A DNA stretch of 64,000 bases from contig NZ_AP023355.1 in assembly GCF_016865425.1 (NCBI RefSeq), positions 5,144,198 to 5,208,197 on the forward strand. The letters run 5' to 3'. A program made the translations under genes and the position numbers. Below the pieces are notes generated by a model that did not search any database, had not been told where the DNA came from, and saw only the letters and a list, made by a program, of their open reading frames with translations. This DNA is from Actinocatenispora thailandica (lineage in GTDB: Bacteria > Actinomycetota > Actinomycetes > Mycobacteriales > Micromonosporaceae). Of the stretch, positions 1 through 64,000 are shown in pieces. How positions within the stretch are numbered: position 1 is the stretch's first letter; each line of letters starts with the position of its first letter.

Positions 1-1814
1 ATCAGCTCGGCGAGGTCGCCGTAGCTCGTCCACGACCCGGCCGGGATCGCGGCGAGCGCCTGGTGCAGGGCCTTCCACTTGAGCTGCGAGACCGGCCGGG
101 CGTGTTCTCGTGGCAGCGGTGCGGGCCACAGCGCAAGTGCCCGTTCGGCGAGCCGCTCGGCCCGCGCACGGATCTCGGCCGGGCCCCACCGCTGTTCGGT
201 GGCGATCTCGTGGTTCATCGCCAACCCGCTGTCTCGCAACAGCGAACACTTGTCCGCGAACCGACGGTTGCCGAGCTCGCTGTTGTAGCCGGTGAGCGTG
301 AGGTTGCCGAGGTTGTGTTCCAGCTCGGCGGCGACGTCGTCGACCGACTCGTCCGGGGCGCACCAGCCGGCCAGGTCGGCGCGCCAGCCGGCGCTCAGCG
401 TCTGCGGCAGCACGTGCTCGATCGACAGCGCGGTGTCGTCCCACGCGATCGGCTCCTTGTGGTCGAGGTACTCCTCCAGCCGGCGGAGCACGTAGAAGCG
501 TTGCGCCGGGCGGCCGGACCAATAGAAGTTGTTCTCCCTGATCGAGGCGACGACCTGGTCGTCGTCCGGCCAACGGTGCCGCTCCCGGGACAGATAGGCG
601 CGAGTCTTCTCAACGACCGGCCCCTCGGCGAGTTCGCCGGGCAGCGTGTTGAGGATCCGGTTCAGGTTGTTGGTCGGGACCGCACACAGCATCCGGCGCA
701 CCAGGAACGATTCGACGAGCCGCATCACCTCGACGATCTCGTCGCTGCGCACCGTGCCGTGGGCTCGCCGCTCCAGCAGCAGCATCAGCGCCGGGTCGGC
801 GGCGTCGGTGCCCCAGTCGATGAACCGCTGCAGTCCCTGCCGGACGCCCGCCGCGTGTTCCTCGTCCGGGTGCCACAGCAGTCGCATGTACTCGGCCCGC
901 CGGTGCCAGCGCGCCGCGACCTGCACGACCGCATCCTCGCCGCCCGACCGTGCCAGCTCGTCCAACGCCTTCTGGTGTGGTGCGTAGGTGTTGTCCTTGC
1001 GTACCCGGACGTTGCCGTCCATCACCAGGTCGTACCAGGCGAGCAGCTCGACCAGGGTGTTGCCCTCGTCCTCGCGGTCCAGCAGCCGTTCCATCGGCTC
1101 CCAGTGCCGCCGGTACACCTGTTCATCACGCGTGGGGAGCAGCATGAACAGGTAGTTGCGCAGCAGGTCGGACTGGCCCAACGTCATGCCGGTGTTGTTG
1201 AGCGACTCGAAGATCCGGTGCACGTTGTCGTCCCGGTCGGAGGTGATGCAGACCAGCTCCATACGCTGGCTGACCGCCTGCTCCAGCCGTTCGAGGTCGT
1301 GCGGGTCGTCCGGGTCGTCGTAGGCCATGACGGCGCGCTGGAAGAACCGGTACGCCTCGCCGACGTTCCCGGCACCCGGTCGACCGTCGAGACACGCGCG
1401 GTATCCCTCCCGGTCGACCTGGGTGGGCAGCAGTTTCCACCGCTCGCTGGACAGCCTGCTGTTGAGCAGGTAGGTCCGTTCGATCTCCTCGGCGACCGTC
1501 CGGTCTTCGCCGACGATCCGATCGCGTAGCGCGCACAGCAGGATCGACAGGGTGGTGAGTCGCTGCTGCCCGTCCACCACGATCCACACGGTGGTGCCAC
1601 CGGCGGCCGGGACACCGGGTGCGAGCACGAGCGAACCGAGAAAGTGTTCCGCCTCGTCCTCGTCGGTGATGGCGTTCGCCTGCTCGGTCACCGCCTCCCA
1701 CAGCGCGGCCCAGTTCTTCTTGCCCCAGCTGTACGGACGCTGATACAGCGGAACCCGGAACTGCGTCTTGGGCGTACTCACCAGCTCGGCGAACGTGGTC
1801 TTGCGAACCTGCAT
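1..1814 (-). CDS. DUF262/DUF1524 GmrSD-type nuclease with C-terminal alkyltransferase-like domain (partial)
   Basis: The reading frame opens at an ATG at 1814 and is still open at the window edge, so the C-terminus is missing (604 codons seen). Near the N-terminus FRVPLYQRPYSW and VDGQQRLTTLSILL are the DUF262 signature (ParB-like NTPase fold of GmrS-type proteins). Around 400-150 bp, IEHVLPQTL and HNLGNLTLTGYNSELGNRRF match DUF1524, the His-Me nuclease domain of GmrD. The last visible residues, WKALHQALAAIPAGSWTSYG, look like the DNA-binding domain of O6-alkylguanine transferase/ATL proteins. Family knowledge: GmrSD enzymes cut modified phage DNA. The ATL-like tail suggests recognition of altered bases, which is inference. 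The gene is last in the minus-strand defence operon, 68 bp after the UvrD-like gene. Confidence 0.85.
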   Translation of the reverse strand, partial: MQVRKTTFAELVSTPKTQFRVPLYQRPYSWGKKNWAALWEAVTEQANAITDEDEAEHFLGSLVLAPGVPAAGGTTVWIVVDGQQRLTTLSILLCALRDRIVGEDRTVAEEIERTYLLNSRLSSERWKLLPTQVDREGYRACLDGRPGAGNVGEAYRFFQRAVMAYDDPDDPHDLERLEQAVSQRMELVCITSDRDDNVHRIFESLNNTGMTLGQSDLLRNYLFMLLPTRDEQVYRRHWEPMERLLDREDEGNTLVELLAWYDLVMDGNVRVRKDNTYAPHQKALDELARSGGEDAVVQVAARWHRRAEYMRLLWHPDEEHAAGVRQGLQRFIDWGTDAADPALMLLLERRAHGTVRSDEIVEVMRLVESFLVRRMLCAVPTNNLNRILNTLPGELAEGPVVEKTRAYLSRERHRWPDDDQVVASIRENNFYWSGRPAQRFYVLRRLEEYLDHKEPIAWDDTALSIEHVLPQTLSAGWRADLAGWCAPDESVDDVAAELEHNLGNLTLTGYNSELGNRRFADKCSLLRDSGLAMNHEIATEQRWGPAEIRARAERLAERALALWPAPLPREHARPVSQLKWKALHQALAAIPAGSWTSYGDLAEL

Positions 1815-1882
1815 GTCGACTCCAGCAACGGTCGGACGGGCGCGACGGAGGTTAGTCGTCGAAGGATCGAGTCGGGATCAGC

Positions 1883-4051
1883 TCATCGGACAGGCTTGCC
1901 GACGACCGTGTGCAGCGCTTGGGCCGGGGTGCCGAGCCAGCCGAGCCAGAGGGCGTCGCGGGCCCGGGTCATGGCGACGAACAGTTGGCGGCGGGTCAGG
2001 TCGAGGCGCTCGGCGTAGGTGTCGTCGTCCTCGCTGGGCTGCTTCGCCTCGTGCAGTCCGTCCGGATCGAGCCGGGGCAGGAAGACGTGCTTGAACTCCA
2101 GCCCCTTGGCGCGCTGGTAGGTGCCGACCTTCACGTACCGGTTGGGTTCGCCGTTGTACTTGGTCAGGTCCTGCGCGGGCAGCCCGAGGCTCTCGATGCG
2201 CTCCCGGTAGCGCCGCACCATGACGTTGGTGGGCAGCAGGACGGCCAGGTCCCCGCTGCCGGTGCCACCGTCGACGGCCGCTTGGATCGCCGCGCACAGC
2301 GCCAGGTCGTGGTCGTCCTCGGTGTCGTGGCCGGACAGCACCGGGGCCGCCCCGTGTCGGCTGAGCCGCACCACGCGGCGCCCCGACTCGCGCTGTGTGC
2401 CACCGTCGTCGAAGCCGGACTGCTCGGCGACGGCGGCGGCAAGATCGTAGATCTCTCGCGTGTTGCGGTAGTTGTGGGTCAGTACGAACGATCGGCCGCG
2501 GATCTGGATGCCCAGCGTGCCCAGGCTGAACCCGCCGGGGTAGACAGACTGCTGCCCGTCGCCGACGACGAGGAAGCTGTCCGGCGCGCCGGTGTCGACC
2601 ACCTGCGACAGCAGCCGCATCGCGGCCTCGGTCAGGTCCTGCGCTTCGTCGACGATCACGCAGTCGAACGGCTTCTCCGACGACGCGGACGCCACCTCGG
2701 CGGCGCGCAGCAGCACGTCGGTGAAGTCGCAGGCGCGCCTGCTGGTCAGTTCCCGCTGGTAGCGCTCGTACAGTCGCCAGAGCGCGGTGCGCTGGTCGGC
2801 GCCGAGCGGCGTGCCCCGGCCGGAGCGTTCCAGCTTCAGGTAGTCGTCCAGGCTGGTCAGCGCACGCCCCTTGATCACCCACTCGATTTCCTGCTGCAGG
2901 TAGCCGCGGGTCAGGCCGGCGCGCTTCAGCGCGCTCCCGTCGGTGAGCTCGCGTCGGCAGGCCGCGCCCCATGCCCTGCTGATCGCCTCGGTATCGATCT
3001 TCAGGCGCACGTCGTTGCGGTACAGGTAGCCGAGTGCCCACCGGTGCACGTTGCTGAATTCGACGCCGTCACATTCGGGCGCGAACCGACCGAACAGCTC
3101 CCGGTAGACCTCCGGCAGGTTGCGTACGTAGGTGGTGACCAGCACCCGCTTGCCGGCGGCGGCGAGCCGCCGCGCCCGGTGCAGCGCGACGACGGTCTTG
3201 CCGGTGCCGGCGGCGCCGCGCACCCGCGCCGGGCCGGACATCTCCCGCCGCACCAGCGACTCCTGGTTCGGATCGAGGTAGACCATCCAGTCCTCGATCG
3301 GCCGGGCCAGCACCCTCGCCAACTCGTCGGCCGGCACGGGAACGAACTCGCGGTGGCTGCGGGTGTCGCGCAGTGCCGCGCCGAGCGTGCCGCCGGCCGG
3401 CATCGTGGGGTCGGCGGTGACCTCTTCCCCTACCTCCGTTTCTGCTGCCTCCGTTTCCGCTGCCTCTGCCGTGCCGACCGACGTCGCCCGCCCGTCCGGG
3501 TTCGCGTACGTGATCAGGTTCAGTGCCGTCCGCCAGCGGTCCGGGTGCCGGTCGTCGAGGACGATCAGTTCGTCTTCGGTGTCCAGCCTTCGCAGCACGG
3601 AGATCTGGTCCGCGTCGAGGCCGAACTCGGTGAGTTCCCGGTCGTTCCAGGCCATGAACAGCCGGCCCTCGCCGCTGCGGCGTTCGCTGTACGGGACGGG
3701 TCGTTCCGTGACGGGGTCCTGGTCGTAGACGCGGAGCACGTTCTGGCTGTCGTCGATCTCCAACCGGAGCCGTTCGGCCCGCCGGTAGACCGCCTCGTGC
3801 TCCCCGAACAGCAGCAGGATGAGCACGTTGTCGACCCGACGCCAGATCAGCCGGTGCCCGTGGTTTCCGACGTGGGAGGTGAACGTGTCGTCGGCGGCTC
3901 GCTTGACCCGGTGGGTTTCCAGTTTGGGGTTGCCGAACGGCTGTCGTGCCAGCTCGACGAGGCTCTCGGACAAGGAGGCGAGCACGTCGGCGCGTCCCCG
4001 GTATCGTTCGAGGCAGTCCTGATAGGTGGCCGTGTAGCGGTGGTCGTACAT
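1883..4051 (-). CDS. UvrD/Rep-family helicase with RelE/ParE-like N-terminal domain
   Basis: 722 residues from the ATG at 4051 (MYDHRYTATY). A longer frame reaches 4300 but would overlap hsdR. Residues about 40-95 contain GHRLIWRRVDNVLILLLFGE and HEAVYRRAERL, the pattern of a RelE/ParE toxin fold. From about residue 270 it is a superfamily 1A helicase: Walker A GAAGTGKTV (~280), Walker B VIVDEAQDL (~465), LTHNYRNTREI, and C-terminal KGLEFKHVF and FVAMTRARDALWL. An acidic Glu/Ala-rich linker joins the two parts. It lies 79 bp downstream of hsdR on the same strand. DNA unwinding or translocation is expected. Whether the toxin-like module cleaves RNA or only binds is unknown. A second helicase of this architecture ends the DISARM-like operon at 35988-38111. 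Confidence 0.85.
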   Translation of the reverse strand: MYDHRYTATYQDCLERYRGRADVLASLSESLVELARQPFGNPKLETHRVKRAADDTFTSHVGNHGHRLIWRRVDNVLILLLFGEHEAVYRRAERLRLEIDDSQNVLRVYDQDPVTERPVPYSERRSGEGRLFMAWNDRELTEFGLDADQISVLRRLDTEDELIVLDDRHPDRWRTALNLITYANPDGRATSVGTAEAAETEAAETEVGEEVTADPTMPAGGTLGAALRDTRSHREFVPVPADELARVLARPIEDWMVYLDPNQESLVRREMSGPARVRGAAGTGKTVVALHRARRLAAAGKRVLVTTYVRNLPEVYRELFGRFAPECDGVEFSNVHRWALGYLYRNDVRLKIDTEAISRAWGAACRRELTDGSALKRAGLTRGYLQQEIEWVIKGRALTSLDDYLKLERSGRGTPLGADQRTALWRLYERYQRELTSRRACDFTDVLLRAAEVASASSEKPFDCVIVDEAQDLTEAAMRLLSQVVDTGAPDSFLVVGDGQQSVYPGGFSLGTLGIQIRGRSFVLTHNYRNTREIYDLAAAVAEQSGFDDGGTQRESGRRVVRLSRHGAAPVLSGHDTEDDHDLALCAAIQAAVDGGTGSGDLAVLLPTNVMVRRYRERIESLGLPAQDLTKYNGEPNRYVKVGTYQRAKGLEFKHVFLPRLDPDGLHEAKQPSEDDDTYAERLDLTRRQLFVAMTRARDALWLGWLGTPAQALHTVVGKPVR

Positions 4052-4130
4052 GCTGATCCCCTGATCCGGTCGCGGTCTCGGTCGCGGCACCATCCCCCCG
4101 AATGCGTCCGCCCCTCCGAATGTCTCCGCG

Positions 4131-7100
4131 TCAGTGCGTCCGCTCGGCGCTCCACAGCTCACCGGACTGCTCGACCTGCGCCAGCACGGTCCGGATGGCG
4201 TGCGCCTCCGCTTCCGGTGGGTAGCCGTGCTTGGCCAGCAGTCGTTTGACGGTACGGCGCAGCCGGGCCTGCACGTCGGTGCGGCGGGACCAGTCGACAC
4301 TGAGGTTGCGGCGCACCGAGTCGACCAGGTCGCGGGCGATGTCGGCCAGCGTGCCGTCCGCCATCTGCTCGACCGCCGACGGTGACGAGCAGACCGCGTC
4401 GTAGAAGGCCAGCTCAGCCTCCGACAGCGGCGGGTCGAACCGCTCGCCCCGGTCGCGTTCGGCGCGGACGGTCCGGAAGAACTCCACCAGTTCGGCGATG
4501 ATCTGCGCGGAGGACAGGTTCTCCATCTGGTAACGGCGCATCAGCTCTTCGAGCCGGGCCGCGAACGACTCCTGCCGCACCAGGTTGTGCTGGGTGACGT
4601 GTCGCATCTCCCGCTGGATCGCGTTGCGCAGCGCCTCGATCGCCAGGCTCGGATGCGGACTGTCGCGCAGCCGCTCAAGATAGGACTCGTCCAGGTCGGA
4701 CAGGTCGGGCCGTTCGATGCCGGCCATCCGGTAGATGTCGGTGATGTCGCCGGCCTCGATGACGCCGGCGGTGAGCTGGCTGAGATACAGCGTGATCTCG
4801 GTCGGCACCGGCTTGCCGGCGGCTCGCCGCTCCTCGGCGTCCAGCTTGGCCATCAGGACCCGCACCGACTTGAAGAAGGCGATGTCCTCCTTGAAGTCGC
4901 GCAGGCTGGCGCTGGTCGAGCACAGCGCCCACAGCCGGTCCAGGTGCCGGGAGGCACGGCGGAACCGTTCGGCCAGGTCCGGCTCGCCCTCCTCGACCTG
5001 GTTGCCGGGCGTGGCCGGGTCGCGCAGGAAGTTGACGACCGCGATCGTGGCCCGGCGGTACGCCATCGGCCGGCCGTCGTCGAGGGTCTGCCGCCACGGG
5101 CAGCCCTGCAGGATGCCGCCCAGCACGCCGTGCTGGTCGCGCAGGGAGGCAGCGACCGCTTCGACGTCCTGGCCGACCGGCTCCTCCTGCTGGTCGGTGA
5201 CGGTGTACTCGGCGAGGGCCTTGTGCAGGTTCTCGGTCAGCGGGGCGTAGCCGACGAGCAGCCCGTCCGGCTTGCCGGCGAGCCGCCGGTTGACCCGGGC
5301 CAGCGCCTGCATCAGCGCGGCGCCCTTCATCGGCCGGTCCATGTACATGGTGTGCAGCGGCGGTGCGTCGAAACCGGTCAGCAGCATGTCGTTGACGATG
5401 ACCAGTTCCAGCTCGTCGTCCAGGTCGCGGATGCGCCCCTCGATCGCCTTGTTCTGCGACGGGCGGCGCACGTGCCGCTGGATCGGGTCCGGGTCGGTGG
5501 CGTCGCCGCTGTAGATCACCTTGATCCGGCCGTGGTCGACGGCGTCGTCGTGCCAGTCGGGCCGCAACTCGACGATCCGCTCGTACAGCTCGGCGCAGAT
5601 CCGCCGGGTGGCGCACACGATCATCGCCTTGCCCGGCGCACCGAGGAACCCCTGCATCTGTTCGGAGCGCTGGGTCCAGTGCGTCACGATGTCGACGGCC
5701 AGCTCGCGCAGCCGGGACGGCGCACCGTAGACCGCGTTCATCGCCGCGACGGTGCGCTCGACCTTGCGTCGCTCCGCCTCGTCGAGTCCGTCGGTCATCT
5801 CGTCGACCTGCTCGTCGATGTCTTCGGCGGTCACGTCGGACGGCAGGTGGACGTCGATCACCCGGCTCTCGTGGTACACCCGGACGGTCGCCTCGTCCCG
5901 CACCGCCCGAGTCAGGTCGTAGACGTCGATGACGTCGCCGAACACGGTGCGGGTGTTGCGGTCGGCCTGCGCGATCGGGGTGCCGGTGAACGCGACGAAG
6001 CTGGCGTGCGGCAACGCGTCCCGCAGGTGCCGGGCGTAGCCGTCCAGGTCGCCGTAGTGGCTGCGGTGCGCCTCGTCGACGACCACGACGATGTTGTGCC
6101 GGTCGTTGAGCAGCGGATGCTGCCGGTTGTCGTCGCGTTCCTTGCGGCTGAGGCCGAACTTCTGCAGCGTGGTGAAGATGATGCCGCCGGTGGCCCGGCC
6201 GTTCAGTTCGGCCCGCAGGTCCTCGCGGGTGGCCGGACGCAGCGGCTCGGGCAGCAGGGTGCTCGCCGCGAACGTGTTGTACAGCTGGTCGTCCAGGTCG
6301 GTGCGGTCGGTGACGACCAGGATGGTCGGGTTGCCCAGCGCCGGGTCGCGCATCGCCGCGTGGGTGTAGAGCTCCATCTCCATCGACTTGCCGGAGCCCT
6401 GGGTGTGCCAGACCACGCCGATCCGGCCGTCCGACCGCACCGCCTGCACGGTGCGCTGCACCGCCCGGCGCACCGCGAAGTACTGGTGCGGCTTGGCGAT
6501 CCGCTTGATCAGGCCACGCTCACCGGTGCCGAACGTGATGCCGCCGTTCAGCAGCTCCAGGAACCGCAACTGGGTGAACAGCCCGGCCAGCGCCACGAAC
6601 AGCTGGCAGTTCTCGACCGAGACGTGCCCCGGCTCGGTGCGCACCGGTTCGCCGTTCTCGTCGACGTTCCACGGCGCCCAGTGCTCGAACGGCGTGAACG
6701 GGGTGCCGTAGCGGGCGGTCCAGCCGTCCGACACCAGGCACACCGCGTTCGCCGCGAACGCCTGCGGGAACTCCGCCGCGTAGGTGGCCAGTTGCTGCCG
6801 GGCACCGTCGAGGGTGGCGTACTGGTCGTCGGCCCGCTTCAGTTCGATCACACCGACCGGCAGGCCGTTGAGATAGATCACCAGGTCCAGCCGGCGGTGG
6901 TGCTGCCCGTCCCGCAGCGTCACCTGGTCGGCCACCAGGTAGTCGTTGCGGCTCGGGTCGCGGAAGTCGACCAGCCGCGCGGTCGGGTTCTGCTCCACCC
7001 CGCCGTCGTCGGTGTACACCACCGGCACCCCGCCGGTGATCAGCTCGTGCACCCGCCGGTTCTCCGCGATCGCATCCTGCGAGGCCGGGGACAGCACCCG

Positions 7101-7310
7101 GCCGACCACCTCGTCGATCGCCGCCGCGGGCAGCCGAGGGTTCAGCTCGGCCACCTTCTGCCGCAGCCGCCCCGGGATCGCCAGCTGCTCCCAGCGCTCC
7201 CGCTCCCCGGTGCCCGGCTTGATCTGCGTGCCCGGCTGGTACGCCCAGCCCAGCCCGGCCAGTTCGTCGTAGGCGTCCGCTTCCCAGTCCGCCTCGGAAT
7301 CCCCCGGCAT
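4131..7310 (-). CDS. hsdR: Type I restriction enzyme, R (motor/nuclease) subunit
   Basis: 1059 residues from the ATG at 7310 (MPGDSEADWEAD). The upstream extension of the frame overlaps hsdS and is not used. The N-terminal nuclease domain has a PD-(D/E)XK core: D142 in LDLVIYLNG and E156-x-K158 in VIELK. The SF2 motor follows with Walker A WHTQGSGKS (301-309), DEAH box VVDEAHRSHYG (~412) and motif III-like AFTGTPI. The C-terminal helical part, which binds the methylase, is present. Length and order are normal for HsdR. The start lies 2 bp after the hsdS stop, so translation is probably coupled. The subunit pumps DNA through the HsdM2S core and cuts far from the recognition site. No frameshift or missing motif was seen, so it should be active. 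Confidence 0.95.
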   Translation of the reverse strand: MPGDSEADWEADAYDELAGLGWAYQPGTQIKPGTGERERWEQLAIPGRLRQKVAELNPRLPAAAIDEVVGRVLSPASQDAIAENRRVHELITGGVPVVYTDDGGVEQNPTARLVDFRDPSRNDYLVADQVTLRDGQHHRRLDLVIYLNGLPVGVIELKRADDQYATLDGARQQLATYAAEFPQAFAANAVCLVSDGWTARYGTPFTPFEHWAPWNVDENGEPVRTEPGHVSVENCQLFVALAGLFTQLRFLELLNGGITFGTGERGLIKRIAKPHQYFAVRRAVQRTVQAVRSDGRIGVVWHTQGSGKSMEMELYTHAAMRDPALGNPTILVVTDRTDLDDQLYNTFAASTLLPEPLRPATREDLRAELNGRATGGIIFTTLQKFGLSRKERDDNRQHPLLNDRHNIVVVVDEAHRSHYGDLDGYARHLRDALPHASFVAFTGTPIAQADRNTRTVFGDVIDVYDLTRAVRDEATVRVYHESRVIDVHLPSDVTAEDIDEQVDEMTDGLDEAERRKVERTVAAMNAVYGAPSRLRELAVDIVTHWTQRSEQMQGFLGAPGKAMIVCATRRICAELYERIVELRPDWHDDAVDHGRIKVIYSGDATDPDPIQRHVRRPSQNKAIEGRIRDLDDELELVIVNDMLLTGFDAPPLHTMYMDRPMKGAALMQALARVNRRLAGKPDGLLVGYAPLTENLHKALAEYTVTDQQEEPVGQDVEAVAASLRDQHGVLGGILQGCPWRQTLDDGRPMAYRRATIAVVNFLRDPATPGNQVEEGEPDLAERFRRASRHLDRLWALCSTSASLRDFKEDIAFFKSVRVLMAKLDAEERRAAGKPVPTEITLYLSQLTAGVIEAGDITDIYRMAGIERPDLSDLDESYLERLRDSPHPSLAIEALRNAIQREMRHVTQHNLVRQESFAARLEELMRRYQMENLSSAQIIAELVEFFRTVRAERDRGERFDPPLSEAELAFYDAVCSSPSAVEQMADGTLADIARDLVDSVRRNLSVDWSRRTDVQARLRRTVKRLLAKHGYPPEAEAHAIRTVLAQVEQSGELWSAERTH

Positions 7311-7312
7311 CC

Positions 7313-8497
7313 CTACACCACCTCCCCGACCTGTCTCTCCGCGTCCTTCACCCGGATCTCCCCCGACATCAACTTCGGCAACAACGCATCCCGCAGCTCC
7401 GTCAACGCCAGCGATTCCTGTTCGGCCGTGAGGGCGCGCTGCCATAGCGGCTCAAGCCGTCCGTGCAGGTCGGCCGACAAATCTTCATTCGGCACAAAGA
7501 CAAGGTCATCCAAATGCTTTCGTTGAATATGCCCCATGGTCGTAGCTTTGTCGGCAGCGATCCCTCGGAACTCCGGCATACGCAGATTGATCAGCTCGTA
7601 CACGAGCCAATTCGGCATCCCGGAGTGGGGAATCACCTTGAATATATGCTGATTGACGATTGCCGCCGAACGGAACCAGCGCGCGACTCGAAGCGATCCC
7701 GACCATGCGAACAATACGTCCCCGGATCGGGCAAGATGCCGATCAGGTACCTCGATGTCGCTATAGACGGTGGACGCGCCCGGACCTGAGTTGAGTTCGG
7801 CAATGCGAACGACCACTCGCCCTGTTCCGTTCGCATCCTTCGTAAAGGCACGACCATTGACAAATGACGCCACGCCGGAGAGTGGCCTCTCATCGCACCT
7901 CGCACGGTCACGCGAAATCGCCTCTGCAAAAAGGAGACTCCTCAACTCGTCACAGGTAGCGGCGATCCGCTCGTTGACCGCGATCTTGTCGTCCAGCGCC
8001 CCCAACACCGATGTTGCGGCTCCAATAACAGCAGGGGGAGGCACAGAAATTGGAATGCGCGCCACGTCTCTAAGGTTCAGCGTGGCTTGGACAGTCGTCG
8101 TTTGCCAATTCCTCATGCTTTCCTGAGCCGTCGAGGATCGCAACGAATAGTAGATCCAGCGAGTGAACTCCGGATCCTTGGGACGCAAGACGGCCACAGC
8201 ACGTGCAACATTCCAGCCTGACAGATCGTTCGCAACGACGGCGGCGTTACCAACCGATCCAACGAGCGATAAGACGATCTCACCGCCTTCGAGGCGTGTT
8301 CGACGATATCTATCTTCGACCTCGGCGTCGACACACAGCGGCGCCGACGCATCGACCCGACCATTGGAGATATCACCGACTCTCACGATTGGGACACCAC
8401 TTGAAACGTGACGCCCTGGCTGGACGATCCCATAGGACGGCGGGATCTTGAGCAGCTCTGACAATTCGACGATGGGCCAGTTCACGTTCAGCCTCAT
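7313..8497 (-). CDS. hsdS: Type I restriction-modification specificity subunit
   Basis: 394 residues from the ATG at 8497, which overlaps the hsdM stop in an ATGA. Two target-recognition halves are visible: residues 1-190 (VRVGDISNG, LSLVGSVGNAAVV) and about 205-394 (LSGVASFVNGRAF, DVLFAWSGSL). Each is followed by a conserved helix (VLGALDDKIAVNERIAATCD and the end LRDALLPKLMSGEIRV). The gene is visibly richer in A/T than hsdM and hsdR, with runs such as ttgaatatatgctgattgacg. This is usual for hsdS, whose recognition halves are exchanged by recombination. It decides the bipartite target sequence methylated and cut by the HsdMSR complex. Confidence 0.93.
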   Translation of the reverse strand: MRLNVNWPIVELSELLKIPPSYGIVQPGRHVSSGVPIVRVGDISNGRVDASAPLCVDAEVEDRYRRTRLEGGEIVLSLVGSVGNAAVVANDLSGWNVARAVAVLRPKDPEFTRWIYYSLRSSTAQESMRNWQTTTVQATLNLRDVARIPISVPPPAVIGAATSVLGALDDKIAVNERIAATCDELRSLLFAEAISRDRARCDERPLSGVASFVNGRAFTKDANGTGRVVVRIAELNSGPGASTVYSDIEVPDRHLARSGDVLFAWSGSLRVARWFRSAAIVNQHIFKVIPHSGMPNWLVYELINLRMPEFRGIAADKATTMGHIQRKHLDDLVFVPNEDLSADLHGRLEPLWQRALTAEQESLALTELRDALLPKLMSGEIRVKDAERQVGEVV

Positions 8498-10092
8498 GCC
8501 AGGCGCTCCAATCCTTCGCGGACGGCCTGTTCGAGGCGGGCGGATTCGTCGAAGTGGGTGTAGAGGTCCTTGGTGAGGCGGGCGATCTTGTCGGCTGTCG
8601 GCTCCGCGTCGGTGTCGTCGACCTCGGCGGTGCCGACGTAGCGGCCGGGGGTGAGGACGTGGTCGTGGGTGCGGATCTCGTCCTGGCTGGCGGAGTAGCA
8701 GAAGCCGGGCACGTCCTCGTACGCCGCGGTCGCGGTCTTGGTGCCGCGCCAGGCGTGGTAGGTGCCGGCGATGCGGGCGATCTCGTCGGGCGTGAGCACC
8801 CGTTCGGTGCGGTTGGTCATGGTGCCGAGCGAGCGGGCGTCGACGAACAGCACCTCGCCGCGCCGGTCGGTCAGCGCGGCGCCGCCCTGCGGCGTCTTGT
8901 CCTTGGTGAAGAACCACAGGCAGGCGGGGATCTGGGTGGTGCGGAACAGCTGCGGCGGCAGCGCCACCATGCAGGCGACCAGGTCGGCCTCGACCAGCGC
9001 GGCCCGGATCGCGCCCTCGCCGGACTGCTTGGAGGACATCGACCCGTTGGCGAGCACGATGCCGGCGGTGCCGCGTTCGGCGAGCTTGCCGAGGATGTGC
9101 TGGATCCAGGCGAAGTTGGCGTTGCCGGCCGGCGGTACGCCGTAGCGCCAGCGCGGGTCGTCGGTGCTGCGGGCCCAGTCGGACATGTTGAACGGCGGGT
9201 TGGCCAGCACGTGGTCGGCCCGCAGGTCGGGGTGCCGGTCCTCGCGGAAGGTGTCGGCCCAGCGGGGGCCGAGGTTGCCGCCGATGCCGTGGATGGCGAG
9301 GTTCATCTTGGCCAGCCGCCAGGTGCGTTCGTTGGACTCCTGGCCGTAGACGGCGATCGCGTCGGCCCGGTTGCTGTGCGCCAGCACGAACTTCTCGGCC
9401 TGCACGAACATGCCGCCGGAGCCGCAGCACGGGTCGTAGACCCGGCCCTGGTAGGGCTCCAGCACCTCGACCAGGGTCTTGACCACGCTGGCCGGGGTGT
9501 AGAACTCGCCGCCGCGCTTGCCTTCGGCGCGGGCGAACTTCTCCAGGAAGTATTCGTACACCTCGCCGAGCACGTCGCGGGCGGGCCGGTCGCCGTGCCC
9601 GGTGAACCGGGCGTCGGAGATCAGGTCGACCAGTTCGGCGAGCCGGTGCTGGTCGACGTTGTCCCGGTTGAAGATCTTCGGCAGCACGCCGAGCAGCGCG
9701 TCGTTGGCGCCCATGACGGCGTCCATCGCGGCATCGAGCAGCTCACCGACCCGGCCTTCCTTCGCGCGGGAGGCGATGTTGTCCCAGCGGGCCGGCGCCG
9801 GCACCCAGAACACGCCCTCGCCGGTGTACTCGTCCACGTCATCGAGGAAGTCGGCGACCCGTTCTTCGGCGATGCCCTCGGCCCGCACCTCCTGGGCGAT
9901 CTGTTCGCGGCGCTCGGTGAACGCGTCCGACACGTACTTGAGGAACACCAGGCCGAGCACGAAGTCCTTGTACTGCGCGGCGTCCATCGAGCCGCGTAAC
10001 TTGTCGGCGGCCTTCCACAGCGTTTCGCGCAGGTCGGCCATGGTCGGCACGCCCGGCAGCATCGCCTGGTCGCTCTTCTTGGTTCTGGGCAA
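8494..10092 (-). CDS. hsdM: Type I restriction-modification adenine methylase subunit
   Basis: 532 residues from a TTG at 10092, preceded by the ribosome-binding site AAGGAG six bases upstream; an ATG ten codons further in has no such site. The N-terminal helical domain (residues 15-160; LRGSMDAAQYKDFVLGLVFL) is typical HsdM. The catalytic domain has motif I DPCCGSGGM for S-adenosylmethionine binding and motif IV LANPPFN. The stop overlaps the hsdS start by 4 bp. With HsdS it makes N6-methyladenine at the host's sites and, with HsdR, the restriction enzyme. Eleven bases separate it from the upstream degenerate methylase, whose last codons cover its ribosome-binding site, so the two are probably coupled. 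Confidence 0.95.
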   Translation of the reverse strand: MPRTKKSDQAMLPGVPTMADLRETLWKAADKLRGSMDAAQYKDFVLGLVFLKYVSDAFTERREQIAQEVRAEGIAEERVADFLDDVDEYTGEGVFWVPAPARWDNIASRAKEGRVGELLDAAMDAVMGANDALLGVLPKIFNRDNVDQHRLAELVDLISDARFTGHGDRPARDVLGEVYEYFLEKFARAEGKRGGEFYTPASVVKTLVEVLEPYQGRVYDPCCGSGGMFVQAEKFVLAHSNRADAIAVYGQESNERTWRLAKMNLAIHGIGGNLGPRWADTFREDRHPDLRADHVLANPPFNMSDWARSTDDPRWRYGVPPAGNANFAWIQHILGKLAERGTAGIVLANGSMSSKQSGEGAIRAALVEADLVACMVALPPQLFRTTQIPACLWFFTKDKTPQGGAALTDRRGEVLFVDARSLGTMTNRTERVLTPDEIARIAGTYHAWRGTKTATAAYEDVPGFCYSASQDEIRTHDHVLTPGRYVGTAEVDDTDAEPTADKIARLTKDLYTHFDESARLEQAVREGLERLA

Positions 10093-10103
10093 TGGTTTCT
10101 CCT

Positions 10104-12158
10104 TCAGCGCGGGGCCGTGTCGGCCCCGATGGTGTGGCTGCCGGCCAGCAGTGCGCCGGCCGCCAGATGCGTGAGTTCGTCCAGGGCGGCCAGCTCTTCC
10201 CGGGCCTGCCGCCGACGGTCCTGCACGGTGCGCAGCGCGGCGTCGAGGCGCGCGGTCTCGGCGGGCGGCAGCAGCGGCAGCGGGTACTGGTCCAGCCGCA
10301 GCGGCTCGTGCACCGCGCCGGCGGGCCGGTCGCCGGAGTGCGCCGCGGACAGCAGCGCCGCCAGGGTCGACGGGGTGAAGCGGTCCTCTTCCGGGGCGAT
10401 GCGCAGCACCCGGGCCGGAAACTCGACGACGGCGTAGCCGTCGGTGTCGACCAGCACCGCCAGCTCCGGCTTCACGGTGACCACCACGTCGCCGGGCTGC
10501 GTGAGGGCGGCATGGTCGTATCGGGCGGCGAAGACGGCCCGGTCGATCCGGCGGTGGCCGGACACCCGGCGGCTGGTCAGTTCCGGCGCGCCGAAGACCG
10601 GATGTCCGTCCCGGACGGCGGTGTCCTCGGCGCGAAGCCTGGTGCCCGGCCGTACCAGCACGGCGTGCTGCCTGATCAGCGCGCCGAGCGTGGTGACGGC
10701 GGGCCGGTCCGCACTCGGCCGCGGCGCCAGCAGCAGGTGCACGGGCGCCGGCGGCGCGGGCCGGTTCAGTTCGGCTTCCAGCTCGATCGCCTGCGCCTCC
10801 GCCGGGGCGTCGGTGAGCCGATGCGGGCGGTGCACCGCGGTCAGTTCGGTGTCGCGGGCCAGCAGCGTGGCGGTGCGTACCGGGACCGCCAGTGCGAAGG
10901 CCCGTGCCTGCCGCGGATAGCCGTCGCGACGCCAGGTGACCACGTCGGTGACGATCTCGTCGACGTCGCGCGCGCCGAGCGCCCGGTCGGAGAGGTCGGC
11001 GGTGAGCACCTGGTCGGCGTCCCGGTTGTCGCGCTCCCGGCGAAGCACCCACAGGGCGAGCCGGTGCGCCGGCCGGTAGGGCAGGCAGCCGCCGGGCAGC
11101 CGGATCACGGCCTCGACGTTGCCGGCTCGCAGCAGGTCGGCGCGCAGCCGCCAGGCCGGCCCGTACGCGGGCAGCGGCTCGGTCAGTGCGGCGGCCGGGC
11201 CGAGCAGCACGGCGGTGGCGCCGGTGGGCAGCAGGTCCGCGGTGTCGGCCAGAGCGGTGAGCGCACGCCGAGCCGCCCGAGACTCGCCCGGACGGTACGG
11301 CAACCGATGCAGGACCACGTCGGGCGGATCGTCCTCCAACCCGAGCGCGTCGGCGACCGGCCCGGTCGGCCGATCGACGACCGCACGCGGCGGCAGGCCG
11401 GCCATCGCGAGGCGACGCCGCAGCAGGCGTGCCGTGGCCCGGTCGGTTTCGGCGGCGCGGATCCGGGTGTCGGCGAGCTCGTCGAGGTCGGCGAGGACCG
11501 CCGACACCAGGTCACCGCTGCCGGCGGCCAGGTCGACGAGCCGGACGGTGCCGGTGGCGGCCCGGTCGGCGGCTCCGGAGAGGCCGGCGACCAGGCGGGC
11601 GAGTTCGCCGAGCACGTCGTCGCGGGTGGTCGCGTCGGCGGCCAGCCGGTGCCGGCATCGCAGCACGTGGCGGAATGCGCGGCGGACGTCCCAGGCGGCC
11701 TCGACCAGCAGTTCGGCGTGTTCGACGAGGAACGCGGCGTCGTCGCCGAGCTCGCCGATCTCGCTGGCGAGCAGCAGGTCGTCGGGGTCGGCGGCGCGGG
11801 CTCGGCGGCGCAGTCGAGACAGGCTGCCGGTCGCCGCGCCGGGCCGCAGCGGCCTGCCGTCCAGGTGGCGCAGGCATAGCAGGGCGGTGAGCGCGGCGAC
11901 GAGGCGTTCGCCGCCGATCCGGTCGGTGTAGCGGGCCAGCCCGTAGAGCGCGAGGTCGGTGTCGAGATCGGGGGCGGTGACCCGGTTGGTGCGGGTGAGC
12001 CAGTCGGCCACGTCGCGGGCGACGAACAGCGGAACGTTCGTGTCGGTCGCGACCGGTGGCGGAAAGTCCGGGTACCGTCGGCGCCACGTCGTCACGACCG
12101 GGCGCTGCACGTCGGCGAGCTCGGCGATGTCCGGCATGGAGATCAGCAGCGGGTCCAT
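10104..12158 (-). CDS. HTH protein with degenerate N6-adenine methylase domain
   Basis: 684 residues from the ATG at 12158, with AGGAGG eight bases upstream; a GTG at 12164 is too close to it. Residues about 8-60 (MPDIAELADVQRPVVTTWRR) look like a MerR/excisionase-type winged helix that reads DNA. Around residue 220, RLVDLAAGSGDLVSAVL keeps an S-adenosylmethionine-binding motif I. Where an active enzyme has NPPY/F, this protein reads DVVLHRLPYRPG, so catalysis is doubtful. A C-terminal part (ARLDAALRTVQDRRRQAREE) resembles the helical dimer region of HsdS/HsdM. It heads the type I operon just downstream of a 26-bp palindrome. A regulator or accessory specificity factor of the RM system is the likeliest role (inference). 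Confidence 0.8.
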   Translation of the reverse strand: MDPLLISMPDIAELADVQRPVVTTWRRRYPDFPPPVATDTNVPLFVARDVADWLTRTNRVTAPDLDTDLALYGLARYTDRIGGERLVAALTALLCLRHLDGRPLRPGAATGSLSRLRRRARAADPDDLLLASEIGELGDDAAFLVEHAELLVEAAWDVRRAFRHVLRCRHRLAADATTRDDVLGELARLVAGLSGAADRAATGTVRLVDLAAGSGDLVSAVLADLDELADTRIRAAETDRATARLLRRRLAMAGLPPRAVVDRPTGPVADALGLEDDPPDVVLHRLPYRPGESRAARRALTALADTADLLPTGATAVLLGPAAALTEPLPAYGPAWRLRADLLRAGNVEAVIRLPGGCLPYRPAHRLALWVLRRERDNRDADQVLTADLSDRALGARDVDEIVTDVVTWRRDGYPRQARAFALAVPVRTATLLARDTELTAVHRPHRLTDAPAEAQAIELEAELNRPAPPAPVHLLLAPRPSADRPAVTTLGALIRQHAVLVRPGTRLRAEDTAVRDGHPVFGAPELTSRRVSGHRRIDRAVFAARYDHAALTQPGDVVVTVKPELAVLVDTDGYAVVEFPARVLRIAPEEDRFTPSTLAALLSAAHSGDRPAGAVHEPLRLDQYPLPLLPPAETARLDAALRTVQDRRRQAREELAALDELTHLAAGALLAGSHTIGADTAPR

Positions 12159-12258
12159 CCGCACGGCCTCCTGTTCCCGACATCGGGCGCCGCCGGCGTC
12201 GAAACCGGCAGTTGTCTCTCGCAGGCTATGACCGCATGGTTCCGAAAATCAAATCGGT

Positions 12259-12284
12259 GACCTGATAACCCTGGTTATCAGGTC
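12259..12284. promoter_or_regulatory. 26-bp palindrome, candidate operator of the type I RM operon
   Basis: Two 11-base arms, GACCTGATAAC and GTTATCAGGTC, are perfect inverted copies around a 4-base centre (CCTG). The site lies about 100 bp upstream of the first RM operon gene, in otherwise non-coding DNA between divergent units. On the minus strand it is followed by TTGATT and, 16 bases later, CATAGC, a weak promoter match. Size and symmetry fit a dimeric HTH protein. The operon's own first gene is the obvious candidate (inference). Confidence 0.55.
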
Positions 12285-12438
12285 GATTAATTGACCCGCT
12301 TCGTCGTCGGCCCTCATCGTGGCTCCTGCCGACGCAGTGCCGGCACCGGTCCGACGCCGAGAGTTCCGATCCGGCGCCCGATCGAGTACACGCCCCGTCG
12401 ATCCGACCGCGATCGATTCGACGTACTCGGGAGATCCC

Positions 12439-12900
12439 ATGCGCAACAAGCTGCTCACCGCGATCCCGCTCGCCCTGCTCGCCGTCACCGCCATCGCCTG
12501 CTCCGGCAGCGGCACCGGCACCACGAAGGGCCCCGGCGCCGAGGACGGCACCCCGGCCGCCTCCGGGCAGGGCACGCCCGCGACGAAGCACGGCTCGTCG
12601 GAAACGAAGCACCGCAAGTCCGGGCACACCATCGTCTTCAAGGTCACCGGAAACGGGGTGAGCAAGGCCAACGACATCACCTACGGCATCGGCGCCAACC
12701 AGTCGCAGGACAACGGTGCGGCGCTGCCGTGGACGAAGAAGTCGCACACCGACGACAGCGTCCTGCTGCTCGGCCTGACCGCCCAGTCCGACGGCACCTC
12801 CGGCTCCATCACCTGCAGCATCAGCGTCGACGGCAAGGTGGCCGTCACCAACACCTCGCGCGGCCAGTACGCCGTCGTCACCTGCAACAAGGACATGTGA
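12439..12900 (+). CDS. Small secreted lipoprotein
   Basis: 153 residues from the ATG at 12439, with GGGAG just upstream. The N-terminus is a lipoprotein signal (MRNKLLTAIPLALLAVTAIA followed by the lipidation Cys21). A low-complexity Gly/Thr/Lys linker leads to a domain of about 90 residues (HTIVFKVTGNG, SGSITCSISVDGKVA, VVTCNKDM) with a beta-sandwich look and two cysteines. This resembles the MmpS-type small lipoproteins of actinobacteria, but the match is general. Function is unknown. It is followed by a terminator-like hairpin. Confidence 0.75.
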   Translation: MRNKLLTAIPLALLAVTAIACSGSGTGTTKGPGAEDGTPAASGQGTPATKHGSSETKHRKSGHTIVFKVTGNGVSKANDITYGIGANQSQDNGAALPWTKKSHTDDSVLLLGLTAQSDGTSGSITCSISVDGKVAVTNTSRGQYAVVTCNKDM

Positions 12901-12905
12901 CCGGC

Positions 12906-12938
12906 GGGCCCGTCGGTGCCGTCGGCGCCGACGGGCCC
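12906..12938 (+). terminator. Rho-independent-type hairpin after the lipoprotein gene
   Basis: An 11-base stem, GGGCCCGTCGG paired with CCGACGGGCCC, with an 11-base loop, starts 5 bases after the stop at 12900. No T-run follows, as is common in high-GC actinobacteria. Confidence 0.6.
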
Positions 12939-12955
12939 ACGGAGAGGAGGACATC

Positions 12956-13732
12956 ATGTCACCGCACGACCAGACATCGCCCGACGACCAGTCGCCGCAG
13001 GACCGACCTACCTACGAACAGTCGATCCCCGAACAGCCGGACCCCGGGTGGCCCGACGACCAGCCGTCCGGCGCCGAGCTGGCGCCGCACCGCCATCCTG
13101 CTCGTACGGTCCGGTTGCGCACCCTCGTCGTCGCCTTGGCTGCCGCACTCGCAGTGGTGGTCGTGGGCGTCGCCGTTTCGGTCACCCTCGTGCAGCGGAG
13201 CAACCGCCCCGCGGCCGTCGCCAGTGCGCACGCCAGTGCGAGCGCCGCGGTCGACGAACCGACGGAGGAACCCACCGACGAGCCCCGGACCGACGAGGCG
13301 ACGCCGGACGAGGGGCCGATCGCGATGGATTTCGGCACCGACTACGAGATGACCAGTTCCACCGACGGGTACGACGGCACCGCCACGCTGCGGGTCGCCA
13401 AGCCGAAGATCGTCGCGGACGTCGACGGCATCTCCGAACACGGGCAGTACATCGCGTTCTCGGTCAGCTACCACGGCACCAGCGGGCAGCTCGACTACGA
13501 CGAGTACGACTTCGCGTTGCGCGGTCCGAACGGCGACGGCTACGACCCTGACTTCGCCCTCGACTCCGGCTACCACGAACTCCATTCGGGCACCGTCTAT
13601 GCCGGCAGCACCGCGCGCGGCTGGGTCATGTTCGACGCACCGAGCTCCGTGCTGCACGGCGGGCAGCTCGAAATCAAGGGCGGCCTGTCCGGCATCATCG
13701 GCACCTTCACCCTGGGCGCCGGCCCGTCATGA
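12956..13732 (+). CDS. Membrane-anchored extracellular beta-domain protein
   Basis: 258 residues with a strong ribosome-binding site (GGAGAGGAGG) before the ATG. Residues 1-50 are a Pro/Asp/Gln-rich cytoplasmic tail. A single membrane segment follows (TLVVALAAALAVVVVGVAVS, about 57-80), then an acidic Pro/Glu/Thr linker and an extracellular domain (YIAFSVSYHGTSGQLDYDEYDF, cited here by its flanks, about 165-190, to the C-terminus). The arrangement resembles the DUF4352/telomeric-repeat-binding-factor-like surface proteins of Gram-positives. The role is unknown. Confidence 0.75.
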   Translation: MSPHDQTSPDDQSPQDRPTYEQSIPEQPDPGWPDDQPSGAELAPHRHPARTVRLRTLVVALAAALAVVVVGVAVSVTLVQRSNRPAAVASAHASASAAVDEPTEEPTDEPRTDEATPDEGPIAMDFGTDYEMTSSTDGYDGTATLRVAKPKIVADVDGISEHGQYIAFSVSYHGTSGQLDYDEYDFALRGPNGDGYDPDFALDSGYHELHSGTVYAGSTARGWVMFDAPSSVLHGGQLEIKGGLSGIIGTFTLGAGPS

Positions 13733-13941
13733 TCGACTGGACGGCCGCCTGCTCGACCTCGACAGACAGGCAGCGAACCTGCGCCCTCGACGGGCCCGGT
13801 CCTACCCATGCATTGTCGGCTCGACGCCGGAACGCATTCGATGCTCTGCCGAGGCTCCTGTCGGTCGGGCTCACGCGTGTCGCCGAGACAGCCAGTCGCT
13901 GGCCGACCTCGCATCGTGCGAGTCCCTGGGGAACAGGACGT

Positions 13942-14997
13942 TCAGTGTCTCGTGCCGACGTGGTCGAGGATGCGGTGGCCGATCGCCTCCGCCAACCGCG
14001 GCGGCACCGCGTTGCCGATCAGCCGGCCGAGAGGAGCCAGCTGCACCGGCTGGTCCGGCGGCACGAACTCGTAGCTCGGCGGGAAACTCTGCAGGATCGC
14101 CGCCTCGCGCAGGCTGATCGGCCGGTCCTGCTCCGGATGGCCGAACCGGCCGGTACCGAAGTTGTAGGCCATCGTGGTGATCGTGGGCGCCGGCTCGTCC
14201 CAGACCATGCGCGCGTAGACGTTGCGGAAGGTGGCGCCGCTCTTCTTGGTGTGACAGGGCGAGAGCAGCTTCGGATCGTCCCAGTCGCGCCAGGTGCCTC
14301 CCGGCTTCGAGGCCCGTATCCGGGCCAGGTTCGTCGCGCCGAGGGTGCGGCTCTTGTGCAGCCGGTCGTCTGGGTGCTCCTGACCGTGCTCGATCGGAGG
14401 CAGTCCACCGATCTCGGTGCGGACCGTCCGGTATTCGCCGGCCGAGAGGCCGCCGGTCGGCACCGTGATCGGACCGATGCGGGACGCCAGCAGCACGCGC
14501 CGGCGTCGGTACTGCGGCACCCCGTAGTCCGGGCAATGGCACGAGCGATGGTCGACGAGGTATCCCTTGTCCCGCAACGTGTCCACGAACCGTTGGAAGA
14601 CGTCGGTGTTGACGATGCGGGGCACGTTCTCCATCGTCACGACGTGCGGCTTGGTCGCGGCGACCAGGCGGCTCATCTGGTCGACGAGCGGCCACTGCCG
14701 CTCCGCGGTGGTGTCCGCGCCCCGGCGGTAGGAGGAGAACGGCTGGCAGGGCGCACATCCAGCGAGCACCCGGTACCGCGTGCCCTTCGGCCACATCGCA
14801 CGGAGCTCACGCGCCGACAGCGTCGTGACATCCCGGCGATGGAAGCTCGCGTGGAGGTTCTGCTCGTACGGATAGCGGCAGCCCTCGTCCAGGTCGACCC
14901 CGGCCGCGATGTCGATGCCGGCCTGCGACAGACCGTAGGACAACCCACCGACTCCGCAGAACAGGTCGACGGCGGAGACACGGGGCGGCACGGGCAC
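13942..14997 (-). CDS. DNA (cytosine-5) methyltransferase
   Basis: 351 residues from a GTG at 14997. All key motifs are present: I AVDLFCGVGGLSYGL (residue ~9), IV GCAPCQPFSSY with the catalytic cysteine, VI VTMENVPRI, VIII QYRRRRVLLASR, and X IGNAVPPRLAEAIG at the C-terminus. The variable region between VIII and IX (about 205-285) sets the target. It is transcribed away from the sigma-drmA-drmB operon across a 260-bp gap. Class 2 DISARM contains a cytosine methylase (drmMII), and this gene would fill that role here, although the other genes are class 1-like. A Vsr repair endonuclease at 21440-21889 fits with a C5-methylase. Either a DISARM component or a solitary dcm-like enzyme is possible. 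Confidence 0.92.
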   Translation of the reverse strand: MPVPPRVSAVDLFCGVGGLSYGLSQAGIDIAAGVDLDEGCRYPYEQNLHASFHRRDVTTLSARELRAMWPKGTRYRVLAGCAPCQPFSSYRRGADTTAERQWPLVDQMSRLVAATKPHVVTMENVPRIVNTDVFQRFVDTLRDKGYLVDHRSCHCPDYGVPQYRRRRVLLASRIGPITVPTGGLSAGEYRTVRTEIGGLPPIEHGQEHPDDRLHKSRTLGATNLARIRASKPGGTWRDWDDPKLLSPCHTKKSGATFRNVYARMVWDEPAPTITTMAYNFGTGRFGHPEQDRPISLREAAILQSFPPSYEFVPPDQPVQLAPLGRLIGNAVPPRLAEAIGHRILDHVGTRH

Positions 14998-15182
14998 GAG
15001 CAGACTCTAGCCGATCGAGGCCGCCTCGTCGACGGGCAACGGGTGCCGCCTCGCGATGTCGGCAAGCCGACAGCGGCCGTGGGCTCGTGGGGCCGACGAT
15101 GCGTCGGTCGGAAACAGGAATGTCAGCCCTGTACAGGCTCTGGTATCCGAGAGAAAAGTTGTATTCGGGACGCGGCTCGATG

Positions 15183-15198
15183 TCGAACTCGTGTTCGA
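15183..15198. promoter_or_regulatory. LexA (SOS) box upstream of the sigma-DISARM operon
   Basis: TCGAACTCGTGTTCGA is a perfect match to the actinobacterial LexA box TCGAAC-N4-GTTCGA. It ends 60 bp before the GTG start of the sigma factor gene. A TANNNT-type -10 (TACGGT, 15226-15231) follows 27 bases downstream, so LexA bound here would block the promoter region. The cytosine methylase gene is divergent and 186 bp away, so it could be affected too. Confidence 0.75.
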
Positions 15199-15225
15199 AT
15201 TCGCCCTTTTGTCGGACCCCGTCCC

Positions 15226-15231
15226 TACGGT
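15226..15231 (+). promoter_or_regulatory. Candidate -10 element of the sigma-drmA-drmB operon
   Basis: TACGGT matches the TANNNT pattern of actinobacterial -10 boxes and lies 26 bp before the GTG start at 15258, between the LexA box and the ribosome-binding site GGAGG (15246-15250). No good -35 is seen at normal spacing. Confidence 0.35.
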
Positions 15232-15257
15232 GTGGAGCGATTCGAGGAGGGATCGAC

Positions 15258-16733
15258 GTGACCGCGAACGTTTTCCCTGCACCACACCGTTCCCACCGGC
15301 AGGACGAGGTCGGCGAAAGCCGTATCCAGCAGGAATTCTCGGCTCTCGTCCGAAGACAGGCCGGCCGTCCGAGCCGAGCGGCGCTCGACGAGTTCCTGGC
15401 CCGGCACGGCCTGACGAGCGACGCCGTCGGGCCGTTGCTGGCCGAGCTGGCCGCCAGCTATGCACCCGCGAATGGCGCAGAGCCGACCGCACCGGCCGCC
15501 CCGATCCCGGAACAACGATCCGCCCTGGCGCCCGACTCCGTCCGGGCATCCAGCCAGTCGGTGGCCGACGCCGGCGAGGACCTGGTCGGCGACTGGCTGC
15601 GTACCGGGCGACTCACTAACGAACAGGTGGCCACGACCGCCGCCGACCACGAGCTGAGCGGCGGCGAGACGGCCGAGCTGTACGACCTGCTCCGCGACTC
15701 GGGTGTGTCGCTCGAACGACCGGACGTCACTGGCGGTCGCCGACCGGTGGACCGGTCGGTGGGCGAACTGCCGGTCGGCGACGCGCTCGGTCGCTATCTG
15801 AAGCAGATCGGCCGGTACCGGCTCATCGACGCCGGCCGGGAGGTGGAGCTGTGGTCGGCGATCTCCCAGGGCGCGCAGGCCGACGCCGAGCTGTCGTCGG
15901 ATCGGCAGGAAACGCTCGACCAGCAGGCCAGGCTGCGGGAGATCTCCGCCGTGGGGCGCCGCGCGCACGAGGAACTGGTCTGCGCGAACCTGCGGTTGGT
16001 CGTCTCGATCGCGCGTGGCTACCAGGTTCGTGGGCTCGACCTCGCCGACCTCGTCCAGTTCGGCAACCTGGGCGTGATGCGCGCCGCGGACAAGTTCGAC
16101 GGCTCCAAGGGCTACAAGTTCTCCACCTACGCCACCTGGTGGATCCGGCAGAGCATCACCCGGGGCCTCGCCGACACGGGGCGCACCATTCGCCTGCCGG
16201 TGCACATGGCCGAGCAAGTCGACAAGGTGCGCCGGGCACAGTGGCTGCTGACCGCGCGCTTGGACCGCGAGCCGACGACCGCCGAGATCGCCGAGAAGGC
16301 GGGGCTTGAGCCCGGCGCCGTGGACGCGATCCGCGACCTGGATCGGCCGATGGTAAGTCTGGACGCACCGATCGGCACCGACGGCGACTCCCACCTTGCC
16401 GACTTCGTCGTCGACCGAGGGGTGATGTCCGACCCCGTCGAGTGGGTGACGGCGTCCGCGCAGGAAAGCGACGTCGATCGGGCGCTGCGAGCGACGCTGT
16501 CCGAGCGGGAGTACGAGATCGTTTGCCGACGGTATGGCATCCGGTTCGACGCCGCACAGACTCTCGACGAGATCGGCGCTGCTCTCGGCGTCACCAGGGA
16601 ACGGATTCGTCAGATAGTGAAGAAAGCATTGGGGAAGTTGCGCGACAGCGACACGATCGCGCCGCTGTATTCGTACCTGTCCGACGGGCCGGCGCCTTCG
16701 GAAGTGGCAGAGGGAAGGGGGGAACGTCGGTGA
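15258..16733 (+). CDS. Sigma-70-family RNA polymerase sigma factor embedded in the DISARM operon
   Basis: 491 residues from a GTG at 15258 with GGAGG seven bases upstream. Residues 1-160 are an unusual N-terminal extension with two short helical modules. The second (DWLRTGRLTNEQVA to LYDLLRDSGVSL) resembles region 1.1. After that the order is normal: region 1.2 (DALGRYLKQIGRYRL), region 2 (NLRLVVSIARGYQVRGLDLA, FSTYATWWIRQSITRGLADT), region 3 (REPTTAEIAEKAGL) and region 4 with its helix-turn-helix (TLDEIGAALGVTRERIRQIV). It is a complete group 1/2 (HrdB-like) factor, not an ECF type. Its stop overlaps the drmA start in GTGA. A LexA box lies upstream. Family knowledge gives promoter recognition; a dedicated role in switching on the defence operons is inference. 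Confidence 0.93.
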   Translation: MTANVFPAPHRSHRQDEVGESRIQQEFSALVRRQAGRPSRAALDEFLARHGLTSDAVGPLLAELAASYAPANGAEPTAPAAPIPEQRSALAPDSVRASSQSVADAGEDLVGDWLRTGRLTNEQVATTAADHELSGGETAELYDLLRDSGVSLERPDVTGGRRPVDRSVGELPVGDALGRYLKQIGRYRLIDAGREVELWSAISQGAQADAELSSDRQETLDQQARLREISAVGRRAHEELVCANLRLVVSIARGYQVRGLDLADLVQFGNLGVMRAADKFDGSKGYKFSTYATWWIRQSITRGLADTGRTIRLPVHMAEQVDKVRRAQWLLTARLDREPTTAEIAEKAGLEPGAVDAIRDLDRPMVSLDAPIGTDGDSHLADFVVDRGVMSDPVEWVTASAQESDVDRALRATLSEREYEIVCRRYGIRFDAAQTLDEIGAALGVTRERIRQIVKKALGKLRDSDTIAPLYSYLSDGPAPSEVAEGRGERR

Positions 16734-19700
16734 CCGAACAGAGCATCGGAGCGGCGTGCGAGCGGTTCGTCGAGTGGCTGGACCACGAGGTGCTGATGGT
16801 CGGGCGCGGGGACGACGTCGAACGGCTCGACGTGCGTCCGTCCAGCGTCTTCTGGTTGGGTCGGTTGGCCACCGAGGACGAGGTGCGCCGGGGGCAGGGT
16901 GACGAGCGCGCCGAGCGGCTCGACCCGTGTGCGATCGGTGTCCGGCTGCGCCCAGCCGAACCGTCACCATGGTCGCTGCGGGTGACCGTCCGGGCGCAGG
17001 CCTGGTTCCAGGCCTCCAAGGACGACCCCGACCCTGACCAGCGCTGGCGCCGGCTGGATCCGGTCGAGGAGACGGTGACGGTGACAGGGCTCGACCACGA
17101 CGGTGAGTATGGCAGCGAGCAGCTGGCGACCGCCTTCCGTGTGGTCGGGGCCGACGGGTTGACCGCCGAGGTGCGCGTCGAGGTGGAGGACTGGCACCGT
17201 ACGCCGGAGCTGGTGGTCCAGCTGGTGAACACCAGCCCGGAGAAGATCAAGGGCCTGGACACCCACCTGTTCGAGACCCGACTGACGGTCGAAGGTCTGG
17301 CGACGGTGCCGTTCGAGCTGGAGGCGCTGCCGGACAGCTACCGCTACGACCGGCAGGTGCCGGCCTACGGGATCAACGTCGGGGTCGAGCAGCCGGAGCC
17401 GGGCGTGTTCGCGACCACGGACACGGTGGTCGCGCAGAGCTGGCGTCCCGACTACTGGAACAGCACCCACAGCCGCCCCGACCTGCGCTTCGCCGCGCTC
17501 GCCGACGATCCGCTGCCGCACCTGACGGCCCTGGTGGACGCCGTGGACGAGTACGACCGGCAGCAATGGTCGGCGGAGATCCTGGATACGCGGGCCGAAG
17601 CCGAAGACTGGACCGAGCCGATGCGCACGGCTGCCGCCGCCGATGCGGCGAAGGTGTTCGACGAGTTGGACCGGCTGCGGGAGGGGCTCGCCGCGCTGCG
17701 GGACGATGCGACGCTGCGGCGGGCATTCTGTCTGATGAACGATGCGATGCGAGTCGCGACCGAGGGGCGTGGCTACGACTCGTGGCGGCCGTTCCAGATC
17801 GGCTTCCTGCTCGCGTCGGTGACGTTCCTGACCGCCCCGGAGCGTTCCGCCGACGTGGTGGACGTCGTCTGGTTCGCGACCGGTGGCGGCAAGACCGAGA
17901 CCTATCTGGGGTTGCTGCTGACGACCGCTTTCCACGACCGGCTCACCGGCAAGACGCACGGCATCACGGCGTGGTCGCGGTTCCCGTTGCGCCTGCTGAG
18001 TCTGCAGCAGACGCAGCGATTCGCCGACGCTCTCGCCGGTGCCGAGCGGGTCCGGCAGGACGAGCGGGTCGGCGGCGAGCCGTTCAGCCTCGGCTTCTTC
18101 GTCGGGAGCAACAACACTCCGAACAAGATCGTTCCGAACGGTCAGCAGCAGCACGACGGTGACGTGGTGGCCAAGAAGGACGTGGCGGTGCCGTACCAGG
18201 TGCTGCTGCGCTGCCCGTTCTGCCGGTCCGAGTCGGTGACGACGAGGTTCGACCGACGCACCTGGACGCTGCAACACCGGTGCGGCAACGCCGACTGCTG
18301 GTGGAAGCGGCCGGCGCTGCCGTTCTACGTGGTCGACCAGGAGATGTACCGGTTCCTGCCGACGGTGTTGGTCGGCACGCTCGACAAGGCCGCGACGATC
18401 GCCCACCAGCAGGCGATGCGCGGCCTGGTCGGCGCGCCGTACGGTGTCTGCACGATTCCCGGCCACGGCTTCACCTACGCGAAGCGCGGCAAGACTCCGT
18501 ACGGGTGCCTGGTGCCCGACTGCCAGGGCGGCGCGCCCGACCCGCTTCCGATGCCGGCGGAGCGGTTCGGACCGGCGCTGCGGCTGCAGGACGAGCTGCA
18601 TCTGCTGCGCGACAGCCTGGGGGCGGTGGACAGCCACTACGAGAGCCTGCTGGACTTCCTGCAGCTCCAGCTGTGTGGATCCAAGCCGAAGATCGTGGGT
18701 TCCAGCGCCACGTTGTCCGGCTACGAACGCCAGATCGACGTGTTGTATCGGCGGCAGGCCCGGGTCTTCCCGCAGCCGGGGCCGCGGTCGGGTGAGTCGT
18801 TCTGGACCCGGTCGACCGATAAGCCGCTGCGCCGGTACGTGGCGGTCGCGCCGAGGGGCGTGACGCTGGAGCACGTGAACGACCGGACCCTGGACACGCT
18901 GCAACGATCGGTGCGCCGGTTGCTGACCGAGCCGGACGAGGTGTGCGCCGCGGCCGGTGTCGATCCACGATTCGCGCGCGAGTTGGTGAGCCTGTACGGC
19001 ACCGACGTGGTCTACGGCACGGCACTGTACGACGTGACGGCCGCGGCGCGCAGCGCCGAGAGCAACCTGTCCGTGTCCGGCGTCGGTGTGGAGGAATTGA
19101 CCGGGCAGACCGCGTTCGACGACGTGCGGGGGATCCTGAATCGGCTCCAGCACCCGGAGGACGACTTCGGCGAGCGTGTGCACGTGGTCGCGGCCAGTTC
19201 CATGCTGTCGCACGGCGTCGACGTGGACCGGCTCAACACGATGGTGATGCTGGGGTTGCCGCTGAGCACGGCCGAGTTCATCCAGACCACCGCGCGCGTG
19301 GGCCGCAGCTTCCCCGGTCTGGTCTACGTCCTGCACAAGATCGCCCGGGAACGCGACGCGCAGACGTTCCGGCATTTCGGGCCGTTCGTGGCGCAGGGCG
19401 ACCGGTTCGTGGAGCCGATCCCGATCACCCGCCGCAGCCGCCGGGTGCTGGATCTGACCCTGCCGGGTCTGGTCGCCGCCCGCACCGTGATGGTGCAGGA
19501 GCCGGCGAGCAAGACCCGGTTGACCATGGTGTCCTGGCTGCGCAGCTACCTGCACGACATCGGGGCCACCGCCGAGTCGGAGGCGGCCGCCATCGCCGAG
19601 TTGCTCGGCTTCGATGCCGACGACCCGCTGCATCGCGAGCAGATCGAGTCCTGGTTCGAGGAGTGGTTCGCCAATCTCGACGACCCGGCGTTCGACCGGA

Positions 19701-19792
19701 AGTTCCCCCGTGACCTGAGCGCGCGCACACCGATGCTGAGCCTGCGTGACGTGGAGTCCAGCGCGCCGGTCTTCGACGACGAGGAGGCATGA
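16730..19792 (+). CDS. drmA: DISARM helicase DrmA
   Basis: 1020 residues from the GTG at 16730, whose last two bases are shared with the sigma factor stop; AGGGAAGGGGGG lies upstream. The N-terminal ~370 residues are specific to the family. The helicase core has Walker A FATGGGKTE (382-390), DEAH-type box DELH (621-624), SSATLSGYE (~658) and the C-terminal motif QTTARVGRS (852-860). A zinc-type cluster is inserted (C495, C498, C518, C523). DrmA with DrmB forms the core complex of DISARM that loads on incoming DNA. The drmB start overlaps its stop (ATGATG), and a ribosome-binding site GAGGAGG sits in its last codons. Confidence 0.9.
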   Translation: MTEQSIGAACERFVEWLDHEVLMVGRGDDVERLDVRPSSVFWLGRLATEDEVRRGQGDERAERLDPCAIGVRLRPAEPSPWSLRVTVRAQAWFQASKDDPDPDQRWRRLDPVEETVTVTGLDHDGEYGSEQLATAFRVVGADGLTAEVRVEVEDWHRTPELVVQLVNTSPEKIKGLDTHLFETRLTVEGLATVPFELEALPDSYRYDRQVPAYGINVGVEQPEPGVFATTDTVVAQSWRPDYWNSTHSRPDLRFAALADDPLPHLTALVDAVDEYDRQQWSAEILDTRAEAEDWTEPMRTAAAADAAKVFDELDRLREGLAALRDDATLRRAFCLMNDAMRVATEGRGYDSWRPFQIGFLLASVTFLTAPERSADVVDVVWFATGGGKTETYLGLLLTTAFHDRLTGKTHGITAWSRFPLRLLSLQQTQRFADALAGAERVRQDERVGGEPFSLGFFVGSNNTPNKIVPNGQQQHDGDVVAKKDVAVPYQVLLRCPFCRSESVTTRFDRRTWTLQHRCGNADCWWKRPALPFYVVDQEMYRFLPTVLVGTLDKAATIAHQQAMRGLVGAPYGVCTIPGHGFTYAKRGKTPYGCLVPDCQGGAPDPLPMPAERFGPALRLQDELHLLRDSLGAVDSHYESLLDFLQLQLCGSKPKIVGSSATLSGYERQIDVLYRRQARVFPQPGPRSGESFWTRSTDKPLRRYVAVAPRGVTLEHVNDRTLDTLQRSVRRLLTEPDEVCAAAGVDPRFARELVSLYGTDVVYGTALYDVTAAARSAESNLSVSGVGVEELTGQTAFDDVRGILNRLQHPEDDFGERVHVVAASSMLSHGVDVDRLNTMVMLGLPLSTAEFIQTTARVGRSFPGLVYVLHKIARERDAQTFRHFGPFVAQGDRFVEPIPITRRSRRVLDLTLPGLVAARTVMVQEPASKTRLTMVSWLRSYLHDIGATAESEAAAIAELLGFDADDPLHREQIESWFEEWFANLDDPAFDRKFPRDLSARTPMLSLRDVESSAPVFDDEEA

Positions 19793-21498
19793 TGCGCCAG
19801 CTCAGCAAGCGCAGCGGCAGCCAGATGATGCGGGCCTTCCTGCCGTACCAGACCGTCGACCTGAATCGACGGATCTACCAGGTGACCGAGTGGAAGGCAC
19901 CGGAGGTCGTCGAGGTCGACCGGGAGATGGTGCGCCGGCGGCTGCGCGGCGACATCTATCCCTGGACGCTCGCCGACCACGACATGGGCATGGGGCAGGC
20001 CCTGCAGCGGGGTGCGCCGGTGGAGGTCGTCCGGGTCGACGACCGCTTCGGGGTGCATGTGACGCGCTTCCCCCGGGTGTGGCTGTGCAACGGCTGCCGA
20101 CGCATCGGCCGCAACCAGAACGTCCGATGCCGATGCGGTACGAAGGACTGGACGCAACTGCACTATCTGGGAGTGCACGAGTGCGGCCGGGTGGTCGAAC
20201 CGTGGATCAGACAGTGTCCGGCGCACCAGGACGTCCGGCTGGACAGTCCGAAGAGCGCCAAGGCCGCGGACATCCGTTTCGTCTGCCCGGAGTGTCGCCA
20301 ACTGGTGCAGCAGGGCCTCGGCTTCAACCGCAAGTGCGAGTGCGGAAACGGCACGATCCGGTGGAACGTGCACAAGGCGCGGATGGTCTACACGCCACGC
20401 AGCATGGTGCTGATCAACCCGCCGGATCCCGAGCGGATGGCGGAGCTGAACCGCAACGGCGGCGCCCGCCAGGCACTGATCTGGGTGGTCGAGGGTCTGG
20501 CCGTGCCGTCGCCGAACGAGGTGGACGCACCCGAGTCCGCGGAGCACGCCCTGCAGAAGCTGTTGGACATGAAGATTCCGCGGGAGGTGGCCGAGATGGC
20601 GGTGGCGGCCCGCCCGGAGGCGCAGGAGCATCCGGCGGACCGGCTTCCGGCGGACCGGCGGGAACTCGCCGTGCAGGGCGCGGTCGACATCGCGATGGCG
20701 GTGGCCGAAGGACATCGCCCGGTGTCCGCACTGGCCGCCGAGACGTCGCCCCCGTCGTTGACCGACGCCTACCAGGTGCGTTATCCGCGGGCACTGCAGC
20801 GTGCCGGGATCGCGGGGCTCGATCTGGTCGACAAGTTCCCTGTCCTGCAGGCCGCGTACGGGTACACCCGAGGCGAGGACGATCCGGCGCGTTGCACCCT
20901 CGTGCCGTTCCGGAACGGCACCAAGTACCGGCTGTACGGCTACCGCAGCGACACCGAGGCGTTCCTGATCCGGCTGGATCCGGCCCGGGTCGCAGACTGG
21001 TTGCTGGCGCGCGGCCACAGATTGTCCGGCTGGTCCGCTGGTGACACCGATCCGCAGGCTGCGCGGCTGGCGGTGCTGACCGACGTGGACATCCCGCATC
21101 GGCAGGACGCCCCGGCGCCGACCGCCGGCAGTGACCTGTTGAAGCTGGTGCACACGTATGCGCACCGGTTCGTCCGGCAGGCGGCGGTGCTGTGCGGGAT
21201 CGACCGGGACGCGTTGTCGGAGTACCTGTTGCCGGGGCATCTGGCGTTCTTCGTGTACGCGGCGGCGCGCGGCGATTTCGTCCTGGGCGGCATGCAGGCG
21301 GTGTTCGAGTCGAACCTGGACGATCTGCTGACCGAGTTCGTGGACGCCGAGCATCGGTGCCCGCTGGATCCCGGCTGCGCGCGGGGCAGCGGCGCGTGCA
21401 GTGCGTGCGTGCATCTGGGCGAGCCGTCCTGCCGATACTTCAACCGGTTCCTGGATCGGCGGGTGCTCTTCGAGCGGGACGGCTACCTGCGGCGATGA
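19792..21498 (+). CDS. drmB: DISARM protein DrmB (DUF1998/MZB)
   Basis: 568 residues from the second ATG of ATGATG, four bases after GAGGAGG; the first ATG (19789) is only one base away from it. Three cysteine clusters suggest zinc sites: C99/C102/C113/C115, C131/C142 and C165/C168/C182/C184. The C-terminal third is DUF1998-like (VHTYAHRFVRQAAVLCG, AARGDFVLGGMQAVFE, ending with CPLDPGCARGSGACSACVHL). DrmB partners with DrmA. The last 59 bp overlap the end of the convergent vsr gene. No drmC follows, unlike in standard DISARM loci. Confidence 0.9.
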   Translation: MRQLSKRSGSQMMRAFLPYQTVDLNRRIYQVTEWKAPEVVEVDREMVRRRLRGDIYPWTLADHDMGMGQALQRGAPVEVVRVDDRFGVHVTRFPRVWLCNGCRRIGRNQNVRCRCGTKDWTQLHYLGVHECGRVVEPWIRQCPAHQDVRLDSPKSAKAADIRFVCPECRQLVQQGLGFNRKCECGNGTIRWNVHKARMVYTPRSMVLINPPDPERMAELNRNGGARQALIWVVEGLAVPSPNEVDAPESAEHALQKLLDMKIPREVAEMAVAARPEAQEHPADRLPADRRELAVQGAVDIAMAVAEGHRPVSALAAETSPPSLTDAYQVRYPRALQRAGIAGLDLVDKFPVLQAAYGYTRGEDDPARCTLVPFRNGTKYRLYGYRSDTEAFLIRLDPARVADWLLARGHRLSGWSAGDTDPQAARLAVLTDVDIPHRQDAPAPTAGSDLLKLVHTYAHRFVRQAAVLCGIDRDALSEYLLPGHLAFFVYAAARGDFVLGGMQAVFESNLDDLLTEFVDAEHRCPLDPGCARGSGACSACVHLGEPSCRYFNRFLDRRVLFERDGYLRR

Positions 21499-21889
21499 CG
21501 GCGGCCTGGACGCGGTCGGCGGCGTCGCCGATCGGCTCGTGTTCCCACACGTGCAGCACGGTCCATCCCAGCTCGGCCAGCGCGGCGTCCTTCGCCCGGT
21601 CGCGCGCGACGTTGCGCGCCAGCTTGTCGGCCCACCAGCCGCGGTTGTTGCGCGGCATGGTGCCGTGTTGCGGGCAGCGATGCCAGAAGCAGCCGTCGAC
21701 GAAGACCACCACCTTGGCCCGGGTGAACGCGATGTCCGGGCGGCCGGGCAGACCGGCGAGCACCACCCGGTACCGCAGCCCGCGTCGGTGCAGCTCGCGA
21801 CGGAGCGCCAGCTCCGGCTTGGTGCCGGCGCGCGGTTGCCGGGCGAGCCGGGCGGAGGTGGCGGCGTCGAGTGGGGTTGGCCGATCCAT
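21440..21889 (-). CDS. vsr: Very short patch repair (Vsr) endonuclease
   Basis: 149 residues from the ATG at 21889. The core GTKPELALRRELHRRGLRYR, then LPGRPDIAF with the catalytic aspartate, VVFVDGCFWHRCPQHGTMP with metal/zinc ligands, and WTVLHVWEHE, is the standard Vsr sequence. The enzyme nicks 5' of T:G mismatches that arise when 5-methylcytosine deaminates, so it usually accompanies a C5-methylase. Here the methylase is 6.4 kb away at 13942-14997. The gene is antisense and convergent with drmB and divergent from drmD. It either protects the host from mutation caused by the methylase or contributes to cutting foreign DNA. Confidence 0.92.
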   Translation of the reverse strand: MDRPTPLDAATSARLARQPRAGTKPELALRRELHRRGLRYRVVLAGLPGRPDIAFTRAKVVVFVDGCFWHRCPQHGTMPRNNRGWWADKLARNVARDRAKDAALAELGWTVLHVWEHEPIGDAADRVQAAVIAAGSRPARRAPADPGTG

Positions 21890-21994
21890 CGTGATCAACC
21901 TATCTGCCGATCCCGGACCGCGGGGACCGGACGATATGGTACGCCGAGTGACCGAGCAGGCGTCGAGGGTTGCGACAAGACGGAGAAATTGGCA

Positions 21995-24850
21995 GTGACA
22001 TTGACCAAACAGACAGCCTTCGCGCCCGGTTCGGTCGTGGTGGTCCGGGACGAGGAATGGCTGGTCCAGGCGACCGAGGCGACGCCGGAGGGTACCCTGC
22101 TGCGGGTCCAGGGCCTGTCCGAGCTGGTTCGAGACACCGCCGCGGCGTTCTTCACCAGTCTCGACCGGGTGGAGCCGCTCGATCCACGGGATGCGGTGGT
22201 GGTGGCCGACGACAGCTCCCATCATCGCCGTGCCCGGCTGTGGCTGGAGGCGACGATCCGCAAGACGGCCGTCCCGTTGGCCGAGACGGAGTTGACCGTG
22301 GCCACCCAGGGCCTGGCGGACGCGCTGGTCTACCAGCGCTCGGCGGTGGCCAAGGCGCTGGATCCGGCGAACCTTCGGCCGCGGATCCTGCTGGCGGACG
22401 CGGTCGGTCTCGGCAAGACGCTGGAGATCGGCATGATCCTGGCCGAGCTGGTGCGACGTGGCCGCGGCGAGCGCATCCTGGTGGTCACCCCGCGGCACGT
22501 GCTGGAACAGACCCAACACGAGCTGTGGACCCGGTTCGCGCTGCCGTTCGTCCGGCTGGATTCGGCCGGCATCCAGCGGGTCCGGCAGCAGCTGCCGGCC
22601 ACCCGCAACCCGTTCAGCTACTTCAAGCGGGTCATCGTGTCCATCGACACGCTCAAGTCGGACCGGTACCAGGCAGCGCTGGCCAAGCACCGCTGGGACG
22701 CGGTGGTCATCGACGAGTCGCACAACCTGACCAATCGAAACACCCAGAACAACCGGCTGGCCCGGCTGCTGTCGCACAACACCGAGGCGCTGATCCTGGC
22801 GTCCGCGACGCCGCACAACGGGCGCGCCGAGTCGTTCGCCGAACTGATCCGGCTGCTGGATCCCTCCGCCGTGCCGCCCAGCGGTGAGCTGAACCGCGAC
22901 GAGGTCGGGCGGCTGGTGGTGCGCCGGCACCGGCACAGCCCGGAGGTGGCCAGCGTCGTCGGCGCCGACTGGAAGGAGCGGCAGCCGCCGCACAACGTGC
23001 TGGTCCCGGCCACCGAGGCCGAGAACGCGGTCGCCGACGAGCTGGAGCACACCTGGCTGTGGCCGGCCGGCGGGACGCCGCCGTATTCGGGACGCAACGG
23101 CGCGCTGTTCGCCTGGACGCTGGCCAAGGCGTTCCTGTCCTCCCCCGCCGCGTTGGCGGAGACGATCGCGGCCCGCCGGAACCGGCTCGCCGCCACGGCC
23201 GACACCGCGGCCGAGCGGGCCGCCCTGGATCGTCTGACGGCGGTCAACGAGGCGACGTTGCAGGCGCCGACCGGGAAGTATCGTGCGCTGGTCGAGCATC
23301 TGCGCGAGATCGGTGTCGGCCCGGACTCGCCGAGCCGGGCGGTGGTGTTCGCCGAGCGGATCGCCACCCTCGACTGGCTGCGGCGCCAGCTGCCGGCGGA
23401 TCTCCAGCTGCCGGACGAGGCGGTGCGGGTGATGCACGGCTCGCTGTCCGACGACGAGCAGCAGCAGCTGGTCGAGCAGTTCAAGCAGCAGAGCTCGCCG
23501 ATCCGGGTCCTGGTGACCGGCGACGTGGCCTCGGAAGGCGTCAACCTGCACGCCCAGTGCCACGAACTGGTGCACTACGACATCCCGTGGAGCCTGATCC
23601 GCATCGAGCAGCGCAACGGCCGCATCGACCGGTACGGGCAGCGGCAGAGTCCGCGCATCACCGCGCTGCTGCTCGACCCGGCGAGCGAGCGGTTCCGCGG
23701 CGACGTCCGGGTGCTGTCCAGTCTCGTACGGAAGGAGAGCGAGGCGCACACGGCGCTGGGCGACGCCGCCTCCCTGATGGGCGAGTACAGCGTGTCCGAC
23801 GAGGAGGAGAAGATCCGCCAGGTGCTCGCCGGGCAGCGTGAACTCGACGAGGTCGTCCACTCCGTCGAGCAGGCGAGCGCCGACGACAGCCTCGCGGCGA
23901 TGTTCGCCCACTTCGCGGCGACACCGGCCGCGGCGACCACCGGCTCGGTCGAGTCGCCCACCGGCACCGGGCTGTTTCCCGACGACGTGTCCTTCCTCGA
24001 CGACGCGCTGCACGAGGCGTACGTCGACCCGGCCGAGGCGTTGCCGCGGGGCGTGGGCTGGCGGCTGCACGAGGCGCACGGCACGGCCGAGCTGACCCCG
24101 CCGAAGGATCTGGTGCAGCGGCTGGCGTATCTGCCGCAGTCCTATCTCGCCGACCGGAAGGTCACCGACCGGCTGCTGCTGGCGACGACTCCGCTGCTGG
24201 GCAAGCAGCGGCTGGCCGCCGCGCTCGCCGACAAGGCCGGCACCACCTGGCCGGACGCGCACTATCTGGCGCCGCTGCATCCGGTGCTGGAGTGGGCGGC
24301 CGACCGGGCGCTGGCCCGGCTCGGCCGCAACCAGATCTTCGCCGTGCGCGGCACGGTGCACGAGCCCACCGTGCTGTTGGTGGGCACCCTCACCAACCGG
24401 CGCGGGCAGGTGGTGGCCACGACCTGGCCGACCGTGGCCTTCCCGACCGGCGACGCGTCGTTCGCCCCGGTCACGCCGTACGAGTCGGCGTCGGACGCGC
24501 TGGCCGCGCTCGGCCTGGACCGGTCCCGGCCGAACACCGGCGCGGTGGACGTCGAGGGCCTGCGCGCGCTCGTTCCTGCCGCGGTGGATGCGGCGGGGCA
24601 GCACATGGCCAGCGTCTTCGAGTCGGCGACCCGCGACGTCGAGCAGCGGTTGGACGCCTGGTCGAGCCGGCTCGACGGCTGGGAGGAGGACGCGGACGCG
24701 CTGATCCAGCGGGAGGACCTGAAGCGGCACCGGGTCGGTGTTCGGCAGGAGCGGGAACTGGTCGAGGCGATGGCGCCGGACCGAAAGCTGGTCCGCCCGC
24801 TGATCGTGGTGGTACCGGAACGCTCCGAGCCGTCGGAGGGCGAGGCATGA
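21995..24850 (+). CDS. drmD: DISARM SNF2-like helicase DrmD
   Basis: 951 residues from a GTG at 21995, with GGAG nine bases upstream; a TTG at 21989 lies too close to it. The N-terminal ~110 residues (FAPGSVVVVRDEEWLVQ) form the family's SH3-like start. The SNF2 core has Walker A ADAVGLGKT (134-142), VIDESHNLTN (~238), SATPHNGR and C-terminal IEQRNGRIDRYGQRQ (~535). A long C-terminal region (600-951) follows. DrmD belongs to class 1 DISARM. The gene starts the second operon: its stop overlaps the methylase start in ATGA. The 105-bp gap to the divergent vsr gene must hold its promoter, but none is clear. Confidence 0.9.
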   Translation: MTLTKQTAFAPGSVVVVRDEEWLVQATEATPEGTLLRVQGLSELVRDTAAAFFTSLDRVEPLDPRDAVVVADDSSHHRRARLWLEATIRKTAVPLAETELTVATQGLADALVYQRSAVAKALDPANLRPRILLADAVGLGKTLEIGMILAELVRRGRGERILVVTPRHVLEQTQHELWTRFALPFVRLDSAGIQRVRQQLPATRNPFSYFKRVIVSIDTLKSDRYQAALAKHRWDAVVIDESHNLTNRNTQNNRLARLLSHNTEALILASATPHNGRAESFAELIRLLDPSAVPPSGELNRDEVGRLVVRRHRHSPEVASVVGADWKERQPPHNVLVPATEAENAVADELEHTWLWPAGGTPPYSGRNGALFAWTLAKAFLSSPAALAETIAARRNRLAATADTAAERAALDRLTAVNEATLQAPTGKYRALVEHLREIGVGPDSPSRAVVFAERIATLDWLRRQLPADLQLPDEAVRVMHGSLSDDEQQQLVEQFKQQSSPIRVLVTGDVASEGVNLHAQCHELVHYDIPWSLIRIEQRNGRIDRYGQRQSPRITALLLDPASERFRGDVRVLSSLVRKESEAHTALGDAASLMGEYSVSDEEEKIRQVLAGQRELDEVVHSVEQASADDSLAAMFAHFAATPAAATTGSVESPTGTGLFPDDVSFLDDALHEAYVDPAEALPRGVGWRLHEAHGTAELTPPKDLVQRLAYLPQSYLADRKVTDRLLLATTPLLGKQRLAAALADKAGTTWPDAHYLAPLHPVLEWAADRALARLGRNQIFAVRGTVHEPTVLLVGTLTNRRGQVVATTWPTVAFPTGDASFAPVTPYESASDALAALGLDRSRPNTGAVDVEGLRALVPAAVDAAGQHMASVFESATRDVEQRLDAWSSRLDGWEEDADALIQREDLKRHRVGVRQERELVEAMAPDRKLVRPLIVVVPERSEPSEGEA

Positions 24851-27800
24851 GCGACGCGATCGTGATCGGGGAGAGCTGGATCTCCGAGCACTACTTCACC
24901 AGCGCCACCAGCGCCAAGTCGTTCCAGGCCCGGGTGCTGGCCCGGCGCAAGGCGTGGGACGAGGAGGAGGCGGCGGCCCGGGAGCGGGCCGCGAAGGCGA
25001 AGGAGGCCGGGCAGGAGCCGGGCGAGACCGCCGTGACCCCGCGGTCCCGGTTCCTGGGTGCCCGCGGCGAGTTGCTCGATACGCTGGTCGGCCTGGCCGA
25101 GCGGCTCGACACCGACGCCGACCCCGGCACGATCGACGCGGTCGACCGGGCGCAGACCGCGGCGACCGCGAACGCCTTGTCCGACCGGCTGCTGGCGGTC
25201 CTCGGCATCACCGGCGGCGCGCTGACGGTGCGGGGCGAGCATCCGCTGCGGTGGGTGCGCACACCCGGCATCGAGGGCCCCGCCCCGCTGGCGGTCGTCT
25301 CCGGCTACCCGGTCGCCACCGTCGAGGAGCTGATCGACCGGCATGCGCGCACTCTCGCCGTCCCGGTCGTGTTGCACGAGGACGGCGACGAGATCACCTC
25401 CGCCGCGCGCCTGGTCTCCACCCTGTTCACCGGGGACGAGGCGCCGCAGCTGGTGCTGGTGCTCGCCGGGCGGTGGGCGATGCTCGCCGAGCGGGAACGA
25501 TGGGCCGAGGGCCGGTACCTCGCCGTCGATCTGCAACTGGTCTGCGAGCGGAACGTGGGCACCCGCGGCGGCGAGGTGGACCGGGCGCTGACCTGCCTGT
25601 CGGTCGAGTCGATCGCCCCGGACGCGGACGGCGACCTGTGGTGGCAGCAGACGTTGACCGAGTCGATCGAGCACACCGTCGGCGTCTCCGCGGATCTGCG
25701 TGAGGGCGTCCGGCTCTCCATCGAGATCATCGCGAACGACGTGGTGACCCGGCGGCGGGAGGCGGGCCTGGAGCCGCTGCCGCAACACGACGCGCAGGAC
25801 CTCGCCAAGCACGCGCTGCGGTTCCTCTACCGGATCCTGTTCCTGCTCTACGCCGAGGCGAAGCCGGAACTGGGCGTGCTGCCGGCGGGGGCGCCCGAGT
25901 ACGACGCCGGATACGGGCTGGATCGGATGCGGGACCTGGTGCAGGTGGAGCTGCCGTCGCCGCAGGCACGGTCCGGCACCCACCTGTACGAGTCGCTGGC
26001 GACCCTGTTCCGGCTGGTCGACAAGGGGCATCCGGGTGGGTTCGACGACGCCACCGGCAGCGAGGAGCTGACCTTCCACCCGCTGCGCGCGGACCTGTTC
26101 CGGCCGGAGGCGACCGCGTTCATCGACGAGGTCGGGCTCGGCAACCTCGCGCTGCAACAGGTGCTCGGGCATCTGCTGCTGTCGAAGAAGCAGCGCGGCC
26201 GCGACCGCGGCTACATCTCCTACGCCGAGCTGGGCATCAACCAGCTGGGCGCGGTGTACGAGGGGCTGATGTCCTACACCGGCTTCTTCGCCGACACCGA
26301 CTTGTACGAGGTGGCCAAGGCCGGCAACGCGGACAAGGGTTCCTGGGTGGTGCCGGTCGACCGCGCCGACGGCATCGGCACGAACGACTTCGTCCGTGCC
26401 GAGGACCCGGACACCGGCGAAGACAAGCCGGTGCTGCATCGGCGGGGCTCGTTCGTGTACCGGCTGGCCGGCCGGGAGCGCCAGCAGTCGGCGTCGTACT
26501 ACACGCCGGAGGTGCTGACCCGCTTCACCGTCGGTCAGGCGCTGGCCGAGCTGCTGCCGCCGAAACCGGGCGAGAGGTCCGTCCACGCGAGCCGGGACGA
26601 CGAGGGCGAAGAGCCGGAGGCCGACGATGCGGCGGCGAGGCCGCCGATGTCGGCGCGGGACATCCTGGACCTGACGATCTGCGAGCCGGCGCTCGGGTCC
26701 GGCGCGTTCGCCATCGAGGCGGTCCGGCAGCTGGCCGCCGAATATCTGGAGCGGCGGCAGGCCGAGCTGGGCACCACCATCGACCCGGACGAGTACCAGC
26801 GGGAGCTGCAGAAGGTCAAGGCGTACCTCGCCCTGCACAACGTCCACGGCGTGGACCTCAACTCCACCGCCGTCGAGCTGGCGGAGATCTCGCTGTGGCT
26901 GGACACCATGGTCGCCGGCCTGGACGCGCCGTGGTTCGGCCTGCATCTGCGCCGCGGCAACTCGCTGGTCGGCGCCCGCCGCGCCGTCTTCGACCGCAAG
27001 CAGGTCGCCGACAAGTCCTGGCTGACGGCGATCCCGCGGGACGTACCGCCGACCGACCTGGTCGACCGCGACCCCGACGAGCAGACCGGCGCCGGAATCG
27101 GCGACGCCGTGCACCACTTCCTGCTGCCGGCGCCCGGTTGGGGGGCCGCCGCCGATGCGAAGGAGGCGGCCAGGCTCGCGCCCGACGCGGCGAAGCGGCT
27201 GAAGGACTGGCGCAAGGCGGTCAGGCTCAAACCGACCGCCAAGCAGGTCGCCGCGCTGACCGACCTGGCCAAGCGGGTCGAGTCGCTGTGGCGGCTCGCC
27301 CACCGGCGCCTGCAGATCGCCGAGGCCGAGGTGCGCCGCAACATCGACGTCTGGGGCGCACCCGGACTGCCGTCCGGCGGGACGGTCACCCGGGAGGAGA
27401 TCGAACGCAAGCTCGCCGACCCGAACGGCGCCTACCGACGGCTACGCCGCGCCATGGACGCCTGGTGCGCCCTCTGGTTCTGGCCCCTCACCGAGGCGAC
27501 GACCACGGTGGACGACAAGGCCGTCGATCCGCCGACACTCGACCAGTGGATCGACGCGCTGCGCCGGCTGCTCGGCCGGCACGACGGCAAGCGGCGGGTG
27601 GCCGCCGGTCAGTCGTCGCTGCAGACCGGCTCGTCCTGGCAGGACCTGAACAACCAGGAGACGACGGATCTCGGCATGGCCAGTGTCGCCTCGATCGGCC
27701 CACTGCTCGCCGACCACCCGTGGCTGGTCGTCTGCGAACGGGTCGCCGCCCAGCAGGGTTTCTTCCACTGGAATCTCGACTTCGCCACCGTCTTCGCCCG

Positions 27801-29682
27801 CGGCGGCTTTGACCTCCAGCTCGGAAACCCACCCTGGGTCCGTCCCCGCTCCGACGTCGATGCACTGCTCGCCGAGGGCGATCCCTGGTGGCAACTTGCC
27901 CGCAGACCAGCTCAGGAACAGATCACGGCCAAGCGCGAGGAGACCCTCGCATTGCCGGGCATGACCGACCTGGTACTCGACGGCACCACCGATATCGCCT
28001 GCCTCGCCGACTATCTCGGGTCATCGGCCCAGTACCCGCGCCTGCAAGGCCTCCAACCTGATCTCTACCGCTGCTTCATGGAGCGCATGTGGCAACATGC
28101 ATCAACGTCCGGTGTAACCGGCATGATCCACCTGGAGTCTCATTTTACAGATGAGCGTGCTGGGCTGTTACGTGAAGAGCTATACCTGAGACTCCGGCGG
28201 CATTGGCACTTCGTCAACCAGCTCTTGCTTTTCGAAATTCAGAATCACAAACACTTCGGCATTACAATCCAGGGTTCAAAGCGTGAGGCGCCCAATTTCA
28301 TACAGGCCTCCTGGCTTTACCATCCTGAGACAGCCATAAGGTCGTTCGAGCACGACGGTTCTGGCGAGGAGCCGGGTCTGAAGGACCATGAAGGCCGATG
28401 GGACGTCCGACCGCATCGCGCGCGACTCACTTGGGTGACCGACACGACATTAACCACCTGGCATACGATGCTGGAAGATCCGGACGTGCCAATCCGCCAG
28501 ACCCGAATGGTCTATGCGGTCAATCGGTCGGTCGTCTCCGTGCTCGACAAGCTCTCGCGCGCCCCACGGATCGGTGACCTCGATCTGGAATTCTCGCGCG
28601 GCTGGGACGAGAGCATCGATCGGAAGAAGGGGTACTTCGAAACCGAGTGGGGGGTCCCGGCGTTCTGGGACGATGTGATCCTGCAGGGGCCGCATCTGTT
28701 CGTGGCGACGCCATTCTACAAGACACCCAACGAGACCATGAACAGCAACAAGGACTGGTCGGCGACCGACTTCGAGGCGCTGGCGGCCGACGCCGTTCCC
28801 GCCACCGCCTACAAGCCACGCGGCGACCGCGCCCGCTACGACGCCGCCTACACCACCTGGCCCACCCCCGACGGCCCCCGCTCCGCCCGCAACTACTACC
28901 GCGTCGCCTGGCGGCGGATGGCCGCAAACACCGGTGAGCGCACGCTGATCGGAGCAGTGGTACCACCAGGCTCCGCACACGTGCATCCCGTGCACACCTT
29001 CGCGCCAAGCGACCGGAACCTGCCGAGCTTGCTGGCCGCGTGCGCCTACACGTCGTCGATCGTGCTGGACTTCTCGGTTCGATGTGTACCCAAGTCGGAG
29101 ATCCTCTTCGGCACGATCGAACGGATGCCAGCGAATTTCGACCATCCGATGCTGAGCTCGCTGGTCCTGCGATCCGCTCGACTGAACAGCATCACCAGTG
29201 CCTACACGGAGCTCTGGAATGCGTGTTACTCCCGCGACTTCATGGACGACCATTGGGCCGGCGGGTTCGAGCACGCACGCCGGCAACCGCTCTGCCACAT
29301 CGGACCGGATTGGAGCCCCGCCACGCCGTTGCGCATTGCGGCGGATCGGCGGCAGGCGTTGGTGGAGATCGATGCGTTGGTGGCGTTGATGTTGGGGCTG
29401 AGCGCCGAGGAGTTGTGCACGATCTATCGGACGCAGTTCGCGGTGCTGTACGGGTACGACCACAACGTCTACCACTACGACGCGAACGGGCGGCTGGTGC
29501 CGAACTCGGTGCTGACGGTGTGGCGGAAGAAGGGTGACCGACTGAGTGTCGAGGAGCAGACGGCAACCAACCAGGCGGGCAACACCTACACCTACCAGCT
29601 GCCGTTCCGGACGCTGGACCGGGAGAAGGACATGACCGAGGCGTACCAGGAGTTCGAACGCAGATTGGCGGCCCGGTCGTGA
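24847..29682 (+). CDS. drmMI: Large N6-adenine DNA methylase, DrmMI-like
   Basis: 1611 residues from the ATG that overlaps the drmD stop. An N-terminal half (ISEHYFTSATSAKSFQAR, then a charged coiled stretch and ISYAELGINQLGAVYEGL near 460) leads to the methylase core: RQQSASYYTPEVLTRF, motif I CEPALGSGAFAIEAVRQ (~611), VHGVDLNSTAVELAEISLW and motif IV LGNPPWVRP (~993). The C-terminal ~600 residues hold target recognition and are A/T-richer between about 27.9 and 28.6 kb. Class 1 DISARM uses such an enzyme to mark host DNA. The neighbour drmD and length support this. PglX of BREX is a related alternative, but no other BREX genes are present. Confidence 0.87.
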   Translation: MSDAIVIGESWISEHYFTSATSAKSFQARVLARRKAWDEEEAAARERAAKAKEAGQEPGETAVTPRSRFLGARGELLDTLVGLAERLDTDADPGTIDAVDRAQTAATANALSDRLLAVLGITGGALTVRGEHPLRWVRTPGIEGPAPLAVVSGYPVATVEELIDRHARTLAVPVVLHEDGDEITSAARLVSTLFTGDEAPQLVLVLAGRWAMLAERERWAEGRYLAVDLQLVCERNVGTRGGEVDRALTCLSVESIAPDADGDLWWQQTLTESIEHTVGVSADLREGVRLSIEIIANDVVTRRREAGLEPLPQHDAQDLAKHALRFLYRILFLLYAEAKPELGVLPAGAPEYDAGYGLDRMRDLVQVELPSPQARSGTHLYESLATLFRLVDKGHPGGFDDATGSEELTFHPLRADLFRPEATAFIDEVGLGNLALQQVLGHLLLSKKQRGRDRGYISYAELGINQLGAVYEGLMSYTGFFADTDLYEVAKAGNADKGSWVVPVDRADGIGTNDFVRAEDPDTGEDKPVLHRRGSFVYRLAGRERQQSASYYTPEVLTRFTVGQALAELLPPKPGERSVHASRDDEGEEPEADDAAARPPMSARDILDLTICEPALGSGAFAIEAVRQLAAEYLERRQAELGTTIDPDEYQRELQKVKAYLALHNVHGVDLNSTAVELAEISLWLDTMVAGLDAPWFGLHLRRGNSLVGARRAVFDRKQVADKSWLTAIPRDVPPTDLVDRDPDEQTGAGIGDAVHHFLLPAPGWGAAADAKEAARLAPDAAKRLKDWRKAVRLKPTAKQVAALTDLAKRVESLWRLAHRRLQIAEAEVRRNIDVWGAPGLPSGGTVTREEIERKLADPNGAYRRLRRAMDAWCALWFWPLTEATTTVDDKAVDPPTLDQWIDALRRLLGRHDGKRRVAAGQSSLQTGSSWQDLNNQETTDLGMASVASIGPLLADHPWLVVCERVAAQQGFFHWNLDFATVFARGGFDLQLGNPPWVRPRSDVDALLAEGDPWWQLARRPAQEQITAKREETLALPGMTDLVLDGTTDIACLADYLGSSAQYPRLQGLQPDLYRCFMERMWQHASTSGVTGMIHLESHFTDERAGLLREELYLRLRRHWHFVNQLLLFEIQNHKHFGITIQGSKREAPNFIQASWLYHPETAIRSFEHDGSGEEPGLKDHEGRWDVRPHRARLTWVTDTTLTTWHTMLEDPDVPIRQTRMVYAVNRSVVSVLDKLSRAPRIGDLDLEFSRGWDESIDRKKGYFETEWGVPAFWDDVILQGPHLFVATPFYKTPNETMNSNKDWSATDFEALAADAVPATAYKPRGDRARYDAAYTTWPTPDGPRSARNYYRVAWRRMAANTGERTLIGAVVPPGSAHVHPVHTFAPSDRNLPSLLAACAYTSSIVLDFSVRCVPKSEILFGTIERMPANFDHPMLSSLVLRSARLNSITSAYTELWNACYSRDFMDDHWAGGFEHARRQPLCHIGPDWSPATPLRIAADRRQALVEIDALVALMLGLSAEELCTIYRTQFAVLYGYDHNVYHYDANGRLVPNSVLTVWRKKGDRLSVEEQTATNQAGNTYTYQLPFRTLDREKDMTEAYQEFERRLAARS

Positions 29683-32600
29683 ACCGGGATCGCAGCGAGC
29701 TGCTGCCGACGCTGCTGGCCGCCAACGTGCGGGCCGGCCTGACCGACTATCTGACCACCACGTTCGGGCTGACCGACGGCGACGCGCGGGACAACCTCGG
29801 CCGCTTTCTGCGCGACCCGGTCGACGGCATGTTCAAGGGCCCCTACCTGCGGCTCCGGCTGCCGTTCCGGCCGGCGCAGCCCGGCTGGGAGTCGCTGTTG
29901 GAGTGGTACGACGGGCCGGAGCCGTACGGGCACCAGGCCGCCGCGTTCGCCCGGCTGTCCTCCAGCGTGGACGGGCGAGGCCGCCGGCCGCTGCCGACGC
30001 TGGTCACCACCGGCACCGGATCCGGCAAGACCGAGGCGTTCCTGATGCCGATCGTCGACCATGTGCGCCGGGCCCGGCGCGCCGGCGTCACCGGGACCAA
30101 GGCGCTGATCCTCTACCCGATGAACGCCCTGGCCAACGACCAGGCCGGCCGGCTGACCAGGCTGCTCACGGGGCATCCGGAGCTGGCCGGGATCACGGCC
30201 GCGCTCTACACCGGCGAGGGCGGCCCGACCCGGGTGGCGGTCGACGCCGACGGGCTGATCACCGACCGGGAGATCGTCCGGGACGATCCGCCGGACATCC
30301 TGCTCACCAACTACAAGATGCTGGACCAGCTGCTGCTGCGGGCCGCGGACCAGCCGCTGTGGGCGAAGTCGGCGACCAGCCTGACCTATCTGGTGCTCGA
30401 CGAGTTCCACACCTACGACGGCGCGCAGGGCACCGACGTGGCGATGCTGCTGCGGCGGTTGGGCCTGGCGCTGAAGAGCCATTGGCCGGCCGACGACCCG
30501 TCGATCGACGCCGCCGACCGGGCCCGGCCGCTCGGCCGGATCACCCCGGTCGCCACCTCGGCGACGCTCGGCGACAAGGGCGACCCGGCGGTGATGCGCG
30601 AGTTCGCCGAGACGGTGTTCGGGGAACGATTCGATGCGGACGCGGTGGTCACCGAGACCAGGCTGGGCGTCGAGGAATGGGTCGATGCCGCGCCGTCCGA
30701 GGTGGCGGCGGCCGAGATGGTTCCGGTCCCGGCCGACGCGATCGATCTGGCCGCGGCCACGGCGGCGATCGAGGCGCTCGGCTTCGACCCGCCCGGCGGC
30801 AGGGTCGCCGACACGATGTTGGGCCTGCTGTACGACGAGCCGCCCACCCGGTTCACCGACGCCGACGCCAGGTTCCTGCTCGCCGCGTCCCGAGCCCATC
30901 CGATGGTGCAGGATCTGGCCCGGCACGCCGCGGACGCGACACCGCTGCCCGAGCTGGCCGCCGCCGTCGCCGGCCCGGATCCGCGGTGGGTGACGTTCCT
31001 GTCGTATCTGGCCGGCGCGCTCGGCCACGTGCGGGCGCGCGCCGGGCGGGGCGCACTGTCGGTCGAGGTGCACCTGTGGGTGCGGGAGCTGGTGCGCATC
31101 GACCGGGCGGCCGGCACCACGGCACGGTTCCACTGGTTCGACGACGGTCCGCCGGCCGGAGCCGACGAGGAGTCCCGGCCGATGTTCCCCGCGATCTACT
31201 GCCGGCACTGCGGGCGGTCCGGCTGGGGCGTCGGGCTGGCACCGGTCGGCCTCGACCTGGCGGTCGACGACGACTCGATCCGCAGCAACCACCGGCGGCA
31301 CGACGGACGGTTCCGGGCGCTGCTCTACGCCCCCGCCGAGGCGGAAGCCCACTTCGACGGCGAGCAGCGGCCGGACGGTCTGCTCTTCCTCGACGTGCAC
31401 AACCGCCGCCTGGTCGACGACGTCGCCGCCGACGATCCGGACCTGGCGGACGGCTGGACGCTGCCGGTGCTCACCACGAGCGGCGACGACGCCGACCGGC
31501 AGGCGCAGGACGATTTCTGCCCCTCCTGCCGGCAGGACGACGGCATCCGGTTCCTCGGCAGCGCGGTCGCCACCCTGCTCTCGGTGTCGCTGTCCACGAT
31601 GTTCGGCTCGGCCGTGCTGGACACGGTGGAGAAGAAGGCCCTGGTGTTCACCGACTCGGTGCAGGACGCGGCGCACCGGGCCGGGTTCGTGCAGGCCCGG
31701 TCGCACACGTTGACGCTGCGTGCGGTGCTGCGGCAGGCGGTCGGCGACTCGCCGCGCAGCCTGGACGCCGTGGTCTCCCGGGCGATCGAGCTGGCCGGCG
31801 ACGACCCGTTCGCGCGCTACCGGCTGCTCCCGCCGGAGCTGGCCGATCGGGAGGCGTTCGCTCCGTTCTGGCAGGCCGCCACGCTGTCCGGTGTGCCCGC
31901 TTCGGTGGCCAACCGGGTGCGGCTGCGGCTGGCGCTCGACGCGGCGTTGGAGTTCGGCCTCAACTCGCGGATCGGCCGGCCGTTGGAGCTGACCGGCTCG
32001 GCCACCGTCGAAGTCGACGCCGGCACACCGGGCGAGGTCGCCGCCATGGCGCGGGCCTCGGTCGACGGCACCGACCTGCAGCTGACCATCGACGGGGCGG
32101 CCACCGAGGCCGCCCTGGTGCGCTGGGTGCGCGGCACCCTCGACCGGATGCGCGCGCAGGGGGCCATCGACCATCAATGGTTCGGCACGTACCGCACCGA
32201 CGATGGCAAGCGGTGGTGGCTGACCGGCGGACGGCCGCGCCACCAGGGGATGCCGGCGTTCGGCAGGAACCGGCCGGCGCCGGCCTACCCGCGGGTGGGC
32301 GGCGCTCCGATCCCCAAGGACAGCGGCCTGCAACCGGTCGGCGCGTCGCAGTCCTGGTACGCGCGCTGGACCGCACGCGCCCTCGGCGTGGCACCGCACG
32401 ACGGTGCCCGGCTCGCGCGGATGCTGCTTGCCGAGCTGGACCGACGTGGTGTGCTGAAGGCCGAGACCAGCCGCAGTGGGGCGACCGTCTACGCGATCCG
32501 GCCGGAGCGCATCGTCGTCGCCGCGGCCGACCTGCCCGACCTGGAAGCCGGCCGGCATCTGCTCAGCTGCGACACCTGCCGCACCCCGGTACCCGGCTCG

Positions 32601-35600
32601 GTGACCAGCATCGACCAGCTGGACGGCGGGCCCTGCCTGCTGGGCGGCTGCCGCGGGCAGCTCACCCGAGCACCGATCGGCGACAACTTCTACCGGCGGC
32701 TGTACGACTCCACCGACATGCGCCGGGTCGTCTCCCGGGAACACACCAGCCTGCTCGACGACGCGACCCGCCGGGAGTACGAGGACGGGTTCAAGTCGCC
32801 GGACCCGACCCCGCAGTCGCCGAACGTTCTGGTCGCCACGCCCACGCTGGAGATGGGTATCGACATCGGCGACCTGTCCACGGTGCTGCTGGGTTCGCTG
32901 CCACGCACCGTCGCCTCCTACCTGCAACGGGTCGGCCGCGCCGGCCGGCAGACCGGCAACGCGCTCGACCTGGCGTACGTGAGCGGCCGCGGCGAGCAGC
33001 TGCCGAAGCTCGGCGACCCGCTGTCGGTGGTGAACGGCGAGGTGCGCCCGCCGGCGACCTACCTGTCCGCCGAGGAGATCCTGCGCCGGCAGTACACCGC
33101 GCATCTGGTCGACTCGGTCGCCCGCGACCCCGGCGCGTTCCATCCGCAGCGCGCGACGCAGGCGATCGGCCGTACCGCGCCGGGCAGCTTCCTCGGCGAC
33201 CTGATCGACCTGGCCGAATCGACGCTCGGCCAACGCCTGCCCGGCTTCGTCGACGCGATGGGCGGGCTGCCCGACGACGTCGTGGACCGGCTCCGCGCCT
33301 GGCTGAGCCCGGCTGGCGGCCGACGCACCAGCCCGTTCGCCGCACACGTACGGGCCGCCAGCGAACGCTGGAACGCCACGATCCAGGAGCTGGAGACCCG
33401 GCGAACCCGGATCGAGACGCTGCTGCCCGAACTGCGCACCCAGGCCGACTCGCCGGCACACACCGACGACGACGAACGGGAGGTCCGGTCGGCCGAGTCG
33501 ACGCTGAAGCTCGTTCGTGGCCAACTCGCCGCCCTGCGCACCGAGTACTGGATCGGGGTGCTGGAGGAGTACGGGCTGCTGCCGAACTACACGCTGCTCG
33601 ACGACACTGCGGTCCTCGACGTCGGGTTGTCCTGGACCGACCCGGACACCGACCAGTTCCAGTACCGGCACGATCAGTTCCAGCGCGCTTCGGCGCAGGC
33701 CATCCGCGAGTTCGCTCCTGGCGCCACCTTCTACGCCCGCGGTATGGAGATTTCCATCGACGCGGTGGACCTGGGCTTGGACGGCGCAGCGATTCGCCCG
33801 TGGGTCTTCTGCCCGGACTGCGGATACGCCGCCGACCTCGCCGCGACGGGCGTGGAGGTCGCGGTGGCACGGTGTCCTCGGTGCGGCAGCCGCGGCATCG
33901 CCGACGTCGGCTCCCGGCTGGACGTCGTGGAGTTGACTCGTGTGTCGGCCGAGATCCGGCGAGACGAATCGACGATCTCCGACCGGCGCGACGAGCGGCG
34001 CAACGCACCGTTCACGGTGCTCGCCGCAGCCGACGTGGATCCGGCGCACATCGGCCGCCGGTGGTTCGCCGACAACACCGGGTTGGGCGTCACCTACCTG
34101 CACACCATGGACCTGCGCTGGCTCAACATCGGTCTCACCGGACGGGGTACCACCCGACGCATCGCCGGCGCCGACCGCACCGGCGAGATGTTCCGTGTCT
34201 GCGAAGGCTGCGGCAAGAAGGACAGCGACAGCGGACACAACAGCCCGCGTGAGCACCGCCCGTGGTGCCGGTTCCGCACGTCCACCGACGAGCACACCAG
34301 GCGTATCGCGCTGTCTCGGAAGCTGCGAACCCAGGGCGTGGTGGTCCGGCTGCCCAACAGCGTCACCGTCGGCGACGACTTCGCGGTACCGAGCCTGGCG
34401 GCCGCGCTGCAGCTCGGGCTGCGCGAACAGTTGGGCGGAGATCCAGATCACCTGCTCATCGAGAACATCGTCGACCCGACCTCGTCGGACGGCTCCGACA
34501 ATCACGAGGCGCTGCTGATACACGACACGGTGCCCGGCGGCACCGGGTACCTCGCCGAAGTCGCGGTGCCGGACAACTTCCGGGACCTGCTGGTGCGGGC
34601 CTGGGAGAAGGTGCGTGACTGCGAATGCCAGAACGAGGACCGGCTGGCCTGTCACCGCTGCCTGTTGCCGTTCATCTCCGCCAACTCTGTACGCCGAGTC
34701 TCGCGTGCCTCCGCCGATCGGCACCTGCGCACCCTGCTCGGGCTGCCGGACGACGCGTCCGACCCATCGTCCGGCAGCTGGCAGGTGGGTGAGGTGCCTC
34801 CGCAGGAGGAGCCCGAGTCGCACCTGGAACAGCGGCTGCGGCGGTTGCTGCTGGGATGGCTGCGACGCCAGGGCGCCGCGATCGAGGAGGTGCCCGGCCA
34901 GTGGGGCAACGCGGTGCGGTTCACGCTGCCCGGCACCCCACGGCACTGGACGCTGCTGCCGCAGGAGCAACTCGGCGAGGTACGCGCCGACTTCGTGCTG
35001 CGCTGCAACGACACCAACGTGCCGCCGGTCGTGGTGTTCACCGACGGCCGCGGCTTCCACGCCACGACGACGCACAACAGGATCGCCGACGACGCACGGA
35101 TTCGCACGAACCTGCGCGACGCCGGCCAGCTCGTCGTCTCCCTCACCCACGACGACGTGCTCGCCGCCGAGCACGCGGCCCGCGCCGAGCCGCCCGACTG
35201 GTACGACGACCAGCTGGTCGGGCAACTCCAGTCGATGCCGATGTTCCAGGCGTCACCGGACGCCTACCGCCGGCTGGCCGCCAACCCGGTCGAATGGTTG
35301 CAGGAATGGGTCCGTGAACCGTCGCCACGCGACCTGACCCAAGTGGCGCACGGCGTCTCGATGATGCTCAACATTGGGTCGCAGCAGGTCTCGGTCGAGG
35401 CCGACGCGACGCTGGCCGACGTCGGCCGTGCCGTGCTGCTGGAGCGACCCATCCCGCCCGGGCCGCGTAAGGTCCAGGTCCGACGAGTCGGGCCGATGGT
35501 CACGGTGGTGGAGATGGTCGGAACCGCACTGTCCAGCGCGCTGGTCCTGGACGACCGCGACGCGGTCATGGGCGACGGGTACGCGCAGGCCTGGCAGCGC

Positions 35601-35984
35601 TGGTTGCGGCTGGCCAACAGCGTCGCCGCCAGCGACTGGCCGGTGACGGTCACCACCGTCGGTCTCGGCGCGGTCGAGGAACCGGCGGTGCCGGAGCGCG
35701 TCGCCCGGCCGGGCGGCCGGTGGGGCGAGATCTTCGACGAGGCCACCCCCGGTCCCGAACGCGACCTGGTCGTCACCCTGGCCGAACGAGACATCACGCC
35801 ACCACAGGTCGGGGCGGAAGGGCCGGACGGCATTCCGCTGAGCCTGGCCTGGCCGGCGCAACGGCTGACGGTGGCGTTCGAACAGATGCCGGACACGGAC
35901 CGCGACGACCTGGCCGAGGCCGGCTGGGACGTCGTCGAGCCGCAGCCCGACGCGGTCGTCGCCGCGTTGACAGGACGGGAGTGA
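29679..35984 (+). CDS. Giant SF2 helicase with DUF1998/MZB zinc domain, DruE-like
   Basis: 2101 residues from a GTG that overlaps the methylase stop (GTGA). Walker A TTGTGSGKTEAFL (~109), LDEFHTYDGAQGTDVAML (~240), PTLEMGIDIGDL and QRVGRAGRQTGNAL (~1082) define the helicase. Cysteine pairs (CPDCG, CPRCG near 1377; CEGCGKK near 1507) and the DUF1998 part (HDTVPGGTGYLAEVA ~1614, then CECQNEDRLACHRC) follow. Around 1768-1827, RADFVLRC, VVVFTDGRGFHA and LVVSLTHDDV resemble a Vsr/PD-(D/E)XK nuclease fold. Size and order match DruE of Druantia systems. It is not a normal DISARM part, and no other Druantia gene is beside it. A coupled start suggests it works with the methylase. Confidence 0.85.
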   Translation: MNRDRSELLPTLLAANVRAGLTDYLTTTFGLTDGDARDNLGRFLRDPVDGMFKGPYLRLRLPFRPAQPGWESLLEWYDGPEPYGHQAAAFARLSSSVDGRGRRPLPTLVTTGTGSGKTEAFLMPIVDHVRRARRAGVTGTKALILYPMNALANDQAGRLTRLLTGHPELAGITAALYTGEGGPTRVAVDADGLITDREIVRDDPPDILLTNYKMLDQLLLRAADQPLWAKSATSLTYLVLDEFHTYDGAQGTDVAMLLRRLGLALKSHWPADDPSIDAADRARPLGRITPVATSATLGDKGDPAVMREFAETVFGERFDADAVVTETRLGVEEWVDAAPSEVAAAEMVPVPADAIDLAAATAAIEALGFDPPGGRVADTMLGLLYDEPPTRFTDADARFLLAASRAHPMVQDLARHAADATPLPELAAAVAGPDPRWVTFLSYLAGALGHVRARAGRGALSVEVHLWVRELVRIDRAAGTTARFHWFDDGPPAGADEESRPMFPAIYCRHCGRSGWGVGLAPVGLDLAVDDDSIRSNHRRHDGRFRALLYAPAEAEAHFDGEQRPDGLLFLDVHNRRLVDDVAADDPDLADGWTLPVLTTSGDDADRQAQDDFCPSCRQDDGIRFLGSAVATLLSVSLSTMFGSAVLDTVEKKALVFTDSVQDAAHRAGFVQARSHTLTLRAVLRQAVGDSPRSLDAVVSRAIELAGDDPFARYRLLPPELADREAFAPFWQAATLSGVPASVANRVRLRLALDAALEFGLNSRIGRPLELTGSATVEVDAGTPGEVAAMARASVDGTDLQLTIDGAATEAALVRWVRGTLDRMRAQGAIDHQWFGTYRTDDGKRWWLTGGRPRHQGMPAFGRNRPAPAYPRVGGAPIPKDSGLQPVGASQSWYARWTARALGVAPHDGARLARMLLAELDRRGVLKAETSRSGATVYAIRPERIVVAAADLPDLEAGRHLLSCDTCRTPVPGSVTSIDQLDGGPCLLGGCRGQLTRAPIGDNFYRRLYDSTDMRRVVSREHTSLLDDATRREYEDGFKSPDPTPQSPNVLVATPTLEMGIDIGDLSTVLLGSLPRTVASYLQRVGRAGRQTGNALDLAYVSGRGEQLPKLGDPLSVVNGEVRPPATYLSAEEILRRQYTAHLVDSVARDPGAFHPQRATQAIGRTAPGSFLGDLIDLAESTLGQRLPGFVDAMGGLPDDVVDRLRAWLSPAGGRRTSPFAAHVRAASERWNATIQELETRRTRIETLLPELRTQADSPAHTDDDEREVRSAESTLKLVRGQLAALRTEYWIGVLEEYGLLPNYTLLDDTAVLDVGLSWTDPDTDQFQYRHDQFQRASAQAIREFAPGATFYARGMEISIDAVDLGLDGAAIRPWVFCPDCGYAADLAATGVEVAVARCPRCGSRGIADVGSRLDVVELTRVSAEIRRDESTISDRRDERRNAPFTVLAAADVDPAHIGRRWFADNTGLGVTYLHTMDLRWLNIGLTGRGTTRRIAGADRTGEMFRVCEGCGKKDSDSGHNSPREHRPWCRFRTSTDEHTRRIALSRKLRTQGVVVRLPNSVTVGDDFAVPSLAAALQLGLREQLGGDPDHLLIENIVDPTSSDGSDNHEALLIHDTVPGGTGYLAEVAVPDNFRDLLVRAWEKVRDCECQNEDRLACHRCLLPFISANSVRRVSRASADRHLRTLLGLPDDASDPSSGSWQVGEVPPQEEPESHLEQRLRRLLLGWLRRQGAAIEEVPGQWGNAVRFTLPGTPRHWTLLPQEQLGEVRADFVLRCNDTNVPPVVVFTDGRGFHATTTHNRIADDARIRTNLRDAGQLVVSLTHDDVLAAEHAARAEPPDWYDDQLVGQLQSMPMFQASPDAYRRLAANPVEWLQEWVREPSPRDLTQVAHGVSMMLNIGSQQVSVEADATLADVGRAVLLERPIPPGPRKVQVRRVGPMVTVVEMVGTALSSALVLDDRDAVMGDGYAQAWQRWLRLANSVAASDWPVTVTTVGLGAVEEPAVPERVARPGGRWGEIFDEATPGPERDLVVTLAERDITPPQVGAEGPDGIPLSLAWPAQRLTVAFEQMPDTDRDDLAEAGWDVVEPQPDAVVAALTGRE

Positions 35985-35987
35985 CAC

Positions 35988-38111
35988 GTGCCGACGATCA
36001 TCATGTCGAAGCTGGCCGGCGCCATGGACAAGTCGATCCGCGGCAAGGCCATGACGTTCCTGCAGAAGCTCGCCGAGAACGACGCCCTGCCGGGCCTGCA
36101 CGTCGAGCCGATCGCGTCGGCAGCCGACCAGCGGGTCCGCACCGGACGGGTGGACGACGGCTGGCGTGCGGTGATGTTCCGCGCCGACCACGACGGCGAA
36201 ACGCACTACGTCATCCACGGCGTGTGGCCGCACGATCAGGCCATCGCCATCGCACGCAAGGTCCGGCTGACCGTCAACCCGGTCAACGGGCTGCCCCAGT
36301 TCGAGGACGCCCCGGCGCCGACGGAGCATCCGACGATCGTGGTGGCGCCGCCGGTCGAACGACCCCTGCTGGCCCGGCACGGGTACCAGCTGGCCGACCT
36401 GACCGACCGGCTCGGTGTGCCGGCCGAGGTCGCGACCCAGGCGCTCGCCGTCACCAGCGAGGACGCGCTGCTCGACCTGGCCGCCCGGCACGAGGGCTGG
36501 CTCGGCACGATCCTGGTGTCGTTGGGGGCCGGCGACTCCCTGGACGAGATCGCGGCGACGATGGAGCTGTCGGAAGGCACCTCCGACGACACCGACCAGG
36601 GTCTGCTGGACTCGCTGCGCCGGCCCGCCGCACAGCTGCAGTTCACCATCATCGGCGACCAGCAGGAACTGCGTCGCGTCATCGAAGGCGGCGACTTCGC
36701 CGCCTGGCGGGTGTTCCTGCATCCCGAACAGCGCCGCTACGTGGACCGCTCCTACTCCGGACCGTTCCGCCTCACCGGCGGCGCCGGCACCGGCAAGACC
36801 GTCGTGCTGGTACACCGGGCCCGCGCGCTGCTCCGCCGCGACCCGAGCACCCGGATCGTGCTCACCACGTTCACCACGAACCTCGCCGAGTCGCTGCGCG
36901 ACAGCCTCCGCCAGCTCGACCCGGACCTGCCGATCGCCGACCGGCCCGGCGCCGCCGGTGTCTACGTCGCCGGGGTCGACGCGCTCGCCGCCGCCGTGCT
37001 GCGGGCGGGCGGCGCCGCCGTCGACGAGGCGATGCGCGAGGTACTCGGCGAGGCACGGACGTCGCGTACCCCACGGCCGCCGTCGACCCGCTGGCGGGAC
37101 GTGGTGGAAGCCTCGGCCACCGAACTGCCGGCCGAGGCGGCCAACGAGACCTTCCTGACCGGCGAGTACGGCCAGGTGGTGCTGCCGAACCGAATCACCG
37201 ACGAAGCCGGCTACCTGCGGGTTCGACGCTCCGGCCGAGGCGTCGCGCTGGACCGCCGGAAACGATCGCAGGTGTGGTCACTGATCGCCGCCTACCGGGC
37301 GCAGTGCCGAGTGGACGGCAGCCTGGACTTCCCGGAAGCATCCGCGGTCGCCGCCTGCCATCTCGGCCACGTCGGCCCGCTGGTCGACCACGTGCTGGTC
37401 GACGAGGGCCAGGACCTGTCCCCGACACACTGGCAGATGCTGCGCGCACTCGTCGGCGAGCACGCCGACGACCTGTTCATCGCCGAGGACGCCCACCAGC
37501 GCATCTACGGAGCCCGGCTGGTGCTGGCCCGCTACGGCATCAAGATCGTCGGTCGGTCCCGGCGCTTGACGCTGAACTACCGCACCACCGCGGAGAACCT
37601 CCGCTACGCCCTGGACCGGCTGGCCGGCGGCCAGTACACCGACCTGGAAGACCAGTGGGAGGAAGCGACCTACCGGTCGGTGCGCAGCGGCCCGAACCCA
37701 CAGGTCTCGACCGTGGGTTCACTGTCCGACGAACTCGACCACGTCGCCGGCCAGGCCCGGCGCTGGGTCGACGAGAAGGTACCGCCCGAGACGATCGCGG
37801 TGTTGGTACCGGACCGTGCCCTGCGAGAGCGGGTCGTCGCTTCGCTCGACGCCAAGGGGGTGCCGGCTGCCGCGCTGGATCGTGGCCGGCCGCCAACCGA
37901 CCGCGTGCTGGTGATGACGACGCACCGCGCCAAGGGTATGGAGTTCGCCCGGGTCATCCTGGCAAAGGGCGGTAGGACCCCGGCCGAGCAGGAACGCCGA
38001 CGCGTCCTGGACGACAAGGAGCGCACCGATCTGGAGCTCAGGGACCGTTCGTTGATCTACGTTGCGGCGACGCGCGCCCGCGACGAGCTCGTCGTGGTCG
38101 ATCGTCGGTAG
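35988..38111 (+). CDS. UvrD/Rep-family helicase with RelE-like N-terminal domain
   Basis: 707 residues from a GTG 3 bp after the helicase stop. Residues 1-100 (FLQKLAENDALPGLHVEPI, RVRTGRVDDGWRAVMFR, HYVIHGVWPHDQAIAIA) look like a RelE/ParE-type toxin fold, followed by a small helical linker. The SF1A helicase has Walker A LTGGAGTGKTVVL (~265), LVDEGQDLSP (~470), LTLNYRTTAENL, THRAKGMEFARVI and IYVAATRARDELVVV. It is the last gene of the drmD operon. Its closest structural counterpart in the window is the gene at 1883-4051. Such proteins are found alone in many actinobacteria; a defence role is inferred from location. Confidence 0.85.
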   Translation: MPTIIMSKLAGAMDKSIRGKAMTFLQKLAENDALPGLHVEPIASAADQRVRTGRVDDGWRAVMFRADHDGETHYVIHGVWPHDQAIAIARKVRLTVNPVNGLPQFEDAPAPTEHPTIVVAPPVERPLLARHGYQLADLTDRLGVPAEVATQALAVTSEDALLDLAARHEGWLGTILVSLGAGDSLDEIAATMELSEGTSDDTDQGLLDSLRRPAAQLQFTIIGDQQELRRVIEGGDFAAWRVFLHPEQRRYVDRSYSGPFRLTGGAGTGKTVVLVHRARALLRRDPSTRIVLTTFTTNLAESLRDSLRQLDPDLPIADRPGAAGVYVAGVDALAAAVLRAGGAAVDEAMREVLGEARTSRTPRPPSTRWRDVVEASATELPAEAANETFLTGEYGQVVLPNRITDEAGYLRVRRSGRGVALDRRKRSQVWSLIAAYRAQCRVDGSLDFPEASAVAACHLGHVGPLVDHVLVDEGQDLSPTHWQMLRALVGEHADDLFIAEDAHQRIYGARLVLARYGIKIVGRSRRLTLNYRTTAENLRYALDRLAGGQYTDLEDQWEEATYRSVRSGPNPQVSTVGSLSDELDHVAGQARRWVDEKVPPETIAVLVPDRALRERVVASLDAKGVPAAALDRGRPPTDRVLVMTTHRAKGMEFARVILAKGGRTPAEQERRRVLDDKERTDLELRDRSLIYVAATRARDELVVVDRR

Positions 38112-38582
38112 GCGCCGCACTTCGGTCGGGTCGAGGCTGGTCGGATGCCTGGAGGCTTCGGGTGATCGAATCGAGTCCGAGCGAGCTCGCGAAGCGACGA
38201 CCGAAGCAGGCCAACTTGGCAGGGTGCCTGAATCGCGCACCGACGGGAAGCCAGCGCAAGTGGGGCAGGCACCGCGAGACGCGCATCGACCATGCGAGCG
38301 CCGGGTGACCGCCTCCCGAGTGCTCGAGCGGTCTTCGCGGTGCACCCAGACAGCCCGAGCTGACGTCGGGACCAGACTTCGACCTTCGAGGGCACCGCGT
38401 CAGGCATCCACCGACCAGCGCCGTGCCTTCATTCCGCGGAGCGGACGAACACGACCACGGACCTCAACGAGAGGCGACGGCTGCATGGAGTCCGCAATGG
38501 CCTCTCGAATGTGGGCACACCACCTGTTTGTTGAGCTCAGCCGCTGGCCCTCGCCGACGGCTCCAATCGGATGTCAGATCAG
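38112..38582. other. Non-coding gap after the DISARM operon
   Basis: 471 bp with no convincing reading frame on either strand, no terminator-like hairpin and no tRNA. It marks the right edge of the dense defence block. Confidence 0.5.
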
Positions 38583-39800
38583 TCAGCCGGCGGAGCGCCA
38601 GCGGGGTTGGTCGCCGTTCTTGCTGGTGCAGCGCATGGGGGTGCCGCGGTCGGTGATTCCGACGGCGCCTTCCGGGGAGCAGAACGCGCCCGGGTGTACG
38701 ACCGAGGCTCCGCCGCCGTCGTCGGTCGAACCATCACCGTTGTCGGTCGAATGCGTGGGCGGCGCCTGGGGCGTATCAGGCGGCGGCCCGTGCGTTGTCG
38801 CGGGCGGCGGTGGGGGCGCGACCGTCGTCGTACGAGGCCGTGGCGCGACGCCGCCGCAGTCGCGGAGGGTGGATGCCATGGCGTCGTGCTCGGCGCTGGT
38901 GATCCACAGGCCGTAGGTGGCCTTGATGGTGATCTGGTCCGCGACGTACGTGCAGTCGAACGCATTGTTCGACGGCAGCCACTGCGAGGCGTCCTGGTCG
39001 CCCTTGGACTCGTTCGCCGGGCCGCTGACGGCGAGCAGTTCGATCGGGTCGTTGGCCAGTTGCTCCCGCTGGGCGGTCGACATGTCCTGCGCGCCGGTGC
39101 GCCAGGCGTCGGCGAGCGCTACGAGGTGATCGATTTCCACCGCCGTGGACGTGGTCTCCCCGCGGTGGAAGGTGATGGTGGTACCGGTGTAGTGATCGTT
39201 CAGCACGCCGCCCGCCACGACGCAGCCGTGGGTCCCGGCCTTGGCGACGACGCCAGACAGGTCGCGGCGCAGGATGTCGTTGCGGGTGTCGCAGCCGTTG
39301 TGGTCGGTGTCGATCCACCCGTGGCCGAACTGGTCGCGGCTGTAGCCGGCCATGGGTGCGGCGGGTTTGACCGGCAGCTTGGCAAGTTCGGCGAGAGCGG
39401 CCGAGGCTGCGGTGCCGGTACCGTCGCCGTTCTGTGGTCCGGCCGTCGGCGCCGCGGCCGGGGGCGCGGTACCGGGCGGTGCGGTACTGGGCAGCACCGC
39501 AGGCGTTGAACTGGGGCTGGGCGGCGCGGCAGATGTCGGACCGTGGTGGGGGGCCGCTGCGGGCGTCGGGCTGTGGCTCGGTGCGGCGGACGAACCGTGG
39601 CCGGCAGCCTGGGTACGCGCTGGAGTCGGGCTGGCGCTGGTGTCTGCGGTGGGCAACACCCCGGTGGCGCCGAGAATCCCCAGCGTCACGAACAGGACAA
39701 ATGCGCTGCCCAGCACGATGCCGACGATGACCAGGATCCGGTGAAAGATGCCGTGTCGCTTCTTCGGCGGTGGCATTGGCGCGCCGACGGGGATCGTCAT
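38583..39800 (-). CDS. Membrane-anchored or secreted HNH-type nuclease (DUF1524-like)
   Basis: 405 residues from the ATG at 39800; a GTG at 39809 is possible. A membrane segment (ILVIVGIVLGSAFVLFVTLG, about 23-43) is followed by a long Pro/Ala/Ser/Thr-rich linker. The nuclease part (about 140-320) has GCDTRNDILRRDL, VEIDHLVALADAWRTGA with the catalytic His, LLAVSGPANESKGDQDASQW and YGLWITSAEHDAM. This is the exported His-Me nuclease common in Streptomyces and relatives. A second linker and an excalibur-like tail (GAFCSPEGAVGITDRGTPM) end it. Extracellular DNA degradation is expected. The 3' end recurs as damaged copies at 45042 and 47974. Confidence 0.85.
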   Translation of the reverse strand: MTIPVGAPMPPPKKRHGIFHRILVIVGIVLGSAFVLFVTLGILGATGVLPTADTSASPTPARTQAAGHGSSAAPSHSPTPAAAPHHGPTSAAPPSPSSTPAVLPSTAPPGTAPPAAAPTAGPQNGDGTGTAASAALAELAKLPVKPAAPMAGYSRDQFGHGWIDTDHNGCDTRNDILRRDLSGVVAKAGTHGCVVAGGVLNDHYTGTTITFHRGETTSTAVEIDHLVALADAWRTGAQDMSTAQREQLANDPIELLAVSGPANESKGDQDASQWLPSNNAFDCTYVADQITIKATYGLWITSAEHDAMASTLRDCGGVAPRPRTTTVAPPPPPATTHGPPPDTPQAPPTHSTDNGDGSTDDGGGASVVHPGAFCSPEGAVGITDRGTPMRCTSKNGDQPRWRSAG

Positions 39801-39849
39801 GGCGCTCACCCACTGTGCTGGCGAGTTGGGCTTGCCGCCGTCAATTGCG

Positions 39850-40293
39850 TCACGCGACGGCGGCGCGGATCGCCTCGGTCACCTTCTTCTCGACCGCAGG
39901 GCTCCACCGCAGCAGCGCGAACGACACCGGCCACACGTCGCCGTCGTCCAGGCGTGCAGCGTCCTGGAACTCCAGCGTCGAGTAACGAGTGCCGAACTTC
40001 CCGGAGTTCTTGAACGCCACGACCACCTTGCCGTCCGCATTGGTGTAGGCGGGCATCCCGTACCACGTCTTCGGCAGCAGATCCGGTGCGGTGGCGGCGA
40101 TCGTGGCGTGAACCCGCTCGGCGAGCGCGCGGTCCTCGGGATCCATCTTCGCAATCGCATCGAGCGCTGCCTGCAAACCGTCGGCCTTCTTCGCGCCCTT
40201 CCTCCCCTCGGCCCGCAGCTCCGCGGCGCGCTGCTTCATCGCAGCGCGCTCGGCAGCGGTGAACCCGTCGTTCGCGTCGGTGGTCTCAGCCAT
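39850..40293 (-). CDS. DUF1801 domain protein
   Basis: 147 residues from the ATG at 40293 with GAGGG upstream. A Lys/Arg-rich start (FTAAERAAMKQRAAELRAEG) leads to the YdhG-like domain with DLLPKTWYGMPAYTNADGK and the end DVWPVSFALLRW. Such proteins are small cytosolic proteins of uncertain function, sometimes called iron chaperone-like from a distant relation to frataxin. It lies 49 bp upstream of the HNH nuclease gene on the same strand, but a functional link is not evident. Confidence 0.8.
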   Translation of the reverse strand: MAETTDANDGFTAAERAAMKQRAAELRAEGRKGAKKADGLQAALDAIAKMDPEDRALAERVHATIAATAPDLLPKTWYGMPAYTNADGKVVVAFKNSGKFGTRYSTLEFQDAARLDDGDVWPVSFALLRWSPAVEKKVTEAIRAAVA

Positions 40294-40559
40294 CAGCCCT
40301 CGCCTTTCGGTACGTGTCCGGCCGGCATGGCGCCGGCCGCCGCATCGAACGCTACGGTGCTGCGTCCGTCGGTACTTCTCGATTCCTGATCGGATCGCGA
40401 CGCCGCGCCAGCCCACCTCGGAGACGGCAAGCCGAACGGCACCAATCCGGCAGAACTACCGGCCGACACCGCCAGACCGGACAGCCGACCACCTCGTTGT
40501 CGACCCTCGCGGCATCGTCGGTTGCGCCCGGCGCCCGTCCGTCGTGGCGGCTCCACGAT

Positions 40560-40742
40560 GCTTCGATGAAGGGCGCTCCCGCAGGAGCGCGGCTGAGGCA
40601 TCGGGCATGACATAGCCGGGCACGCACGACTGGCCTCGATGAAGGGCCGCTCCCGCAGGAGCGGCGACTGTAGGTGGCCCCAGGTGATCTGGGTCTGCAC
40701 GGTCGCGCCTCGATGAGGCGCCGTGTCCCCTTGCCCTACTCA
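40560..40742. CRISPR. Degenerate CRISPR remnant: three repeats, two spacers
   Basis: Three copies begin at 40560, 40633 and 40707, i.e. 73 and 74 bases apart. The best (40633-40668) is 36 bases and contains GCCTCGATGAAGGGCCGCTC followed by the inverse half CCGCAGGAGCGGCGAC. Copy 1 differs at a few bases. Copy 3 keeps only GCCTCGATGA and decays afterwards. Spacers are 37-38 bases. Read on the minus strand, the repeat ends in CTTCATCGAGGC, as many 36-base actinobacterial repeats do. The GC-rich internal palindrome is also typical. No cas gene is in the window. Confidence 0.75.
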
Positions 40743-40952
40743 CAATCTGGACGTCTCCGTGAGGCGCTTCATCGTCTCCGTGGGCGGCTGTGTGCCGTGT
40801 TCACCGGACGCACCAGGGATCGGCCCACCGATTCGTACTTCGCGGCGCTGCGCGTCGCGCGCCGTCGGCGGCAGGCGATCGTGCGGGCGCTGGCTCGCGA
40901 CCCGCGTGGCGGCTTCACGCTCGTACCGCTGGATCGGGATGGTCACCGGTGA
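40713..40952 (+). CDS. Small basic protein of unknown function, possibly 5'-truncated
   Basis: 79 residues if the ATG at 40713 is used; this start lies inside the third CRISPR repeat copy. The C-terminal part (TDSYFAALRVARRRRQAIVR, GGFTLVPLDRDG) has coding-like codon use. The stop overlaps the next start in GTGA, an operon-like arrangement. The start within a repeat suggests that the original 5' part was lost. Confidence 0.4.
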   Translation: MRRRVPLPYSQSGRLREALHRLRGRLCAVFTGRTRDRPTDSYFAALRVARRRRQAIVRALARDPRGGFTLVPLDRDGHR

Positions 40953-41896
40953 GCGCCGACGACGCGGTTCCGCGCGAGGTCACCGACGTGCTGCTGTGGC
41001 GGGCCGCGCAGGCGGTGCTGGCGCGGCACTGGCCGAACGATCCGGCACGCCGGCCCGGCACCTCGCCGACGTGCCGGGTGCTGTGGCCGTGCCGCGCCTA
41101 CTCGTTCGCCCGCGAGGCGGAGGATCTGGCGCGCGGTCCGCACCGGCGCAGCCTGCCGCGCCCACCGGTCGACCGCAGCGGCTGGCGACCCGACCTCGGC
41201 GACGTCATCCTGGTCGCCGAGCCCGGCCGCGAGCCGGCCCCGTTCCGCGTCATCGACGTGGCGCCGCTACCCGCCAACCACCTGCACCTCACCGGCTGGT
41301 ACCTCGACGCCGATCCCCTGGTCGAACGCACCCTCCGGTCCCCTCAACTGCCGTGCGCCCGTATCGGGAGCCGTAATCGGTCAGGACGAGGCCGTCGGCG
41401 GGCCGGCCGCGCAGAGAACACACCGGTCGATGTCGAAGCGTTTCCCGTCCACCGCATCGAGAATGGGCCGGTTCAGCGGGAAGTCCGGTCCCATGTGGCG
41501 CCCGAGCACCACGCACACGACACGATCTGCGCCGCTCTCACGGAGCTGGAATGCGAGGGACTGGACCCTTCCGCCGGTGGTCCAGGTGTCATCGATGAGC
41601 AGTACCCGAGCCCCATCCGGAACCGCCGTCGAAAACTGGAACCGATCGGGATGGAAGCTGCGGTCGTCTTCCGGGTACCGCACCGCCGACGACGCGGCGA
41701 GCACGGGGAGCCGGAGTGCCGGCACCGCCAGTTCTGCCAACGGATGGGGTCCGGCTCTGCCTCTGGTACTGGGGACCGTCACCAGATGGGTGAAGCGACC
41801 ACCAGCGGCACCGATCAGGCAGTGGGCGTGCTGCCGCACGAAGAGAACCAGCAACGCATGCAGCGACCGCCGGGCACCGAGCGACGGCCGTGGTGA
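40949..41896 (+). CDS. Unknown protein, coding to about 41370, 3' end probably altered
   Basis: The frame opens with a GTG overlapping the previous stop. About 140 residues look genuine (VTDVLLWRAAQAVLARHWPN, CRVLWPCRAYSFAREAEDLA, FRVIDVAPLPANHLHLTGWY). After about 41370 the frame continues to 41896 only because it runs antisense to the phosphoribosyltransferase gene. The true end was probably changed by a frameshift or fusion. No function can be assigned; conserved Cys and Trp residues near the centre are the most distinctive trait. Confidence 0.4.
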   Translation: MSADDAVPREVTDVLLWRAAQAVLARHWPNDPARRPGTSPTCRVLWPCRAYSFAREAEDLARGPHRRSLPRPPVDRSGWRPDLGDVILVAEPGREPAPFRVIDVAPLPANHLHLTGWYLDADPLVERTLRSPQLPCARIGSRNRSGRGRRRAGRAENTPVDVEAFPVHRIENGPVQREVRSHVAPEHHAHDTICAALTELECEGLDPSAGGPGVIDEQYPSPIRNRRRKLEPIGMEAAVVFRVPHRRRRGEHGEPECRHRQFCQRMGSGSASGTGDRHQMGEATTSGTDQAVGVLPHEENQQRMQRPPGTERRPW

Positions 41897-42148
41897 CTTG
41901 TACCGGGCCAGATTCTGGGCATGCTGCGTGCGCTTGACGGCGTACGACACCGGCACGACCACATGCGAGAGTCTTCCGGCCGCCGCGTTTCGGTGCTTCC
42001 CGCAGTTGTAGCAGCGCGGGTAGCCGACCGTCGCCGCGCCGCGGCATACCGAGCAGACACCAGAGCCGGCGGGCAATGGGTTGACGAGGAAGTTGCTCTG
42101 CAGCTCCACCAGGGCGCGGACGCGCCCCCACTGGTCATGCGTCGGCAA
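41381..42148 (-). CDS. ComF-like phosphoribosyltransferase
   Basis: 255 residues from a TTG at 42148 that lies inside the last codons of the dprA-like gene (14-bp overlap). A zinc-type cluster (CSVCRGAATVGYPRCYNCG) comes first. The phosphoribosyltransferase fold follows, with the diphosphate-binding motif VLLIDDTWTTGGRVQSLAF near residue 190. This is the layout of ComF family proteins, which help in natural transformation. Overlap with a DprA-like gene points to joint function. Such pairs have been discussed as nucleotide-centred defence systems as well as uptake genes; the sequence alone does not decide. Confidence 0.8.
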   Translation of the reverse strand: MPTHDQWGRVRALVELQSNFLVNPLPAGSGVCSVCRGAATVGYPRCYNCGKHRNAAAGRLSHVVVPVSYAVKRTQHAQNLARYKSPRPSLGARRSLHALLVLFVRQHAHCLIGAAGGRFTHLVTVPSTRGRAGPHPLAELAVPALRLPVLAASSAVRYPEDDRSFHPDRFQFSTAVPDGARVLLIDDTWTTGGRVQSLAFQLRESGADRVVCVVLGRHMGPDFPLNRPILDAVDGKRFDIDRCVLCAAGPPTASS

Positions 42149-43046
42149 GGCCGGGGATCCCGGTCAGCGGCACCAGCGCCCCCGACATCATGGCGATCAG
42201 CTCCTCGACCACATCCAGCAGCTCCGCCAGATCGCCGACGACCCGAACCCCGGGCCTGGTGGCGAACTCCTGTGCCCAGTCATGCTCCAACAGTTCCTTC
42301 GGCATGACAACTGGGCGGCCGTGCTGGAGGGCGAGCCGGGCCTGGATACGCGCCCCGCTCCGCCAAGGTGCCTCGACGACGACCGTCGCCGCCGAGTAGC
42401 CACTCATCACGGCGTTGCGCATCGGGAAACTCTGCCTGGTCGGGGCGGCGTCGGGCCAGAACTGGCTGAGCACGAGCCCCTTGGCCGCGATCTCGTCTTG
42501 CAGCTCTCGATTCTGCGCCGGGTAGTACCGCTGGATGCCCGTACCGATCACAGCGACCGTACGGCCGCCGGCCCGCAGCGCCGCAGTGTGGGCAGCGGTG
42601 TCGATGCCGGCCGCGAGGCCGCTGACCACCGTCACCTCGCGGTGAGCGAGATCGGTGGCCACCGCTTCGGCGATCCGAATCCCCCGCTCGCTGGCCCGCC
42701 GGGTACCAACGACCGCGATGGCTCGTTCGTCCGGCGCGTCGGTACCCCGACTGAAAAGGACCGGCGGCATCTCGCGGATGTCCCGGAGCTGCGCCGGGTA
42801 GTCGTCGTCCAGGAACGTGCGGAAGCAGATCCCATCCGTCGACCACTGGGCGATCAGCTGCGCCGCGTCGTCGAGCATCGCGCCTGCGTCCGCGACCGGG
42901 AACAGACCGCCCTCGCCGAGGCGACAACGCAGCACCTCGATCGCGTCGCCTGAGTCGAGCACCTCGTCGGTGATCTCCGACCAGCGCGCTCCGGGCTGTC
43001 GAAGCATCGCCACCAGCGCCGCCCGCTGCTCCGCCTGGTTTCGCAC
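42135..43046 (-). CDS. DprA/Smf-like DNA-processing protein
   Basis: 303 residues from a GTG at 43046 with AGGA eight bases upstream; longer frames extend over the SOS box. The Rossmann (SLOG) core has AIAVVGTRRASERGIRIAE, VVSGLAAGIDTAAH, VAVIGTGIQRYYPAQN, SQFWPDAAPTRQSFPMRN and VVVEAPWRSGA. The C-terminal winged helix of housekeeping DprA is missing; the protein ends with a short helical tail. The N-terminal ~100 residues are helical. It forms an overlapping pair with the ComF-like gene. A LexA box lies 79 bp upstream, so DNA-damage control is likely. It is probably an accessory DprA, not the chromosomal transformation gene. Confidence 0.82.
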   Translation of the reverse strand: MRNQAEQRAALVAMLRQPGARWSEITDEVLDSGDAIEVLRCRLGEGGLFPVADAGAMLDDAAQLIAQWSTDGICFRTFLDDDYPAQLRDIREMPPVLFSRGTDAPDERAIAVVGTRRASERGIRIAEAVATDLAHREVTVVSGLAAGIDTAAHTAALRAGGRTVAVIGTGIQRYYPAQNRELQDEIAAKGLVLSQFWPDAAPTRQSFPMRNAVMSGYSAATVVVEAPWRSGARIQARLALQHGRPVVMPKELLEHDWAQEFATRPGVRVVGDLAELLDVVEELIAMMSGALVPLTGIPGLADA

Positions 43047-43124
43047 GGCGCCGATCCTATGCGCCGCCGTACCGACGTCTCCGCCCGACGCGCAGCATCG
43101 TGACCTGCGCCGAAACTCCATCGA

Positions 43125-43140
43125 TCGAACATACGTTCGT
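43125..43140. promoter_or_regulatory. LexA (SOS) box between dprA-like gene and hsdR remnant
   Basis: TCGAACATACGTTCGT keeps the core GAAC-N4-GTTC and differs from the full consensus palindrome at the last base only. It lies 79 bp upstream of the dprA-like start (minus strand) and about 137 bp upstream of the hsdR remnant (plus strand). Confidence 0.6.
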
Positions 43141-43276
43141 ACTGCGGTGGAAGTCAACGACCCGGCACGCGGTTCGGATGATCAAGTCGTGGCCGGAGGG
43201 AGGTTGCGGTGCGGCGTTCGATGCGGGCGAGCTTCGCACCGTGCGTACACGGCGCGGTGACGGGGAGGCAGCGCAA

Positions 43277-43885
43277 ATAGGACAGGAACACCGCGAGGTG
43301 CGCTTCGAGGACGCGATTGAAGCTTCCCTGCTGGGCGGCGGCTGGCAGCGTGGCCTGGGCGAGAACTACGACCCCAAGCTGGGCATCGACGGCGCCGAGC
43401 TGGAGACGTTCATCGGGGACGCAGCCGGACGAGTGGAGCGCCGCCTCGCGTTCCACGCCGGCGTCGAGGACGCGCAGCGCAGGCATCTGCACTACTCCGC
43501 CACCGAGACCGGCAAGTCGCTCGACCTGGCGCTGTTCGTCAACGGCATCCCGGTCGCGATCGCCGAGCTGAAGAACGCGCTGACCCGCCAGACCGTTGAG
43601 CACGCGAAGCGGCAGTACTGCACCGATCGCGACCCGCGGGAGCTGCTGTTCGCCCGCCGCGCGCTGGTGCACTTCGCGATGGACCAGGACTACGTCTTCC
43701 TCACCACGAAGCTGGCCGGTGAGAAGACCCGCTTCCTGCCGTTCAATATCGGCAGCAACGGACCGGACGTGGACGGCGGCGCCGGCAACCCGGGCGCGAC
43801 CGACGGCTACCGCACGTCCTACCTGTGGGAGCAGGTCTGGCAGCGCGACACCTGGCTCGACCTGCTGTGCCGGTACGTGAACGTG
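43277..43885 (+). pseudogene. Type I restriction R subunit remnant
   Basis: The frame (open until 44008) matches the HsdR N-terminus: VRFEDAIEASLLGGGWQRGL, GKSLDLALFVNGIPVAIAEL with the nuclease D and ELK, then RALVHFAMDQDYVFLTTKLA and TSYLWEQVWQRDTWLDLL. Between ETFIG and LHYSATETG, the 60-80 residues expected in full-length relatives are shortened and altered. Homology stops at RYVNV, far before the motor domain. The expected start position carries ATA, not ATG. It is a dead fragment of a second type I system; no hsdM or hsdS accompanies it. Confidence 0.75.
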
Positions 43886-44002
43886 CCCATGTGTGCACTG
43901 TGTGGCCGGGACCTGCGTTCATCGACTTGGACGACTGACGAGTGGTCGTGTCAGCGGCGCAGCAGCGACCGCCTCCACCGCGAGCGCGGCTGCGCACTTG
44001 TC

Positions 44003-44581
44003 TCATGACGACGGTTCGGCGTCGGCGGCCACTACCTTGACGGCCTTCGTGCCCGGATCCACCATGGTGTCGGTGTCGCTGCCGCGCACCGTCTCGCCGG
44101 GCTGCACGGACTCTGTCACGGCGTAGGTCTCTCCGATGCGTTCGCCCTGCGCGTTGTACTCGCCGAACGTGACGTCGTAGTCCAGCGTCGTGTCGGATTG
44201 GTTCTTGACGCTGAACGCCACGTACTGATCAAACGACCCCGTCGCCACACCGTCCACGGCGACGTCCTTCTTCGCGTCGTACCAGTAGCCGTACTTGGTC
44301 GGGTCGTGCGACTTCTTCGCGGCTGGCTTCTGCGCCTTTCCGGATCCATCGGCTCGGGTGCCACCGTTGCCCGACACCTGTGTATGGCCGCTGTCGTCCC
44401 CGCTGCCACCCACGACGAGCGCGGTGCAACTGGCGATGCCTCCCACGAGTACGACGAACACGGCGGACAGAGTGATGATCACGGTTCGCGCCGTGTGCTT
44501 CTTGGGCGGCGGCTGTGGTGGGTAAACGTAGTAGGGCTGGCCGCCGTTGGGAGGCGGCCCGCTGGGTGGTTGCTGATTCAT
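44003..44581 (-). CDS. Membrane-anchored small extracellular domain protein
   Basis: 192 residues. A Pro/Gly/Tyr-rich cytosolic start (SGPPPNGGQPYYVYPPQPPP) precedes one membrane segment (VIITLSAVFVVLVGGIASCT, about 34-55). A Gly/Ser/Lys linker and a C-terminal domain of about 95 residues (YVAFSVKNQSDTTLDYDV, VQPGETVRGSD) follow. The latter resembles FxLYD/DUF4352-type beta domains of cell-envelope proteins. Function is unknown. The gene stands alone. Confidence 0.75.
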   Translation of the reverse strand: MNQQPPSGPPPNGGQPYYVYPPQPPPKKHTARTVIITLSAVFVVLVGGIASCTALVVGGSGDDSGHTQVSGNGGTRADGSGKAQKPAAKKSHDPTKYGYWYDAKKDVAVDGVATGSFDQYVAFSVKNQSDTTLDYDVTFGEYNAQGERIGETYAVTESVQPGETVRGSDTDTMVDPGTKAVKVVAADAEPSS

Positions 44582-45041
44582 GTGTATTTCCTTCCCCCGT
44601 GATTACTGAGTGTGCTCTCGTCGCAGACGGAAGGTATCGACTGCGTGGCGGACCCGCCCACGCCGATCGTCGACGCCGGTATGCCTTGTCGGCAGCAGTC
44701 GGTGACGGTTTCGTTCGATCTGCCTGCCGATAGGTCAGCGGTGAGCGCAGTCCGTCCCATTCGCCCTGCGCCGCATTGCCTCGGCCGCACGGCAGCTCAG
44801 GCAGCCACCGCCCGGGCGGTGGTGAACATCGGCAATGGTTCGAGCCGACGCGATCAACAGCCTGACAGGGCATCTGGTGGGGCTTGGTCGATGGATGACG
44901 GCATGATGCGTTGGCGATCCATGAGCTCGGACCGATGGCCGCGTAGTCGGTGATCGTGACTGGTCGTTCGTGTGCAGTGACGCCCCCCGGCTCGATGAGG
45001 TCGGACCGGGTCCTCACCGGGGCTTCCCATCGATCGCCCTG
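44582..45041. other. Non-coding gap
   Basis: 460 bp with only short overlapping frames and no hairpin or motif I can support. The last ~50 bp (from 44994, TCGATGAGGTCGG) recur near 47930 next to another damaged HNH copy. Confidence 0.4.
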
Positions 45042-45519
45042 TCAGGCAGCCGAGCGCCAGCGGGGCTGGTCGCCGTTCTTGCTGGCGCATCGCATCGGGG
45101 TGCCGCGGTCGGTGACGCCGAGCGCTCGTTCCGGTGAGCAGAACGCGCCGGGGTGCACGATCGTCTGCCCGCCGCCGTTGCCGGTCGGCTGCGTCGGCGG
45201 CGGTGCCTGAGTCGTCGGCGGTGCCCGCGTCCTGGCTGGCCGCGGTGATAGTGGCACGACTGGCGTCGCGGGGGCTGCGGCGCGACACCGCCGCACGTGC
45301 GGAGCGTGGATGCCATCGCGTCGTGCTCGGCGCTGGTGACCCAGAGGCCGTAGGTGGCCTTGACGGTGATCTGATCCGCGACGTAGGTGCAGTCGAATCC
45401 GTTGCTGGTTGACAGCCACTACGAAGCGGCCTGGTCGCCCTTGGACTCGTTGGCCGCCCCGCTGACCGCAAGCAGTTCGATCGGATCGTTGGCCAGCTGC
45501 TCCGGGTGGGCACCCGACA
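45042..45519 (-). pseudogene. 3' half of an HNH nuclease gene (damaged copy)
   Basis: The segment encodes EQLANDPIELLAVSG, GFDCTYVADQITVKATYGLW and GAFCSPERALGVTDRGTPM, closely matching residues 255-405 of the nuclease at 38583. It carries an in-frame TAG (after QAAS), a frameshift near 45290 and no 5' half. Upstream it joins directly to an unrelated transporter fragment at about 45520. Confidence 0.75.
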
Positions 45520-45690
45520 TGTCCTGACTGCTCGACGCCGGTCAACTTGCTGGCCAGCGGGCCGGCCGCCGCCACCACGGCCAGCCAGAACAGCACGACC
45601 GCGAACCTGCTCCATCTGCCGGTACCGATGCGCCCGAGCGCGCGAGCCAGCACAGCCCCGGTGTCCTCCCGCCCCCGACCCCGACCGGGC
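45520..45690 (-). pseudogene. MMPL-family transporter N-terminal fragment
   Basis: About 50 residues (ALGRIGTGRWSRFAVVLF, WLAVVAAAGPLASKLTGVEQ) match the first membrane helix and start of the first periplasmic loop of MMPL/RND-type actinobacterial transporters. It is cut at 45520 and runs straight into the HNH fragment, so the junction is a recombination or deletion breakpoint. Confidence 0.6.
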
Positions 45691-45830
45691 CCGGGCACCC
45701 GCGACCCATTGTGCCGGGCGTAGCCACGACCAGTCGCCCAGTTGCCAGCGTTTTGTTGCGTTCGCGGCGCTTCTCCCGAACTACAACGGGTGGCGCAGCT
45801 GCGCCTGCCACCGGAGCGAAGGAGAACCGT

Positions 45831-47726
45831 ATGCGAAGACTCGCCATCCGTCAGGCCGGGCGCCTGCTGGCCGGGCTGATGATCCTGCTGGCCGTGTGCA
45901 CCGCCGCGACGCCGGCGTCGGCCTCCGCCCACCGGGCGGGCTCCGGTGCCACCGCCGTCGCACGCTCCCGGGTCGCGGCCGACGTCCTGATGCACTCGTA
46001 CGACCCGGTCAAGGCATGGTGGCCGTCGAGCTGGTGGAACTCCGCCGTCGCGCTGCAGACCGTCGGCGACTACATGCAGCGCACCGGGGACCGCAGGTTT
46101 CTCCCTCAGCTGGACAACACGTTCGAGAAGGACAAGGGCCCCTTCCCGCCGGGCGTGCTGTCCGGCGACCCGCTGCTGGGCAACTTCACCAGCCGGGCGA
46201 TCGACGACTCCGAGTGGTGGGGGTTGACCTGGGTCGAGGCGTACGACCTCACCGGCAACCGGAAGTACCTGGACATGGCGACGACCATCGCCACCTACGC
46301 CTACGGGTACTGGGACCCGAGCACCTGCGGCGGCGGCGTGTGGTGGAACGCCGAGAAGACCTACAAGAACGCCGTCACCAACGGCCTGTTCATCCGGCTC
46401 AGCGCCGAGTTGCACAACCGGATCCCGGGTGACCGGACCTGGCTCGCGCGCGCCACGACGGCGTGGCGCTGGTTCACCGGCTCCGGGATGATCAACTCGT
46501 CCGGCCTGGTCAACGACGGGCTGACCGATTCCTGTCAGAGCAACGGGCAGACGGTGTGGAGCTACAACCAGGGCCTTGCCATCGGCGCCGGGCTGGAGCT
46601 GTGGCGGGCGACCCACGACCGGTCGGTGCTGGCCACCGCGCGGCGCCTCGCGGACGCCGCGATCGCCTCCCCGTCGCTGGTTGACAACGATGTCTTACAC
46701 GAGTCCTGCGACGCGCCGGACCGCACCTGCGACGACAACGGCAAGCAGTTCAAGGGCATCTTCATGCGGTACCTGATGGACGCCGCCGACACCACGCACG
46801 ATCCGCGCTACACCCGGTTCGTCCAGCGGCAGGCCGCGAGCGTCTGGACGGCCGACCGCAACGCCGGCGACCAGCTGGGCGAGCGCTGGTCCGGCCCGAC
46901 CAGCGACGCCGCCCCGAACGCGTTCGACTGGCGCACCCAGGCCAGCGCGCTGAGCGCGCTGATCGCCGCCGTTCCACGGCCGGCGCCACGGTGGTCGCTG
47001 TCGGCCACCCTGTCACCGGCCATGCCGGTGGTGATTCCCGCCGCCAGCAAGCCGACCCGGCTGGCCCTGACCCTGACCGTCCTGGCGACCTCACCCGGCC
47101 CGGCACCGATGAACGTACGGGTCGGCACCGCCGGACCCGCCGGCTGGACGGTCACCGCCGCACACGACTCGATCGCCCTGCACCCGAACGGCAGCGCCGA
47201 ACCGGCCCGCGGCAGCATCCCGATGACCGTGCAGGTACCAGCCGACGCAGCGGACGGCCACCACCGCGTGACCGCCACGGTCCGGGCGGGTCCGGGCCTG
47301 AGCTTCCGGGCAACGGCAGACATCCTCGTCACCCACACCATCGACTTCGACACCGGTACCGCGGCCGAGCTGACGTGGATGTTCGACGCCGACGGCTCGC
47401 AGAGCAACGGAGTGCGGAACCGCTTCGCCGACAACGACCACTACTTCGTCTACAAGTTCCCGCTGCCGTCCGACACCAGCCGGGCCAACGCCACGCTCGC
47501 GATCGACAACGAATTCCTGGTCCAGGTCAGCCCGGACGGCACGCAGTGGACCACCGTACTGAAGGAGGACCGGCAGATCCACGACGGCTCGAACAAGGCC
47601 GACCGCACGATCGACCTCACGCCCTACCTCGGGCCGGACAAGGCGGTCTACGTCCGCGTCTCGGACGCCTTCCCGCAGGACGGCTGGGGCGGCCGGATCT
47701 CGCACGTCACGCTGACCTTCAGCTGA
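45831..47726 (+). CDS. Secreted glycoside hydrolase family 76 (alpha-1,6-mannanase-like)
   Basis: 631 residues from the ATG at 45831, with AAGGAG six bases upstream. A signal peptide (residues 1-34, ending ASASA) shows export. Residues 45-380 are the GH76 (alpha/alpha)6 barrel with RAIDDSEWW: the paired Asp125-Asp126 are the catalytic residues of the family. Other barrel pieces are YLDMATTIATYAYGYW, VWSYNQGLAIGAGLEL and FKGIFMRYL. Residues 390-500 form an NPCBM/NEW2-like or Ig-like Pro/Ala-rich domain. The C-terminus (FDTGTAAELTWMFDADGSQS to the end) is a carbohydrate-binding-like beta domain. It probably cuts alpha-1,6-mannan or related fungal or actinobacterial cell-wall polymers outside the cell. 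It stands alone with its own terminator. Confidence 0.88.
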   Translation: MRRLAIRQAGRLLAGLMILLAVCTAATPASASAHRAGSGATAVARSRVAADVLMHSYDPVKAWWPSSWWNSAVALQTVGDYMQRTGDRRFLPQLDNTFEKDKGPFPPGVLSGDPLLGNFTSRAIDDSEWWGLTWVEAYDLTGNRKYLDMATTIATYAYGYWDPSTCGGGVWWNAEKTYKNAVTNGLFIRLSAELHNRIPGDRTWLARATTAWRWFTGSGMINSSGLVNDGLTDSCQSNGQTVWSYNQGLAIGAGLELWRATHDRSVLATARRLADAAIASPSLVDNDVLHESCDAPDRTCDDNGKQFKGIFMRYLMDAADTTHDPRYTRFVQRQAASVWTADRNAGDQLGERWSGPTSDAAPNAFDWRTQASALSALIAAVPRPAPRWSLSATLSPAMPVVIPAASKPTRLALTLTVLATSPGPAPMNVRVGTAGPAGWTVTAAHDSIALHPNGSAEPARGSIPMTVQVPADAADGHHRVTATVRAGPGLSFRATADILVTHTIDFDTGTAAELTWMFDADGSQSNGVRNRFADNDHYFVYKFPLPSDTSRANATLAIDNEFLVQVSPDGTQWTTVLKEDRQIHDGSNKADRTIDLTPYLGPDKAVYVRVSDAFPQDGWGGRISHVTLTFS

Positions 47727-47742
47727 GCGTCGCCGCACCCTC

Positions 47743-47775
47743 CTCGGTCCCGGCCCTCGAAGGGTCGGGACCGAG
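47743..47775 (+). terminator. Terminator of the GH76 gene
   Basis: A 15-base stem (CTCGGTCCCGGCCCT with AGGGTCGGGACCGAG, one mismatch) and a 3-base loop start 17 bases after the stop. It is the strongest hairpin noted in the window. Confidence 0.8.
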
Positions 47776-47973
47776 CGTGGTCTCACGACTGGGAGCGGCC
47801 AGGCCCGCAGCGGCGCTGGCTCGTCGACGGCGTGGAGATCGACATCAGGTTGGGCGGGTTCACAAACCTTGCCGGCCGTGTGGCCGCCCGCCCATGCTGA
47901 TCATTCGGGCGCAGTGGCGCCAGCCCACGTCGATGAGGTCGGCCCGTGTCGTCGGTTTCCATCGACCGCCGTG

Positions 47974-48069
47974 TCAGCCGGCTGAGCGTCAGCGGGGGTG
48001 GTCGCCGTTCTTGCTGCTGCAGCGCATCGGGGCGCCGCGGTCGGTGACGCCGAGCGCTCCTTCGTGTCG
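47974..48069 (-). pseudogene. Third copy of the HNH nuclease gene 3' end
   Basis: About 95 bp encode GALGVTDRGAPMRCSSKNGD, the C-terminal tail of the nuclease at 38583. The similarity ends near 48070. Flanking DNA downstream of the tail (from 47930) is shared with the copy at 45042. Confidence 0.6.
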
Positions 48070-48205
48070 TGATCGGGCCGCTGTTGCGATAGCCGCCCGG
48101 TGCGACCTGATGGGCTGGTGCCGCGACGCCGATCTGCGGACCGAACACACCCTCCGCCGCCCGGCCACTGCTATCCACCCGCACCGAGCTGGGTGGTAAA
48201 GCACC

Positions 48206-48760
48206 GGGCCAGCGGCACGTCGAGCTGACCATGGCAGCCGCTTCACCCACAATCTCGCCGCCTGGGTAGTCGGGCTGCCGGCGGCCGAGAAGGACCAGTA
48301 CCTGGCCCGAGTCGCGCCCGGCGGCGGGACAGGGGTACAGCTGAAGCTGACACACCGCTTCCGCTGTGACCCCGGCCCGACTACCGCGACATCGCACCGC
48401 CGACGGGTGGGCGAACTGCTCGACGAAGCAGCACGCCCGCGCGCCGAACATCGCCGCCGGGAGGAGCCACGCGCCGCCGCGGACCTGGCGCTCCGGGACA
48501 AGGAACGCGCCATGGTGTACCAGCGGAGGCTCGAGCAGCTCGCCGCCGAAGACGAGGTGGCATGGTCCGCGGGTCGACGAGCTGATCGGCACCCGCAAAC
48601 CGTCGGGCCATGACGCGGCGGTCAGTCTGCTCATCGACCTCCGAGACCTCTCCGTCCGTACCACCGACGTCATTTCTTCGCGCCAGGCGCCGAGCAGATC
48701 CGGCAGGCCAACGCTCGGAAACCGAGCCTCACCGCGCGCTTGAACCGGGCGGGCCTCTGA
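48206..48760 (+). pseudogene. Frameshifted remnant of a coiled-coil hypothetical gene
   Basis: Pieces in different frames read LAAWVVGLPAAEKDQYLARV, RVGELLDEAARPRAEHRRRE, RLEQLAAEDEVAW, VDELIGTRKPSGHDAAVSLL, and finally ANARKPSLTARLNRAGL before a TGA at 48758. Together they resemble one protein with an Arg/Glu/Ala-rich coiled coil, as found downstream of SWIM zinc-finger genes in actinomycetes. At least two frameshifts and a missing 5' end make it non-functional. Confidence 0.55.
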
Positions 48761-48939
48761 CAGCACACGATCCCTCGTGCCGGCCATGGCCGGTCGCAGT
48801 CGAGAGAGTCTCATGCGATCTTCAACGATGCCGTCGAGGGGCGGCCATCCGGAGGGGACACATGTCCACCGCTGCCAGCATCGGCCGGTCGCTCGACGAC
48901 CCCGGGGTTGAGTGGCGGCGGTACAGCGGTTGGCGCTGA

Positions 48940-49965
48940 GAGGCTGTTGGGTAGCTGGATGGTTTCGTAGCGTGGTTGCGTTGGGGTTGGTGGCGTGTCA
49001 GCCGTGTAAACAAGATCGTCCCCGCCAAGATCGTGTTGTGTGAGCAACCATGACCTGGGCGGGGACGACCGCCGTTCATCGTATCCGTCGAGCCTGTCTG
49101 AACGTGCGTGGGCGCTGGTTGAGCCGTTGATGCCGGCCCGCGACCGCAGCAAGGGCGGCGCCAAGCGTCGCTACGGTGATCGGCTGGTGCTGGATGCGAT
49201 CTTGTTCGTGGTGCGTTCGGGTTGCCAGTGGCGGATGATCCCGCATGATCTGCTGCCGTGGGACGCCGCGTATCGCTGGTATCGGGCGTGGATCGCCGAC
49301 GGCACCTGGGATCGGGTTCATGACGCGCTGCGTGACCAGGTCCGGGCTGGGCTCGGGCGTGATGTTGACCCATCGGCGGCAGTCATCGATGCGCAGTCGA
49401 TCAAGTCCAGCGAGGGCGGGCAGGCGCGCGGGTTCGACGCGGGAAAGCGCACGACCGGCCGTAAACGCCACATCGTGGTCGACACGTTGGGGTTGTTGCT
49501 GGTCGTGGTCGTCACCGCCGCCAGCGTCCAGGACCGGCCCGGCGGCAAGGTGGTCCTTTCGCTGCTGGCGCAACGGTTCTCCTCGATTGCGCTGGTGTGG
49601 GCCGACGGCGGCTACGCCAATCAGATCGACAGGAGTCTGATCGGCTGGGCCCGCCAGAAGCTGGGCCTGCTGCTACAGATCGTCAAACGAACCGATGACG
49701 TGAAGGGCTTTCAGGTACTGCCACGTCGCTGGGTTGTGGAACGAACGTTCGGATGGCTTGTGCGTAACCGGCGATTGGCCCGCGACTACGAGCGCCTCAC
49801 GCTCCACTCCGAAACCATGATCAAGATCGCGATGATCCGTCTGATGACCCATCGCCTTACCGGCCAACAGATCCGATGGTCCAACCACAACCAGCGACAA
49901 GCCGTCCGCCGACTCACCGCCGAAACCCTCATCACAGCGTGATCACCCGCATACCCAACAGTCTC
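48940..49965 (+). mobile_element. IS5-type insertion sequence, complete
   Basis: 1026 bp bounded by 14-base inverted repeats (GAGGCTGTTGGGTA left; GAGACTGTTGGGTA right, one mismatch) and a 3-base target duplication TGA (48937-48939 and 49966-49968). A TNA target is typical of the IS427 branch of the IS5 family. It carries one transposase gene with an intact frame. Confidence 0.85.
49040..49942 (+). CDS. IS5-family DDE transposase
   Basis: 300 residues from a GTG at 49040. An N-terminal DUF4096-like helical domain (LSERAWALVEPLMPARDRSK, FVVRSGCQWRMIPHDLLPWD) leads to the RNase H-like DDE core: AAVIDAQSIKSSEGG with the first Asp, ALVWADGGYANQID with the second, and VVERTFGWLVRNRRLARDYE with the Glu. 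No frameshift is present. The element is therefore probably able to move. A truncated relative lies at 52817-53600. Confidence 0.92.
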   Translation: MSNHDLGGDDRRSSYPSSLSERAWALVEPLMPARDRSKGGAKRRYGDRLVLDAILFVVRSGCQWRMIPHDLLPWDAAYRWYRAWIADGTWDRVHDALRDQVRAGLGRDVDPSAAVIDAQSIKSSEGGQARGFDAGKRTTGRKRHIVVDTLGLLLVVVVTAASVQDRPGGKVVLSLLAQRFSSIALVWADGGYANQIDRSLIGWARQKLGLLLQIVKRTDDVKGFQVLPRRWVVERTFGWLVRNRRLARDYERLTLHSETMIKIAMIRLMTHRLTGQQIRWSNHNQRQAVRRLTAETLITA

Positions 49966-50124
49966 TGAGAGGGATCATGAGGTCGCGGGTCGATGATGCG
50001 GCGGCACGTCTGCGGAGTGACCGTGGCGGCATGGGACGAGAAACGCCGATGGACCACGAAGTCGCCGAACGGTCCGCCTTCCTACTGGTCGGAAGGATCC
50101 GGCGGGTTGAGGTCTTGTGGACGA

Positions 50125-50400
50125 CGCCGACCGTCGACGTTCTGCGTTGCTGCGTCCAGGCCGCGACCGGGCTGCTGCTGATCTCCGGACACGCCGACCT
50201 CGCAACGCTGGCGGTGCTCCAGGCCCCGGCGGGAGGGGCGCGGCGCTGTTCGTCCCGGCCGCCTCCGGGCCGGTGCCCTCGCTGGTCGGTGAGGAGCAGG
50301 TGCAGGCGGCGAACGCGCTGCTGGGCCTTGCCGCCATCGTCAACAAGGTGCCGGCGATCTCGGCCGCGGGCGTCTTGGTGGCCACCGTCGACCCGGCGTC
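50125..50400 (+). pseudogene. MFS transporter fragment
   Basis: Two frames read VLRCCVQAATGLLLISGHAD and then GAALFVPAASGPVPSLVGEE, QVQAANALLGLAAIVNK, SAAGVLVATV. This is the third to fifth membrane helix region of DUF894/enterobactin-exporter-like MFS proteins, with a frameshift near 50230. The ends are missing. The IS element next to it may have caused the loss. Confidence 0.55.
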
Positions 50401-50473
50401 ACGCTGCTCGCCGACGCGGCGGCGACAAGGCCGAAGCGGACGGCGGCGGCCGTCCGCTTCGGAGGGGTGAGCG

Positions 50474-50854
50474 TCACGCGATCCCTTGAGGGTTCGCGAT
50501 GAGCATGCGCCAGCCGTGCTCGGGCGTGTGCTTCAGGACGTTCGTGGCGGTGCCCCGCGACTCGATGCGCTGTCCATCCGGGGTGGTGATCCACAGGGTG
50601 TAGTCGACGATGATCAGCGCGATGTCGCCGCGACGGAACACATGCCGGGTGTGGTTGTCCAGATGCGCGTGGGCGGCGATCAGGTTTTTCACCTCTTGTC
50701 CGACGAGGTCGTGGCCTTCGACGACCGAGCCGTCGGAGGTGCGCATGGTGGCGTCGGGCTCGTAGAGAGCCAGGAGATGGTCGGCGTCACCGGCGTTGAG
50801 CGCGTGGTCGAACGCCGTGGCGAAGTCAGCAGGGTCGGTGATCGTGGTGTCCAT
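50474..50854 (-). CDS. NTF2/SnoaL-like protein (DUF4440-type)
   Basis: 126 residues from the ATG at 50854 with AAAGGA upstream. The cone-shaped NTF2 fold is recognisable: FATAFDHALNAGDADHLLAL, YEPDATMRTSDGSVVEGHD, and a C-terminal sheet (IALIIVDYTLWITTPDGQ, WRMLIANPQGIA). Such small proteins act as enzymes, binding proteins or stress factors; this one cannot be assigned. It lies on the same strand as the alpha/beta hydrolase and may be in one operon with it. Confidence 0.8.
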   Translation of the reverse strand: MDTTITDPADFATAFDHALNAGDADHLLALYEPDATMRTSDGSVVEGHDLVGQEVKNLIAAHAHLDNHTRHVFRRGDIALIIVDYTLWITTPDGQRIESRGTATNVLKHTPEHGWRMLIANPQGIA

Positions 50855-51099
50855 CGGAATTTCCTTTCCAGTCACGAGGGCGCGCAGCGTGGCCAGTGAG
50901 GTGGCCCGGCCTCCGATGACGAGGTCGCCATCGGTGATGTCGGAGAAGCTGCTCGAACAGCACCCAGTCAACTCCGGCGCGATAGTGCTGCCCGCGAACC
51001 CCCGGCCGAGTAGGTGAGTTCGCCGAGTGCGGCGGCGATCCGTTCGGGGTCGTGGTCGCGCAAGGCGGTGTCGTTCGTGGTGATCTTGACTAGGGCCAT
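50855..51099 (-). pseudogene. Frameshifted short gene between hydrolase and NTF2-like gene
   Basis: One frame starts at an ATG that overlaps the hydrolase stop (MALVKITTNDTALRDHDPER, IAAALGELTYSAGG) and stops early. The neighbouring frame continues with TGCCSSSFSDITDGDLVIGG and ATLRALVTGKE up to the NTF2-like start. The two halves together could be one small protein broken by a frameshift near 51000. The family is not recognised. Confidence 0.35.
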
Positions 51100-51881
51100 G
51101 TCGGGAGGTCCTTCCGGAAAGTGTCGATGCGCTCGGCGAGCGCATCGGGTCGTTCCAGCGGTAGCAGGTGCCCGGCGTCGGGGATGACGTCGAGACGAGC
51201 ACCGGGGATGAGGTCGGTGACGTGGCTGCGCATGAGCTCCACCGGCTCCACGCGGTCGTACTCTCCCGCCACGACGAGTACCGGAACGTCGATGCGGGCG
51301 AGGTCGGTCGAGACGTCCTCGAGAATCGTCCGTGCCGGCCACGCGCGCTTGGCCGCCGGTGTGCCCGCCAGGCTGTCCACGACGACCTGCTCGCGGGCCG
51401 CGTCGGTCAGCGGCGCGTGGCTCAGTACGGCGTCCAGCGTCGCCAGCACGGACTCCCGGCTGTCGTAGGCCGCGGCCATCTGCGCACGAGCCTCGTCGGG
51501 CACGGCGACGGGCTTGGCCGGGGCCGGGGCAACGAGGACCACGCCCCGCAGTCCGGCCGGACGGCGCGTGGCGAGCAGTTGCGCGACCTTGCCGCCCATG
51601 CTGTGCCCGACCAGGACGTAGTCCCGCAGGCCAAGAGTGAGGAGCACGGTCTGCGCGTCATCGGCGAGGTCGGCCGTCGTGTAGCCGGTTTCGGGTGCGC
51701 TCGACTGACCCCAGCCACGGTGGTCGATCGCGACGCAGCGAGCAGTCATGTGGTCGACAACGGCGTCCCAGGTCCGGGTCGATCCGCCCCAGTAGTGCAG
51801 GAACACCAGCGCCGGGGTGTCGCCACCGGTGTCCGCGATGTGCAGTGACACCTCGTCGGAGGTGATGTAAGAATCGGTCAC
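51090..51881 (-). CDS. Alpha/beta hydrolase
   Basis: 263 residues. LVFLHYWGGSTRTWD (oxyanion loop), CVAIDHRGWGQS, the nucleophile elbow VGHSMGGKVAQ with the catalytic Ser, VPVLVVAGEYDRVEP with the acid, and IPDAGHLLPLERP with the catalytic His are all present, so it should be active. It resembles non-haem haloperoxidase- or esterase-like enzymes; the substrate is unknown. It is divergent from the AraC-type regulator at 51930, which probably controls it. Confidence 0.88.
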   Translation of the reverse strand: MTDSYITSDEVSLHIADTGGDTPALVFLHYWGGSTRTWDAVVDHMTARCVAIDHRGWGQSSAPETGYTTADLADDAQTVLLTLGLRDYVLVGHSMGGKVAQLLATRRPAGLRGVVLVAPAPAKPVAVPDEARAQMAAAYDSRESVLATLDAVLSHAPLTDAAREQVVVDSLAGTPAAKRAWPARTILEDVSTDLARIDVPVLVVAGEYDRVEPVELMRSHVTDLIPGARLDVIPDAGHLLPLERPDALAERIDTFRKDLPTWP

Positions 51882-51929
51882 GCTTCAACACGCTAGTGAC
51901 GACCACAGGTGCAGAAGGGACCTCCACCG

Positions 51930-52757
51930 GTGAAAACGAGACAGGCGATTCGGCGGGTGCCGTTTCAGGCGCCCACGCCGTTCGGCGTCGAGGTGATGTC
52001 GATTGCAGAGCTGTGGGCGATGGCCCCGCCTGGTTACCTCGCCGCACCGCAGCGCCCGACCTTCCACCTGCTGCTGCTGGTGACCGGGGGCGCGACCACA
52101 CACACCCTTGACTTCGAGGAGCACCACCTGACCCGCGGCTGCGCGCTGTGGGTGCGGCCCGGCCAGGTCCAGGTCTTCGGGGAACGGGCCGCCGGTGACC
52201 TGGTGCTGTTCGAGTCGGACTTTCTCATCCCCGGCACCCACGCGGCGGCGCTCGCGGACAGCCACTGCGGCCCGGTCACAGTGATCGCGCCCTTCGAACC
52301 GGCTCGCCGCGCGCTGCGCCACGAGTACGACCGCGCCCGGAAGCCGACCCTCGTCGCAGCAGAGACGCTGCGCCACCTGCTTTCGGTCCTCATCCTGGAA
52401 CTCGCACGCGCCGCCCCGGAGCCCACCCCCGATCGCACTGGTCTGGACGCCCGCTTCCGCGCCTTGCTCGAACGCGACTTCACCACCGCCCATGACGTCG
52501 ATCACTACGCCCGGCAACTCGGCTACACCACCCGCACCCTCAACCGCGCCACCCACACCGCGGTGGGCGAATCACCGAAACAGGCCATCAACCGGCGCCT
52601 CGTCCTCGAAGCCCGCCGCCTGCTCGCCCACACCGACCAACCGATCACCCAACTCGCTCACCGCCTGGGTTTCCGCGACCCGTCGAACTTTTCGGCCTTC
52701 TTCGTCACCCAGACCGGGCAGTCACCGAGTGTTTTCCGCGCAGGCACCCGACGATGA
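51930..52757 (+). CDS. AraC-family transcriptional regulator
   Basis: 275 residues from a GTG at 51930 with AAGGGA upstream; a GTG at 51909 is an alternative. The N-terminal cupin-like sensor (FHLLLLVTGGATTHTLDFEE, CALWVRPGQVQVFGE) is followed by two helix-turn-helix motifs: HDVDHYARQLGYTTRTLNRA and QPITQLAHRLGFRDPSNFSA, ending FFVTQTGQSPSVFR. It faces away from the alpha/beta hydrolase operon across a 48-bp gap and is its likely regulator. A truncated IS sits 60 bp after its stop. Confidence 0.9.
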   Translation: MKTRQAIRRVPFQAPTPFGVEVMSIAELWAMAPPGYLAAPQRPTFHLLLLVTGGATTHTLDFEEHHLTRGCALWVRPGQVQVFGERAAGDLVLFESDFLIPGTHAAALADSHCGPVTVIAPFEPARRALRHEYDRARKPTLVAAETLRHLLSVLILELARAAPEPTPDRTGLDARFRALLERDFTTAHDVDHYARQLGYTTRTLNRATHTAVGESPKQAINRRLVLEARRLLAHTDQPITQLAHRLGFRDPSNFSAFFVTQTGQSPSVFRAGTRR

Positions 52758-53601
52758 CCGACCGACTCCAGTCCAACCCCGCCGCAGACGGGCGGCCGAT
52801 CGGCAGCTGCGACTGAGAGGCTGTTGGGTATGCGGGTAGTTGCGCTGCGAGGTGGGTTTCGAGGGTGAGGCGGCGGGCGGCTTCGCGTTCGGTGTGGTTG
52901 GACCATCGGATCTGTTGTTCGGTAAGGCGATGGAGCATCAGCCGGATCATGGCGATCGTGATCATGGCCTCGGAGTTGGCGGTGAGTCGTTCGTAGTCGC
53001 GGGCCAGGCGCCGGTTGCGCACCAGCCAGCCGAAGGTGCGTTCGACGATCCAGCGGCGAGGCAGCACCTGGAATCCCTTCTTGTCGTCGGTGCGTTTGAC
53101 GATCTGCACGACCAGCCGCAGCGTGGTGCGCGCCCAGTCGATCAGGCTGGTGTCGACCTGGTTGGCGTAGCCGCCGTCGGCCCATTCCAGTGACACGGAC
53201 GGGAAGCGTTGTGCAAGAACCGAAAGCCTCCTGCGGCCGCCGGGCCGATCCTGCAGGCTGGCGGCGGTGATCACCACGCCCAGCAGCAGTCCCATCGTGT
53301 CGACCACGATGTGGCGTTTACGGCCGGTGGTGCGTGTACCGGCGTCGTAGCCGCGCGCCTGCCCGCCTTCGCTGGACTTGATCGACTGGGCGTCGATCAC
53401 CGCCGCAGATGGCGAACGATCACGTCCCGCCTGCTGACGCACCCGATCGCGCAGCGTGTCGCGGATACGGCCCCAGGTGCCATCAGCCATCCACGCCCGA
53501 TACCAGCGGTAGGCGGCGTCCCAGGGCAGCAGGTCGTGCGGGATCATCCGCCACTGACACCCCGACCGCAGCACGAACAAGATCGCATCCAGGTCCGTCA
53601 T
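52705..53601 (-). pseudogene. Truncated IS5-family transposase
   Basis: The frame begins inside the gene (LDAILFVLRSGCQWRMIP) and lacks the first ~45 residues of the intact relative at 49040. The DDE core is present (VIDAQSIKSSEGGQARGYD, WADGGYANQVDTSL, RRWIVERTFGWLV). The normal stop is lost, so translation would run through the inverted repeat into the end of the AraC-type gene. It should be inactive. Confidence 0.8.
52817..53600 (-). mobile_element. Truncated IS5-type element
   Basis: One end keeps the inverted repeat GAGGCTGTTGGGTA at 52817, preceded by CTGA, as in the intact copy at 48940. The other end is lost at about 53600: the left inverted repeat and the transposase start are missing. 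About 780 of the expected 1026 bp remain. Confidence 0.8.
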
Positions 53602-53761
53602 CGATCGGCGTCAAGGGGCCCAAGCAGTACCTGCAGCATGCCACGCATCGGTACCGATCGGCCTTGACCGGCGAGAACTCGGTGAGCCCCCGGTGAAACC
53701 GGGACGGTGGGCACGGCGTGGAGTGGACGCCCGGACGGCTACCTCATCCCGTGGAGACATC

Positions 53762-54523
53762 ATGCGTATCCCCAGAATGATCGCCGTACCGGTCGCCGCG
53801 GCCGCGATCGCCCTCGCTGCGGGGGCGCCGGCGCTCGCGAAACCGACGAGCCCGAGCCCCAGCGCCAGTCCCAGCGACACCATCAGCGCGAGCCCCAGCC
53901 CGAGCGATGGTACGAGCGCAAGCCCAAGCCCCAGTACGTCCGCACCCGACGACAGCTCCAGCCCGAGCCCGAGCCCGAGTACCTCGAGCGAGCCGGGGCC
54001 GCAGTTCTCGGTGGAAGGCGTGTTCTCGCCCAACCCGGCGGCGGAGAACACCCGGGTCACGCTTACCGTGACCGTGCGGTACACCAGCGCCGGCGGGCAG
54101 TTGACCGTCGACGGCCTCGGCGGCCCGCTGTCGGTGCGGTACACACCGGAGGAGTACGCGTGCGAGATGACCACGTCATCGCGGATGACCTGCCAGGTGC
54201 CCACCGACGAAGACGCGGCCGTCTACACCACGACGCTGGTCGTCCGGCACCTGACGCACTCGCCGACCACGCGGTGGGTGACCCTGACCGCGCACAACGA
54301 CGAGGGCACCGTCTCGACGCGGGTACCGGTGACGCTGGTGTCGTCGAGCGCGTCACCCAGCGGTAGCGCCACGGCCACCCTCACCGCGTCGCCGAGTGCG
54401 CCCGCGGCCGGTGGCCTGCCCGTAACCGGTACGTCGTTGCTGCTCGTCGGTGGAATCGCGGCCGTTCTCCTCGGCACCGGCGCGGTCGCCTTGCTTCTTG
54501 CTCGACGCCGCCACGTCGGCTGA
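53762..54523 (+). CDS. LPxTG-type cell-wall-anchored surface protein
   Basis: 253 residues from the ATG at 53762 with GGAG upstream. A signal peptide (residues 1-27, ending APALA) is followed by a Ser/Pro repeat stretch (about 28-80; units such as PSPSPSTSS). A beta domain (VEGVFSPNPAAENTRVTLTV, CEMTTSSRMTCQV with two cysteines) and a second Ser/Ala/Thr linker follow. The sorting signal LPVTG, the membrane helix and the basic tail RRRHVG end the protein. A sortase would attach it to the wall. The Ser/Pro stretch spaces the domain away from the surface. The ligand is unknown. Confidence 0.88.
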   Translation: MRIPRMIAVPVAAAAIALAAGAPALAKPTSPSPSASPSDTISASPSPSDGTSASPSPSTSAPDDSSSPSPSPSTSSEPGPQFSVEGVFSPNPAAENTRVTLTVTVRYTSAGGQLTVDGLGGPLSVRYTPEEYACEMTTSSRMTCQVPTDEDAAVYTTTLVVRHLTHSPTTRWVTLTAHNDEGTVSTRVPVTLVSSSASPSGSATATLTASPSAPAAGGLPVTGTSLLLVGGIAAVLLGTGAVALLLARRRHVG

Positions 54524-54563
54524 CAGCCGGCGCCGTTGGCACACCGCACCGCGACCAGCCGCC

Positions 54564-54596
54564 GCCCCGAACCGTCGACAGGCGACGGTTCGGGGC
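54564..54596 (+). terminator. Terminator after the LPxTG protein gene
   Basis: A perfect 14-base stem (GCCCCGAACCGTCG with CGACGGTTCGGGGC) and 5-base loop lie 40 bases after the stop. There is no T-run. Confidence 0.75.
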
Positions 54597-54795
54597 AATG
54601 TACGGCGCCCGCCGTAGCCGGCGGGCCCGGCAACCGGTGAGTGGCGACGCTGTCGGCGTAGCGAATGCGGTCAGAGTCGGATGCCGGCACCAACACGGGC
54701 TGGAGTGGTCGCTCGAGGGTGATGTGGAGTGTGTTGCGCAGGCGAGCATCCGTCTTGCCAGCCCCGCTGGGGAACGAGCCGCCGTCGACCGGCTG

Positions 54796-55218
54796 TCACG
54801 AACCGGAGGTTGCCTGGCGCACGCCACCGCCCAGAGTCTCGTGCGCGGTGTGGTCGATGCCGGGCAGCACGTAGCAGTAGCCGCCGCCGGACGGCAGGAT
54901 GGACTTCGACAACCCCCTACCCGCCAGGCGGCGTTCCATGATGACGCACCGGCGGTCCAGATCCTGCTGGAAACACCAAAGGACCAGACCCTCATCCGCC
55001 CGCCCCTGACCATCCGGCTCGTTGCGGTGCGAGTACACGCGCTGCAGGATCCGGCGGCTGTCCGTGGCTGGGATTCGCGGCTTCGCCCGGCGGATGTGCG
55101 CTTCCAACGGCACCACCACCCGTCCGGTCGGATCGCTGCGATGGTCGAAGGTGGTGTACCGACCCGGCGGGGCGCCATCGGACTTGCGGCGGCCGGTTAA
55201 CGCCTCGTGCCGGGCCAA
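54796..55218 (-). pseudogene. Dyp-type peroxidase (EfeB-like) C-terminal remnant
   Basis: The frame reads ALTGRRKSDGAPPGRYTTFD, VVPLEAHIRRAKPRIPATDS, RRILQRVYSHRNEPDGQGRA, VLWCFQQDLDRRC and ILPSGGGYCYVLPG. This is the C-terminal part of Dyp-type haem peroxidases, with the AHIR motif and the RGYS-type element altered to RVYS. The N-terminal ~200 residues, including the GXXDG motif, are absent. A start codon exists at 55218, but the fold would be incomplete. Confidence 0.65.
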
Positions 55219-55380
55219 CGGCTCCGCCTGTCACATCCGTGTCGCGCACCTCGTCGCTTGTCTGCATCTGCTGTAGCGCAACGATGTCACCGACCGTGTG
55301 CCGGCAGGCGCCGGCCACGCACACCAGGCCTGCCCGAGCAGGCCACAGCGCACCGATCGGTCACTCGTGCATGCCAGATC

Positions 55381-55416
55381 ATCCTGGTCGCGCGGCCTCA
55401 GCCCTGCGACCAGGAT
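55381..55416 (-). terminator. Hairpin downstream of the 43-residue membrane protein gene
   Basis: An 11-base perfect stem (ATCCTGGTCGC with GCGACCAGGAT) and 14-base loop lie 19 bases after the stop at 55436 on the minus strand. Confidence 0.6.
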
Positions 55417-55435
55417 GGGAGAACGATGGCGGTGG

Positions 55436-55567
55436 TCAACGCCGCCGGCGCCGCCGCATCTTGACGGCGATCACGCCCACCACGGCGAGGACAGCGACGG
55501 TCAGCCACACTGCCGTTGGCACACCGGACAACAGGCCAATGGCAACCAGCAGGGATCCGATCAACAT
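55436..55567 (-). CDS. Small membrane protein, 43 residues
   Basis: The ATG at 55567 has a good ribosome-binding site (AAGGAG, 9 bases upstream). The product has two closely spaced hydrophobic stretches (LIGSLLVAIGLLSGV and VWLTVAVLAVVGVIAV) and ends in a run of six arginines. A hairpin follows the stop. The site, the compact hydrophobic make-up and the terminator support a real gene. Function is unknown. Confidence 0.6.
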   Translation of the reverse strand: MLIGSLLVAIGLLSGVPTAVWLTVAVLAVVGVIAVKMRRRRRR

Positions 55568-55832
55568 GGGTGGGCTCCTTCGATGGTCACTGTCGCGACG
55601 GCACATCCGTTGATGGCGACGCTACGAACACCGACCCGGGTGTGTCGTCGGTTCGTGGTTGGAGATTGCCCAGGGCAGGGATCCACCCGGATCTCAACCT
55701 CCAGCACGAGGACACCCGGCCCGGAAGCCGGCTAGTGTCATCGCCGATCGCCTCAGTGACACGGGATCAGGAGGGTGTGATGGCGAGGATGCATGCCGCA
55801 TGGCTGCCGGGAGTGCGTCAGGGCGGGCACCG

Positions 55833-57374
55833 GTGACCGACGTTCTGATCGCGGGCGCCGGACCCACCGGGCTCACGCTGGCCATCGAGCTGGCCCGCCG
55901 GGGCGTCGAGGTGCGCATCGTCGACCGAGCTGGCGAGCACTTCCCCGGCTCGCGCGGGAAGGGGCTCACCGCACGCACCCAGGAGGTGCTGGACGATCTC
56001 GGTGTCGCCGACGAGGTGCTGCACTACGGGTTCCGGCACCTGCCACACCGGCGATACGTCGACGGTGAGCTGGTTGCCGAGGCCGACCCGCACGCCCAGC
56101 GGGCACCCGCCCCGGATCGGCCCTACGACGGCGGGCTGCTGATCCCGCAGTGGCGGATCGAGCGGATCCTGCGCGCGCGGCTCGCCGAGGACGGCGTGCG
56201 GGTGGAGCTGGCCGCAGGCGTCGCCGAGTTCAGCCAGTCCGCGGACGGTGTGCATGCGGTGCTGGACACCGGCGAGCAGGTGGCTGCGCGCTACCTGGTC
56301 GGCTGCGACGGCGGGCGCAGCACCGTGCGCAAGGCGCTCGGGGTGCGCTTCGAGGGCGAGAGCGGGGAGCAGGCCATGCTGCTCGGGGACGTCGAGCTCG
56401 ACGGGCTCGAGCCGGACGCCTGGTACCAGTGGACCGTCCGCGGGCGCGGGTTTCTGGCCCTGTGCCCGTTCCGCGACGAGCGGTCCTGGCAACTGCAGGC
56501 CGTACCGTTGCGCGATTTCGGCGCGGAGGGCGGCCTCCCCGAGCCGTCGCTGCCGTACTTCCGGCGGATCGTGGACGATCTCGCCGGCGGGCACGGCATC
56601 CACCTCTCGACGGCGACCTGGCTGTCCACGTACCGGGTGAACGTGCGGATGGCCGACCGGTTCACGGTGGGCCGGGTGGTGTTGGCCGGCGACGCGGCGC
56701 ACGTGCATCCGCCGGCCGGTGGCCTCGGCATGAACACCGGCATCCAGGACGCGTACAACCTGGGCTGGAAGCTCGCCATGGTGTGTTCCGGCGCGCGGCA
56801 GTCGCTGCTGGACAGCTACCAGGAGGAGCGGCTCCCGGTCGCCGCGTGGACGCTCGGCGTGAGTACCGAGGGGCTGCGCAGGGTCGCATCGCGGTTCGTC
56901 GACGGTGGTGGCGCGGACATCACGGACGGCGCGCACCGGGACGGCCAGCAGCTCGAACTCGGCTACCCGGCCAGTTCGCTGTCGGTCGACGGCGACGCCG
57001 GGAATGGACCGCGGGCCGGTGATCGTGCGCCCGACGCGCCCTGCGTGGACCGTTCCGGTACGCCACGGCGGCTGTTCGACGCCTTCCGCGGCCCGCATTT
57101 CACCCTGCTCGGCTTCGGCGAGTCCTGCGCCGGTGCACTGCGGGACGCCGGTACGGTCCACCGTGGACTCGTCAAGCCGGTGTCGGTCGGTGCGCCGGGC
57201 AGCGGCGCCGATCTGGTGGACGTCGAGGGGCACGCGCGGACCGCGTACGGCGTCACCGGGGGCACCCTCGTCCTGGTGCGGCCCGATGGCTACCTCGCGC
57301 TGCGCGCGCCCGGCGCCAGCAGGACCGCCGTGCGGGACTACCTGGACCGGGTCGGCGTCAGCCGCAGCGCCTGA
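55833..57374 (+). CDS. FAD-dependent class A monooxygenase
   Basis: 513 residues from a GTG at 55833, where homology starts (VTDVLIAGAGPTGLTLAIEL); an ATG at 55800 would add 11 residues. The dinucleotide motif GAGPTG (~10), the DG motif YLVGCDGGRSTVRKALG and the GD motif VLAGDAAHVHPPAGGLGMNT are intact. The C-terminal ~130 residues have the thioredoxin-like fold of PgaE/Rox-type enzymes (FDAFRGPHFTLLGFG, LVLVRPDGYLALRA). Members hydroxylate aromatic polyketides or inactivate drugs such as rifampicin and tetracyclines. The convergent MFS exporter 41 bp away supports a link to drug handling, but the substrate is not defined. Confidence 0.9.
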   Translation: MTDVLIAGAGPTGLTLAIELARRGVEVRIVDRAGEHFPGSRGKGLTARTQEVLDDLGVADEVLHYGFRHLPHRRYVDGELVAEADPHAQRAPAPDRPYDGGLLIPQWRIERILRARLAEDGVRVELAAGVAEFSQSADGVHAVLDTGEQVAARYLVGCDGGRSTVRKALGVRFEGESGEQAMLLGDVELDGLEPDAWYQWTVRGRGFLALCPFRDERSWQLQAVPLRDFGAEGGLPEPSLPYFRRIVDDLAGGHGIHLSTATWLSTYRVNVRMADRFTVGRVVLAGDAAHVHPPAGGLGMNTGIQDAYNLGWKLAMVCSGARQSLLDSYQEERLPVAAWTLGVSTEGLRRVASRFVDGGGADITDGAHRDGQQLELGYPASSLSVDGDAGNGPRAGDRAPDAPCVDRSGTPRRLFDAFRGPHFTLLGFGESCAGALRDAGTVHRGLVKPVSVGAPGSGADLVDVEGHARTAYGVTGGTLVLVRPDGYLALRAPGASRTAVRDYLDRVGVSRSA

Positions 57375-57415
57375 GCGCCGAGACGTCGATGTCCAGCAAT
57401 CGGCGTGGGTGGCGA

Positions 57416-58954
57416 TCACCCGATCGACCCAGTGCGACTCCGCCGTTTCTGACGCCTCCGCCGGCCGGAACCGGCCATGCGGGGCGGGACCGCGACGGGC
57501 TCGCCAGCTTCGGCGGCGTGGAAGCTGGCGGCCTGGGTCTGGGTGGATCCCGCGGTCGCCCGCCCCGCGAGGGTGGGCTTCGTCAGCCACAGGCTGGTGA
57601 CGACGCCGGTGCCCAGGGTGAGGATTCCGGCGGTGCGGAAGGCGTCGTCGAGGCCGGCGCCGAAGGAGGCGCCGCCGGACTGCTGGGCGCGGACGACGGC
57701 TCCGAGCACCGCCACGCCGAGCACCGCACCGATCTGCCGGGCAGTGCTGCTGACGCCCGAGGCGAGGCCGCCTTCCTGCGGGCCGACCGACTGGATGGCG
57801 GCGCCCGTCAGCGGTGAGAGGGTCAGGGCGAAGCCGGCGCCGACGGCCGCGAGCCGCCACCACACGTTCCCGTAGCTGGTGCTGGCGTGCACGGCGCCCA
57901 GCGCCAGCAGTCCCAGGCCGGCCAGGACCAGGCCTGCGGTGACCGCGGCGCGGAAGCCGTACCGGGCGGCCAACCGGCCCGCGTACGGGCTGACGACCAC
58001 CATGGCGAAGGAGACGGGCAGGGTCTCCAGGCCGGCGCGCAGGACCGAACTGCCTTGGACGTCCACGAAGAACTGGGAGAAGAAGAACGACGAGCCCATC
58101 AGCGCGAATCCGACCACGGCCATCGCCGTGTTGGACACGCTGAACAACCGCCGCCGGAACAGCCTCGGCGGCAGCATCGGCGCGGCGCGGCGCGCCTCGA
58201 CTGCGATGAAGGCGACCAGCAGCACGGCGGCGGCGGCGAAGCTGGTCAGGATCACCGGCGACGTCCAGCCGCGGGCGCCGCTCTCGATCAGCCCGTACGT
58301 GAGGACGCCCACGCCGAGGACGGACAGCACTGTTCCCGGCAGGTCGACGGCGGGGGCGGCGGGGTTGCGGGACTCGGCGAGGTGGCGTCGGCCTGCCAGC
58401 AGCAGGACCAGGCCGATAGGCAGGTTGACGAGGAAGATCGCGGGCCAGCCGAAGGCGTCTGTCAGTACGCCGCCGGCCACGGGGCCGGCGGCCAGACCGA
58501 TGCCGCTGAAACCGGCCCACAGTCCGATGGCCCTGACCCGTTCCGACGGTGCGGGATGAGCGGCGGCGAGTAGCGCCAGCGAGGCGGGGCTCAGCGCGGC
58601 CGCCCCGATTCCCTGCGCGATCCGGCCGGCGATCAGCCAGCCGAGCGAGGGCGCGAGGCTGCACAGCACAGAGGCGGCGGTGAAGACCGCCACGCCGGCG
58701 AGGTAGACCCGCTTGCGGCCGAACCGGTCGGCGAAGACACCGCCGGACAGCAGCAGCATGGCCACGAGCAGGACGTAGCCGTCGACGATCCACTGCAAAC
58801 CTGTCAACCCGGTGTCCAGCCGCTGCCGCATGTCGGGTAGTGCCGCCCCGACGATCGTGTTGTCGAGCAGCACCATGAACTGGCCCAGGCAGGTCACTGC
58901 GAGCAGCACCGCCCGGTTCGGCCGGCTGCCCGTGGCCGCGTGCGGCAGCGTCAT
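57416..58954 (-). CDS. MFS drug exporter, DHA2 (EmrB/QacA) type
   Basis: 512 residues from the ATG at 58954 with AAAGGGGA upstream. Fourteen membrane helices are expected. Motif D1 LDNTIVGAALPDM in helix 1, motif A GVFADRFGRKRVYL between helices 2 and 3, and motif C GLAAGPVAGGVLTDAFGW in helix 5 are present. The C-terminus ends in an Arg-rich cytosolic tail. It exports drugs by proton antiport. The divergent TetR gene and the palindrome between them point to repression relieved by a ligand, as in QacR- or TetR-type circuits. Confidence 0.92.
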   Translation of the reverse strand: MTLPHAATGSRPNRAVLLAVTCLGQFMVLLDNTIVGAALPDMRQRLDTGLTGLQWIVDGYVLLVAMLLLSGGVFADRFGRKRVYLAGVAVFTAASVLCSLAPSLGWLIAGRIAQGIGAAALSPASLALLAAAHPAPSERVRAIGLWAGFSGIGLAAGPVAGGVLTDAFGWPAIFLVNLPIGLVLLLAGRRHLAESRNPAAPAVDLPGTVLSVLGVGVLTYGLIESGARGWTSPVILTSFAAAAVLLVAFIAVEARRAAPMLPPRLFRRRLFSVSNTAMAVVGFALMGSSFFFSQFFVDVQGSSVLRAGLETLPVSFAMVVVSPYAGRLAARYGFRAAVTAGLVLAGLGLLALGAVHASTSYGNVWWRLAAVGAGFALTLSPLTGAAIQSVGPQEGGLASGVSSTARQIGAVLGVAVLGAVVRAQQSGGASFGAGLDDAFRTAGILTLGTGVVTSLWLTKPTLAGRATAGSTQTQAASFHAAEAGEPVAVPPRMAGSGRRRRQKRRSRTGSIG

Positions 58955-58973
58955 TGGGATCCCCTTTCGGTCA

Positions 58974-59002
58974 CACTAATGCAGTCGATGACTGCGTTAG
59001 TG
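58974..59002. promoter_or_regulatory. TetR-type operator between MFS and tetR genes
   Basis: Arms CACTAATGCAGTC and GACTGCGTTAGTG are inverted copies with one mismatch around a 3-base centre (GAT). A weaker copy of the half site (ACTGCGTTA) lies at 59040-59048, just before the tetR start. The position between divergent genes is standard for TetR autoregulation. Confidence 0.75.
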
Positions 59003-59058
59003 CGACTGTAGGGAGACCGACCCGCAAACGCAAGTGAGAACTGCGTTAAGGTGACGGG

Positions 59059-59628
59059 ATGAACGAGCGACAGCAAGCTCGGCGCCGTCCCGGCGGGCGC
59101 AGCGCCCGCGTCGGCGCGCAGGTGCACCGGGCCGTCACGGACCTGATCGGCGACCGCGGGTACGGCAACTTCACCGTCGGCGACGTCGCAGCCCGGGCAG
59201 GCGTGGCCGACAGCAGCATCTACCGCCGGTGGGGCAGCCTGGAGGCCCTGCTCACCGACGTGGCGCTGACCCGCCTCAACACGCAGTCACCGATGCCCGA
59301 CACCGGAAGCCTGGCCAGCGACCTTCGCACGTACGCCGCCCAGGTCGCCCGCGAGATCACCGGCCCCGATGGGCCCGTCGTGCTGCATCTGGCCGTCGCG
59401 CTGTCCGGCAGTGGCGAACGCGGCGCGCGGGCGGCCGAAGCACTCCGCGACGAACGCACCCGGCAGCTGCAGTCCGTGCTCGACCGCGCCCGCGCACGCG
59501 GCGAGGACGCTCCCGAGGCGCTCGACGTGCTGGACCATCTCCTGGCGCCGATGTACGTCCGCGTCCTGTTCGACATGGTCCCGTTCACCCCGGAGTACAT
59601 CGACGGGCTGGTCGACCGACTGCTCTGA
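59059..59628 (+). CDS. TetR-family transcriptional repressor
   Basis: 189 residues from the ATG at 59059 with AAGG seven bases upstream. The N-terminal helix-turn-helix (FTVGDVAARAGVADSSIYRR, WGSLEALLTDVAL) is typical. The all-helical ligand domain follows; its C-terminus (APMYVRVLFDMVPFTPEYID) matches the TetR_C_16/33-type families. It lies divergent from the MFS exporter and probably represses both genes through the palindrome at 58974-59002. Confidence 0.92.
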   Translation: MNERQQARRRPGGRSARVGAQVHRAVTDLIGDRGYGNFTVGDVAARAGVADSSIYRRWGSLEALLTDVALTRLNTQSPMPDTGSLASDLRTYAAQVAREITGPDGPVVLHLAVALSGSGERGARAAEALRDERTRQLQSVLDRARARGEDAPEALDVLDHLLAPMYVRVLFDMVPFTPEYIDGLVDRLL

Positions 59629-60139
59629 CCGCCCACCACGCGCCGGCCCGGCGGCGGCCGCCCCCCGGCGGTCCGGCGGCATCGTGTGGAGCGCCGGCGT
59701 CATCCTGCCGGCTCGGGGCGACGGCACCCGACCACCAACCAGCACTGGCGGCCCCGAACCCGGCCGGCCGTTGCGGATCGCTTGTGCACCAGTGATCCCA
59801 CGGGTCGGGTTGCGGCGCCCGAGCGATCTGCGGCGCCGAGTTCGCCGGCCGCTACACCGTCGCCTTCGGCACCGCCTACCTGCTGCGCCGCTGCTCCGTC
59901 TGGCCCGCCGTCGACACCGGACACTCGCCGGCGAGACACCCGGCGCCGGGACAAGTGCCGGTTACGCTGGCCGGGGCCGGCGCGCTGGGCCGCTTGGACG
60001 GCCGCCAGGGCCAGTCGAGCCCCCCGTTCTGGACCAGCCACGCGACGACCAGATGCGCGGCACCCTTGGCGATCCGGGCGAACACGCGCACCGCGCCGTC
60101 GAGCCATCCGTCAGGTAGGTCCGGAGCGGGCCACCTCGG
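59629..60139. other. Gap with possible gene debris
   Basis: 511 bp without a convincing gene. A short stretch on the plus strand near 59830-59930 (GAEFAGRYTVAFGTAYLLRR) has coding-like composition but no start or partner sequence, and may be debris of a lost gene. Confidence 0.35.
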
Positions 60140-62860
60140 TCATGGAATCGGCAGATCGGTTCTGGTGGCGATACCGAGTTTGGGAAACGCCTTGTACAAG
60201 TGGTTGGCGACGGTGCGGGGGCTGAGGAACAGCTGCGCGGCGATGTCGCGGTTGGACAGTCCCTGCGCGGCGAGTCGGGTGACCGCCTGTTCCTGCGGGG
60301 TCAGGACGGTCGTGTTACCCGGATCAGCCGGGGCGACAGCGCCGCCGGCGGCGCCGAGTTCGCCGCGAGCCCGCGCCGCCCACGGTGCGGCGCCGAGGGG
60401 TTCGAATACCTCGAGCGCCGCGCGCAGGTGGGTGCGGGCATCGGCCTTTCGGCGGGAGCGGCGCAGCCATTCGCCGTACAGCAGGTGGGTGCGGGCTCGT
60501 TCGAATCCGCGGTTGTCGGGTTCGTGCCGCTGGATCGCGGCGCGGTAGAGGTCGTCGGCGTCGCTGTCGCGCGCGAGCATCGCCCGGCAGCGCAGGACCA
60601 CCGCGTCGAGCCAGGGTTGCCGGACGCGGTCGGCCCACTCGGCCAGGTAGGCGAGGGCGTCGCCGAGGTGCGCCGTTCGACCGAGCCGCGTCGCTGCCTC
60701 GATACGGTCGGGGATGCTGCGCCTGCCGGGCAGGTGGTGGCGAGCCGGCGACCGGCTGAGGGCGTCGAGGCGGGAAAGGGCGCGGTCCCAGCGGCCGGAT
60801 CCGAGGTGCAGCAGACCGTCCGCCCAGTGCGCCCACGCCAGGCCAGGCGCCAGCAGGTCCGGCCCGGGGGCGGCGCGCGCGTCGTCGGAGTAGGCGCGGC
60901 ATGCCTCGGCGTCACCGCGAAACGCGGCCAGTACGGCGAGCACGCCGCTGAGGTCGGTGGCCAGGGTGTCGTGTCCGGCGGCACGGGCGATGCGTACGCC
61001 CTCCTCCGCGGCGTCGCGGGCCGCCAGGTGCTGACCGTGGAACAGCTGCGAGCGTGCCACGCAGGACAGGACGGGCGGTAGCTGGCCGAGCCAGCCTCGT
61101 TCCCGGTGGTTACGCAGCATGCGTGTCGCGACGCGGTGTGCCTCGGCGTCCTGTCCGGTCGCTTGGAGAGCGGTGGCGGCGACGAGGATGAGGCCGTCGG
61201 GTCCTCCGTACCCGGTGTCGCGTGCTCGGGCGACGAGTTCCGTGAGGCTGTCCGGGCTCGGGTTGTCGACGGCGTCCCGGACGCACCACACCAGCAGTCG
61301 TACGACATGCGAGAGCGGGTCGTCGGTCGGCAGCGGAAGGGCGGCGAGGCGTTCGGCAGCGTCGGTGACCGGCGGCGCGCCGAGGTACCAGCCGACGTGT
61401 ACGGCGTCGAGGAGCAGGTCGGCCGCCCGGCGGGGGTCGTCGGCGGCGACCATTGAGGCGGCGTTGACCAGGAGGCGGCGCGCCTCGGGCAGCGACCCGC
61501 GATAGAACGCCGCGGTACCCTGCGCGCCGGCCAGCCGGCTGCGCAGGCCCAGATCCGTGGTGTGGGCAGCGGCCCGGTCCGCAAGGTCGGTCGCGGCTTG
61601 GAGATCGCCACCGTTGAGGGCGGCTTCGGCGGCGAGGGCAAGGCGGCCGGCGCGGCGTTCGCCCGGCGGGGTGAGCTGCGCCGCCCGCTCGTGGGCCGAC
61701 ACCGCTGCCGCGTAGCCGCTGCGCGCCGCCGCCGCCTCCGCGCTGCGTTCCAGCTCCGCCGCGATGTCCTCGTCGGGGTCGGTTGCCGTGGCGGCGCGAT
61801 GCCAGGCACGACGCTCAGCGTCGTCGGGGCCGTCCAGCGTCGCGGCGAGCGCCGCGTGGGCGTCGACACGGTACCGGTGTGGGGCCGTCTCGTAGACCGC
61901 TGCGCGTACCAGCGGGTGCCGGAACGTCACGGCGGCAGGATCCGCGCGGACCAGCCCCAGGCGCTCTGCCGGCTCCAGGTCGCCCGGCGCCGCCCCGAGC
62001 CGCGCTCCCGCCCGTAGCACGACGTCGAGTTCGCCGGTGTCGTGTGCGGCCGCAACGACCAGCAGTACGCGGGTGGCGTCGGGCATGCTCCGGATCCGGC
62101 CGGCGAACGCCTCTCGCAGCCGGTCGGTCAAAGGCAGCGTCGCCGGCAGTGTTCGTACGTCGCTGGCGCGGAGGTCCGCCACGGCGGCGGGCAACTCGGT
62201 GATGGCGAGCGGATTGCCACCCGCCTCGGCCAGCACCCGGCGGCGCAGCTCCGGTGCCAGATCATGGACCCGTTCGTCGAGCAGCGCGGCGGCGGCGGAC
62301 GGTTCCAGGCCACCGAGCCGCAGTTGCGGCAGCTCGGAGCTGGTGACGTCGCTTTCGGTGTCCCGGGCGGCGAACATCATCACGACACCTTCGGCACCCA
62401 GCCGGCGCGCGGCGAACACGAGCGCCTGCGTCGACGCGGGGTCGAGCCAGTGCGCGTCGTCGACCAGGCACAGTAGCGGTCCGTCCTCCGCGAGTTCGGA
62501 CAGCAGCGACAGGACGGCCAGGCCGACGAGCAACCGGTCCGCCGGTTCCTGACCGGGGGCCGCGGTGAGACCGAACACGCGCTGCAACGCGTTTCGCTGC
62601 GGCTCCGGCAGGGCGCCGAGGCGATCCAGCGCCGGTCGCAGCAGCATGTGCAGGCCTGCGTAGGGCAGGTCGATCTCGGTCTCGACACCGCTACCGCGCA
62701 GTACCCGCCAGCTCGCCGCGGCGTCGGCGGCGTACGCCAGCAGCGTGGTCTTCCCGATGCCCGGTTCGCCGCGGACGACCAGGACACCGCTGGTTTGTTC
62801 GTGCGCCCCGGCAAGTAGCCGGTCGATGACCGTCAGCTCGTCGGCGCGTCCGTGCATCAT
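60140..62860 (-). CDS. LAL-type LuxR-family transcriptional regulator
   Basis: 906 residues from the ATG at 62860; an ATG at 62887 would add nine. The N-terminal AAA/STAND ATPase has Walker A RGEPGIGKTTLL (31-41) and Walker B PLLCLVDDAHWLDP (~130). The middle 500 residues are Ala/Arg/Leu-rich TPR-like helices. The C-terminal LuxR helix-turn-helix (LTPQEQAVTRLAAQGLSNRD, IAAQLFLSPRTVANHLYKAF) binds DNA. Large ATP-binding LuxR regulators of this kind often control secondary metabolism or transport in actinomycetes. It is divergent from the streptogramin-resistance pair with a 215-bp gap, so it may regulate that pair. Confidence 0.92.
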   Translation of the reverse strand: MMHGRADELTVIDRLLAGAHEQTSGVLVVRGEPGIGKTTLLAYAADAAASWRVLRGSGVETEIDLPYAGLHMLLRPALDRLGALPEPQRNALQRVFGLTAAPGQEPADRLLVGLAVLSLLSELAEDGPLLCLVDDAHWLDPASTQALVFAARRLGAEGVVMMFAARDTESDVTSSELPQLRLGGLEPSAAAALLDERVHDLAPELRRRVLAEAGGNPLAITELPAAVADLRASDVRTLPATLPLTDRLREAFAGRIRSMPDATRVLLVVAAAHDTGELDVVLRAGARLGAAPGDLEPAERLGLVRADPAAVTFRHPLVRAAVYETAPHRYRVDAHAALAATLDGPDDAERRAWHRAATATDPDEDIAAELERSAEAAAARSGYAAAVSAHERAAQLTPPGERRAGRLALAAEAALNGGDLQAATDLADRAAAHTTDLGLRSRLAGAQGTAAFYRGSLPEARRLLVNAASMVAADDPRRAADLLLDAVHVGWYLGAPPVTDAAERLAALPLPTDDPLSHVVRLLVWCVRDAVDNPSPDSLTELVARARDTGYGGPDGLILVAATALQATGQDAEAHRVATRMLRNHRERGWLGQLPPVLSCVARSQLFHGQHLAARDAAEEGVRIARAAGHDTLATDLSGVLAVLAAFRGDAEACRAYSDDARAAPGPDLLAPGLAWAHWADGLLHLGSGRWDRALSRLDALSRSPARHHLPGRRSIPDRIEAATRLGRTAHLGDALAYLAEWADRVRQPWLDAVVLRCRAMLARDSDADDLYRAAIQRHEPDNRGFERARTHLLYGEWLRRSRRKADARTHLRAALEVFEPLGAAPWAARARGELGAAGGAVAPADPGNTTVLTPQEQAVTRLAAQGLSNRDIAAQLFLSPRTVANHLYKAFPKLGIATRTDLPIP

Positions 62861-63006
62861 GCGCGCACCGTACCCAGGGTGTCTCATTGCGTCGGAGCCA
62901 AGTACTCATGCCGTGACGGATTCGACCGTGCCGATCCACGCTTAGCGTGATGGCCAGCACCGGTAGCGCAGCTCCAGCCCGAACGGGCAGCCGCTGGGCG
63001 ACCCGT

Positions 63007-63043
63007 GGGTCTGGACGGACCGGCGAGAGGCCCGGACAGACCC
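63007..63043 (+). promoter_or_regulatory. Possible leader hairpin before the acetyltransferase gene
   Basis: GGGTCTG and CAGACCC form a 7-base stem enclosing a GC-rich segment, 33 bp before the start at 63076. It could be an attenuation structure, as used by several ribosome-drug resistance genes, or chance in GC-rich DNA. Confidence 0.25.
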
Positions 63044-63075
63044 GCCCGATCGACACGAAAGCACAGGAAGGCCCC

Positions 63076-63735
63076 ATGTCGTCACCTGATCCGTTGACCA
63101 TCCATCCGCTCGCCGCACACCCACGGGTGGTGTTCCTCAAACCGCTGGTCAGCTCGCCGAAGATCATCGTCGGTGAGTACACCTACTACGACGATCCCGA
63201 CGACGCGACCCGGTTCGAGCAGCGCAACGTGCTCTACGCCTACGGCCCCGAACGGCTGGTCATCGGCAGGTACTGCGCGATCGCCGCCGGGACGCGCTTT
63301 CTGATGGCCGGGGCCGAGCATCCGATGCTCGGCGCGTCCACCTTCCCGTTCACGATGTTCGGCGGCGAGTGGGCCGAACGGACTTTGGACATCGTGACCG
63401 CGATGCCGAGCCGCGGCGACACCGTCGTCGGCCACGACGTCTGGTTCGGCCACCAGGCCACCGTCATGCCCGGGGTACGCATCGGCGACGGGGCCGTCGT
63501 CGCGGCCGGCTCGGTCGTCACCACGGACGTACCGCCGTACACGATCGTCGGTGGCAATCCGGCCCGGCCGATCCGCCAGCGGTTCGACGACGCCGACGTC
63601 CAGCGCCTGCGCCGGGCCGCCTGGTGGGACTGGCCGGCCGCCCTGGTCACCGAGCACGCCCGCGTCATCATGGCCGGCACCCCGGTCGACATCGAGCGCA
63701 TCGCCGTCGAGCACAACCTGGAGCAGAACGCATGA
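63076..63735 (+). CDS. Streptogramin A O-acetyltransferase, Vat-type
   Basis: 219 residues from the ATG at 63076, with AGGAAGG upstream. The left-handed beta-helix acetyltransferase shows [20 protein letters not shown], then [18 protein letters not shown], where His82 corresponds to the catalytic histidine of the Vat/CatB family. [40 protein letters not shown] and AAWWDWP follow. Length and motifs match Vat enzymes, which acetylate group A streptogramins with acetyl-CoA. Some xenobiotic acetyltransferases of this fold act on chloramphenicol. The next gene, a streptogramin B lyase starting in its stop codon, favours the streptogramin assignment. Confidence 0.85.
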
Positions 63736-64000
63736 CGTCCGTGTCCATCGAGGAGTACGCGGTGCCGGGCGACGGCCCGTACGCGGTCACCGCCGGCCCC
63801 GACGGTGCGCTGTGGTTCACCATGGTCGCCGGCAGCAGCATCGGTCGGCTGGCCCCCGGCGAGAGAGCCGTCAGCCATCAGCTCGAACCGGGCTGCGGCC
63901 CGACGATCATCACCGTCGGGCCGGATGCCGCGCTGTGGTTCACCGAGTACCAGGCACACCGGATCGGGCGGATCGCCCTCGACGGAACCGTTCGCGAGTT
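63732..64000 (+). CDS. vgb: Streptogramin B lyase, Vgb-type (partial)
   Basis: The ATG overlaps the acetyltransferase stop in ATGA; 89 codons are visible before the window ends. Two blades of a seven-bladed propeller are seen: [34 protein letters not shown] and [20 protein letters not shown]. This repeat ([10 protein letters not shown]-type) is the Vgb signature. Vgb opens the ring of type B streptogramins by elimination without water. Catalytic residues lie in the unseen part. Generic NHL/Vgb-like propellers exist, but the overlap with a Vat gene makes streptogramin resistance the best reading. Confidence 0.82.

Follow-up and report, generated by a model that had tools for sequence, protein, structure and literature searches.

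A complete sigma-70 factor encoded ahead of drmA in Actinocatenispora thailandica accompanies one branch of DrmA and lies behind damage-type promoter motifs

In a 64,000-nucleotide stretch of the Actinocatenispora thailandica genome (the window), we found a gene for a complete sigma-70 family factor, termed SIG, directly ahead of genes for DrmA- and DrmB-like proteins. We propose that the three genes form a defence operon, inducible by DNA damage, in which the first gene provides a dedicated working sigma factor; of the explanations weighed we consider this the likeliest, evenly balanced between acceptance and doubt. SIG and its two partners are defined by the following features.

15258 to 16733, plus strand: SIG, complete sigma-70 family factor of 491 residues (Pfam regions 1.2-4 above cut-offs)
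15244 to 15251, plus strand: Shine-Dalgarno sequence of SIG, GAGGAGGG (read from the sequence)
15297 to 15458, plus strand: SIG domain 1, residues 14-67, three helices, seen in the main SIG clade only (structure block, alignment, profile search)
15537 to 15698, plus strand: SIG domain 2, residues 94-147, sigma region 1.1-like (hhalign to the host's own HrdB region 1.1)
15780 to 16679, plus strand: SIG core, regions 1.2-4, residues 175-474 (Pfam, alignment, residue conservation)
16730 to 19792, plus strand: DrmA-like YprA-family helicase (PADLOC DrmA 348 bits; NCBIfam DrmAS 374 bits, cut-off 950)
19789 to 21498, plus strand: DrmB-like protein (PADLOC DrmB 123 bits; NCBIfam DrmB_fam 59.5 bits, cut-off 240)

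The SIG open reading frame begins with GTG, preceded by a strong Shine-Dalgarno sequence. All four Pfam regions, as in sigma-70 factors of groups 1 and 2, scored above their curated cut-offs (region 1.2, 22.8 bits; region 2, 69.5 bits; region 3, 65.0 bits; region 4, 59.3 bits), in agreement with the initial annotation of a complete sigma-70 factor with regions 1.2-4. The 4-bp stop/start overlap with drmA claimed there was also read at 16730-16733 (GTGA), where the SIG stop TGA occupies 16731-16733 and the drmA start GTG occupies 16730-16732. The observation of a complete sigma-70 factor overlapping drmA is confirmed. A separate promoter and terminator between the two genes had been named as evidence against a joint operon; a sigma-70 consensus scan of 14990-17000, with damage-type promoters outside its scope, returned no promoter-like or terminator-like site, and Rfam gave no match within the window.

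The residues that we take to serve promoter opening and reading in sigma-70 factors are retained: FSTYATWW and Q298 in regions 2.3-2.4, as well as E448, R449, R451 and Q452 in region 4.2, vary little or not at all across 22 aligned SIG members. The predicted structure was moderate overall (mean pLDDT 76.6, pTM 0.38). The leading Foldseek matches, at about 44% identity, were sigma-A chains from polymerase complexes of Streptomyces and mycobacteria, one of them solved with PafBC; a sigma chain from a polymerase complex of Streptomyces venezuelae ranked first (44%). Where HrdB has the T of its ITRA motif, 21 of 22 SIG members differ and the window copy alone keeps T; the changed residue may alter the reading of the -10 element in the relatives of the window copy.

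The roughly 174 residues ahead of region 1.2 are predicted to fold into two small helical domains. The initial annotation had described an odd extension of about 160 residues; the extension is present, but it is less odd than supposed, as residues 94-147 or so resemble HrdB region 1.1. Domain 2, three helices with block pLDDT of 88-93 over residues 101-150, aligned with the host's HrdB region 1.1 at an hhalign probability of 93%, giving SIG the N-terminal region 1.1 of primary sigma factors. Judged by this likeness, domain 2 is ordinary for a primary-type sigma factor. Domain 1 (block pLDDT 80-88 over residues 21-60) had a weak likeness to domain 2 (hhalign 50%) and showed none to HrdB region 1.1 (hhalign 5%); in the alignment the divergent members L081-L084 do not have it, nor do the chosen frames of L075 and L085.

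The linkage of SIG to DrmA was followed from both genes. Searching 354 genomes of the same family with DrmA, one genome per species, yielded 22 relatives at 50% identity or above, the window excluded. SIG, its start codons set by rule, lies directly upstream of DrmA in all but one of them (21/22), the exception being L068. Eighteen distant DrmA loci at 40% identity or below, 12 from the same search and six of the 20 further matches of another search, gave no SIG match, nor any match with the Roseomonas sigma factor as query at E 1e-3; G725 has a second DrmA, a distant one, which did not enter the count as a separate locus. Starting from SIG, an N-terminus profile run against the 354 genomes matched strongly in 18, the host included, and each strong match was a SIG gene beside DrmA. 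Homologues sitting mostly away from DISARM genes, which had been put forward as a refuting observation, were not what this search returned. The matches in the other 38 matched genomes were weak (30.4 bits or less) and lay nearly all over the region 1.1 part; the 12 such loci inspected all carry the HrdB core, one only in part, and one weak match, in G488, overlapped its known divergent SIG. A single-sequence search with the SIG N-terminus in 396 genomes of the phylum found the host, G204 and one spurious match. An N-terminal match in G321 (L104) was dropped, its frame being unlike a sigma factor by eye, and L001 and L002, the two loci given by a pattern scan of genome contigs with SIG, in which only the sigma core matches (42% and 32%), were rejected as relatives and used as outgroups.

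Beyond the family, a class-wide DrmA search of 394 genomes gave five matches: the host, G204 and three more (L157-L159). SIG is present beside DrmA in G877, which belongs to another family, another ORF takes its place beside DrmA in G839, and G1087 (40%) has DrmA without SIG; a further 22 genomes of that other family added none. DrmA matched 56 plasmid records, of which we inspected the two of highest identity. Plasmid pOT10-1 of Roseomonas sp. OT10 encodes vsr, sigma, DrmA, DrmB and a methyltransferase in a row, and a Burkholderia aenigmatica plasmid carries an interrupted DrmA and DrmB and, close to them on the opposite strand, a sigma gene. In the IMG/VR contig L164, a sigma gene stands immediately ahead of DrmA. 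Viral contigs queried with the SIG N-terminal alignment gave no confirmed relative, and phage records queried with the Roseomonas DrmA gave no match at E 1e-20.

In a tree of 48 DrmA proteins, built quickly and with several long branches, all 26 that have SIG fell into one clade of 29 (SH-aLRT 99), and none of the 19 outside has it. The clade members without SIG are L068, L158 and L163, the upstream side of the last being cut off by a contig end. In the sigma tree, a weakly supported branch (83/39; 82% of bootstrap trees) separated the 26 SIG sequences from 11 other sigma factors. The distribution of the genes supports SIG as a dedicated partner of drmA. Separately, SIG, DrmA and DrmB lie in broken frames in L085 (G716), a locus that may be decayed or mis-sequenced.

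SIG is also fast-changing relative to HrdB and DrmA. Within the main clade, the SIG core is 46-57% identical to that of the window and DrmA is 63-67% identical, whereas the HrdB core reached 87-88% between the host's L003 copy and 11 relatives, a twelfth being matched only in part. L003 is one of two close copies in the host, and L004 is nearer in the sigma tree, so the HrdB identity may be understated. Fast change, together with the absence of SIG in L068 and another ORF standing in its place in L158, could point to a passenger gene carried along by the operon structure and having no defence role. We regard this as very improbable, as SIG has been kept in most members over a large divergence and across phyla, with its sigma motifs invariant.

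The other neighbours of SIG in the window place this pairing next to a second set of defence genes.

13942 to 14997, minus strand: C5 cytosine DNA methyltransferase, DrmMII-like, divergent from SIG (Pfam DNA_methylase 169.5 bits; PADLOC DrmMII 321 bits)
21440 to 21889, minus strand: Vsr-type nicking endonuclease (Pfam Vsr 67.9 bits; PADLOC Vsr 67 bits)
21995 to 24850, plus strand: BrxHII/RapA-like helicase, DrmD-like, in the ArmA position (PADLOC DrmD 302 bits, BrxHI/HII 186 bits; start from the sequence)
24847 to 29682, plus strand: PglX-like/type IIG methyltransferase, in the ArmB position (PADLOC REase_MTase_IIG 1424 bits, DrmMI 166 bits)
29679 to 35984, plus strand: YprA-family helicase with an MrfA Zn-binding domain, in the ArmC position (PADLOC DruE, DpdJ; Pfam MZB)
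35988 to 38111, plus strand: UvrD/GajB-like helicase, in the ArmD position (Pfam UvrD-helicase; PADLOC NERD+UvrD, GajB)

The DISARM label of the initial annotation holds in part: DrmA and DrmB match DISARM families, yet both score below the NCBIfam cut-offs listed above. The DrmMII methyltransferase that marks class 2 DISARM is present, and no DrmC (PLD) occurred among the matches listed for 17 scanned window proteins. Downstream, the order BrxHII-like, PglX-like, YprA-like and GajB-like between 21995 and 38111 is that of ARMADA type II as given in the available text of PMC12458937. In the ArmC-position helicase the PADLOC DruE and DpdJ matches fall in the first 774 residues and Pfam MZB in the last 994; a Vsr domain on this protein and a RelE-like domain on the ArmD-position protein were both absent from Pfam at E 0.05. 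ArmA was found in the stretch covered in 14 of the 22 SIG-DrmA-type relatives and not found there in the other eight, which argues for the downstream genes as a neighbour rather than part of the same module. The drmD- and drmMI-like genes, at first assigned to the same system, fit a neighbouring ARMADA type II system on this evidence of gene order and relatives, and SIG-DrmA-DrmB is best seen as a module of its own with an ARMADA-like system next to it. Farther left in the window there is a type I restriction system.

Upstream of SIG, we identified two elements of a damage-type promoter, which had escaped the initial annotation.

15183 to 15198, no strand assigned: perfect LexA (SOS) box, TCGAACTCGTGTTCGA (Streptomyces consensus tCGAAC-N4-GNNCGa)
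15209 to 15231, plus strand: PafBC-type (P1) damage promoter TTGTCG-N11-TACGGT, separated from the LexA box by 10 nt (consensus match)

The LexA consensus is that of Streptomyces venezuelae, where ruvC is listed with an SOS box (PMC9380542, in the part available). Perfect LexA sites occur nine times in the 7.43-Mb host genome and zero times in its reversed control; one is the site ahead of SIG, and another lies upstream of a frame read by eye as ruvC. For the second element, the mycobacterial P1 consensus is given as tTGTCRgtg-8nt-TannnT in the accessible portion of PMC5656591, and PafBC is described as acting at such promoters with the housekeeping sigma factor (PMC11804915, likewise in part). 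The window matches TTGTCR, the 11-nt gap and TAnnnT of this mycobacterial consensus, and has GAC in place of the gtg triplet.

We defined a pair as a LexA box with at most three mismatches and YTGTCR-N11-TAnnnT, 10-11 nt apart. The pair was present in 17 of 23 loci (the window and its 22 relatives), a single time per locus with no further copy in the stretches of up to 20 kb, though these 17 loci are relatives and not independent cases. The six loci without it are two with fused genes (L065 and L067) and the divergent L081-L084; L157, L155 and L156 likewise lack it. Within 300-nt upstream stretches (n = 17), 16 held the pair, 10 a LexA box with at most one mismatch and 14 a box with at most two; the stretch of L085 misses its motif because SIG starts were set by rule, and the motif was found farther upstream. 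In 34,000 dinucleotide shuffles the pair never arose, the PafBC motif arose in 0.15%, and the box in 0.15% (up to one mismatch) or 1.9% (up to two). The Roseomonas and L164 sigma genes had no LexA-type box in about 300-440 nt upstream, and no LexA/PafBC promoter was seen in the stretches L160/L161, which extend to about 3.5 and 4.4 kb upstream of the two fused genes. From these motifs, the operon in the host's family looks to be usually under two separate DNA-damage alarms.

The host itself may be able to use both signals. Its genome holds one LexA gene and 13 WYL matches, including one adjacent pair as expected for a putative pafB-pafC. TTGTCR-N11-TAnnnT occurs at 18 sites in the genome, compared with four in the reversed control. 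The frames downstream of the 18 sites were picked by script and 10 were scanned, of which half belong to replication or repair: dnaN (DNA polymerase III beta), polA, an AlkZ-like glycosylase, a DinB-family protein and a UvrB-interaction-domain protein, probably Mfd. Of the remaining five, one is an HTH protein, one a hydrolase and one a 5'-nucleotidase-type protein, and two had no match. PafBC control in the host's genus is inferred by transfer, since the mycobacterial motif is reported as apparently not conserved in S. venezuelae (PMC9380542, in the part available).

This promoter bears directly on the self-amplifying expression suggested in the initial annotation, according to which SIG would recognise its own upstream promoter; a possible sensing of phage takeover of the host polymerase was also raised there. 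SIG is the first gene of the operon, and its promoter-contact residues resemble those of HrdB, so that reading the same -10 element is possible. Against this stand a promoter that is a LexA box joined to a PafBC-type element, the latter used in mycobacteria by the housekeeping sigma factor, and the occurrence of SIG in L065 and L067 with no such motif in the stretches covered. Moreover, L068 retains the LexA/PafBC pair ahead of drmA although it has no SIG; self-amplification is therefore not required. We consider it unlikely, and the promoter redirects the interpretation from self-amplification toward damage control by the host.

If the operon is indeed damage-inducible, phage replication would produce single-stranded DNA and damage, whereupon LexA would leave and PafBC would activate. 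The housekeeping polymerase would then transcribe SIG, DrmA and DrmB together, and translational coupling would hold the ratio of the three products. SIG would bind core RNA polymerase and steer it to promoters for defence or repair. In this role it would be a second primary-like sigma factor, fast-evolving, that could sustain this transcription when the host sigma factor is limiting or blocked by a phage. The promoter of its own operon would be independent of SIG. The conserved sigma motifs, the clade-specific linkage to DrmA, the cross-phylum copies, the damage-type promoter and the fast change all speak for this explanation, at the level of sequence comparison. Several observations count against it: no SIG-specific promoter motif was found, L081-L084, L157, L155 and L156 have no pair, the T of ITRA is replaced in nearly all relatives, and helicase-nuclease fusions are odd for a pure promoter factor. 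By eye, a TAGGCT-type -10 element with no evident -35 precedes ArmA in most loci, L068 included, and is not clear in the window; no promoter motif common to SIG and ArmA was seen by eye.

The fusions occur in two relatives, G567 and G590, where SIG forms the C-terminal part of larger frames of 2,221 and at least 2,025 residues that also hold SF1-helicase domains (AAA_11/AAA_12) and an MTES_1575 nuclease. Outside its sigma part, the G567 protein resembles the PADLOC families PDC-S37, Mokosh and Hhe. Such architectures would suit a physical role, in which SIG would bind RNA polymerase or promoter-like open DNA and thereby bring the DrmA-DrmB helicase, or a fused helicase-nuclease, to transcribed DNA, in infected cells largely that of the phage; SIG would then have no part in regulating host genes. 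The pairing of SIG with one DrmA clade across phyla fits this alternative too, as does the want of any target promoter for SIG next to a LexA/PafBC promoter that could already account for expression. The promoter-reading residues of regions 2.3-2.4 and 4.2, however, are retained beyond the needs of polymerase tethering, and DrmA and DrmB persist in L068 and L158, where SIG is absent or replaced, so that SIG is not an obligate subunit. We view the physical role as the main rival, possible though a less probable account of the locus. A bolder version, which we advance tentatively and with more doubt still, has SIG as a targeting subunit that would link DrmA-DrmB to RNA polymerase, or to the opening of promoters, and thereby direct the attack to sites where foreign DNA is transcribed, with dose set through the two damage pathways; the fusions would then be the same device in one chain. 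As a further feature of these neighbourhoods, a gene for a GHKL (MutL/MORC-like) ATPase adjoins SIG on the opposite strand in L081 and L084; the word sigma is absent from Iyer 2008 on MORC/MutL neighbourhoods.

Were the damage-inducible operon with its own working sigma factor to hold, the DISARM branch of immunity would gain a dedicated primary-like sigma factor, and the operon would be linked to the damage responses that LexA and PafBC govern in the host. Should SIG act together with the helicases and not on promoters, it would represent a new way to find phage DNA, through transcription. The fusion proteins, the SIG-less relative and the proteobacterial copies are ready comparisons for either reading.

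Among known systems, DISARM likewise combines a YprA-family helicase, DrmA, with DrmB and a C5 methyltransferase; the SIG locus differs from it by also encoding a sigma factor and a Vsr nuclease. The initial annotation knew of no DISARM system with its own sigma factor, and we too found no such report among the papers listed by our literature searches. None is described in the available portions of PMC12458937, PMC12839542, PMC10740426, PMC11705971, PMC10693628 and PMC13373217; in the main text of the first, supplements aside, 'sigma' occurs twice, both times as a supplier's name.

MZA offers another likeness, as MzaA (NCBIfam NF041931) is a sigma-70 factor within a defence gene set and the SIG core matches it (271 bits in NCBIfam, 157 in PADLOC). 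The NCBIfam score compares with a cut-off of 800 and leaves the first 420 or so profile positions unmatched, so the match is not full-length. The partner genes of MZA also differ from those of SIG, and no description of the function of the MZA sigma factor was found in the literature searched.

In the CalpL-CalpT-CalpS system of type III CRISPR, a defence sigma factor remodels transcription on infection (PMC12751052, in the part available). SIG resembles CalpS in being a sigma factor in a defence system, but CalpS is released when an anti-sigma factor is proteolysed, whereas the induction of SIG appears to be transcriptional. CapH-CapP, CapW/BrxR and CapK-CapS exert damage- or ssDNA-responsive control over immune operons, DISARM included, according to the available parts of PMC13373217 and PMC10693628. 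Those regulators are encoded with the operon, unlike the sites ahead of SIG, which fit the host's own LexA and PafBC. ARMADA type II is matched by the order of the four genes at 21995-38111 (PMC12458937, in part), as a neighbour of SIG-DrmA-DrmB rather than the same module. Sigma factors are already known from other defence systems, as MzaA and CalpS show; the complete one described here travels with one branch of DrmA.

Among the 22 close family relatives, the sigma-70 family factor encoded directly before drmA (SIG) was absent from L068 (genome G604) alone, where the promoter combining a LexA box with a PafBC-type damage element was retained immediately upstream of drmA. At locus L158, the expected place of SIG upstream of DrmA is taken by another open reading frame, which found no match in PADLOC:

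L158:2659-4983 (+), 774-aa open reading frame

The A. thailandica genome holds 18 PafBC-type motif sites (L165-L182), and replication or repair genes lay downstream in 5 of the 10 frames scanned. Their placement before such genes suggests a PafBC regulon in this genome, although in S. venezuelae the motif was reported to be apparently unconserved (PMC9380542).

The window also carries, within 1883-12164 (-), these genes:

type I restriction system (REase, specificity and methyltransferase genes)
open reading frame with a weak mad2 match
further UvrD/NERD-type helicase

In the divergent SIG-DrmA-DrmB loci L081 and L084, a gene for a GHKL (MutL/MORC-like) ATPase is oriented divergently to SIG, and a C5 methyltransferase gene is present several kb off. 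Phage-tail-like genes, as judged by eye, adjoin the SIG-DrmA-DrmB set on an IMG/VR contig:

L164:4938-14129, SIG-DrmA-DrmB plus genes for Vsr and methyltransferase

In two species, a sigma factor is the C-terminal fusion partner of an SF1 helicase and MTES_1575 nuclease protein:

L160:783-7448 (-), sigma fusion, SF1 helicase/MTES_1575 nuclease
L161:4426-10500 (+), sigma fusion, SF1 helicase/MTES_1575 nuclease

The L160 fusion protein is similar to the Mokosh/Hhe models.
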